Shown here piece by piece: positions 1-35,940 of a stretch of DNA of 35,940 nucleotides (position 1 is its first letter; every line of letters starts with the position of its first letter). The translations under genes and the position numbers were made by a program. The stretch spans positions 1-35,940 of the forward strand of contig JAEUPE010000044.1 of NCBI GenBank assembly GCA_016790435.1. Reading direction: 5' to 3'. The stretch comes from Rubrivivax sp. GTDB lineage: Bacteria; Pseudomonadota; Gammaproteobacteria; Burkholderiales; Burkholderiaceae_C. The notes beneath the pieces are model-generated. The model was not told the DNA's origin and did no database searches. It saw only the letters and a program-made list of their open reading frames with translations.

Positions 1-731
1 TCCGACAGCATCCAGAGGAGGAAGGTCGCGTACAGGCGCGGCGCGTTCATCAGCTTGTCGGCGGTGAGGATGTTGATCACCCCCTTGCCGTCCACCGTCT
101 GCATGAAGTCGCCGATGTCGAGCATCGGCTCGCCGAAGAACCTGTCGCCGCCCTGCTCCTCGATCTGCAACAGGCCGCGCTGGATCGCGCCGACGCTGGC
201 GGCGCTGATGTTGCCGTACTCGGTGGTGAAGTCCTTCGAGTTGTCGCCGACGAACAGCAGCATGGCGCGCAGGTCCTTCATGTCCAGCAGCGCCAGGCCG
301 TTGTCGTCGGCGATCTTGAACACGAGGTTGAGCACGCCTTGCTGCGTCTCGTTCAGCGCCAGCATGCGGGCCAGGAGCAGCGGGCCCATGTCGCTGACTG
401 TGGCGCGCACGGGATGCCCCTGCTCGCCGAACACGTCCCACAGCGTGGCCGGGCAGGCCATCGAGGCGGGCTCGGACAGGCCGCGCTCCTTCAGGATGGC
501 GGCCAGCTTGCCGCTCACGCTGCCCTTCTGCGTGATGCCGGTGAGGTCGCCCTTCACGTCGGCCATGAAGACGGGCACGCCCAGGTTGGAGAAGCTCTCG
601 GCGAGCTTCTGCAGTGTGATCGTCTTGCCGGTGCCGGTGGCGCCGGTGATCAGCCCGTGGCGATTGGCCAGCGCGGGCAGCAGGTGGCAGGCAACATCGC
701 CATGCTGGGCGACGAGGATGGGTTCAGGCAT
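1..731 (-). CDS. HerA-like ATPase, DUF853/YjgR family (5' part only)
   Basis: The gene starts at the ATG at 731 and runs off the left edge, so 243 N-terminal residues are visible. A Walker A motif GATGTGKT sits at residues 30-37, followed by an ADVKGDL segment typical of the HerA/FtsK-type helicase fold in the DUF853 (E. coli YjgR) family. Later segments such as LNETQQGVL and FFGEPMLDI also fit that family. Members are cytoplasmic P-loop NTPases of unclear physiological role, often called HerA-like helicases. The last part, including the Walker B region, lies mostly outside the window, so its integrity cannot be judged. The next gene upstream on the same strand ends about 110 bases away. Family assignment is confident; function is only known by family name. 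Confidence 0.85.
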
Positions 732-842
732 CGAGACGCTCCGGCATCGTTTCGCCCGGTGGGGCGGATGGCACGCAGTCTAGAGCAGGGCCGTGCCCCG
801 GCCCGCAGGAGCGCGGCGGCTCCGCGGCGGGCAGGCCTCTCG

Positions 843-1736
843 TCAGCGGCCGGCCCCGGCCGCCGGTGCCATGCGCCAGGCACGTTCGAGCGTGGGGCGG
901 CACCATTCGCGATCGGCCTCGTCGAGGCGCTCGAAGGCCGCCTTCATGTCCTGCAGGGCGCGCGCGGCTGCCGGTGCGTTGCCGAGCGCACGTTCGACGA
1001 GCGCCAAGGCCTCGAAGCCGAAGAACCACTCCAGCGGCGGCGCCTCGTGCTCGCGCACGAGGTCCAGGCAGCGGCGGGCATGTCGGCGCGCGGCGGCGAA
1101 GTCGGGGGCCTTCAGCCAGCTGATGGCGAGCCGGTACTCGGCCCGCTCCACCTCCAGCCAGGTGCCGGCGCGCGCCCAGTAGTCGCGTGCGATGCGCGCG
1201 CCGAGCAGCATCAGGTCGCGCTCGGCGTCGCTACGCAGGAGTTTCTCGCCGAGCGACATCGCAATGTCATTGCCGTTGATGGCGATGGCGCGACAGGCCG
1301 GGTCGCTGTTGGGCAGCGACGCGGTGTCGAACTCGAGCGCTGTCTCGCGCAGCAGCGAGCCGGCGCGCGGTGCGTCGCGCTCGGCCAGCGCACCTGCCGC
1401 ATGGGCGCCGACGCGAATGCGCTCGGACGGCTCCAGCGTGCCGCGCACGTCGTCCAGCCCACCCGCGAGCGCCAGGCTGGCATCGAAGACGCGCTGCGCC
1501 ACGCCCGCAGCCGGCCCGGCCGGGTCGCTGGTGCCGAGCCGGAACAGCAACTGGCGGCCCTCGGACCAACGCCCGAGGTGATCGCCATAGACATGGTGCG
1601 CGAGGCGCATGAGCGCCGCCACGTGCGCGTCGCTGCGCGCCAGCGGCAAACCCTCATCGGCGATGCGCGCGGCGACGGCAGCCGCGCGCGTGGCATGTTC
1701 TTCCCAGGCCCCGTTGAGCCAGGCGTCGAATTGCAT
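843..1736 (-). CDS. Conserved hypothetical protein, 297 aa
   Basis: I do not recognise the family. The protein begins MQFDAWLNG and is soluble, with no signal peptide or membrane segment. It is alpha-helical in character, with many Ala/Arg/Leu-rich amphipathic stretches. The C-terminal half (about residues 180-290) reads like helical-hairpin or TPR-type repeats. The reading frame extends further upstream, but the ATG at 1736 is preferred because an AGGGAGAA ribosome-binding site precedes it at normal spacing and the upstream residues look like non-coding translation. It is divergent from yebC, with about 220 bases between the starts, and on the same strand as the DUF853 ATPase. No function is proposed. 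Confidence 0.7.
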   Translation of the reverse strand: MQFDAWLNGAWEEHATRAAAVAARIADEGLPLARSDAHVAALMRLAHHVYGDHLGRWSEGRQLLFRLGTSDPAGPAAGVAQRVFDASLALAGGLDDVRGTLEPSERIRVGAHAAGALAERDAPRAGSLLRETALEFDTASLPNSDPACRAIAINGNDIAMSLGEKLLRSDAERDLMLLGARIARDYWARAGTWLEVERAEYRLAISWLKAPDFAAARRHARRCLDLVREHEAPPLEWFFGFEALALVERALGNAPAAARALQDMKAAFERLDEADREWCRPTLERAWRMAPAAGAGR

Positions 1737-1915
1737 CGACTGGTTCTCCCTGCGCCAAGTCCCATTTGCGAGGCCATGCCCCACTGCTGCTACGGTAGCG
1801 TGCCGGCTTCGTGATGCCAAGACGGGACGGTCCGTCTTTCGTCACCGCATGCGCATCGGGGCATGCCAAAGGAGGGGCCCGCTGCCGTTCAAACGGCGCG
1901 GGTCATGGCCGGCGC

Positions 1916-1921
1916 ATAAAA
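1916..1921 (+). promoter_or_regulatory. Possible -10 element of yebC
   Basis: TAAAAT lies 34 bases before the yebC start in an otherwise GC-rich divergent gap. No well-spaced -35 hexamer is visible, so this rests on local AT-richness and position only. Confidence 0.3.
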
Positions 1922-1954
1922 TCGAAGCTTGTCCTCGCAGGAGCGCTTTCCTTC

Positions 1955-2683
1955 ATGGCCGGTCATTCCAAGTGGGCCAACATCCAGCATCGCAAGGGCC
2001 GCCAGGACGAGAAGCGCGGCAAGGCGTGGACGCGCGTCATCCGCGAGATCATGGTCGCGGCGCGGCAGGGCGGGGGAGACCCGACGGCGAACCCGCGCCT
2101 GCGCCTGGCCATCGACAAGGCCAAGGCGGTGAACCTGCCGGCCGACACCGTCAAACGCAACATCGACAAGGCCACGGGCAACCTCGAAGGCGTCAACTAC
2201 GAGGAAATCCGTTACGAGGGTTACGGCATCGGCGGCGCCGCCATCATCGTCGACTGCATGACCGACAACCGCGTGCGCACCGTGGCCGAGGTCCGGCACG
2301 CCTTCAGCAAGTACGGTGGCAACCTCGGCACCGAGGGCTCGGTGGCGTTCCAGTTCAAGCATTGCGGCCAGTTCGTCTTTGCCCCCGGCGCGGCCGGCGT
2401 CACCGAAGACAAGGTGATGGAAGTCGCACTCGAAGCCGGGGCCGAAGACGTGATTGCCGGCGAGGACGGCTCCATCGAGGTGCTGTGCGCCCCGCCCGAC
2501 TTCGAGGCCGTCAAGGCGGCGCTCGTCGCCGCGGGCCTCAACCCCGAGCTGGCCGAGGTGACGATGCGGGCCGAGAACACCGTGGCGCTGGAGGGCGACG
2601 ACGCCGAGCGCATGCAGAAGCTGCTGGACGTGATCGAGGACCTCGACGACGTGCAGGACGTCTACCACAACGCCGAGATATGA
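1955..2683 (+). CDS. yebC: YebC/PmpR family regulator or translation factor
   Basis: This 242-aa protein has the family's near-invariant N-terminus [14 protein letters not shown], and its length is typical. YebC/TACO1 proteins are cytoplasmic; they have been described as DNA-binding transcriptional regulators and more recently as factors that help ribosomes through difficult sequences. The ATG at 1955 is chosen over the longer open frame because the conserved N-terminus starts exactly there and AGGAG lies about 11 bases upstream. The stop overlaps the purD start in ATGA, implying translational coupling. yebC–purD adjacency is common in Burkholderiales. The general family call is very secure; the exact molecular role is not settled by sequence. 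Confidence 0.97.
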
Positions 2684-4011
2684 GGGCCCTCGTCATCGGC
2701 GGGGGCGGGCGCGAGCACGCACTCGCCTGGCGCCTGGCGCAGAGTGCGCGCGTACAGACGGTGTTCGTCGCACCGGGCAACGGCGGCACGGCGCTCGACG
2801 ATGGGCCGCTGAAGAACCTGCCGATCACCCAGCCCGAGGCATTGGCCGATTTCGCGGCCGCCGAGAAGATTGCGCTCACGGTGGTGGGGCCGGAGGCGCC
2901 GCTGGCGGCTGGCGTGGTGGACCTCTTCCGCGCGCGCGGGCTGCCGATCTTCGGGCCGACGAAGGCGGCGGCGCAGCTCGAGAGCTCCAAGGCCTTCGCC
3001 AAGGCCTTCATGCAGCGGCACGGCATCCCGACGGCCCGCCACGCCACGTTCAGCGACGCCGGCGCCGCGCATGCCCACGTCGAACAACACGGCGCGCCAA
3101 TCGTCATCAAGGCCGACGGCCTGGCCGCCGGCAAGGGCGTGGTGGTGGCGATGACGGCTGCCGAGGCGCACGCCGCCATCGATGACATGCTCGGCGCCAA
3201 CACGCTCGGCGTGGCGCACAACGCGGACGGCGCGCGCGTCGTCATCGAGGAGTTCATGGCCGGCGAGGAGGCGAGCTTCATCGTCATCGCCGACGGCAAG
3301 ACAGTGCTGCCGCTGGCCACGAGCCAGGATCACAAGCGCATCGGCGAGGGCGACATCGGCCCCAACACCGGCGGCATGGGTGCCTACTCGCCGGCGCCGG
3401 TGGTCACGCCGAACGTGCATGCGCGGGCGATGCAGGAGATCGTGCAACCCACCCTCGCCGGCATGGCCGCCGAGGGCATGCCGTTCACCGGCTTCCTGTA
3501 TGCCGGCCTGATGATCGACGCCCAGGGCCGGCCGCGCACGATGGAGTTCAACTGCCGGCTCGGCGACCCCGAGGCCCAGGTCATCCTGATGCGGCTGAAG
3601 AGCGACCTCTTCGAAGTGCTGCTGCACGCCGCGCTGGGCACGCTCGACCAGGTCGAGAAGGGCGCCGGCCTCGAGTGGGACCGCCGCACGGCGCTCGGTG
3701 TCGTGATGGCCGCTGCGGGTTATCCGGCCCGGCCGCGCAGCGGAGACGCCATCGCGGGGCTGCCCGCCGAGCAGCCGGACCTCAAGGTCTTCCACGCCGG
3801 CACCGCCTTGCAGGGCGCCGCCGCCGTCGGCGAGGGGCGACCCGGTGCGGCGCGCACGCTCGTCACCAACGGCGGCCGCGTGTTGTGCGTGACGGCCCTC
3901 GGCGACAACGTGCGTTCGGCCCAGGCCCGGGCGCTGGCAGCGGTGCGCGAAATCCGCTTTGCCGGGGCGCAGTGGCGCAGCGACATCGGCCACCGGGCGT
4001 TGAAGTCTTGA
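2680..4011 (+). CDS. purD: Phosphoribosylamine–glycine ligase
   Basis: PurD joins glycine to 5-phosphoribosylamine using ATP, the second step of de novo purine synthesis, in the cytoplasm. The 443-aa product begins [19 protein letters not shown], the family's N-terminal glycine-rich segment. It carries the ATP-grasp signature around residues 218-240 (HKRIGEGD, then [11 protein letters not shown]) and the metal-binding [10 protein letters not shown] stretch in the C-terminal half of the ATP-grasp domain. Length is close to the usual 420-430 residues. The start overlaps the yebC stop by four bases. No truncation or missing key residue was noticed. Confidence 0.98.
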
Positions 4012-4140
4012 CGCCGCACCGCCCGCCCGCGGCGCCCATGGCCCTCACCGCGCCGACCCGGACCGCAGGCCACTCGAAGGGCCTTGTCCTTGCCGCCAGC
4101 CAGGCACGTTTCAACCCGCCTTCGACCACGAGCCATCGAC

Positions 4141-5094
4141 ATGAGTGACGTCGCCGCCGTACGCACCTACCTGATCTCGCTGCAGGAAAGCATCGTCGAA
4201 GCCTTCGAAGCCGAGGACGGCAAGCGCTTTCTGCGCGACGCCTGGCAGCGCCCGCAAGGCGGCGCGCTCGAGGGTGACGGCATGTCGCAGCTGGTGGAGC
4301 AGGGCGCGCTGCTCGAGCGCGGCGGCTGCAACTTCAGCCACGTGCGCGGCAAGGCGCTGCCGCCCTCGGCCACGCAACACCGGCCGGAGCTGGCCGGCGC
4401 ACCGTTCGAGGCGCTCGGCGTTTCGCTCGTGATGCACCCGCTCAACCCCTACGTGCCCACCGTGCACATGAACGTGCGCATGCTCACCGCCAAGGCACCC
4501 GGCGGCGACGCGGTGAGCTGGTTCGGAGGCGGCATGGACCTCACGCCGTACTACGGCTTCGAGGACGACGCGCGCCACTTCCACCGCACCTGTGCCGACG
4601 CGCTGGCGCCCTTCGCTGCGGCGTCGAGTGACCCGAGCGATTCGAACGAAGGCCGCGAGCTCTATCCGCGCTTCAAGCGCTGGTGCGACGAATACTTCTT
4701 CCTCAAGCACCGCAACGAGCCGCGCGGCGTGGGCGGCATCTTCTTCGACGACTTCGCCGAGGGCGGCTTCCACAACGGCTTCGCGCTCATGCGCGCCACC
4801 GGCGACGCCTTCCTGCATGCCTACCTGCCCATCGTGCAGCGGCGGCGCGGCCTCGCCTATGGCGAACGCGAACGGGAGTTCCAGGCCTACCGGCGCGGCC
4901 GCTACGTCGAGTTCAACCTCGTGTGGGACCGTGGCACGCACTTCGGCCTGCATGGCGGCGGTCGCACCGAGAGCATCCTGATGAGCATGCCGCCCGTCGT
5001 GACCTGGCGCTACGACTGGAAGCCTGAGCCCGGCACGCCTGAGGCGCGGCTGTACACCGACTTCCTGCGCCCGCGTGACTGGGCCAACGAGTGA
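4141..5094 (+). CDS. hemF: Oxygen-dependent coproporphyrinogen III oxidase
   Basis: HemF oxidatively decarboxylates coproporphyrinogen III to protoporphyrinogen IX with O2, late in heme synthesis. The 317-aa product has the family blocks: [22 protein letters not shown], a [17 protein letters not shown] block around residues 125-142, [14 protein letters not shown], and the C-terminal [13 protein letters not shown]. Start at 4141 gives [11 protein letters not shown]; the open frame continues upstream but that part does not resemble the family. About 130 bases separate it from purD, and no strong Shine-Dalgarno is visible. Possession of the O2-dependent enzyme is consistent with aerobic growth. 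The next gene, nadD, begins 15 bases after the stop. Confidence 0.98.
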
Positions 5095-5109
5095 GCTCGC
5101 TGCCGTGAG

Positions 5110-5736
5110 TTGCCCCGGTTGAGCCGCATCGCCCTCTTCGGCGGCACTTTCGACCCGCCGCACCGGGCGCATCTGGCGCTGGCGCATGCGGCGCTGGCTG
5201 CCCTGGGCTTGGCCGAGTTGCGCTGGGTGCCCACCGGCCAGCCCTGGCAGAAGCTGCAGGGTGGCCGTGCCATCACGCCGGCCGCGCACCGCGTCGCGAT
5301 GGTCGAAGCCGCCATCCGCGGGGAGGGCGGCAACGTTCGCTTCGTGCTCGACCGCATCGAGGTCGACCGCACCGGGCCGAGCTACACCATCGATACCCTC
5401 GACACGCTCGCAGCGCGCGAGCCGGGCCACGAGTGGGTGCTGCTGATCGGGCAGGACCAGTACGCCGGCCTGCACACGTGGCGCGGCTGGCGCGAGTTGC
5501 TCGCGCGCGTGACGCTGGCCGTGGCCAACCGGCCCGGCGTCGCGATCGACCCAGCGCCCGAGGTGCGCGCGCTGCCGCATCGCGTCGTGCCGCTGCCCAT
5601 GCTCGACATCTCGGCCACTGACATCCGTGCACGGGTGGCGGCCGGGCTGGGCATTGCTGAACTGGTGCCGGCCGAGGTGGCCGGCTATATTGCCCGCCAT
5701 GGGCTGTACCGCGCGCCTGCTTCGGGCGCGGGTTGA
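5110..5736 (+). CDS. nadD: Nicotinate-nucleotide adenylyltransferase
   Basis: NadD transfers AMP from ATP to nicotinate mononucleotide, forming deamido-NAD in NAD synthesis. The nucleotidyltransferase signature GGTFDPPHRAHL appears near the N-terminus. The usual HxGH reads HRAH here, so both histidines are kept and the glycine is Ala. The second ATP-binding block is ISATDIRAR near the C-terminus. Length of about 208 aa is normal. The hemF stop lies in the same frame just upstream, and no in-frame ATG or GTG exists before the conserved region. Translation must therefore start at TTG 5110 or TTG 5119. The stop overlaps the rsfS TTG start. Confidence 0.95.
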   Translation: MPRLSRIALFGGTFDPPHRAHLALAHAALAALGLAELRWVPTGQPWQKLQGGRAITPAAHRVAMVEAAIRGEGGNVRFVLDRIEVDRTGPSYTIDTLDTLAAREPGHEWVLLIGQDQYAGLHTWRGWRELLARVTLAVANRPGVAIDPAPEVRALPHRVVPLPMLDISATDIRARVAAGLGIAELVPAEVAGYIARHGLYRAPASGAG

Positions 5737-6464
5737 TTCCCTGGGAGCCGCACCTGGACATCCGCAAGCTGCAACGCGCCATCGTCGACGGACTCGAAGA
5801 CGTCAAGGCCCAGAACGTCGTCGTCTTCAACACCGAGGCCCTATCGCCGCTGTTCGAGCGAGTGATCATCGCCAGCGGCACGAGCAACCGGCAGACCAAG
5901 GCGCTCGCTTCCAGCGTGCGTGAAACGGTCAAGAAACGCGGGTTGGCCGTGCTGCGCACCGAGGGCGAGGACAACGGTGAGTGGATCATCGTCGACTGCG
6001 GCGCCGCGGTGGCGCACATCATGCAGCCGGCCATCCGCGACTACTACCACCTCGAGGAGATCTGGGGCGCGAAGCCGGTGCGCCTGAAAGGCTCCGGCGA
6101 CGCGAGCGTGGTGCGGCTGCTGCCGAAGGCGAGCGAGCCGCCGGCGGCGCCATCGCCAGCCGCTTCTCGTGCGCAGGCGCGCCAAACGTCGACGAGGGCG
6201 GCGGCCGGATCGGCGAGCCGCAAGACGCCAGCGAAGGCAGCGCCGAAGGGCCTCGCGGCTAAGAAGGGCGGAGCGAAGACCGCCGAGGCAAAGAAGGCTG
6301 CGGCGAGGCGACCGGCACCCCGGAAGTCGCCGACAGGCCGGCCAGGGGCCAAGGCGTCGCCGGCGGCCAAGCCCGCAGCTCGCAAGGCCCCCGCCAAGCG
6401 CCCCGGGCTGGGCGCCAGGCCCGCTCCACGCAAGGCCGGCGCCGCCAAGCCCCGCCCACGCTGA
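5733..6464 (+). CDS. rsfS: Ribosomal silencing factor RsfS with long basic C-terminal tail
   Basis: RsfS (Iojap/RsfA) binds ribosomal protein uL14 and blocks joining of the 30S and 50S subunits when nutrients are short. The first ~125 residues match the family: LDIRKLQRAIVDGLEDVKAQ, then the ASGTSNRQTKAL, EGEDNGEWIIVDCG and YYHLEEIWG blocks. The remaining ~115 residues are a low-complexity Ala/Lys/Pro/Arg tail with repeated AAKP/KAA/RKAP units, like a histone H1 tail, so the protein is about twice the usual length. The likely start is TTG 5733, which overlaps the nadD stop as TTGA; no ATG lies upstream of the conserved core in this frame. The tail is followed closely by rlmH. Confidence 0.93.
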   Translation: MIPWEPHLDIRKLQRAIVDGLEDVKAQNVVVFNTEALSPLFERVIIASGTSNRQTKALASSVRETVKKRGLAVLRTEGEDNGEWIIVDCGAAVAHIMQPAIRDYYHLEEIWGAKPVRLKGSGDASVVRLLPKASEPPAAPSPAASRAQARQTSTRAAAGSASRKTPAKAAPKGLAAKKGGAKTAEAKKAAARRPAPRKSPTGRPGAKASPAAKPAARKAPAKRPGLGARPAPRKAGAAKPRPR

Positions 6465-6491
6465 GCGCGGGCCGGTCCGGGCGCCACGCCG

Positions 6492-6980
6492 ATGAAGCTG
6501 CTGGTGCTGGCCATCGGCCACCGCCAGCCGGCCTGGGCCGACGCGGCCTGGGACGATTTCGCGCGCCGCTTTCCACCCGAGATGCGACTGGAGCTCGTCG
6601 CGCTGAAGGCCGAATCGCGACAGGGCGGCAAAACCGCCGCGCAATGCATGGCGGCGGAGGCGGCACGCATCGAGGCGTCGCTCGCCGGCCTGTCGCGCCA
6701 GGGCCGCGGGCCGCGCCGCATCGTGCTGGACGAACGCGGACAGGCGGCCGGCTCGGCGCAACTCGCGCAGCGCCTGCGCGCCTGGTGCGAGGAGGGCCGC
6801 GACGCCGCTTTCCTCATCGGCGGCCCGGACGGGCTCGACCCCGAGCTGCGCCGCACCGCCGACGAGTCGCTGCGCCTGTCCGACCTGACCTTGCCTCATG
6901 CGCTGGCGCGTGTGCTCCTGGCCGAGGCGCTGTACCGTGCGCACACGCTGCTCGCAGGCCACCCCTATCACCGGGAGTAG
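6492..6980 (+). CDS. rlmH: 23S rRNA (pseudouridine1915-N3)-methyltransferase
   Basis: RlmH is a SPOUT-class methyltransferase that methylates pseudouridine 1915 of 23S rRNA on assembled ribosomes. The 162-aa product starts [15 protein letters not shown], has the SAM-binding knot motif FLIGGPDGL, and ends in the characteristic [10 protein letters not shown]. Length (about 155-160) is normal. It follows rsfS by 27 bases, as in most Burkholderiales. The expected next gene maf is not adjacent; it lies 6.1 kb further on, after a block on the opposite strand. Confidence 0.97.
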
Positions 6981-7028
6981 CGGCGGCGGCGCCTTGTGCG
7001 CTCAGGCCGCTTCGGGCCGTTCGGGCCG

Positions 7029-10000
7029 CTAGGGCTTCTTGGTCGCGTGCACCGCCAGGGCGGCCTTCGTGGCTTCGGCGCGACGGCGCCAAGGGTGTGA
7101 CTCGGGCAGCGTCGCTGACAACTGCTGCATCGCGTAGTCGAGCGTCTTCCTTGCCTCGGCGATGTCGCCATTGGCGCGGTGCGCCTCGGCGAGCACGAGT
7201 GCGGCCTGGCCGCTGCGGAACGAAGGCCGGGCCTTCTGTTCCTCGATGTCGGACTGGTGCAGCGCCCGGGCCTGTTGCAAGGCCTGCAAGCCAGCGCTGA
7301 TCGAGCGGTCGTACTGCTGCGCTGCCAGCGTCGCTTCGGCTCGCAGGAGATTGGCGACGGCGCGAAGGCGTGGCGCGAGCTCGTTGCCTGCCCCGATGAG
7401 GCGGTCCGCCTCGCGCTGAGCCTCGACGTACCGGCCCTGGTGCAGCGCCAGTTCGATGGCGGTCGCGCGGCAGGCATGGTCGGCCTCGCGCAGGGCCGTG
7501 CGGACGCTGTCGTGCGCCTCGTCGCCCTGGGTGGCAGGAGCCGCGCCGACGACGATCACCGGCAGGAAGCCCACGTTCGATGTGCCGCGGATGGCCGGGC
7601 CGCCGGGTGCGCTTGCGCTGGGCCCGCTGACGGGGCTGGAGGCAAACCTGCCGGTTCGTGCCGGCACCTCGGGGGCGGCCGACTTCAACCACCGCTCGGC
7701 GGCAGCGGTGTCGCGCTCGCGCAGCGCGGCGACTGCCATCGCACAACGCGCGCGCTGGCGCATCACCGGGTCTTCGCGTGCATCGGCCAGGCCGATTGCC
7801 CGCTCAAGGCGGGCACGTGCGTCGACGAGTTGATGCAGATCCAGGCGCGGCTCGGCCGCGGCCAGGAAGAGCAACGCTGGCGCCGCGGTGGCGGGGTCGG
7901 CATCGGCCGGCATGGGTGAACCGGCGACGGCCGCGAGGTTCTCGTCGGCGAGCTTCAAGGCTCGCTCGCCATCGCCCGCGGCGAGACTCAGTTCGCCCCA
8001 TTGCTCCCGCAGCTCGATGGCGATGGGTCCTTGGCCCTGCTGGAGCAGGTCGAGGCGCTTCAGCGCCGATTCGAACCACGCTTGCCCTTCGTGGAAGAAG
8101 CCCAGCGCCGCGCTCTGCATGCCCGCGGGGCGCGCCAGCAGCACGGCGAGTTGCAGCGGCTTGTCCGGCGTGGCGTCCCATTGCTGCCATGCACGGAACG
8201 TGCTGCCATGGGCATCGCGTGCGCGACCGGAGCGACGCTCGAGGTCGGCCAGACGAACCAGGCACAGGGCGCGCGTCGCGTGCCGCACCGACACGTTCTC
8301 GGTGACGCGGCGAATCCGTTGCTCGGCTTCGTCGGGCTTGTCGCCCTGCCGGGCCTGCGCCCAGGCTTCGTCGCAAGTGGCCTCGAGCGCAGCCGTCGGG
8401 TCGACCAGGTTCGGGAGCGCCTCGGCCAGCAGGTTGCGCGCCTCCGCGAAGGCGCCACTCTCGGCCCGCTCGCGCCCGATCAAGGCGAGCGCGGCGGCCA
8501 GGTCCTGGGGCCGCTGACCCAGGCTCGAGCGCGCCACCGCTTCGGTACGCGCTAGCACCTCGGGCCAGTCGCGCGAGACGCCCGGCGTGGCGGCTTCGAA
8601 TAACTGGTCTCGCAGCAGGCGCGTCACCGCTTCGCTGCCCCGGCGCACGCCTTCGGCCTGTTCGCGTTCGGTCGACCAGACCCACGCCTTCCACGACAGT
8701 GCGCCAAGGAAGACGAGGAAGGCGGCAGCGCCCAGCACCGCCACCGTGGCCAAGCGGCGGTGGCGGCGGACGAGGCAGCCGATTTGATAGAGAAAGCCGC
8801 CCTCCACCGCCGTCACCGGACGGTGCATGCCGACCCGCCTGACGTCGTCCAGCAACTCGGCGGCACTGGCATAGCGGTCCGCTGGATCGGTCTGCGTGGC
8901 CTTCGTGACGATGGCGTCGAGATCGCCGCGAAGCGCCCGGCGCAGCCGGGGCACGTGGGCGAAGTCGCTGGGGCGTGGCCAGCGCGATCCCGGCGCAGCA
9001 ACCACCGTGGTGCCCGGCGTGCGGGGCTGCCACGGCGATGCCCCGGACAGCACCTCGAAGGCCACGAGACCGAGCGCGTAGATGTCACCGGTAGCGATGG
9101 GTGCGCCGGCGACCTCGCCCGTGTCCCCACCATCTCTCTGCACCTCCGGTGCACCATACGCGCGCACCGGTGGCCCCGCCACGCCGTGCGACGCGCCAGG
9201 GTGCGGCGCATCGAGCAGGTCCAGCAATTCGGACAACCCGAAGTTCAGAAATCGGAGGCGGCCGCCGGGTGTCAAGACGATCTGCGAAGGGTGCACCTGG
9301 CCGTGCAGCACCAGGCGCCCGTGCGCGAACGTGGCCGCTTCCAGCGCCTGTTCGAGCAGGGCGCGCCGCTCCTGCAGGCCGAGCGGATGGTCGCGACACC
9401 AGCGATCGATGGTCTGGCCCTCGGCCAGCTCGGCGGCGAACCAGGGTGTGCCCTCCTCGGTGACACCGACCTCGGTCAGCCGGGCGATGTGCGGGTGCAC
9501 CAGGGCCGTCGCGCGCGCCGACGCATGCGCGAGCCAGGCCGCCAGGTCGACGCGCGGCCGCCACTGCCTTGGCACCAGCAGCGCCAACTCCGGGGCGGGC
9601 GGCGGTTGGTCCGCGCGGCGGGCCCGCCATTGCTCGACGCGCGCATCGCTCGACGGCATCGGACCCAGCAGCAGCCAGGGACCCAGGCGCATGCCCGTGG
9701 CGAGGGCGGGCGCAAGAAGGCGCGGAACAGGCTCGGGCTCGGGCTCGGGCAAGGCCGGGTCATCCGCTGGCGCCTCGGGTCCCTCCTCGGACCCTTCGGG
9801 CGCTGTCTCCTGCCGGAGGTCCTGCGCGGCCGCAGGCTCGGGGCCGTGCAGCGCGTTCGACGAGGTCTGCCGGGCGGACGCAGCAGCTTCGTCGAGTGTG
9901 TGCGCGGGTGCCGTCTCGGCGATCGCTTCGGACGGGGCCCCGGCGATCTCCGTCGCGGGCCGTGGCGGCAACGGTTCGGTCTCCGCTGTCGTTGCAGGGG

Positions 10001-10424
10001 GCGCCGCTGGCGGCGCTGCGGGTTCTGGTTCGGAACCCGCGCCGCGAGGTCCGTCTCCTACGCCAGCAGTCGAGTCGATCGTGATCTCATCGCCCGGACT
10101 TTCGGCGTCGCGGACCTGTTCGACGCCCGGAAGCGGGTCCGGGACCGCTGCCACGGCAGGGGCAGCGGTGGTCCCGACGGTTCGCCCTGCCTCGCCTTCC
10201 GGTTCCGACCAAGCCGGCAGCATGGGGCCGTGCTCTAGGCCGGTTTCTCCGTCGGTGAGGTCGACGGTGGCCAGCATGTCACGCAGCCAGTCGACGGTGG
10301 CGAGTGGTTCGTCGTCGACGAGCGTGGCCAGCCAAGCGTGGCGCAACTCGGGCGGGAGCTCGCAGCCGGTGTCGAACAAGGTCGACAGTCGGGCCCAGGC
10401 CGCGGCGTCAGGGGTGGGGCGCAT
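7029..10424 (-). CDS. Membrane pseudokinase-like protein with long helical-repeat C-terminus
   Basis: This 1131-aa protein has the architecture of a bacterial Hanks-type Ser/Thr kinase but not its catalytic residues. Residues 1-55 form a helical module shared with the kinase at 19405. Residues 70-235 are an acidic Pro/Glu/Ala-rich linker. Residues 245-540 are kinase-like, with PHIARL, YGAPE, GDIYALG and a DLDAIVTKAT…DPADRYASAAEL segment. The catalytic loop reads HGQVHPSQ (374-381) where HRDLKPxN is expected. The DFG site is NFG (394-396), there is no GxGxxG loop, and VAIK has no lysine. A membrane helix spans about 558-582, and the rest is TPR-like. ATG 10424 is used; TTG 10448 is an alternative that overlaps the preceding stop. 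It may act as a scaffold or regulator rather than an enzyme (inference). Confidence 0.85.
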   Translation of the reverse strand: MRPTPDAAAWARLSTLFDTGCELPPELRHAWLATLVDDEPLATVDWLRDMLATVDLTDGETGLEHGPMLPAWSEPEGEAGRTVGTTAAPAVAAVPDPLPGVEQVRDAESPGDEITIDSTAGVGDGPRGAGSEPEPAAPPAAPPATTAETEPLPPRPATEIAGAPSEAIAETAPAHTLDEAAASARQTSSNALHGPEPAAAQDLRQETAPEGSEEGPEAPADDPALPEPEPEPVPRLLAPALATGMRLGPWLLLGPMPSSDARVEQWRARRADQPPPAPELALLVPRQWRPRVDLAAWLAHASARATALVHPHIARLTEVGVTEEGTPWFAAELAEGQTIDRWCRDHPLGLQERRALLEQALEAATFAHGRLVLHGQVHPSQIVLTPGGRLRFLNFGLSELLDLLDAPHPGASHGVAGPPVRAYGAPEVQRDGGDTGEVAGAPIATGDIYALGLVAFEVLSGASPWQPRTPGTTVVAAPGSRWPRPSDFAHVPRLRRALRGDLDAIVTKATQTDPADRYASAAELLDDVRRVGMHRPVTAVEGGFLYQIGCLVRRHRRLATVAVLGAAAFLVFLGALSWKAWVWSTEREQAEGVRRGSEAVTRLLRDQLFEAATPGVSRDWPEVLARTEAVARSSLGQRPQDLAAALALIGRERAESGAFAEARNLLAEALPNLVDPTAALEATCDEAWAQARQGDKPDEAEQRIRRVTENVSVRHATRALCLVRLADLERRSGRARDAHGSTFRAWQQWDATPDKPLQLAVLLARPAGMQSAALGFFHEGQAWFESALKRLDLLQQGQGPIAIELREQWGELSLAAGDGERALKLADENLAAVAGSPMPADADPATAAPALLFLAAAEPRLDLHQLVDARARLERAIGLADAREDPVMRQRARCAMAVAALRERDTAAAERWLKSAAPEVPARTGRFASSPVSGPSASAPGGPAIRGTSNVGFLPVIVVGAAPATQGDEAHDSVRTALREADHACRATAIELALHQGRYVEAQREADRLIGAGNELAPRLRAVANLLRAEATLAAQQYDRSISAGLQALQQARALHQSDIEEQKARPSFRSGQAALVLAEAHRANGDIAEARKTLDYAMQQLSATLPESHPWRRRAEATKAALAVHATKKP

Positions 10425-10444
10425 GCCAGTGCATCCGTCGGTTC

Positions 10445-11149
10445 TCAAGGCGACGGGATCGCCGCGCCCTTGGTTGCAGCCATCACGAAAGCGCGGGCCT
10501 TGAGCCAGCGGCGCCGCACCTCTGACTCGCCCTCGTTGAGCAGGCCCGCGATGGCGCCGTGCTCCAGGCCCGCGAACCAGCGCAGGCGGGCTGTGTGCGC
10601 GAGCGCGGGGTCGAGCTCGGCCAACGCGTCGAGCGCCTGCAGTGCGATCAAGGCGGTCTGCGCACGGTCGTCCGGTACCGCGCGGACAACCAGGTCGCGC
10701 ACCAGCCCTTCCATCAGAAAGGCGGCCTGCTCGACGTAGGGCAGGAACAACAGGCTCGGCACCGCAGCCTCGCCGTCGCCCTTGCCACCCTTGGCGCCCT
10801 TGGCGCCCTTGCGGGGCTTCGCGGTTGTCGAGGTCTTGCGGGCGGCCTTTCCCTTCTTGCCGGTGGCGCCCTTGGCGTCAACGCCATCAATGCCGCTCGC
10901 ACCGCTCGTGCCGGCCGCTGCCTCGGCCTCGTTCAGGCGCTGCCAATGCTGCCGCACCAGCGCACCGGCGTCGGCCATCGCGGCGGCGCCGGATTCAGCC
11001 AGCCGCTGCCGAAGCAGCGTCTCGAGCTCCGGGCGCAGGCGCGCCGCCAGTCGGCTTTCTGCACCGGGCAATGCCGCCGCCGCGTCGGCGAGCAACTGGG
11101 CGAGGTCGGCGTTCCCTGCAGCTTCCCCGATCGTGACCGTCGCTCCCAT
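10445..11149 (-). CDS. Degenerate ECF sigma-like protein with basic linker insert
   Basis: This 234-aa protein aligns by eye with the intact ECF sigma at 18818-19387. The N-terminal part (residues 5-75) resembles sigma region 2. The C-terminal part (residues 165-225) matches the sigma-4 helix-turn-helix: ALDALAELDPALAHTARLRW… compared with ALDALEAQDARLASVVEMRY, ending VRRRWLKARAF compared with VQRDWQKARLF. Between them, residues 80-128 are a Gly/Lys/Ala/Thr-rich low-complexity insert. Many otherwise conserved positions have changed, so promoter recognition is doubtful. The stop overlaps the TTG in frame with the downstream pseudokinase (TTGA at 10445-10448), a junction also present in the intact sigma/kinase pair. 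Function is unknown; an adaptor or DNA-binding role is possible. Confidence 0.75.
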   Translation of the reverse strand: MGATVTIGEAAGNADLAQLLADAAAALPGAESRLAARLRPELETLLRQRLAESGAAAMADAGALVRQHWQRLNEAEAAAGTSGASGIDGVDAKGATGKKGKAARKTSTTAKPRKGAKGAKGGKGDGEAAVPSLLFLPYVEQAAFLMEGLVRDLVVRAVPDDRAQTALIALQALDALAELDPALAHTARLRWFAGLEHGAIAGLLNEGESEVRRRWLKARAFVMAATKGAAIPSP

Positions 11150-11182
11150 CGGGCGACTCTACCGCGCCCTTCCGGCAGCGAC

Positions 11183-12337
11183 CTAGGCCCCGGTTGTGTC
11201 CGGTTCGACGAATTCGCCCTCGACGAATACCCCCCGCAGATGCAGGTCCCGGTCGAGGACCACCAGGTCGGACTTGGCGCCGGCCGCCAGACGCCCGCGG
11301 TCGTGCAGGCCGAGGTACTGCGCGGCCATCGTGCTCGTCCGCCGCGAGGCCTCGGCGAGGTCGAGGCCGATGTTCACCAGGTTGCGCAGTGCCTTGTCGA
11401 GCGTGAGCGCGCTGCCGGCCAGCGTGCCGTCGGCCAGGCGCACGGCGCCCAGGCACTTGTGCACGCGTTGCGCGCCCGCGCCGTGTCCGAGGTGGTACTC
11501 GCCGTCGGGCATGCCGGCCGCCGCGGTGGCGTCGCTCACGCAGTACAGGCCCGGGATGGCACGCAGCGCCACGCGTGCCGCTCCCGCGTGCACGGTGACG
11601 AGGTCGGCGATCAACTCGGCGTACTGCGCATGCGCCAGCGCCGCCCCGACCATGCCCGGCGCGCGCTGGTGCAGCGGGCTCATGGCGTTGAAGACGTGCG
11701 TGAACCCGGCGGCGCCGGCCTCGAGCGCGGCCACGCCGTCCTCGTAGCTGCCGTTGCTGTGCCCTACCTGGACGAGGAAGCCCGCATCTCGCAACGCGCC
11801 GATGATCGGCAGGTGGCCCTCCACTTCCGGCGCCAGCGTGATGACCCGGATCGGTGCGAGCGCGTGCAGCGCCCGCACTTCGGCCAGCGTGGCTCGGCGC
11901 GCGAAGGCGGGCTGCGCGCCCAGGCGTTGCGGATTGAGGTAGGGCCCCTCTAGGTGGATGCCGAGCCAGCGCGCGGAGCCCGGCGCGCGTGTGGCGCCCT
12001 CGCGCACGAGGGGTGCGAGCGCGGCGAGCGCCGCCTGCACCTCCTCCAGCGGCGCCGTCATGGTCGTGGCCAGCATCGAAGTCGTGCCGTGCGCCGCATG
12101 CCGGCGGGCGACGGCGAGTGCCGCCTCGGCGCCGTCCATCACGTCGTGCCCGCCACCCCCATGCACGTGCAGGTCGATGAAGCCCGGCAGCACGATGTCG
12201 CGCGTGCCGTCGCGCACGGCCCGGGCGTCGGCCACGGGCGCACCGCGGATGGCGGTGATGCGGCCGGCCTCGTGCTCGAGCGCGCCGGCGACGAACCCGT
12301 CGGGCGTGAGGATGTGGCCTTGGAGGCGGGCGACCAT
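11183..12337 (-). CDS. nagA: N-acetylglucosamine-6-phosphate deacetylase
   Basis: NagA removes acetate from GlcNAc-6-phosphate, feeding amino-sugar use and cell-wall recycling. The 384-aa product has the amidohydrolase metal site: DLHVHGGGG (HxH at 57 and 59), HLEGPYLNPQ with Glu130, GHSNGSY with His193, THVFNAM with His214, and catalytic Asp269 in VSDA. ATG 12337 is chosen because the family's N-terminus begins there. A longer open frame would run into the neighbouring lipoprotein gene. No nagB, nagK or sugar transporter is nearby, so it may act on recycled GlcNAc-6-P, or partner genes may be elsewhere. It lies 13 bases after the lipoprotein stop and about 30 bases before the sigma-like gene. 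Confidence 0.95.
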   Translation of the reverse strand: MVARLQGHILTPDGFVAGALEHEAGRITAIRGAPVADARAVRDGTRDIVLPGFIDLHVHGGGGHDVMDGAEAALAVARRHAAHGTTSMLATTMTAPLEEVQAALAALAPLVREGATRAPGSARWLGIHLEGPYLNPQRLGAQPAFARRATLAEVRALHALAPIRVITLAPEVEGHLPIIGALRDAGFLVQVGHSNGSYEDGVAALEAGAAGFTHVFNAMSPLHQRAPGMVGAALAHAQYAELIADLVTVHAGAARVALRAIPGLYCVSDATAAAGMPDGEYHLGHGAGAQRVHKCLGAVRLADGTLAGSALTLDKALRNLVNIGLDLAEASRRTSTMAAQYLGLHDRGRLAAGAKSDLVVLDRDLHLRGVFVEGEFVEPDTTGA

Positions 12338-12350
12338 GGGGCGCGGCCCG

Positions 12351-12905
12351 TCAGGGCGCCACGGAGACGTGGTGCGCCAGCACGAGCCAGCGCTCACCCA
12401 TGCGTTCCAGGACGAGGGTGAAGTTCTGCAGCACCTCGACCATCGGCACCGTTGAAGCAGCGCTGCCTACGGCTGCCGAACCGCCGGCAGGCACCTTGAA
12501 TCGGTACTGGCCGGCCAGCACGGTGATGGCGCCGCTCACGCGCGTGGTCTGCTGCACCAGCGCCGCGGTCGGGTTGGGCCGGCTGCCGCAGCCGGCGGCC
12601 AGGTAGCGCTGCAGGCCCTCGCGCGTGGTCAGGGCCTGCTTGGTGTTGGAAGTGGCGAAGGTGAACAACGGGGCATACGCGCCGACGAAGACGGCCTCGT
12701 TGCAGCTGTTGAAGGCGTCGATGAGGCGGGCGTGCGCCTGCGCGGGCGTGCCACCGCCCGGCGAGGCCGAGGGGCTCGGCGGGGCTGTCTCGCAGCCGCC
12801 GAGCACGGTGGCCAGGACAACAGCCGATGCGAGCGCTCGTGTCGGCGCCGCGAAGCGACGCCAGCCGCCGGCGCGCGCGCGGGAGTGTGGTGAGAGGGTC
12901 ATCAT
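12351..12905 (-). CDS. Small lipoprotein, SnoaL/NTF2-like
   Basis: The N-terminus has a basic region and a hydrophobic stretch ending in a lipobox, VLGGC, with the cysteine at about residue 37 counted from ATG 12902. This predicts a lipid-anchored envelope protein. The mature part (about 145 residues) has the pattern of SnoaL/DUF4440 NTF2-like folds: helical [21 protein letters not shown], then strands ending [12 protein letters not shown]. Such domains often bind small molecules or serve as scaffolds. Two consecutive ATG codons (12905 and 12902) are both possible starts. It sits 13 bases upstream of nagA on the same strand, so the two may be co-transcribed, and it is divergent from maf. The specific function is not known. 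Confidence 0.72.
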
Positions 12906-13087
12906 GCGAAAGCGTGGCGGGCAGGCCCGGTGCGCCAGCCGGCGCGGGGCGCCATGATGCTCCTTCGGCACCGCCTGCCCGCCGGCCGATGCGAGCGGTT
13001 ACGGTGTTGCGACGTCCAGCCTGTTCGGCCAACCGTCGGCAGGCCCCTGATCTTCCCGGAGCCGGTGTGCCTCGGTGGGCCGCCACA

Positions 13088-13771
13088 ATGCTCCGGATGC
13101 CGCCTGCGTTGCCTGTGCCACCCCGATCCCGCTCGCGCCGCGCCGATCGCCTTGTTCACCGCTTCGTCTACCTGGCATCGCAAAGCCCGCGCCGCCGGCA
13201 GTTGCTCGAGCAGGTGGGCGTCCGCTTCGAGCCGTTGCCGCCGGCGCCGCACGAGGACGCCGAGGCGCTCGAGGCGCACCGCGCAGGCGAGCTGCCGGCA
13301 ACCTATGTGCAGCGCGTGACGGCACTGAAGCTGCGCGCCGCCCTGCGCAGGCTCGCTGCCTCGGGACTGCCAACGGCGCCGGTACTGTGCGCCGACACGA
13401 CCGTGGCGATCGGCACGCGCATCCTGGGCAAGCCGGTCGATGCAGCCGACGCGGCGGCCACGCTTGCCCGGCTCTCGGGCCGCACGCACCGCGTGCTCAC
13501 GGCCGTGGCCGTGCACGATGGTAGGCGCGTGCATCGTGCGCTCTCCGTCTCGCGCGTGCGCTTTGCGCCGCTGGGCGCGGAAGTGATCGCCGCCTACGTG
13601 GCCAGCGGCGAGCCGTTCGGCAAGGCCGGCGCCTACGCGATTCAGGGTGCGCTCGCGGGCTACATCGCGCACATCGAGGGCAGCCACTCGGGGATCATGG
13701 GCCTGCCGCTGCACGAGACGGTGCAACTGCTGCACGCGGCTGGCGTCGAGACCGCGTTGGGCACCCCCTAG
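13088..13771 (+). CDS. maf: Maf/YhdE-type nucleoside triphosphate pyrophosphatase
   Basis: Maf proteins hydrolyse non-canonical or dTTP/UTP-type nucleotides to monophosphates. The signature [13 protein letters not shown] (residues about 28-40), the [15 protein letters not shown] block and the C-terminal [10 protein letters not shown]…[14 protein letters not shown] blocks are all present. With the ATG at 13088 (alternative 13097) the protein is 227 aa, carrying about 22 extra Arg/Pro-rich residues before the usual beginning. No ATG occurs closer to the conserved core, though in-frame GTG and TTG codons do. GGTGGG precedes 13088. It is followed 10 bases later by rng, as in the standard Burkholderiales order, but is separated from rlmH. 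Confidence 0.93.
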
Positions 13772-13781
13772 ACTCGCGCGC

Positions 13782-15398
13782 ATGGCCAGTCAGGACATCC
13801 TCATCAACTGGGCCCCGCAGGAAACGCGCGTGGCCATCGTCGAGAACGGCGCCGTGCAGGAGTTGCACATCGAGCGCACGCTCGAGCGGGGCCAGGTCGG
13901 CAACGTCTATCTCGGCAAGGTGGTGCGCGTGCTGCCCGGCATGCAGAGCGCCTTCGTCGACGTCGGGCTCGAGCGCGCGGCGTTCCTGCACGTGGCCGAC
14001 CTGCTGCCGGCCACGCCGGTGGGGCGTGGGGCGAACGGCGCCAACCAAGGGAACGGCGCACAGGGCGGCGCATCCGCGAGCAATGGGGGTGGCAACGGCA
14101 ACGGCCATGGCGCGGCGGCGGCCTCGGCATCGGCCAGCGCCGGCGGCGCCACCGCGGCGCGCGCCGACGCGACGCCGCTGCCCATCGAGCGCCAGGTGTT
14201 CGAGGGCCAGACGCTCACCGTGCAGGTGATCAAGGACGCCATCGGCACCAAGGGCGCGCGCTTGTCGACGCAGGTGTCCATTGCCGGGCGCATGCTCGTC
14301 TTCCTGCCGCACGACAACCACATCGGCATCAGCCAGAAGATCGGCTCGCCGGAGTTGCGCGAGCAGTTGCGTGCGCGTGTCACCGCGCTCGCCTCGGCTG
14401 GCCTGCCCGAGGGCACGCCCACCGGCGGCTTCATCCTGCGCACCAACGCCGAGGAGGCCTCCGACACCGAGCTGGCCGAGGACATCGCCTACCTGCGCAA
14501 GGCCTGGGCCGCGATCCGCGAGCGCGCGACGAGCCAGCCCGCCGGCACCTTGCTGCACCAGGACCTGGGCCTGGCCGAGCGCGTGCTGCGCGACCTCACG
14601 ACCGAAGTCACGCAGGCCATCCGCATCGACAGCAAGATGCAGTTCGACGCTTTGCGGGCCTTCGGCGAGACCTACATGCCGCGGGCTGCGGGCAAGCTCG
14701 AGCACTACCGCGGCGAGCGGCCGATCTTCGACCTCTTCGGCATCGAGGAGGAGATCGCCAAGGCGCTGGGCCGGCGCGTCGAGCTGAAGAGCGGCGGTTA
14801 CCTCATCATCGACCAGACCGAGGCGCTGACGACCGTCGATGTCAACACCGGCGGCTATGTCGGCGCGCGCAACTTCGAGGACACGATCTTCAAGACCAAC
14901 CTCGAGGCGGCTGGCGCCATCGCGCGCCAGCTGCGCCTGCGCAACCTGGGCGGCATCATCATCGCCGACTTCATCGACATGCTGCGCGAGGAGCACCAGG
15001 CCGCGGTGCTGGCCGAGCTGAAGAAGCAGCTCGCGCGCGACCGCACGCGAACCACGGTGAGCGGCTTCACGCAGCTGGGGCTGGTGGAGATGACGCGCAA
15101 GCGCACGCGCGAGAGCCTGGCGCACATGCTTTGCGAGCCCTGCCCCACGTGCCAGGGCCGCGGCCAGGTGAAGACGGCGCGCAGCGTGTGCTACGACATC
15201 CTGCGCGAGATCCTGCGCGAGGCGCGGCAGTTCGCGCCGAAGGAGTTCCGCGTCGTCGCCAGCGCCAGCGTGGTGGAGATGCTGCTCGACGAGGAGAGCG
15301 TGCACCTGGCGGGCCTCTCGGAGTTCATCGGCCGGCCGATCTCGCTGAGCGCCGAGCCGACGATGAACCCGGAGCAGTACGACATCGTTCTGCTGTAG
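13782..15398 (+). CDS. rng: Ribonuclease G with Gly/Asn/Ala insert in the S1 region
   Basis: RNase G is an endoribonuclease of the RNase E/G family that matures the 5' end of 16S rRNA and degrades some mRNAs. The 538-aa product starts MASQDILINWAPQETRVAIVENG. It carries the S1 segment, the DNase I-like catalytic part with VDVNTGG and ADFIDM (the two metal-binding aspartates), and the zinc-link CEPCPTCQGRG. E. coli RNase G is 489 aa. The extra length here is largely a low-complexity Gly/Asn/Ala/Ser insert at residues about 80-125, inside the S1 domain. All catalytic blocks look intact. It lies 10 bases after maf and is probably co-transcribed with it. Confidence 0.97.
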   Translation: MASQDILINWAPQETRVAIVENGAVQELHIERTLERGQVGNVYLGKVVRVLPGMQSAFVDVGLERAAFLHVADLLPATPVGRGANGANQGNGAQGGASASNGGGNGNGHGAAAASASASAGGATAARADATPLPIERQVFEGQTLTVQVIKDAIGTKGARLSTQVSIAGRMLVFLPHDNHIGISQKIGSPELREQLRARVTALASAGLPEGTPTGGFILRTNAEEASDTELAEDIAYLRKAWAAIRERATSQPAGTLLHQDLGLAERVLRDLTTEVTQAIRIDSKMQFDALRAFGETYMPRAAGKLEHYRGERPIFDLFGIEEEIAKALGRRVELKSGGYLIIDQTEALTTVDVNTGGYVGARNFEDTIFKTNLEAAGAIARQLRLRNLGGIIIADFIDMLREEHQAAVLAELKKQLARDRTRTTVSGFTQLGLVEMTRKRTRESLAHMLCEPCPTCQGRGQVKTARSVCYDILREILREARQFAPKEFRVVASASVVEMLLDEESVHLAGLSEFIGRPISLSAEPTMNPEQYDIVLL

Positions 15399-15410
15399 GG
15401 CCTGCCTGCC

Positions 15411-15430
15411 CCGGGCCGGGCCGGGCCGGG
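15411..15430. repeat. Tandem CCGGG x4 in a convergent gap
   Basis: Four perfect copies of the 5-base unit CCGGG, with a fifth copy two bases later, fill the 44-base space between the rng stop and the stop of the GGDEF/EAL gene. It can fold into GC-only hairpins and may help end transcription from both sides, but there is no T-tract. Replication slippage is an equally good explanation. Confidence 0.6.
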
Positions 15431-15442
15431 CGCCGGGCCGAG

Positions 15443-17887
15443 CTAGGCGCCGAAAGGCATCGCGTCGGTGGCGGGCAGGTCAGCTTCGCTGGCCGTGGCC
15501 GGCATGCCGCGCCAGCGGCGCAGGAAGTCGGCCACGTCGTCGTCAGGCAGCGGCCGCGCCACCAGGTAACCCTGGATCGTGCGGCAGCCGTAGCGTTGCA
15601 GCACGCCGGCATGGGCGGGTTCCTCCACGCCCTCGGCCACCGTGTGCATGCCCAGCGTGCGCGCCAGGCCGAGGATCATCTTGACGATGGCGCGTGCGTC
15701 GCCGCGCGTGGCGAGCTCGCGCACGAAGCTTCGGTCGATCTTGAGCGTGTCGAAGGGAAAGCGGCGCAGGTAGGCCAGCGCGGAGTAGCCGGTGCCGAAG
15801 TCGTCCAGGGCGATGCGCACGCCCGCGGCGCGCAGGGCGCGCAGCGCATCGAGCGTGGCCTGCGACTCCTGCAGGAAGACCGACTCGGTGATCTCCAGCT
15901 CCAGCCGCGCCGCCGGCAGCCCGGCCGCCTGTGCCGTGGCCAGCACCCGCTCGACGAACCCGCCGCCCAGGGCCTGCACCGGGGAGACGTTGACCGACAC
16001 CACCAGCGGTTGTGGCCACGCTGAGGCCTGCCGGCAGGCCTCGGCGAGCACCCAGTCGCCGATCTCCGCCATCAGCCCGCCTTCCTCGGCCACGGGGATG
16101 AACTCCGACGGCGGCACGTCGCCCAGTTCGGGGTGCCGCCAGCGCGCCAGGGCCTCGAAGCCGGTGACGGCCCAGTCCTCGATGCGCGCCTGCGGCTGGA
16201 AGACGAGGTGCAACTCGCCGCGCGCCAGCGCACCGCGCAGCGCCTGCTCCAGCGCGACGCGGCGGCGTGTGGAGGCGGCCATGGCCGGCGCGAAGAAGAA
16301 GGCCTCGTTGCGGCCGGCCGCCTTGGCCGCGTAGAGCGCGAGGTCGGCATGGTTCAGCAAAGTGTCCACGTCCTGGCCGTCGCGCGGGGCGAGCGCGACG
16401 CCGATGCTGGCGTAGGTCGTGAGCTGCAGCCCGTTCACCAGGCAAGGCTGGCGCAATGCCTCGATGACGCGTTGCGTCAGCTGTTCCACCTCGTGCATCT
16501 CGCCAGCGGCCATCAACACCGCGAACTCGTCGCCGCCCAGGCGGGCGACCACGTCGCTGCGCCGCGTGACGCCGCGCAGGCGTTCACCCACGGCCTGCAG
16601 CAGCGCGTCGCCGACGGCGTGCCCCAGCGTGTCGTTGACCGATTTGAAGTGGTCCAGATCCAGGCACAGCACCGCGAAGTTCGCGGGCGGCCCGGCCAGC
16701 AGCGCCGAGAGCTGGCTGCGGAATTGGTGCCGGTTGGCCAAGCCGGTCAACGCGTCGTTGTGAGCCAGCCAGCTGAGCCTCAGGTTGGCCTTGCGCGCCG
16801 CGGTGATGTCGGTGGCCACGCCCCGCCAGCCGTCGGGGCGGCCCTGTTCGTCGAGCAGCGGTTTGGCGCTCAGCGACCACCACAGCACGCGGCGGCCGCG
16901 CCGCGTGGGCAGCGGCAGGTCGCGAAAGGGCACGCCCGCCTGCAGCGCCTCGCGCAGGTCGGTCAGGTGCGAGGAGGCCCCTTCTTCGTCGGGCAGCAAT
17001 TCGGCCAGGAGGGCGAGAAGTGGCGTGCTGGTGAGCTTCGCGGCCGGCATCCCGAACAGCCGCGACAACCGGGCGGAGACGTGGCGCAGGCGGCCGTCGC
17101 GCCCGGTCTCCCAGAGGAGGTCGCTGGCGTGCTCTTCGAAGTCACGCAGCAGCAGGCCGATCACCTCGTTCTGGCGTTCGGCCTCCGCCTCGGCCATGAG
17201 GCGGGCGCCGAAGAGTCGCGCCGTCGAGCGCACGCTCGCGATGACGATGCCGCAATAGACGAGGAGCAGCCCGCCGATCACCGGCGCCAGCGCCAGGCCG
17301 GAGGTGGCCAGTGCCACCGCCGAGCCACCGCCGAGGATGGCGACATAGGCCACGCCGGCCTGTGGCAGCGTGGCCAGGGCAAAGCCGCCGGCGCAGATCA
17401 TGCCGGTGGCGACCGTGGCCACGAGCAGCTGTTGTTCGGACGTGCCGCCGGGGAAGAGCGCGATCGGCATCGTGGCCCACAGCGTGGCCAGCAACGCGGC
17501 CTGCAGCGTCGCGCGCCGAACGGCACGTGCCGAGGCTGTCTCGCGCCGCGGGGCGCGCCGCTGCTCCACCCAGGTGCTCGTGCCGCGCAGCGCCACGCCG
17601 ACCACGGCCACGGCCCACAGCACCAGGAAGACGTGCCGCCCACCCTCCCAGGTGCCATAGACGACCAGGGCCACGTTCAGCAGGTTCGCCAGCATCGCCA
17701 ATGGCGTCAGCCGCAGCACGGCCTGGAGTTGCCGTGCGCGGAAGCGTCGCGCAGCCGACTCTTCGGTTCGATACGGCTCGAGCCAAGTCGCCAGTCGGCG
17801 CCAACCGACGCTGGCCAGGGCGGTGTCGATGTTCAAGAGGGGGACCGGCGTGCCGGCGAGGAGGACATCGATTATTTCGATCGCCAC
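15443..17887 (-). CDS. Membrane PAS–GGDEF–EAL cyclic-di-GMP protein
   Basis: This 814-aa protein likely makes and/or degrades cyclic di-GMP at the inner membrane. Roughly five or six membrane helices lie in residues 60-220. A PAS-like domain follows (about 245-365, ending GWRGVATDITAARKAN). The GGDEF domain covers about 370-535, with intact GGDEF at 451-455 and an RxxD inhibitory site at 442-445. The EAL domain covers about 545-795, with EAL at 578-580, EITES, DDFGTGYS at 695-702 and KIDRSF. Both catalytic signatures appear intact, so sequence alone cannot say which activity dominates. The start is GTG 17887; no better ATG precedes the membrane region. It is followed convergently by rng. Confidence 0.93.
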   Translation of the reverse strand: MAIEIIDVLLAGTPVPLLNIDTALASVGWRRLATWLEPYRTEESAARRFRARQLQAVLRLTPLAMLANLLNVALVVYGTWEGGRHVFLVLWAVAVVGVALRGTSTWVEQRRAPRRETASARAVRRATLQAALLATLWATMPIALFPGGTSEQQLLVATVATGMICAGGFALATLPQAGVAYVAILGGGSAVALATSGLALAPVIGGLLLVYCGIVIASVRSTARLFGARLMAEAEAERQNEVIGLLLRDFEEHASDLLWETGRDGRLRHVSARLSRLFGMPAAKLTSTPLLALLAELLPDEEGASSHLTDLREALQAGVPFRDLPLPTRRGRRVLWWSLSAKPLLDEQGRPDGWRGVATDITAARKANLRLSWLAHNDALTGLANRHQFRSQLSALLAGPPANFAVLCLDLDHFKSVNDTLGHAVGDALLQAVGERLRGVTRRSDVVARLGGDEFAVLMAAGEMHEVEQLTQRVIEALRQPCLVNGLQLTTYASIGVALAPRDGQDVDTLLNHADLALYAAKAAGRNEAFFFAPAMAASTRRRVALEQALRGALARGELHLVFQPQARIEDWAVTGFEALARWRHPELGDVPPSEFIPVAEEGGLMAEIGDWVLAEACRQASAWPQPLVVSVNVSPVQALGGGFVERVLATAQAAGLPAARLELEITESVFLQESQATLDALRALRAAGVRIALDDFGTGYSALAYLRRFPFDTLKIDRSFVRELATRGDARAIVKMILGLARTLGMHTVAEGVEEPAHAGVLQRYGCRTIQGYLVARPLPDDDVADFLRRWRGMPATASEADLPATDAMPFGA

Positions 17888-17991
17888 GGTCCGCCATGGC
17901 GGGCAGTTCAGCGACTAAGTCACTCTTTGGGCCGTGAAGGAACCGCGCACGTGCAGGGCGACGCGCCGGGCGTCGACGGGCGACCGATGCC

Positions 17992-18555
17992 TCAGCGTCG
18001 GAGGTTCGCGGCTGGCGCGGTTGGCGCGGCAGGCGGGCGGCCGTCGGCGCGGGCCTCGAGCGCGGCAGCCCACAGCCCGGCGGCGTTGTCGATGTCGGCG
18101 CAAAGCGAGGCCAGCCCGATCGAGACGCGTGTGATCACGGGGTCGCTGCCGAGCGCGTACACGCCGCCCAGCGTCAACGCCAGGCGCTGCCGTGTGCCCG
18201 GCGCGTCCTTGGGCCGGCAGCCGGGAAGCAGCACGCCGTACTCCAGGCCAGCGAGGCGCACCACGGAGTCCTTGGCCCGCGTGCGCGCCCGCAGGCGGTT
18301 CCACAGTTCGTGCGACACGGCCGACTCCATGCCATCCACGGGGCGGCCGTCGAGGGTGCCGACGCCTTCGATGCCGATCGACAGCACGGCCAGGGGCTGG
18401 CCGTAGCGGCGGCATTGCGACAGGTGGCGCTCGATCACGGCGAGGAACTCCGCCTGGCCGGGCTCGATGCCGGCCGGACTGCTCCGCGACCCTTCCAGGG
18501 GCGGCCCCTCGGGGGCACGGTGACCGGACAGGGGCAGGGCAGGTGGGTGCAGCAT
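17992..18555 (-). CDS. Small protein with degenerate GGDEF domain
   Basis: From ATG 18555 the product is 187 aa. Residues 33-150 follow the GGDEF fold: a helix QAEFLAVIERHLSQCRRYGQ, a strand PLAVLSIGIEGV, then VVRLAGLEYGVLLPG where an active enzyme has RLGGDEFAVLLPG, and a later VSIGLASL strand. The signature reads AGLEY and the metal-binding aspartate of the first strand is absent, so cyclase activity is unlikely. No sensor domain or membrane segment is seen. It lies about 105 bases upstream of the GGDEF/EAL gene on the same strand and divergent from the ECF sigma gene. It may be a c-di-GMP- or GTP-binding effector, or a decaying cyclase. Confidence 0.75.
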   Translation of the reverse strand: MLHPPALPLSGHRAPEGPPLEGSRSSPAGIEPGQAEFLAVIERHLSQCRRYGQPLAVLSIGIEGVGTLDGRPVDGMESAVSHELWNRLRARTRAKDSVVRLAGLEYGVLLPGCRPKDAPGTRQRLALTLGGVYALGSDPVITRVSIGLASLCADIDNAAGLWAAALEARADGRPPAAPTAPAANLRR

Positions 18556-18817
18556 GGGGAGTCCGCGGGCGAAGCAGGGTGTGGCGGGATGCCGACGGGT
18601 GCGCGGGGAGAGCGTCTCCCGGCACGCCCGCGGCGGCGGTTGTCGAGGCCGTCGAAGAGGCCCCTGTTCACTGAGACGCAATCGCCGGCGGCGACCCGAC
18701 ATCCGCCGGCGTCGCCCCACATCCCCAATTGCGAACAACGTCGCACTTCGGCGCCTGCCTGGGGCTGCACTAGAGTCGCAGCCTGCGACCCGCGCCCGCC
18801 CGGTGCCTCCGGTGCCC

Positions 18818-19387
18818 ATGTCCGAGATCACGACGCTGCTCCAGGCTGCCAGCGGCGGCGACCGCCAGGCCGCCGACCGTGCCTACGCGCTGCTGTACGC
18901 CGACCTGCGGCGTCTCGCACACAGCCGCCTGCGTCGTGAAGGTGTGTACACGCTCCTCGACACCACCTCGCTGGTGCACGAGTCGTACCTGCGACTGCAT
19001 GGCTCGGCGGAGCCTGGGTTTGCCGGTCGCGACCAGTTCCTGGCCTACGCCGCGCGCGTGATGCGCAGCGTCGTCGTCTACCTCGTGCGCGCGCGCAACG
19101 CCGAGCGGCGCGGTGGCGGCGCGGCGCATGTCACGCTCAGCACCACGCTCGTCGAGGGTGACTTGGGCCGGGCCGGCCGCGCGGGCGGCCGCGACGAGGT
19201 GCTGCAGGTGCACGAGGCACTCGATGCGCTGGAAGCGCAGGACGCGCGCCTGGCCAGCGTGGTGGAGATGCGCTACTTCGGCGGCTTGAGCGAGCGCGAG
19301 ATCGCCGAGGCGATGGGCGTCACCGAGCGCACCGTGCAGCGCGACTGGCAGAAGGCGCGCCTGTTCCTCGCCGTGGCGATCGGTTGA
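18818..19387 (+). CDS. ECF sigma factor, Sigma70_ECF/TIGR02999-like
   Basis: This 189-aa protein begins MSEITTLLQAASGGDRQAAD. It has the sigma-2 region with YADLRRLAHSRLRRE, TTSLVHESYLRL and FLAYAARVMRSVVVYLVRAR, and a C-terminal sigma-4 helix-turn-helix, YFGGLSEREIAEAMGVTERTVQRDWQKARLFL. This pattern is typical of the ECF group whose genes sit next to membrane Ser/Thr kinases. Established examples of kinase-linked ECF factors are activated by phosphorylation instead of an anti-sigma factor. ATG 18818 is chosen because the conserved part begins right after it. The stop overlaps a TTG in frame with the downstream kinase (TTGA at 19384-19387), so the two are probably translated together. Target promoters are unknown. 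Confidence 0.92.
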   Translation: MSEITTLLQAASGGDRQAADRAYALLYADLRRLAHSRLRREGVYTLLDTTSLVHESYLRLHGSAEPGFAGRDQFLAYAARVMRSVVVYLVRARNAERRGGGAAHVTLSTTLVEGDLGRAGRAGGRDEVLQVHEALDALEAQDARLASVVEMRYFGGLSEREIAEAMGVTERTVQRDWQKARLFLAVAIG

Positions 19388-19404
19388 GGCGGGCCGGCGA
19401 CCCG

Positions 19405-22068
19405 ATGCAAGGCATCGAGCCTGCCCGCTGGGCCGCCTTGTCGCCGCGGCTGGACGAGCTTCTCGACCTGCCCGAGGCCGACCGGGCCGAGTGGCTGGCC
19501 GCCCTGCGCGGGCGCGACGCGAGGCTCGCCGATGAACTCGAAGCCCTGCAGGCGCGCCTGCAGGGCCTGGACGCGCGCGGCTTCATGGCCGCGCCCGCCT
19601 TGCCGGCGCCGGCCGGCCTGGCCGGGCAGGTGCTTGGCGCCTACACGCTGGAGCGCGAGATCGGCCGCGGCGGCATGGGCCAGGTGTGGCTGGCGCGGCG
19701 CACCGACGGGCACTACGAGGGCGCAGTGGCCATCAAGCTGCTGCAAGGCGGCCTGCTGCGCGCCGGGGAGGCCGCGCGATTCGCACGCGAGGGTCGCATC
19801 CTGGCGCGGCTGGACCAGCCGCACATCGCCAGGCTCATCGACGCTGGTGTCGCGCCCGAGGGTGGCCAGCCCTACCTCGTGCTGGAGTACGTGGACGGCG
19901 AGCCGATCGACCGCTACGTGCAGCGCCTGCAGCCGCCGCTGGCCGCACGGCTGGCGCTGCTGATCGACGCCGCCGAGGCGGTGGCGCACGCGCACGCGCG
20001 GCTGATCCTGCACCGCGACTTGAAGCCCTCGAACATGCTGGTGCGGGCCGACGGCCAGCTCAAGCTGCTTGACTTCGGCATCGCCAAGTTGCTCGACGAG
20101 CAGGCCAGTGGCGCCGCCGGCGAGCTGACGCAGCGCGCCGGCCAGGCCTACACGCCGCGCTACGCCGCCCCGGAGCAGCTGCAGGGGCAGGACGTGACCA
20201 CCGCCACCGACGTCTACGCGCTCGGTGTGCTGCTCTATCAGCTGCTGGGAGGTGGCCACCCCACCGGGGCCGAGGACGGCACACCATTGGAGGTGCTGCG
20301 CGGCGTGGTGGAGACGGTGCCACGTCGCCTCTCCGAGCAGGTTCGGCGCCAGGGCGGCCCCGGCGCGCGCCGGCGCGCCGACGAACTGCGCGGCGACATC
20401 GACACCATCGTCGCGCGCGCGCTGAAGAAGAACCCCGCCGAGCGCTACGCCAACGCCGCCGAGTTGGCCGAGGACCTGCGCCGCACGCTGGCGCACGAGC
20501 CCATCCGCGCACGGCCCGACACCTGGCGCTACCGCAGCGCCAAGTTCGTGCGCCGCCATCGCGTCGGCGTGGCTGGGGCCGGCGTGGCGATGACGGCGGT
20601 GCTGGCCGGCGCGGGCGTGGCGGTGCAGGAGTCGCGCGAGGCGAGCGCCCAGCGCGTGCAGGCCGAAGGGCTGCTGGAGTTCATGCTCGGCGACCTGCGC
20701 AAGAAGCTGCAGCCGGTGGGTCGGCTGGACGTGCTGGACGCGGTGGGCGAGCGGGCGCTGGCGTACTACGCGGCGCAGGAGGCGTCGAGCCTGGACGCCG
20801 ACGCGCTGGCGCGGCGGGCGCGGGCGCTGCACCTGATCGGCGAGATTGCCGAGCTGCGTGGGCAGGCGGCGGAAGCACGGCAGCGGTTTGCCGAAGCCGC
20901 GCGCAGCACGGCGGAGCTGCTGGCGCGCGCGCCCAACGACCCGCAGCGGGTGTACGAACATGCGCAGAGCGAGTTCTGGGTGGCCGAGGCAGCACGCCGG
21001 AACGGCAGACCGGACGAGGCGCAAGCGGGGTTGGAGCGGTACCGGGCGCTTACGCAGCGGCTGCTTCAACTAGAGCCGGACAAGGCCGAATGGAAGCTGG
21101 AGGCGGCATCCGCCGAGCACAACTTGGCCGTGCTCGTCTACGAGCAACGCCAGCCGCAGCGGGCGCTGGCGCTATGGCGAAGCGCTCGTCCCGTCTTCGA
21201 GGCACAGGCAGCCAACAGCGAGGCGGCGCGCATTGGCTTGAGCAACAACCTGGGCTGGACAGCCCGCGCGCACGAGGATCTGGGCGATCTGAAGGCCGCG
21301 CTCGAAGCCCATAGCGCGAAGGTTGGTTTGCTCAAACGCAGTGCGGCCTCTGACCGTGAGAGTCAGTTTCAGACCGCCCTCTCGCATGCGGACTCGGCGC
21401 GGCTGCAACTGGCATCGGGCTATTGGGCCCGGTCACGGGACGAGGCCAATGTCGCTATCGCCTTGCTTGAGGGTTTGGTAGCGCTCGACGGCAGCAATCG
21501 CGAGTGGCGCGCGATGCTGGCCCTCGCTAAGGTGAGCCGGGCTGAGGCGCTGCTGGCCCAGGGTCGATTTCAACCCGCTGCGCAGAGCTTGGCCGAAGCG
21601 GCCAAATCGATAGCCCTGGTGCGGGCCCCAAGCCCCGAGTTCGACGGGCGTGATGTTGCCTTGCACGCTCGCTGGCTGACCGCGCAGGCGCGCCTGATGC
21701 CCCTGCGCGACGCCTCAGCGGCTGACATGGCGACTCTGCTGGATGCCGCCCTGGCGCGTGAGCCGCAGCTGCTGGCGCTGCGATCGACGCGGCGGCGCGT
21801 AGTCGCTGCCATGGCTCTGGTGTTGGGCGACTCGCTGGCCGCCCGCGGCGACGCGGCTGGTGCTCAACGGCGGTGGGAGCAAGGGCGGGACCTGGTCGGG
21901 GATCCCGGCCGAGAGCCGGTTTCCATGGCGGTGCTCGCCCATCTTCAAGAGCGGCTGGGGGCGACTCAAGCTGCGATGTCTTTGGCCGATAGCCTCCAGG
22001 CCAGCCTGTGTCGCCATCCGCTCGTATTCGACCTCTTTGCGCGATTGGGCCGGTCCCCCCCCAGTTAG
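19405..22068 (+). CDS. Membrane Ser/Thr protein kinase with TPR-like C-terminus
   Basis: This 887-aa Hanks-type kinase probably phosphorylates itself and a partner, most likely the adjacent ECF sigma (inference). Residues 1-60 are a short helical module. The kinase domain spans about 78-370, with IGRGGMGQVW as the glycine loop, the VAIK lysine at 111, HRDLKPSN at 203-210, DFG at 223-225, AAPEQ, and TDVYALG. A membrane helix spans about 387-407. The remaining ~480 residues are helical repeats, presumably periplasmic, that may sense an envelope signal. TTG 19384, overlapping the sigma stop, is an alternative start seven codons upstream. The 3' third of the gene is visibly less GC-rich than the rest. 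Confidence 0.93.
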   Translation: MQGIEPARWAALSPRLDELLDLPEADRAEWLAALRGRDARLADELEALQARLQGLDARGFMAAPALPAPAGLAGQVLGAYTLEREIGRGGMGQVWLARRTDGHYEGAVAIKLLQGGLLRAGEAARFAREGRILARLDQPHIARLIDAGVAPEGGQPYLVLEYVDGEPIDRYVQRLQPPLAARLALLIDAAEAVAHAHARLILHRDLKPSNMLVRADGQLKLLDFGIAKLLDEQASGAAGELTQRAGQAYTPRYAAPEQLQGQDVTTATDVYALGVLLYQLLGGGHPTGAEDGTPLEVLRGVVETVPRRLSEQVRRQGGPGARRRADELRGDIDTIVARALKKNPAERYANAAELAEDLRRTLAHEPIRARPDTWRYRSAKFVRRHRVGVAGAGVAMTAVLAGAGVAVQESREASAQRVQAEGLLEFMLGDLRKKLQPVGRLDVLDAVGERALAYYAAQEASSLDADALARRARALHLIGEIAELRGQAAEARQRFAEAARSTAELLARAPNDPQRVYEHAQSEFWVAEAARRNGRPDEAQAGLERYRALTQRLLQLEPDKAEWKLEAASAEHNLAVLVYEQRQPQRALALWRSARPVFEAQAANSEAARIGLSNNLGWTARAHEDLGDLKAALEAHSAKVGLLKRSAASDRESQFQTALSHADSARLQLASGYWARSRDEANVAIALLEGLVALDGSNREWRAMLALAKVSRAEALLAQGRFQPAAQSLAEAAKSIALVRAPSPEFDGRDVALHARWLTAQARLMPLRDASAADMATLLDAALAREPQLLALRSTRRRVVAAMALVLGDSLAARGDAAGAQRRWEQGRDLVGDPGREPVSMAVLAHLQERLGATQAAMSLADSLQASLCRHPLVFDLFARLGRSPPS

Positions 22069-22076
22069 GAGAGATC

Positions 22077-22457
22077 ATGCCCAGCGCACCCGCCGTCGAC
22101 TGCCCAGCCACCCACCTCCCCACCGTGGCCAAAGCGGCCAAGGTGACCGTCACCGTCAACAGCGAAGGGACCATCGTCTGCAGTCCCGACCCCATCAACG
22201 TAAAACGGGGCCAGAGCGTACTGAAGTTCCAGCTGCAGGCACCCGGCTACGTCTTCCGCCAGAAGAAGGCCATCGTTGTGAGCAACCCGGGGCGCGATTT
22301 CCCGCTTCCATCCGTCACCTCGGCCGATGGAGTGACCGCGACGCTTCGCGACGAGCACCTCGACTGCTGTGACTACAAGTACAGCGTCTACCTGATGCAG
22401 GTGTCTAGCGGGCGCATCATTTGCGTGGACCCCGTCATCCGCAACGATCCGGACTGA
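22077..22457 (+). CDS. Small beta-rich protein, possibly DP-EP-like
   Basis: The 126-aa product begins 9 bases after the kinase stop with a strong ribosome-binding site, AGGAGAG, just before ATG 22077. It has no signal peptide or membrane helix. The sequence alternates beta-strand patterns (VTVTVNSEGTIVCSP, VLKFQLQAPGYVF, YKYSVYLMQVSSG) and ends VDPVIRNDPD. The Asp-Pro near SPDPINVKRG and the C-terminal DP…NDP resemble the small DP-EP beta-sandwich family, as far as I recall it; this needs a profile search. Position suggests a third member of the sigma/kinase operon, perhaps a substrate or effector. Several cysteines are present (DCCDY, IVCSP, IICVDP). Confidence 0.7.
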   Translation: MPSAPAVDCPATHLPTVAKAAKVTVTVNSEGTIVCSPDPINVKRGQSVLKFQLQAPGYVFRQKKAIVVSNPGRDFPLPSVTSADGVTATLRDEHLDCCDYKYSVYLMQVSSGRIICVDPVIRNDPD

Positions 22458-22471
22458 GCGTCGGATTCCGG

Positions 22472-22488
22472 CCCGCCGTTCCGGCGGG
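22472..22488 (+). terminator. Hairpin after the sigma/kinase operon
   Basis: CCCGCC pairs with GGCGGG around the five-base loop GTTCC, followed by TTCATTTC. It lies in the convergent gap after the small beta-rich protein gene and before the stop of the DUF2796 gene, so it could act in both directions. The T-run is short, so efficiency is uncertain. Confidence 0.45.
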
Positions 22489-22489
22489 T

Positions 22490-23014
22490 TCATTTCGCCA
22501 GCTTCACACTCCGCGCCGGCCGCCGCAGCGTCGTCTTCGCCTGGCCTTGCGGCCCCGCCACCTGCACCTCGATGCGCTGGATGCGCTTGTAGGCCTCGAA
22601 CAGGCCCACGTCCAGCGCGCGCAGCTGCGCGGGCTGGGCGCACTTGAACTCGTAGGTGGCGTCCAGGTCGGCATGGCCATCCTTGGCCTTGGCGCCGGCT
22701 TCGAGCACGGGCGCTTGCACGTCCGCCTTGGCCATCGTGCACTGTGCCGCCGCATCCGCGACGAAGAGCCCGGCAGGTGCGCGCAGGCGCGCCAGTACGT
22801 CGGTGGCCGCCTTGCGCTCGGCGTCGGTGCGCGGCGCGCGCTCGAAGCCGAGCAGGTTGTCCAGCGGCGCCTCCAAGGCGACCGTGAGCTTGTCGCCTTC
22901 GATGGCGACGTCGAGTTTCACGACGCCGTGTTCGTGCGGCTTGGCGGCGCAAGCCGCGCCCGCGGCGGCGACGAGGACCAGCGTGGCGAGTAGCGAAGGG
23001 GTGATGCGGGGCAT
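22490..23014 (-). CDS. DUF2796/ZrgA-like periplasmic zinc protein
   Basis: The 174-aa product has a signal peptide (MPRITPSLLATLVLVAAAGAACA) and then the family start KPHEHGVVKLDVAIEGDKL. It also has a PLDNLLGFERAPRT block and a C-terminal RIQRIEVQV segment. These are features of DUF2796, which includes ZrgA, a periplasmic protein linked to zinc uptake in Vibrio. The long His/Asp-rich loop typical of the family is reduced here to KAKDGHADLD. GGAGAG precedes ATG 23014 at good spacing. It follows znuA on the same strand with a gap of about 110 bases, which fits a role in zinc uptake alongside ZnuABC. The mechanism is not established. Confidence 0.85.
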   Translation of the reverse strand: MPRITPSLLATLVLVAAAGAACAAKPHEHGVVKLDVAIEGDKLTVALEAPLDNLLGFERAPRTDAERKAATDVLARLRAPAGLFVADAAAQCTMAKADVQAPVLEAGAKAKDGHADLDATYEFKCAQPAQLRALDVGLFEAYKRIQRIEVQVAGPQGQAKTTLRRPARSVKLAK

Positions 23015-23123
23015 GGGTGCTCTCCAATCAGTCGGCGGACAAGGTGTGCGGTGAAGACGTGTGTCAAATCTCACCGTCGCAGCGTTGCTTGAGCCTGAGT
23101 CCCGGGCTGGAAGCGTTGCGCAT

Positions 23124-24080
23124 TCAGCGCGCAGGCTGCAGCGCGTCGGCCAGCGTGCGCGCGTTGTGCTCGAAGAGCTTCAGGTAGGTGCCGGCCGGCC
23201 CGTCGGGGGCCGATAGCGCGTCCGAGTACAACGTGCCGCCGATGCGCACCCCGCCCTCGCGGGCGATGCGCTCCAGCAGCCGCGGGTCGCTGATGTTCTC
23301 GACGAAGAGCGCGCGCACGCGCTGCTCGCGAATCTGGCGGATGAGCCGGGCCACCGCCGCCGCCGAGGGCTCGCTGTGCGTGTTCCAGCCCTGCGGCGCG
23401 ACGAAGTCCACGCCGTAGGCGGCGCCGAAGTAGCCGAAGGCATCGTGCGAGGTGAGCACGCGCCGTTGCTCGCGTGGCACGGCGTTCAGGCGTTCGCGCA
23501 CGCGCCGGTCGAGCTCGTCGAGGCGCAGGGTGTAGGCCGCCCGGCGCTGCTCGATCTCGGCCTTCTGGCTGGGCCAGCGTTCGGCCAGCGCACCGGCGAT
23601 GTTCTGCACGTACTGCTGGGTCAGCTTCAGGTCCTGCCAGGCGTGCGGGTCGCCGCCGTGCTCGTGCCCATGCCCTGGCCCATGCCCTGGCCCATGCCCT
23701 GGCCCATGGGCGCCGCCCTTGCCGTGCACCGGCCGCGCCTGGATGCCGCGGCTGGCCACGACCACCGGGCCCGGGTAGCCCGAGACCTTGACGAGGCGCG
23801 TGATCCAACCCTCGAAGCCCAGGCCGTTGACGAGCACGAGGTCGGCCTGGGCCAGGCGCTTGCCGTCGGCCGGGCGCGGCTCGAAGACGTGCGCATCAGC
23901 GTCGGGGCCGACGAGTGCGGTCACTTCGGTGCCCGCTGGGGCCAGCTCGCGCGCGATGTCGGCGAGGATGGAGAAGCTGGCGACGATGCGTGGGGTCGGC
24001 GCCGGGGCCTGCGCGCGCAGCGGCAGCGCGCGCCAGGCGCACAGGGCGGCGGCCGCCCACGTGAAGGCACGCCTGTGCAT
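23124..24080 (-). CDS. znuA: Zinc/manganese ABC transporter substrate-binding protein
   Basis: This is a cluster A-I metal-binding protein of the periplasm that hands Zn(II), or possibly Mn(II), to ZnuBC. From ATG 24080 it has 318 residues. The signal peptide begins MHRRAFTWAAAALCAW and has a Tat-like RR. Expected metal ligands are H64 (DAHVFEPRP), H146 (DPHAW), H212 (SHDAFGYF) and D287 (YSDAL). Between the first two sits a flexible His/Gly loop at about 125-144 with three GPGH repeats, a feature of zinc-type members. ATG 24122, 14 codons upstream, is an alternative start that overlaps the stop of a 37-codon open frame. The zinc assignment rests mainly on the neighbouring zur gene and the His loop. 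Confidence 0.93.
   Translation of the reverse strand: MHRRAFTWAAAALCAWRALPLRAQAPAPTPRIVASFSILADIARELAPAGTEVTALVGPDADAHVFEPRPADGKRLAQADLVLVNGLGFEGWITRLVKVSGYPGPVVVASRGIQARPVHGKGGAHGPGHGPGHGPGHGHEHGGDPHAWQDLKLTQQYVQNIAGALAERWPSQKAEIEQRRAAYTLRLDELDRRVRERLNAVPREQRRVLTSHDAFGYFGAAYGVDFVAPQGWNTHSEPSAAAVARLIRQIREQRVRALFVENISDPRLLERIAREGGVRIGGTLYSDALSAPDGPAGTYLKLFEHNARTLADALQPAR
23667..23702 (-). repeat. Three 12-base tandem repeats inside znuA
   Basis: Three perfect copies of CCCATGCCCTGG (plus strand) are followed by a partial copy. On the coding strand they produce the GPGH repeats of the ZnuA metal-binding loop. Such exact repeats can expand or contract by slippage without breaking the frame. Confidence 0.85.
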
Positions 24081-24118
24081 GGCAGTGCGTTCGGGCGATC
24101 GGGAGATGCGGGCTGGGG

Positions 24119-24232
24119 TCATCGCGTCGGCGTGGGAGGTTCGTGATGAGTGGTTCGCGAGAGATCGGCGGCGGCTGGCGGGCGCGATGAGGCGGACAGG
24201 CTTGGCTGGGACTGATCCATCGTCCGCTTCAT
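24119..24232 (-). CDS. Possible 37-aa ORF between znuB and znuA
   Basis: An ATG at 24232 overlaps the znuB stop as ATGA. The frame ends at a TGA (24121-24119) that overlaps an ATG in the znuA frame (24122), again as ATGA. The peptide starts MKRTMDQSQPS and contains a THHEPP motif; it is Ser/Pro-rich and resembles no family I know. It may serve only to couple translation from znuB to znuA, or be chance. No ribosome-binding site is needed if coupling operates. Confidence 0.3.
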   Translation of the reverse strand: MKRTMDQSQPSLSASSRPPAAADLSRTTHHEPPTPTR

Positions 24233-25098
24233 CGCGCCAGATGGCCGCTGCGCGCGAGCCATCGCACGACGATGCCGTCGCGCAGACCGAAGAGCACCGA
24301 GGCCACGTAGGCCGCCCCGCACACGAGCACGATGCACGGACCCGAGGGCAGTTCGGCGTGGTAGCTGAGCAGCAGCCCGGCCGTGCCCGAGGCGGCGCCG
24401 AGGGCCACGGCCACGGCGGCCATGCGCGGCAGGTCGGCGGCCCAGAAGCGCGCGGCGGCCGCCGGCAGCATCATCAACCCCACGGCCAACAGCGTGCCCA
24501 GCGCCTGGAAGGCACTCACGAGGTTGCCCACCAGCAGCACGAGCAGCGCGCCGTGCGCGAAGGCCCCGGGCCCGCCCACGCTGCGCAGGAAGCCCGGGTC
24601 GAAGCTCTCCAGCACGAGCGGCCGGTACAGCAGCGCCAGCATCAGGAGCGTGAGGCTGGCGACGACCGCGATCTGCACGAGCGCCGCGTCGTCTACCGCC
24701 AACACGCTGCCGAAGAGCATGTGCATCAGGTCCACCTGGCTGCCGCGCAGTGAGACGAGCAGCACGCCCAAGGCCAGCGCGATGAGGTAGAAGGCCGCGA
24801 AGCTCGCGTCCTCGCGCTGCGGCGTGGCGCGCGTGACGAAGCCGGCCGCCAGGGCCACGGCCAGCGCGGCGACGAAGCCGCCCAGGCTCATCGCCGGCAG
24901 CGACAGGCCGGCCAGCAGGAAGCCCGCCGCCGCGCCCGGCAGCACCGCGTGCGCCATGGCGTCGCCGACCAGGCTCATGCGGCGCAGCACGAGGATGCAG
25001 CCGATGGGCGCGCTGCCCAGCGACAGCGCGAGCGTGGCCACGAGCGCGCGGCGCATGAACGCGAACTCGGCGAAGGGCTGCCACAGGGCTTCGGTCAT
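24229..25098 (-). CDS. znuB: Zinc ABC transporter permease
   Basis: ZnuB forms the inner-membrane channel of the zinc importer (ABC-3 permease family). The 289-aa product has eight or nine hydrophobic segments and the family hallmarks RRMSLVGDAMAHAVLPG near residue 40 (the ATPase-coupling and family signature loop), then HMLFGSVL and LGTLLAVGLMMLPAAAA. The start at 25098 overlaps the znuC stop as ATGA, so expression is coupled to the ATPase. Length matches the family. Downstream, either the 37-codon open frame or znuA follows. Confidence 0.95.
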   Translation of the reverse strand: MTEALWQPFAEFAFMRRALVATLALSLGSAPIGCILVLRRMSLVGDAMAHAVLPGAAAGFLLAGLSLPAMSLGGFVAALAVALAAGFVTRATPQREDASFAAFYLIALALGVLLVSLRGSQVDLMHMLFGSVLAVDDAALVQIAVVASLTLLMLALLYRPLVLESFDPGFLRSVGGPGAFAHGALLVLLVGNLVSAFQALGTLLAVGLMMLPAAAARFWAADLPRMAAVAVALGAASGTAGLLLSYHAELPSGPCIVLVCGAAYVASVLFGLRDGIVVRWLARSGHLAR

Positions 25099-25892
25099 CG
25101 CGCGGCCCCCGGGCTGGCGGCGCCCCCGTCCGCCGTGTCGCAGCGCGGTGCCTTCTCGTCCCAGGCCTCGGCCATCTGGCGCGCGCGGAACAGGTGCTCG
25201 GCGCGCAGCACCTCGGCCGTCGGACCCCAGGCCACGCGCTCGCGGGCGAGCAGCAGCACCTCCTCGAAGTGCGCGCGCACCTGGTCCAGGTCGTGCAGCA
25301 CGGCGACGACCGTGCGCGCCTCGCTCTTCCAGCGTTGCAGCAGCGCCAGCAGGTCGGCCGTGGTGCGCGCGTCGATGGCGTTGAAGGGCTCGTCGAGCAG
25401 GATGAGCCCGGCGTCCTGCACCAGCACGCGCGCGAAGAGCACGCGCTGCGCTTGGCCGGCCGAGAGCTCGCCGAGCAGCCGGCGCTCGAAGCCCATGAGG
25501 CCGACGGCGGCGAGCGCCCCGTCGATGCGTGCACGCCCGGCCGCGCCCACCGCGCCGAAGCTGCCGATGCTCGACCACAAGCCCGTGGCCACCACCTCGT
25601 GCACGCGCACGGGGAAGCTGCGGTCCAGCTCACTGGCCTGCGGCAGGTAGGCCACGCGCAGCGCGGGATCGCGCTCGATGCGCCCCTCGAAGCGGCGGAT
25701 GGCGCCGCCCAGCGCGCCCAGCAGCGTGCTCTTGCCGGCGCCGTTGGGGCCGACGACGGCCGTGAGCGCGCCGGGCCGGAACTCGCCGCTCAGGTGGTGC
25801 ACGGCCGGGTGGCCGCGGTAGGAGACGGTGAGGTCGCGCAGGGCGACCGCACCGGCGGTCATGGCCAGGGCTTCCATGGCACGGGCGTTCAT
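25095..25892 (-). CDS. znuC: Zinc ABC transporter ATP-binding protein
   Basis: This 265-aa ATPase powers the ZnuB permease. Walker A GPNGAGKS is at 48-55, a Q-loop is in LPQASELDR, the signature LSAGQ is at 143-147, Walker B LILLDEP is at about 163-169, and the H-loop is VLHDLD. All needed residues are present. The start is uncertain: ATG 25892 is preferred, while ATG 25862 would leave a normal core (MTAGAVALRDLTVSY) and a GTG lies just upstream. Its stop overlaps the znuB start. It lies about 125 bases downstream of zur on the same strand, so zur-znuCB may be one transcript. Confidence 0.93.
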   Translation of the reverse strand: MNARAMEALAMTAGAVALRDLTVSYRGHPAVHHLSGEFRPGALTAVVGPNGAGKSTLLGALGGAIRRFEGRIERDPALRVAYLPQASELDRSFPVRVHEVVATGLWSSIGSFGAVGAAGRARIDGALAAVGLMGFERRLLGELSAGQAQRVLFARVLVQDAGLILLDEPFNAIDARTTADLLALLQRWKSEARTVVAVLHDLDQVRAHFEEVLLLARERVAWGPTAEVLRAEHLFRARQMAEAWDEKAPRCDTADGGAASPGAAR

Positions 25893-25903
25893 CGCCGCAA
25901 CGC

Positions 25904-25993
25904 TCACGACAGAGCCCAGGCCACGGCCAGCCAGAGTGCCAGCACGAGGGCGCCGGCCCCCAACAGGCGCTGCAGGGCGCCGGTGCTCAGCAT
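25904..25993 (-). CDS. Possible 29-aa membrane peptide between zur and znuC
   Basis: ATG 25993 opens a 29-residue frame, MLSTGALQRL followed by a hydrophobic stretch ending LAVAWALS: one predicted membrane helix and little else. It fits almost exactly between the zur stop and the znuC start. No clear ribosome-binding site is visible and I recognise no family. Either a small transporter-associated peptide or chance. Confidence 0.35.
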   Translation of the reverse strand: MLSTGALQRLLGAGALVLALWLAVAWALS

Positions 25994-26018
25994 GATGAAG
26001 CGCCAACGGCGCGCGTGT

Positions 26019-26456
26019 TCAGCCTCGGTGCGTGTGCCCCGTGGCCCGTGGCGCGGCTCGGCCAGCGCCCGCCTTGGTCGCACGGGGCGGCAGGCAATCC
26101 TTGCAGCAGCCATACAGCGTGAGGTCGTGGTCCTCCACCGTGAAGCCCTGCGGCGCCAGGCGCGACAGGTCGCCTGGGCAGGCGTGCACGTCGAACACAC
26201 GCTGGCACCGTGTGCACTGGAAGTGGTGATGGTGCTGGTGTCCGGCGATCTCGAAGCGCGCGTTCTCGCCCGGAAGGCTGACGGTCAGCAACTCGCCCTC
26301 TTCCACCAGCGCCTTCAGGTTGCGATAGACGGTCGCGATGCCCAACCCCGGCACCTGCTGCTGTGCGGCGTCGAGCACCTCCTGCGGCAGGAGCGGGCGG
26401 TCGGCCTGCGAGATGGCGTCGCGAATGGCCATGCGCTGGCGGGTGTTGCGTTCCAT
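26019..26456 (-). CDS. zur: Fur-family zinc uptake regulator
   Basis: This 145-aa Fur-family repressor most likely senses zinc. It has the winged-helix N-terminus (RNTRQRMAIRDAI, GIATVYRNLKAL), the regulatory His-rich segment GHQHHHHFQC, and the structural zinc pairs CTRC (81-84) and CKDC (118-121). It heads a minus-strand run with znuC, znuB and znuA, and is divergent from a CobW-type GTPase gene, a gene set often under Zur control. Zur with zinc would repress both directions. The assignment as Zur, over Fur or PerR, comes from the neighbours rather than from a unique motif. Confidence 0.9.
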   Translation of the reverse strand: MERNTRQRMAIRDAISQADRPLLPQEVLDAAQQQVPGLGIATVYRNLKALVEEGELLTVSLPGENARFEIAGHQHHHHFQCTRCQRVFDVHACPGDLSRLAPQGFTVEDHDLTLYGCCKDCLPPRATKAGAGRAAPRATGHTHRG

Positions 26457-26508
26457 TCATCGAGGGTAGCGGATTCCAGCGAGCTGAGGCAGGGCGGCCA
26501 TGAATGAT

Positions 26509-26522
26509 ATTGCACTCGCAAT
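26509..26522. promoter_or_regulatory. Inverted repeat near zur promoter (operator candidate)
   Basis: ATTGC and GCAAT flank a four-base spacer. On the minus strand a TATCAT -10-like hexamer (26504-26509) adjoins the repeat, so a bound repressor would block the zur promoter. This is consistent with Zur autoregulation; it was found by eye, not with a matrix. Confidence 0.45.
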
Positions 26523-26561
26523 ACGCAAAGACCCCAAGCGTCGGCGTACCGCCGCCGAGAA

Positions 26562-26583
26562 CAATAATGATACTTCGTTATTG
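26562..26583. promoter_or_regulatory. Fur/Zur-box-like inverted repeat upstream of the CobW gene
   Basis: CAATAA and TTATTG are separated by ten bases, with AATAATGATA in the left half matching the Fur-family pattern. It is one of the few AT-rich patches of the window and lies about 60 bases before the GTPase start, a good operator position. Confidence 0.5.
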
Positions 26584-26644
26584 AAAGCGCGCTAGCGACT
26601 TCTCGCCGTCCCTGAACCGGCGCCTCGATGTGGAACAGAAACCC

Positions 26645-27640
<996 letters not shown>

Positions 27641-27698
27641 GCGCCCCGCGCTCGTGCGGCGCAACGCCGCGCAGGCGGCGCGGCGGCCCGGCGGGATT

Positions 27699-28985
27699 TC
27701 AGTCGCGCGCCATCGGAGCCGCGAACTGGGGCAAGGCTTCTAGCGCCGCAGGTTCGAAGCGCTCGTTGAGGAAGAGCTTCGGGTAGTAGAACTCACGCAA
27801 CGAGGCGTGAAAGGCGCGCACCCGGGCCTCGTAGGCCAGCGACGAGCGCAGGTCGGTCCCGGCCAGGGCCTGCAGCGATCGTTCGAGCAGCACGGGCGGC
27901 GCGATGATGGCCAGCCGACCGGCCAGCCGGTCGCGCTCCTTGCGGCCCGCGGTGTAGGCCTCTGACAGCGCCTGCGCCTTCTGGTCACCCACCTGCTGGA
28001 AGGCGTAGTACCACTTCCACTCGAACGGGCGCCCCACCGCGGTGTACGCCGCCCACTGCGGGTGGCGTTCGACGAAGGCCGTCATCGTGGCCTCTTTGGG
28101 CAGGTCCCAGGCGTCGTTCACGGCCTCGCGCTGGGTCATGATGATGTCCGCGCCCGATGGCACGGGCACCGCGCGGTCGATGGTCATGCGGCCGGCGGCC
28201 GGGATAACCACGCCCAGCAGGATCCACAGCGCCACGAGCGACGCCAGGATCACCTCCCCCGTCTGCGGCCAGGCCGCCAGGCGGGCGCAGACCCAGGTCC
28301 AGAAGAGCACGTTGGCCAGCAGCAACCCACAGGCCGCGAGCAGCGTCGGCACGGCCGTGCCGCTCAGGCCGCCGGCCACCCCCAGCGGCACCGCGGCGCA
28401 GACGAAGACACCGCCGGCCCGCAGGGCGGCACGCAGGCGCCACAGCGGTGCCGAGTGGCCTGCGGTGGCCACGAGCAGGTCATGCCGACCTGCCGCGCGC
28501 TCGCTGGCGCGCAGGTCGTGCAGCAACACGATCAGCACCAGCGGAAGCACGAAGGCCGCGAGGAACGCGAAGTCGAACTTGCCGATCAGTGCCAGCACCG
28601 GATGCCCGGCGTCGCGCTCGTGGATCTGCCCTTCCAGCGCCAGCATGCGCACGCGGTGTCTCCACGCTGCGTCGTCGCGACGGCCCAGCGCCGCGAAGGC
28701 GAAGTCGGAGGGCGGGTCGTAGGTGAGGTGGAAGCTGTAGTACGCCGCGCCGCCCCAGTCCTTCTGCGCCTTCGCCACGTTCATGCGGTCGGCATGGTCG
28801 GCTTCGACGAGGCGCGCGATCGTGGCCTCTTGCTGGCGCACCTCGGACAGCCCCGCCGACACGGCCAGCACCGACAGGCACAGCACCACCAGCCACCAGG
28901 CCCACACCGAGCGATCGCGGGCCAGGAAGGCGGCCTCGCGGCGCAGCGCGGGCCACCGGCGTGCGGAAGACGTCGGCGCGTTCAT
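27699..28985 (-). CDS. ABC transporter permease, DUF3526 (second)
   Basis: This 428-aa inner-membrane protein has one N-terminal helix (WAWWLVVLCLSVLAVSAG), a ~130-residue extracytoplasmic loop (YYSFHLTYDPPSDFAF is typical of DUF3526), and further helices around FLAAFVLPLVLIVLLHDL and the two following regions. The ~150-residue C-terminal part again faces outward. Its start overlaps the stop of the preceding permease as ATGA. Family members pair with a second DUF3526 protein and an ATPase; the transported substrate is not established. Linkage to a TonB-dependent receptor suggests metal–siderophore handling (inference). It is convergent with the CobW gene. Confidence 0.88.
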   Translation of the reverse strand: MNAPTSSARRWPALRREAAFLARDRSVWAWWLVVLCLSVLAVSAGLSEVRQQEATIARLVEADHADRMNVAKAQKDWGGAAYYSFHLTYDPPSDFAFAALGRRDDAAWRHRVRMLALEGQIHERDAGHPVLALIGKFDFAFLAAFVLPLVLIVLLHDLRASERAAGRHDLLVATAGHSAPLWRLRAALRAGGVFVCAAVPLGVAGGLSGTAVPTLLAACGLLLANVLFWTWVCARLAAWPQTGEVILASLVALWILLGVVIPAAGRMTIDRAVPVPSGADIIMTQREAVNDAWDLPKEATMTAFVERHPQWAAYTAVGRPFEWKWYYAFQQVGDQKAQALSEAYTAGRKERDRLAGRLAIIAPPVLLERSLQALAGTDLRSSLAYEARVRAFHASLREFYYPKLFLNERFEPAALEALPQFAAPMARD

Positions 28986-30418
28986 GGCTTGATCCTGCCG
29001 CCGGCCCAGAGCCCTGCGCCGACGAGCACGGCGCACCACACGCAAAGCATCAGCCACTGCGGCCGGGCCTGGGCGATGCGGCTGCCCGCCGCGTCGGGCC
29101 GGAAGACAAAGCGGTCCAGCAGCCGCCAGTTCGAGGCATCCACGCGCGTGCGCTCCTCGGCGAGCGCATCGCCGCTGCGCCGCACGTCGTCGCTGTAGGC
29201 CAGCTTCTCGGTGTGCACCTTGTTCAGGCCCTGCACGAAGGCGTAGCGCAGGGCCTCGGCCTCCTGCAGGAAGCGGTGGTGGTGTGCGAGGTCGGTGCCG
29301 GCCACCGCGCGCGAAGCCTCGGCCACGGCGAGCAGGGGCGTGAACCAGCCGTGGTGGGCCAGCACTGCCGCTTGCCGGGCCTCTGCCGCGATCTGTGCGC
29401 GGGCGTATCGGTTCAGCGTCTCGGTGAGCTTTTGCTCGCCGACCTGCGCCACGACGCCGCGCAGGTTCACCGGCAGGTCTTCGACCCGCTGCACGCCGTG
29501 CCGGGCCAGAAGATCGGCGCGCAGCTGTGCGAAGGCCGGGTCGTTGGCGTTGTGGCCGTCGCCCAGCTTGCGCAGGTCGGACAGCATCGCCAGGTCGGTC
29601 TCGAGCTTGCCGGCCATCGGCGCTGCGTTCGAGGCCCCGCTGGCGGCCAGCGCCGGCAGCACCAGGGTCAGCGTGATCCACAGCGTCGCCAGCGTGGCCA
29701 GCGCGGCCGCGCGGCGGGCGAGCAGCGCCGAGGCCGCCAAGGCCAACGCGCCCCAGATCGAGAGGTACAGCAGGTAGGCGCCCACCAAGGCCGCAGCGGC
29801 CAGTGCGCTGTCGCCCGCGCGCACAGCCACGCCGGCGCTCAGTGCCAGCGGTAGCAGCAGCACCGCCACGAAGGACAGCAGCGCCAGCGCCTTGCCCGCC
29901 AGCAGCACCCGGCCCGTCGTGCCCTGCGCGAGCAGGGTCGCCAGCGTCGCAGCCTCGCGCTCGCGCGCAACCAGGCCGTGCCCGAGCAGGATCACCAGCA
30001 GCGGCCCGAACAGCTGGTAGACCAGGGCCGGGCTGAGCCAGCTCAGCGCGCCCAGGTCGGCGCTGGCGCCGGACGCCGCGAACATGGCCGTGTTCTGCCG
30101 GTGGCCCTCGAGGAAGATCGACTGGCCCGTGACCGAGTCCAGCCCTGGGTCGAAAAGGGCCAGGGGCGGTGGTGTGCGGAAGACGTAGTGCCCGTAGTGC
30201 ACCATGCGGTGCGGGTGGCGGGCCGGTTGTGCGAGGAAGGCCGCTTCGGCCTCGGCCTGGTGGTGGGTGCGCTCCGCCGCTTCGCCCTGCATGCGCAGCG
30301 CGGTCAGCACCGTGGTGGCGACCAGCAGCCCGGCCAACAGCAGGGCGCCGCCCAGCGCCAGTCGTGAGCGCAACCAATAGCGCCACTCGGCGCGGGCGAT
30401 GACGAGCAGGCGCTTCAT
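28982..30418 (-). CDS. ABC transporter permease, DUF3526 (first)
   Basis: The 478-aa product begins MKRLLVIARAEWRYWLRSR, a cytoplasmic start before the first membrane helix. A large external loop follows (about 45-130, with VHYGHYVFRTPPPLALFDPGLD), then a run of helices from about 130 to 275 including LLVILLGHGLVAREREAATL, a second large loop, and a final helix near the C-terminus. This matches ABC-2-type DUF3526 permeases. ATGA overlaps occur at both ends, with the ATPase upstream and the second permease downstream, so the three genes make one translationally coupled transporter. Confidence 0.88.
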   Translation of the reverse strand: MKRLLVIARAEWRYWLRSRLALGGALLLAGLLVATTVLTALRMQGEAAERTHHQAEAEAAFLAQPARHPHRMVHYGHYVFRTPPPLALFDPGLDSVTGQSIFLEGHRQNTAMFAASGASADLGALSWLSPALVYQLFGPLLVILLGHGLVAREREAATLATLLAQGTTGRVLLAGKALALLSFVAVLLLPLALSAGVAVRAGDSALAAAALVGAYLLYLSIWGALALAASALLARRAAALATLATLWITLTLVLPALAASGASNAAPMAGKLETDLAMLSDLRKLGDGHNANDPAFAQLRADLLARHGVQRVEDLPVNLRGVVAQVGEQKLTETLNRYARAQIAAEARQAAVLAHHGWFTPLLAVAEASRAVAGTDLAHHHRFLQEAEALRYAFVQGLNKVHTEKLAYSDDVRRSGDALAEERTRVDASNWRLLDRFVFRPDAAGSRIAQARPQWLMLCVWCAVLVGAGLWAGGRIKP

Positions 30419-31140
30419 GCGGCGGCTTTGGCCGAGAAGGCGCGATGCACGGTCTCGGTGTCGATGCGGCCGCCGGCGGGTGCTTGGAACTGGTCCACCA
30501 GGTGCCCGCTGCGCAAGAGGCCGATGCGGTCGGCCAACTGGCAGGCGCCGTACACGTCGTGCGTCACCATCAGAACGGTCTTGCCGGCATCGGCCAGCCC
30601 GCGCACCAGGTCGTGGAATTCGTCGATGGCCGTGGGGTCCAGCCCGGACGTGGGTTCGTCGAGCAGCAAGATTCCCGTGTTGCGCAGGAGGGCCAGCGCA
30701 ATGGCCACTTTCTGGCGCATGCCCTTGGAGTAGCCGCGCAACCTGAGCCCGCGCGCATCGGCGCCCAGCGAGACACGGTCCAGCGCCGCTTCGATGTCGG
30801 CTTCATCGCCATGCACGCCAGCCAGTTGCAGGAAATAGCGCAGGTTCTCGCGGGCGTCCAGGTGTTCGTACAGCGAGGCGGCCTCCGGCAGGTAGGCGAT
30901 GGCGCGGCGCGCAGCCACGAGGTCGGCGCGGACATCGAGACCGTTGACGATCACGCGGCCACTGGCGGCGGGCAGGAAGCCGAGGAAGGTGGCCAGGGTC
31001 GTCGACTTGCCGGCGCCGTTGCCGCCCAGCAGCCCGTAGACCTCGCCGTGGGCCACGGCAAAGCTCACGCCCGCCAGCACCTCCCTGCCGGCGCGTTGCA
31101 CGCGCAGCTGCTCGGCTTGCAGCTTGAACTCGGCCCCCAT
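30415..31140 (-). CDS. ABC transporter ATP-binding protein
   Basis: This 241-aa ATPase has Walker A GGNGAGKS (39-46), Q-loop segment YLPEAASLYEHL, the signature YSKGM (137-141), Walker B ILLLDEP (157-163) and H-loop VTHD. The LSGGQ signature is replaced by YSKGM, a form common in ABC-2 export-type ATPases. ATG 31140 begins one base after the stop of the TonB receptor gene; a longer frame upstream overlaps that gene and is rejected. It energises the two DUF3526 permeases that follow. Confidence 0.94.
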   Translation of the reverse strand: MGAEFKLQAEQLRVQRAGREVLAGVSFAVAHGEVYGLLGGNGAGKSTTLATFLGFLPAASGRVIVNGLDVRADLVAARRAIAYLPEAASLYEHLDARENLRYFLQLAGVHGDEADIEAALDRVSLGADARGLRLRGYSKGMRQKVAIALALLRNTGILLLDEPTSGLDPTAIDEFHDLVRGLADAGKTVLMVTHDVYGACQLADRIGLLRSGHLVDQFQAPAGGRIDTETVHRAFSAKAAA

Positions 31141-31141
31141 G

Positions 31142-33268
31142 TCAGAACTTGAACGCCACCGACACCCGCGCGCTGCGGGGCGTGCCCGGTTGCACCCACA
31201 GCGCCGAGAACGAGTTGGTGTAGTAGGTCTCGTCGAACAGGTTGTCGACATCCAGGCGCAAGGTCGTCGACTTCGTCAGTGCATAGGCGGCGAAGGCCCG
31301 CGCCACCGTGTAGGCCGGCAGCTTGAAGTTGGTGGTGAACTCGCCCGAGCGCTCACCCACGTGGAGGAGGCCGCCGCCGAGCTGCAGGCTGCGGCCGTCC
31401 ACGGCCATGGACTTCACCAGCTGCAGGCTCAGGCTGTGCCTCGGCACGTTGAGCAATTGCGTGCCGGCGGGCACCGGAACGCCGAAGTTGGCGTCGTTGA
31501 AGGTGTTGGAGGTCTTGGCGTCCACATAGGCGTACGAGGCCCACAGGCTCAGCCCCTCGGTGATCTCGCCATGCAGGTCGATCTCGAGGCCCTGGCTGCG
31601 CGCCTGGCCGATGGCCGCCAGCGTGAACGCGCTGGGGTCGTCGACGACCAGGATGTTCTTCTGCCGGACCTGGAAAACGGCCACCGTGCCGTCGATGCCG
31701 GCCAGAGAAAACTTCGCGCCGGCCTCCACCGAGGTGGACTGGTTGGGCTCGAAGCCGTTGCCCTGCGCATCCGCGCCCGAGAGCGGGCGGAAGTTCTCGC
31801 CGTAGGTGGCATAGAGCGAGAGCGCCGCACCCGCCTGGAACACGATGCCGAGCTGCGGGCTCACGCGCGATTCCTCCTGCGTGGCCACCGTGTTGTTCGC
31901 CCGATTCTCGAGCGTCTGCTCGTAGTCATCGAAGCGCACCCCCAGGCGCAGCTGCAGCCGCTCGCTCAGGTTGATCTGGTCCTGCGCGAACACGCCCACC
32001 GACTTCTGCGTCTCCACGCTGTTGGTGAGCGGTGTCGGCGTGGGCAGGACGTAGCTGCCGTAGGCCGGGTTGAAGATGTCGATGGCCTGCTGCTGGGCCG
32101 GCGTCGGGTTGCTGGCCAGCGTCGGCGCACGGGCGCGCAGGAAGACCTGGTCGTTCTCGAAGCGGTCGGCATCGACACCGAAGATCACCCGATGCTGCAG
32201 CCCGGCCAGCTGGAAGCGGCCGGCGATCTCGCCGCGCAGCACCTGGTAGCGCGCGTCGTAGTCGCGGAAGCGGCGCTGGCGCGTCAGCGTGCGGCCGTCC
32301 ACCAGCAACTGCTGGCGGTTGGCGGCCAGCTCCGCTTCGGTCGAAAAGCCTTCCAGCGAGGTCTTGCGCGTGGTGAAGCCCAGCAGGGCGCTCCAGTCCT
32401 TGTTGAAGTCGTGCTGGATCTCGAACTGGTGGCCCTGCACGTCCGCCTTCAGGGGGCCGTCGCCCGGCTCGCCGAGAAAGCGGCTTGGTGGGATGAGACC
32501 GAGCTCGCCGTTGATGGCCAGCACACCGCGGTCGAACGGGATCTCCTGGTGGCTGAACTCCAGCTCATAGACCAGCCTGCTCTGCGGGCCGATGCGCCAG
32601 GCCAGCGACGGGCTGGCGCCGTACTTGCGGGTCTCGACCGTGTCGCGGAAGCTGCCGGCTTCTTCGGCGAAGCCGACCAGGCGCACGGCGACGGCATCGG
32701 ACAGGGGCGCCGTCCAGTCCGCATCGGCACGGTAAGTCTCGAAGCTGCCGGCCGAGAGGCGGAACTCGCCCGCCGTCTTGAAGGTGGGGCGCTTGGTCAC
32801 CAGGTTGACCGTGCCGCCGGGCTCGCCGCGCCCGAACAGCGCCGCGCGCGGGCCCTTGAGCACCTCGACCGACTCGATGCCCGACAGGTCGCGCGGCCCA
32901 CCGAAGCCCCGGCCGGCATTGAAGCCGTTCACGAGGTAGTTGCTGGGCAGGTTCTCGTCGCCCACGAAGCCGCGCAGCGAGAAGGCGTTCCACAGCCCGC
33001 CGAAGTTGTTCTGCCGGGCCACCGACGCCGACAGGTCGAGCGCCTGCGTCAGGTCTATCGCGCCCGAAGCGCGCAGGGTCTCGGCGTCGATGGCCTGGTC
33101 GGCCTGCGGCGTTTCCAGCCGCTTGAAGTCGCCCTGGTAGGCCTGCCGCGTGCCGGTGATGGTGACGGCATCCGCCTGCGCGCCCGAGCCCGCCTGCTGG
33201 GCGAGTGCTGGAAGGGCGAACGGGGCTGCCGTGCAGAGCATCAGCGCGGCGCGTTGGGAACGTTTCAC
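31142..33268 (-). CDS. TonB-dependent siderophore-type outer-membrane receptor
   Basis: This 708-aa outer-membrane protein imports a ferric siderophore or a similar metal complex, driven by TonB. It has a signal peptide (MKRSQRAALMLCTAAPFALPALA), a plug domain (about 45-180) with ARQNNFGGLWNAFSLRGF and VEVLKGPRAALFGRGEPGG, then a beta-barrel ending in VAFKF with the terminal Phe. The plug pattern is that of the siderophore class (FhuA/FpvA-like). No extended N-terminal signalling domain is present, so it probably does not drive a FecI/FecR-type cascade. The start is GTG 33268. The next gene, the ABC ATPase, begins one base after its stop. The ligand cannot be read from the sequence. Confidence 0.94.
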   Translation of the reverse strand: MKRSQRAALMLCTAAPFALPALAQQAGSGAQADAVTITGTRQAYQGDFKRLETPQADQAIDAETLRASGAIDLTQALDLSASVARQNNFGGLWNAFSLRGFVGDENLPSNYLVNGFNAGRGFGGPRDLSGIESVEVLKGPRAALFGRGEPGGTVNLVTKRPTFKTAGEFRLSAGSFETYRADADWTAPLSDAVAVRLVGFAEEAGSFRDTVETRKYGASPSLAWRIGPQSRLVYELEFSHQEIPFDRGVLAINGELGLIPPSRFLGEPGDGPLKADVQGHQFEIQHDFNKDWSALLGFTTRKTSLEGFSTEAELAANRQQLLVDGRTLTRQRRFRDYDARYQVLRGEIAGRFQLAGLQHRVIFGVDADRFENDQVFLRARAPTLASNPTPAQQQAIDIFNPAYGSYVLPTPTPLTNSVETQKSVGVFAQDQINLSERLQLRLGVRFDDYEQTLENRANNTVATQEESRVSPQLGIVFQAGAALSLYATYGENFRPLSGADAQGNGFEPNQSTSVEAGAKFSLAGIDGTVAVFQVRQKNILVVDDPSAFTLAAIGQARSQGLEIDLHGEITEGLSLWASYAYVDAKTSNTFNDANFGVPVPAGTQLLNVPRHSLSLQLVKSMAVDGRSLQLGGGLLHVGERSGEFTTNFKLPAYTVARAFAAYALTKSTTLRLDVDNLFDETYYTNSFSALWVQPGTPRSARVSVAFKF

Positions 33269-33337
33269 GGGAGAACCTCGGCGAGTCGGAAGTGATGAGA
33301 AAGCGGAACGAGGGCCGACGTGCGCCGTCGGCCTGCA

Positions 33338-33350
33338 CTAATGATAACGG
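33338..33350 (-). promoter_or_regulatory. Half Fur-box and -10-like element of the receptor operon
   Basis: CTAATGATAACGG (plus strand) contains the TAATGATAA core of the Fur box about 70 bases before the receptor start. The right half is poorly conserved. On the minus strand TATCAT (33341-33346) could be the -10 hexamer, so a bound regulator would cover the promoter. Iron control is plausible but unproven. Confidence 0.4.
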
Positions 33351-33513
33351 TGCCGCATTTGCAAAAGGACCGTGCTCCGGTCTGGCGGCGCGCGAGGCGC
33401 CTCGTTGCATCCCGGGCGGGCGCGGTGGCCCGCACCGGCGAGGCCGTGGTGTAAGGTCGCCCGGCTCGCGCACGACCGAACGGGTTGCCATCGACAACGA
33501 GAGGAGCGTCTCC

Positions 33514-33996
33514 ATGAAACAAGTTCTGCTCGCGCTGGCCGCCGCGACGGCCATCCTGGCCGGTTGCGCGGCGGGGCCCGGGGCCGGTTCTGCCGGCGCT
33601 GGCGCCGGCAATGGCCTCGTCGCGCTCAAGAGCCCGCACAGCCCTGCCGACACCGTGGCGCGGCTCGAGGCGCAGCTCAGGCCCCGCAATCTCGCCGTGG
33701 TGGCGCGGGTGGACCATGCCGCCGGTGCGCAGCGCATCGGCCAGACGCTGCGGCCCACCGAAGTGCTGATCTTCGGCAACCCGCAGGCCGGCACGCCGCT
33801 GATGCAGTGCGCGCAGGGTGTGGGCATCGACCTGCCGATGAAGGCGCTCGTCTGGGCCGACGCGCAGGGGCAGACCTGGCTCGGCTACAACGATCCGGTC
33901 TGGCTCGTGCAGCGGCACGGCGGCGGCGAGTGCCCGGCGGCGGCCAACGTGCGCCAGGCGCTGGCGGCGATCGCTGCCGCGACGGTGGCGCCGTAA
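33514..33996 (+). CDS. DUF302 lipoprotein
   Basis: The 160-aa product has a lipoprotein signal, MKQVLLALAAATAILAGC, with the lipobox cysteine at 18. A short Gly/Ala linker and a DUF302 domain follow: SPADTVARLEAQL, VLIFGNPQAGTPLMQ, PMKALVWADAQGQTWLGYNDP. AGAGGAGCG precedes ATG 33514 at proper spacing; the longer open frame upstream is not credible. DUF302 proteins are small, often envelope-located, and of unknown function. It is divergent from the siderophore receptor, sharing a 245-base gap, and convergent with the MerR/TPR gene. Confidence 0.9.
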   Translation: MKQVLLALAAATAILAGCAAGPGAGSAGAGAGNGLVALKSPHSPADTVARLEAQLRPRNLAVVARVDHAAGAQRIGQTLRPTEVLIFGNPQAGTPLMQCAQGVGIDLPMKALVWADAQGQTWLGYNDPVWLVQRHGGGECPAAANVRQALAAIAAATVAP

Positions 33997-34033
33997 GGTC
34001 TGCCGCGGCCGGCGCGGTGGGCCGGCGTGGGCC

Positions 34034-34972
34034 TCAGCGCCCCCGCGGCCCTCGCGGCCCGCGCGGCACGCCCGACCCCTTGAGCCGCCGGTAGGCGCTG
34101 TAGTGCCGGATGGCCAAGCGTGCCTGCCCTTGCAGATCGTGCAGGCGCGCGAGGTTGAAGTGCGCGTCGGCCATCGAGGGCTCGAGCACGAGGCACTGCT
34201 CGTAGGCGGCCGCGGCTGCGTCGGGCTGGTGGAGGTCCTCCAGTGCCACGGCCAGGTTGAAGTGGAGCAGGGCCGAGGCAATGCCTGCCTTCAGCCCCTG
34301 CCGGTACAGCAACACGGCCTCGGCGTGTCGGCCTTGCTCGCCGAGCAGCACGCCGAGGTTGAGGTAGGCGTCGGCGTGCCGCGGCGCGGCGGCAATGGCA
34401 CGGCGGTAGGCGGCCTCGGCGGCCGGGGCGTCGCGCGCCTCGAGTTCCTCGGCGCGATGGAACCAGCGATCGGCCGCCGCTGCGGTGTCCGCCGCGTTTG
34501 CCGCCGCAGCCACGGCGGCGTCGGGCGAAGGTGCAGGCGCCATGGCCTCCGTCGACACACCTGGCCGCGGGCGCGGCCCGAGCTTGCGCACGGTGGCACT
34601 GGCGCGCGGGCCGTCGCCGGCCGGCAGTTCGAAGTCGAACAGCAACTGTCCCGAGTCGGCGTGCCAAGGCGTGCCGCCGTCCCGCACCACCACTTCCTTG
34701 CCGACCGCGCCGATGCGCAAGCCCGACAGCGGCAGGTGCTCCGGCAACTGCTCGCGCAGCCGGCGCAGCGACTGCACGATGCGCCGCGGCGGAATCTGCG
34801 CCGCCTGCAGGCCCTGCGCGGTGCGCAGCAGCACCATGTCCTGAAAGCTGAAGCGGTACTCGCGGCGCGGCCCGCGCTCGGGCGTGACGAAGCCTGAATC
34901 GACGAGCCGCGCAATCACCGAGCGCGACAGGCCCAGCAGCAGGGCCGCTTCGCGCAGGGTGTAGGTCTGCAT
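34034..34972 (-). CDS. MerR-type DNA-binding protein with TPRs
   Basis: The 312-aa product combines a MerR-like winged helix (residues about 1-75, starting MQTYTLREAALLLGLSRSVIARL) with a central variable region (about 75-165) and a TPR domain (about 165-295, with AYLNLGVLLGEQGRHAEAV and ALLHFNLAVALEDLHQPDAA). It ends in a Pro/Arg/Gly repeat tail. The combination suggests a regulator that binds DNA and a protein partner. The gene lies 62 bases downstream of ku on the same strand and may be co-transcribed with it, which would link it to DNA repair (inference). No MerR effector-binding domain is present. Confidence 0.88.
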   Translation of the reverse strand: MQTYTLREAALLLGLSRSVIARLVDSGFVTPERGPRREYRFSFQDMVLLRTAQGLQAAQIPPRRIVQSLRRLREQLPEHLPLSGLRIGAVGKEVVVRDGGTPWHADSGQLLFDFELPAGDGPRASATVRKLGPRPRPGVSTEAMAPAPSPDAAVAAAANAADTAAAADRWFHRAEELEARDAPAAEAAYRRAIAAAPRHADAYLNLGVLLGEQGRHAEAVLLYRQGLKAGIASALLHFNLAVALEDLHQPDAAAAAYEQCLVLEPSMADAHFNLARLHDLQGQARLAIRHYSAYRRLKGSGVPRGPRGPRGR

Positions 34973-35034
34973 CCGGTGCGTGCGGGCGCCGCAGCGAAGG
35001 GTGGGCTGATGGGTGGGAGGCGGCGCCGGGCGAT

Positions 35035-35940
35035 TCAGCCCTGCTTGCGGGCGCGGGCGCGCGGGGCCGCGGGCGCGGCGGTGTCGGCCGGTGCGGCGGC
35101 GGCCACGTCAGCGGCACCGACCGAGGCCCGCTTGGCGGCCTTGCGCGGCGGAGCGGTGCCGGCGGCAGCCGGCGAGGCGGTGGTCTCCGCCGTCGACGGC
35201 GACCCTGCCGGCACGGCTGCGGGCGCGGCCCGGGCCACCTTGCGCGCACCCAGGCTGGCGCGCAGCGCCTCGGTGAGGTCGATGATCTTCGCGTCGGCCG
35301 ACTCCGCGCCCGCGGGCTCGGCGACGACGATGGCCTTGCCGGCGATCTTCTCGTCGATGGCGGCGAGCACGCGCGCCTTCTCCTCGTCCTTGTATTCGGC
35401 CGGGTCGTAGCTGTCGGCGGCGATCTGGTCGATGAGCTGAAGCGCCAGCTGCAGCTCGGGCTTGGCGATGTCGGCGCGCTCGATCTCGAGCTCCTTCATC
35501 GAGCGCACTTCATCCGCGTACAGCAGCTGCTGCAGGATGAGGCCGCCCTGCTCGGGCGGCGCCGGGCGCACCTGCACGACGTACTGCTTGCCCTTCCAGG
35601 CCCAGCGCGCCAGCGCGCAGCGGCCGCTCTCGACCATCGCCTGCATCAGCAGGTGGTAGGGCTTGGCGCCGCGCTTGTCGGGCGCCAGGTAGTACGCCTT
35701 GTCGTAGTAGATCGGGTCCACCGAGGCGTTCGGGATGAAGGAGATGATGTCGATGGTGTGCCGCGCCGACTCTTCCAGCGCCTTCAGCTCGGGTGGCGTG
35801 AAGGTGACGTAGCGGTCCTTGTCGAACTCGTAGCCCTTGATCATGTCGGCGCGCTCGACGACGACGCCTTCCTTCAGGCACACGTACTGCTGCTTCAGGC
35901 GCGAGCCGCAGTTGTGCAGCATGTTGAAGTGCACCGCCGC
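35035..35940 (-). CDS. ku: Ku protein (C-terminal part) with Ala/Lys-rich tail
   Basis: Bacterial Ku is a homodimer that encircles DNA ends and recruits ligase LigD for non-homologous end joining. The frame enters from the right edge; 301 residues are visible. The Ku core continues through HCG-type FNMLHNCGSRLKQQYVC, VVVERADMIKGYEFDKDRYV, DPIYYDKAYYLAPD and ARWAWKGKQYVVQVRP. The last ~85 residues (from about KKIDLT-like AKIIDLTEALRASL onward) are an Ala/Pro/Lys/Arg-rich disordered tail that probably helps DNA binding. The N-terminal part and any ligD neighbour lie outside the window. Confidence 0.95.
   Translation of the reverse strand, partial: AAVHFNMLHNCGSRLKQQYVCLKEGVVVERADMIKGYEFDKDRYVTFTPPELKALEESARHTIDIISFIPNASVDPIYYDKAYYLAPDKRGAKPYHLLMQAMVESGRCALARWAWKGKQYVVQVRPAPPEQGGLILQQLLYADEVRSMKELEIERADIAKPELQLALQLIDQIAADSYDPAEYKDEEKARVLAAIDEKIAGKAIVVAEPAGAESADAKIIDLTEALRASLGARKVARAAPAAVPAGSPSTAETTASPAAAGTAPPRKAAKRASVGAADVAAAAPADTAAPAAPRARARKQG

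What the first reader, a model, noticed from the sequence alone, without database searches (positions are those of the whole stretch)
7029..11149. A non-catalytic sigma/kinase pair: degenerate ECF-like protein plus giant membrane pseudokinase
Seen: the kinase-like domain has HGQ for HRD, NFG for DFG, no visible glycine loop and no ATP lysine, yet keeps APE, GDIYALG and the C-lobe. Its upstream partner looks like an ECF sigma with diverged regions and a basic insert. Known: ECF factors paired with Hanks kinases are turned on by phosphorylation. Inference: this pair may signal by conformational coupling or binding through the pseudokinase, with the large TPR region as sensor. Both frames are long and intact, so it is unlikely to be simple decay.
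Basis: partly seen in the sequence, partly recalled or inferred. Interest (0 to 1): 0.82.

Follow-up and report, generated by a model that had tools for sequence, protein, structure and literature searches.

The report
Dead kinase with a disarmed sigma
In a few related bacteria, a membrane protein kinase and the gene-switch protein that it would normally phosphorylate have both lost the parts needed for phosphorylation, yet the kinase-shaped protein has been kept under selection, which suggests that it now works as a scaffold or receptor rather than as an enzyme.

Summary
The 1131-aa protein (ATG at 10424) keeps a Hanks-kinase domain, a membrane helix and a TPR superhelix, but has no glycine loop, beta3 Lys or alphaC Glu, HGQ for HRD, Gln for the loop Asn, and NFG for DFG. 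Six orthologues among 81 genomes of the genus share these losses; 52 of 52 examined paralogous kinases are intact at these positions. Kinase-domain dN/dS is 0.15-0.25 between close pairs, so decay is unlikely. The ECF-like neighbour kept sigma4 and a weak sigma2.1/2.2, but lost the region-2.2 Thr (38 of 38 paralogous ECFs have one, 0 of 3 here) and the adjacent Glu (38 of 38, 0 of 3); sigma2.3/2.4 is not recognisable. It is missing from the same locus in 3 of 6 genomes, probably lost twice. So the phosphorylation switch known from PknS-EcfK was dismantled on both sides, and the pseudokinase outlives its partner. Best reading: a non-catalytic membrane receptor or scaffold. A new variant of a known kind, found in one small clade.

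The parts
8835..9719 (-). kinase-like domain, residues about 236-530
   Evidence: Pfam Pkinase; profile match to PknS 9EED, E 1.5e-27
9576..9578 (-). Leu283 in place of the beta3 ATP-binding Lys (Leu in 6 of 6, Lys in 52 of 52 paralogues)
9282..9305 (-). HGQVHPSQ in place of HRDLKPSN (residues 374-381)
9237..9245 (-). NFG in place of DFG (residues 394-396)
8697..8753 (-). strong hydrophobic (membrane) segment, residues 558-576
   Evidence: hydropathy peak 2.45 over 19 residues
7680..8567 (-). TPR-like helical repeats, residues about 620-915
   Evidence: AlphaFold2 pLDDT mostly 60-90; Foldseek matches to TPR superhelices such as LGN 4g2v, E 1.6e-5, TM 0.67 by target
7047..7526 (-). C-terminal helical repeats, residues about 967-1126
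   Evidence: conserved PSFRSGQAALV stretch
10445..11149 (-). ECF-like (pseudo-sigma) gene, 234 aa
10919..11113 (-). weakly recognisable sigma2.1/2.2 (residues about 13-77; 18.4 bits)
10961..10972 (-). DAGA at the region-2.2 motif that carries the phospho-acceptor Thr in EcfP/EcfK
   Evidence: role of the Thr from PMC13147305 and PMC8999054 (passages)
10781..10900 (-). basic low-complexity tract, net charge +10 in 40 residues (paralogous ECFs reach +3 to +8)
10475..10681 (-). sigma4 (residues 157-225; 45.5 bits)
11156..11161 (-). TAGAGT, a -10-like box ending 6 nt before the ATG; the box is found upstream in all six loci (24 nt before the ATG in G088)
   Evidence: sequence; promoter function inferred
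11183..12397 (-). nagA-like amidohydrolase, upstream in the same orientation in all six loci
12351..12971 (-). homologue of a SnoaL-like protein with a lipoprotein-like N-terminus, part of the same inserted block
   Evidence: 70.7% identical to the L145 protein, which Pfam places in DUF4440/SnoaL_3; the window copy itself was scanned only in a wrong frame

Best explanation
This is a dismantled phosphorylation switch. The ancestor was a PknS/EcfK-type pair: a membrane Ser/Thr kinase with a TPR part that activates an ECF sigma factor by phosphorylating it. In this clade the kinase lost the residues for nucleotide binding and catalysis, and its partner lost the Thr of region 2.2 and the neighbouring Glu. 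What selection kept is the membrane protein: kinase fold, membrane helix and TPR superhelix. I infer that it works as a non-catalytic receptor or scaffold: the TPR part binds or senses something outside the membrane, and the pseudokinase domain presents a protein-binding face inside. The ECF-like protein is probably an accessory adaptor (sigma4 plus a basic tract) rather than a phospho-regulated sigma factor, and it was discarded at least twice. Shown: the losses and their conservation, purifying selection, absence of the ECF-like gene from three loci, the TPR fold by prediction. Inferred: lack of ATP binding and activity, topology (by analogy with PknS), scaffold role, adaptor role.
For: Five core positions lost in 6 of 6 orthologues, kept in 52 of 52 examined paralogues. 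One clade, SH-aLRT 100, among 58 kinases. Kinase-domain dN/dS 0.153 (window-L136), 0.251 (window-L039), 0.238 (L136-L039), 0.22 (L137-L145), like the TPR part (0.145, 0.279, 0.219, 0.227) and below the linkers (0.44-1.18). Thr at one of two region-2.2 positions in 38 of 38 paralogous ECFs, 0 of 3 here; Glu of LVHE 38 of 38, 0 of 3. ECF-like gene between nagA and the pseudokinase in 3 of 6 loci, absent in 3 of 6; no close copy elsewhere found in those three; the three not one clade (p-AU 0.018). TPR superhelix by AlphaFold2 and Foldseek. PknS/EcfK mechanism from PMC13147305 (passages), EcfP from PMC8999054 (passages).
Against: No experiment. The kinase domain was not modelled (mostly pLDDT under 50), so its pocket is not seen. 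dN/dS of the ECF-like gene is 0.345-0.476, so it is still selected where present, which fits a kept function in the pair; HHalign still aligns it with the paralogous ECFs over the whole length (98.6% probability, poor in the middle). Three paralogous ECFs near the clade already lack the second Thr (DTGA), the one phosphorylated in EcfP, so the last step of loss concerns a Thr whose phosphorylation is not proven. Between distant orthologues dN/dS is higher (kinase 0.36-0.56, TPR 0.38-0.49) and the membrane segment reaches 0.87-1.43. The three genomes without the ECF-like gene are 73-88% complete. Only six genomes.
Confidence: 0.5

Rival explanations
1. Conformationally coupled pair: the ECF-like protein still works as a sigma factor, and the pseudokinase holds or releases it like an anti-sigma factor when the TPR region senses a signal.
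For: Adjacent genes in 3 of 6 loci; sigma4 kept (41.8-48.8 bits); both genes under purifying selection.
Against: ECF-like gene absent in 3 of 6 loci, most simply lost twice; the pseudokinase domain equally constrained without it; region-2.2 Glu lost in 3 of 3 and profile positions 66-113 (sigma2.3/2.4 and linker) unmatched in 3 of 3.
Confidence: 0.2
2. The pseudokinase acts in trans on the active paralogues: it pairs with one of the intact ECF-linked kinases of the same cell and tunes it allosterically, as some eukaryotic pseudokinases do.
For: Nine intact kinases of this type from the window's own genome are among the 52 examined; kinase fold kept under selection.
Against: No direct evidence of pairing; conservation of a dimer face was not tested; overlaps with the scaffold reading.
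Confidence: 0.15
3. A relict: both genes are decaying copies of an active pair.
For: Catalytic motifs lost; partner missing from half of the loci; present in only 6 of 81 genomes.
Against: Long frames intact in five of six, the sixth (L136) running off its contig without a stop; dN/dS 0.15-0.25 in the kinase part between close pairs against 0.44-1.18 in linkers; shared specific replacements such as HGxxHP.
Confidence: 0.1
4. The fold acquired another transferase chemistry, as SelO and SidJ did.
For: SelO also has HG at the start of the loop (table in PMC12599244, passage).
Against: In that table SelO keeps a Lys in the ATP motif and DYG; here beta3 Lys, alphaC Glu, both Asp and the Asn are gone.
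Confidence: 0.03

Closest known systems
PknS-EcfK of Xanthomonas citri (and PknT-EcfP of Vibrio parahaemolyticus), ECF43-type phosphorylation-activated sigma factors
   Same: ECF gene before kinase gene (3 of 6 loci), kinase domain then membrane helix then TPR, extension before the kinase domain; best solved-structure match by sequence profile is PknS 9EED.
   Different: Catalytic residues lost; the partner lacks the Thr of region 2.2 and has a basic tract; partner missing in 3 of 6 loci.
GLW pseudokinase family (proteobacteria; PMC12599244, passages)
   Same: Membrane helix C-terminal to the domain; beta3 Lys replaced by Leu in a Leu-rich strand; all three catalytic motifs lost.
   Different: HRD is HGQ or HGH, not GLW; it nests with ECF-linked TPR kinases of its own genus; 'sigma' and 'TPR' do not occur in that paper's text.
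EssB/YukC pseudokinase of type VII secretion (passages of PMC12599244; PMC9600267 seen in a listing only)
   Same: Membrane pseudokinase with catalytic motifs and glycine loop degraded, serving as a structural recruiter.
   Different: Different partner system; homology between the two was not tested.
TIGR02999 Sig-70_X6 (ECF-type sigma factor)
   Same: The ECF-like protein's best NCBIfam match (44.6 bits).
   Different: Curated cut-off 126.15 bits; the intact ECF of the window scores 163.4.

Membership tests
Hanks-type Ser/Thr kinase (active) | kinase-domain homology | tested here: met
   Pfam Pkinase 36.9 bits, cut-off 31.7; profile match to 9EED
Hanks-type Ser/Thr kinase (active) | glycine loop, beta3 Lys, HRD Asp, DFG Asp | tested here: not met
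   Lys and both Asp absent in 6 of 6; the first loop Gly is kept in 1 of 6, the others in none
pseudokinase | loss of at least one of beta3 Lys, HRD Asp, DFG Asp | tested here: met
   all three lost in 6 of 6; criterion from PMC12599244 (passage)
pseudokinase | no phosphotransfer activity | not testable with these tools
   needs biochemistry
GLW pseudokinase family | GLW in place of HRD | tested here: not met
   HGQ in 3, HGH in 3 of 6
GLW pseudokinase family | Leu or Trp in a poly-Leu motif in place of the beta3 Lys | tested here: inconclusive
   Leu in 6 of 6, in ALLV or AVLV rather than LLLL
PknS/PknT-type receptor kinase | kinase domain, membrane helix, TPR | tested here: met
PknS/PknT-type receptor kinase | catalytic motifs | tested here: not met
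ECF43 / TIGR02999 phosphorylation-activated sigma factor | family score above cut-off | tested here: not met
   TIGR02999 44.6, 35.6 and 35.2 bits in the three orthologues against 126.15; no ECF43 model was on hand
ECF43 / TIGR02999 phosphorylation-activated sigma factor | phospho-acceptor Thr in region 2.2 | tested here: not met
   DAGA, DAGQ, DAGA in 3 of 3; Thr at the second or third position in 38 of 38 controls
ECF43 / TIGR02999 phosphorylation-activated sigma factor | kinase gene next door | tested here: met
   3 of 3 ECF-like genes sit directly before the (pseudo)kinase
ECF sigma factor (any) | sigma2 and sigma4 both present | tested here: inconclusive
   sigma4 and weak sigma2.1/2.2 found; profile positions 66-113 unmatched in 3 of 3; a sigma2.3/2.4 remnant scores no better than shuffles (482, 777 and 270 of 2000 shuffles as good); HHalign aligns the whole length, poorly in the middle

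The most novel reading that the evidence does not exclude
What selection preserved of the former sigma factor is its basic tract, not its sigma function. In two lineages the sigma part was deleted, while the promoter box and a basic tract stayed at the locus, now as an N-terminal extension of the pseudokinase itself: the basic tract (net +8 to +10 in 40 residues) lies in the ECF-like protein in the three loci that have one, and before the kinase domain in the three that do not. The pseudokinase would then be a membrane protein that captures nucleic acid, RNA polymerase or acidic lipid through this tract: a one-protein, phosphorylation-free descendant of a sigma/kinase two-protein switch. (Probability lowered from 0.2 to 0.15 on re-checking: 4 of 38 paralogous ECFs also reach +8, and 4 of 52 intact kinases reach +9 or more before the domain.)
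Probability: 0.15. Interest if true: 0.72.

Novelty: new variant of a known kind. Interest (0 to 1): 0.55.

Why it matters
Phosphorylation-activated ECF sigma factors are a recently proven mechanism, and bacterial pseudokinases are largely unexplored by experiment (PMC12599244, abstract). Here a small clade shows kinase and substrate losing the two ends of one phosphorylation event, while at least nine intact kinases of the same type in the same genome serve as controls. It makes a question testable: what does a receptor kinase of this type do besides phosphorylating its sigma factor?

Tried and rejected
Rejected: simple decay (dN/dS). Rejected: artefact of one assembly (six genomes). Rejected: membership in GLW. 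Rejected: that the Asp at the first position of DAGA was newly gained to mimic phosphate; 23 of 38 paralogous ECFs have Asp there already. Rejected as unproven: that sigma2.3/2.4 survives after the basic tract (AAxVMxxLVRD looks similar by eye, but scores like shuffles, the first attempt, stopped on an error). Led nowhere: AlphaFold2 of the ECF-like protein (pLDDT 44, 3 rows) and of the kinase domain (5 rows). One search compared nothing because the loci were not yet on the machine. One search looked for APE at a wrong place; one search mended that. A first regular-expression count of the Thr motif gave 33 of 38 with 5 unmatched; the column count replaced it (38 of 38). Basic-tract control: the three ECF-like proteins reach +10, +9 and +8; 38 paralogous ECFs reach +3 to +8, four of them +8; 4 of 52 intact kinases reach +9 or more in the 120 residues before the domain, a stretch that may run upstream of the true start. 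RsfS in the same window also has a basic tail, so such tracts are not rare here.

Rows dropped or not seen: three kinase rows too short for the domain profile; one outgroup row with 13 residues left out of the rooted tree; of 47 ECF hits, seven with short matches and two duplicates, leaving 38; 5 of the 38 had no usable start for the promoter check. The 52 paralogues come from the best-scoring hits; the list was cut, so they are not every kinase of the genus. The scan rests on two peptide patterns and missed the 45% orthologue (G088), so it does not prove absence elsewhere.
Full report
What is there. The pair lies on the minus strand: an ECF-like gene at 10445-11149 (234 aa) and a kinase-like gene at 7029-10424 (1131 aa from the ATG; the TTG at 10448 gives 1139 aa). 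Neighbours are nagA upstream, and rlmH and rsfS downstream on the other strand. Pfam gives Pkinase at E 3.5e-9 for the large protein and only the sigma4 part of Sigma70_ECF for the small one. The intact pair in the same window (18554-19384 and 19384-22065, plus strand) is an internal control: Sigma70_ECF 138.5 bits and Pkinase 134.3 bits.

Kinase motifs. The large protein lacks the glycine loop, the beta3 Lys (Leu), the alphaC Glu (Ala), the HRD Arg and Asp (HGQ), the loop Lys and Asn (His, Gln) and the DFG Asp (NFG); APE-Glu is kept. A profile of five orthologues finds the kinase domain of PknS, PDB 9EED, at E 1.5e-27; PMC13147305 names 9EED as PknS (passages). AlphaFold2 with five rows did not model this domain (mostly pLDDT under 50) but did model the C-terminal helical repeats, which Foldseek matches to TPR superhelices such as LGN (E 1.6e-5, TM 0.67 by target). 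A strong hydrophobic segment lies between them at residues 558-576.

How widespread. In 81 genomes of the genus (the window's own included), the conserved part after the membrane helix matches in 14; six are close (100, 80, 72, 63, 62 and 45% identity) and the next is 33%. In 399 genomes sampled from the family, the only strong match is the window itself; two others have weak partial matches. A scan of 84,980 species genomes with two peptide patterns gave four loci, titled Rubrivivax sp. (three) and Burkholderiales bacterium (one); it missed the 45% orthologue, so it does not exclude distant ones. The six close orthologues form one clade among 58 kinases of this type (SH-aLRT 100, quick tree).

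Conservation of the loss. At the beta3 Lys, alphaC Glu, HRD Asp, loop Asn and DFG Asp, the canonical residue is present in 52 of 52 examined paralogues and 0 of 6 orthologues. The replacements are themselves conserved: Leu 6 of 6, Ala 6 of 6, Gln 3 and His 3, Gln 5 and Glu 1, Asn 5 and His 1; the loop reads HGxxHP in 6 of 6. Nei-Gojobori dN/dS for the kinase domain is 0.153 (window-L136), 0.251 (window-L039), 0.238 (L136-L039) and 0.22 (L137-L145); the TPR part is 0.145, 0.279, 0.219 and 0.227; the linker before the kinase domain is 0.44-0.61 in these four pairs; nagA is 0.13-0.17. Distant pairs give 0.36-0.56 for the kinase domain and 0.38-0.49 for the TPR part, with dS near 1, and 0.87-1.43 for the short membrane segment.

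Locus. In five of the six genomes the block SnoaL-like gene, nagA, (ECF-like), pseudokinase lies between maf and rlmH; in the sixth (G082) the contig is too short to tell and rlmH lies on another contig. Of 75 genomes with an rlmH match, 69 are not of this clade; I examined 20 of these, chosen for long contigs, and in 20 of 20 neither nagA nor the pseudokinase is in the fetched stretch: maf follows rlmH within 150 bp in 14 and at 0.6-3.4 kb in 6.

The ECF-like partner. It is present and adjacent in the window, G012 and G082, and absent from the same place in G009, G071 and G088. A profile of the three found no close copy elsewhere in the latter three genomes, only sigma4-type matches at E 1e-6 to 1e-10; these assemblies are 73-88% complete. 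On a tree of the kinase and TPR parts rooted with four intact paralogues, each of which has an ECF gene in front, G088 branches first, then G009 with G071, and the three with ECF-like genes form a clade (99/98); a tree that holds the three ECF-less ones together fits worse (p-AU 0.018), so two losses are the simplest account. G088 is a long branch and I named the group after seeing the tree, so this is moderate evidence.

What the ECF-like protein lost. In EcfP the second Thr of STTA is phosphorylated and supplies charge for binding the RNA polymerase (PMC8999054, passages); in EcfK it is Thr51, in the motif QATE, and there are further sites in the sigma2-sigma4 linker (PMC13147305, passages). 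In 38 of 38 non-redundant paralogous ECFs from the fetched loci a Thr stands at the second or third position of this motif, and Glu ends LVHE; the three ECF-like proteins read DAGALVRQ, DAGQLVQW and DAGALIQR. Three ECFs that sit beside kinases near the clade (L140, L041, L042) read DTGALVHE, so the third-position Thr may have gone before, and the second went in the pseudokinase clade. The ECF of L040, beside the other near kinase, is cut by its contig and could not be read there. A profile of the 38 matches sigma2.1/2.2 weakly (18.4, 10.5, 9.7 bits) and sigma4 well (45.5, 48.8, 41.8 bits) in window, L136 and L039, and positions 66-113 in none; HHalign aligns the whole length at 98.6% probability, poorly in the middle. 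dN/dS of the ECF-like gene is 0.345-0.476, so it is still selected where it exists.

Promoter and basic tract. TAGAGT stands 6 nt before the ATG of the ECF-like gene in three genomes and of the pseudokinase in G009 and G071, and these five share the ATGGGAG start; in G088 it lies 24 nt before the ATG. TAnnnT boxes 5-8 nt before the start occur in 6 of 33 paralogous ECFs that could be checked, L140, L041 and L042 among them, and at 0.11% of 20,000 random window positions. A basic tract of +8 to +10 per 40 residues lies in the ECF-like protein where there is one and before the kinase domain where there is none (L039 has both); but 4 of 38 paralogous ECFs also reach +8, and 4 of 52 intact kinases +9 or more. 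This fits deletion of the sigma part with the promoter and a basic tract retained; the tracts are low-complexity and their homology is not shown.

Function. From established knowledge of kinases, Hanks-type catalysis is not expected without Lys, both Asp and Asn. Inferred: a receptor or scaffold role, with the TPR part outside the membrane as described for PknS.

Novelty. Searches of the open-access library showed no paper on a pseudokinase linked to an ECF sigma factor, as far as their lists went (one search listed 25 of 62 papers, 10 of 337); the one paper, a Myxococcus transcriptome study, was seen in the listing only. PMC12599244 (abstract, outline and passages) describes seven bacterial families made up of or rich in pseudokinases; 'sigma', 'TPR' and 'tetratricopeptide' do not occur in its text. 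Subscription papers and preprints were not searched.

Noticed in passing
window 18554-22068 (+): A second, intact ECF/kinase pair with canonical motifs and LDTTSLVHE; 92% identical in the kinase domain to one in G012 about 20 kb from that genome's pseudokinase.
   Followed up: partly
window 5733-6464 (+): RsfS carries a long Lys/Ala/Pro-rich C-terminal tail with a sub-threshold match to histone H1-like HC2; the RsfS-end of L074/L145 shows a similar tail.
   Followed up: no
window 11183-12971 (-): nagA and a SnoaL-like protein travel with the pseudokinase between rlmH and maf; nagA of the other five loci is 81-90% identical to the window's, the next nagA in the genus 69%.
   Followed up: partly
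window 11156-11161 (-): TAGAGT box 6 nt before the ATG suggests leaderless transcription of the ECF-like gene.
   Followed up: partly
L041, L042, L140, L146, L147: Intact kinases near the clade have HRDLKASN (Ala for the loop Pro) and their ECFs DTGALVHE, a possible intermediate state of the phosphorylation motif.
   Followed up: partly
window 23124-33268 (-): ZnuA-like protein, DUF3526 protein, ABC ATPase and TonB-dependent receptor in one stretch, looking like a metal-uptake cluster.
   Followed up: no
window 15443-17887 (-): PAS-GGDEF-EAL protein.
   Followed up: no
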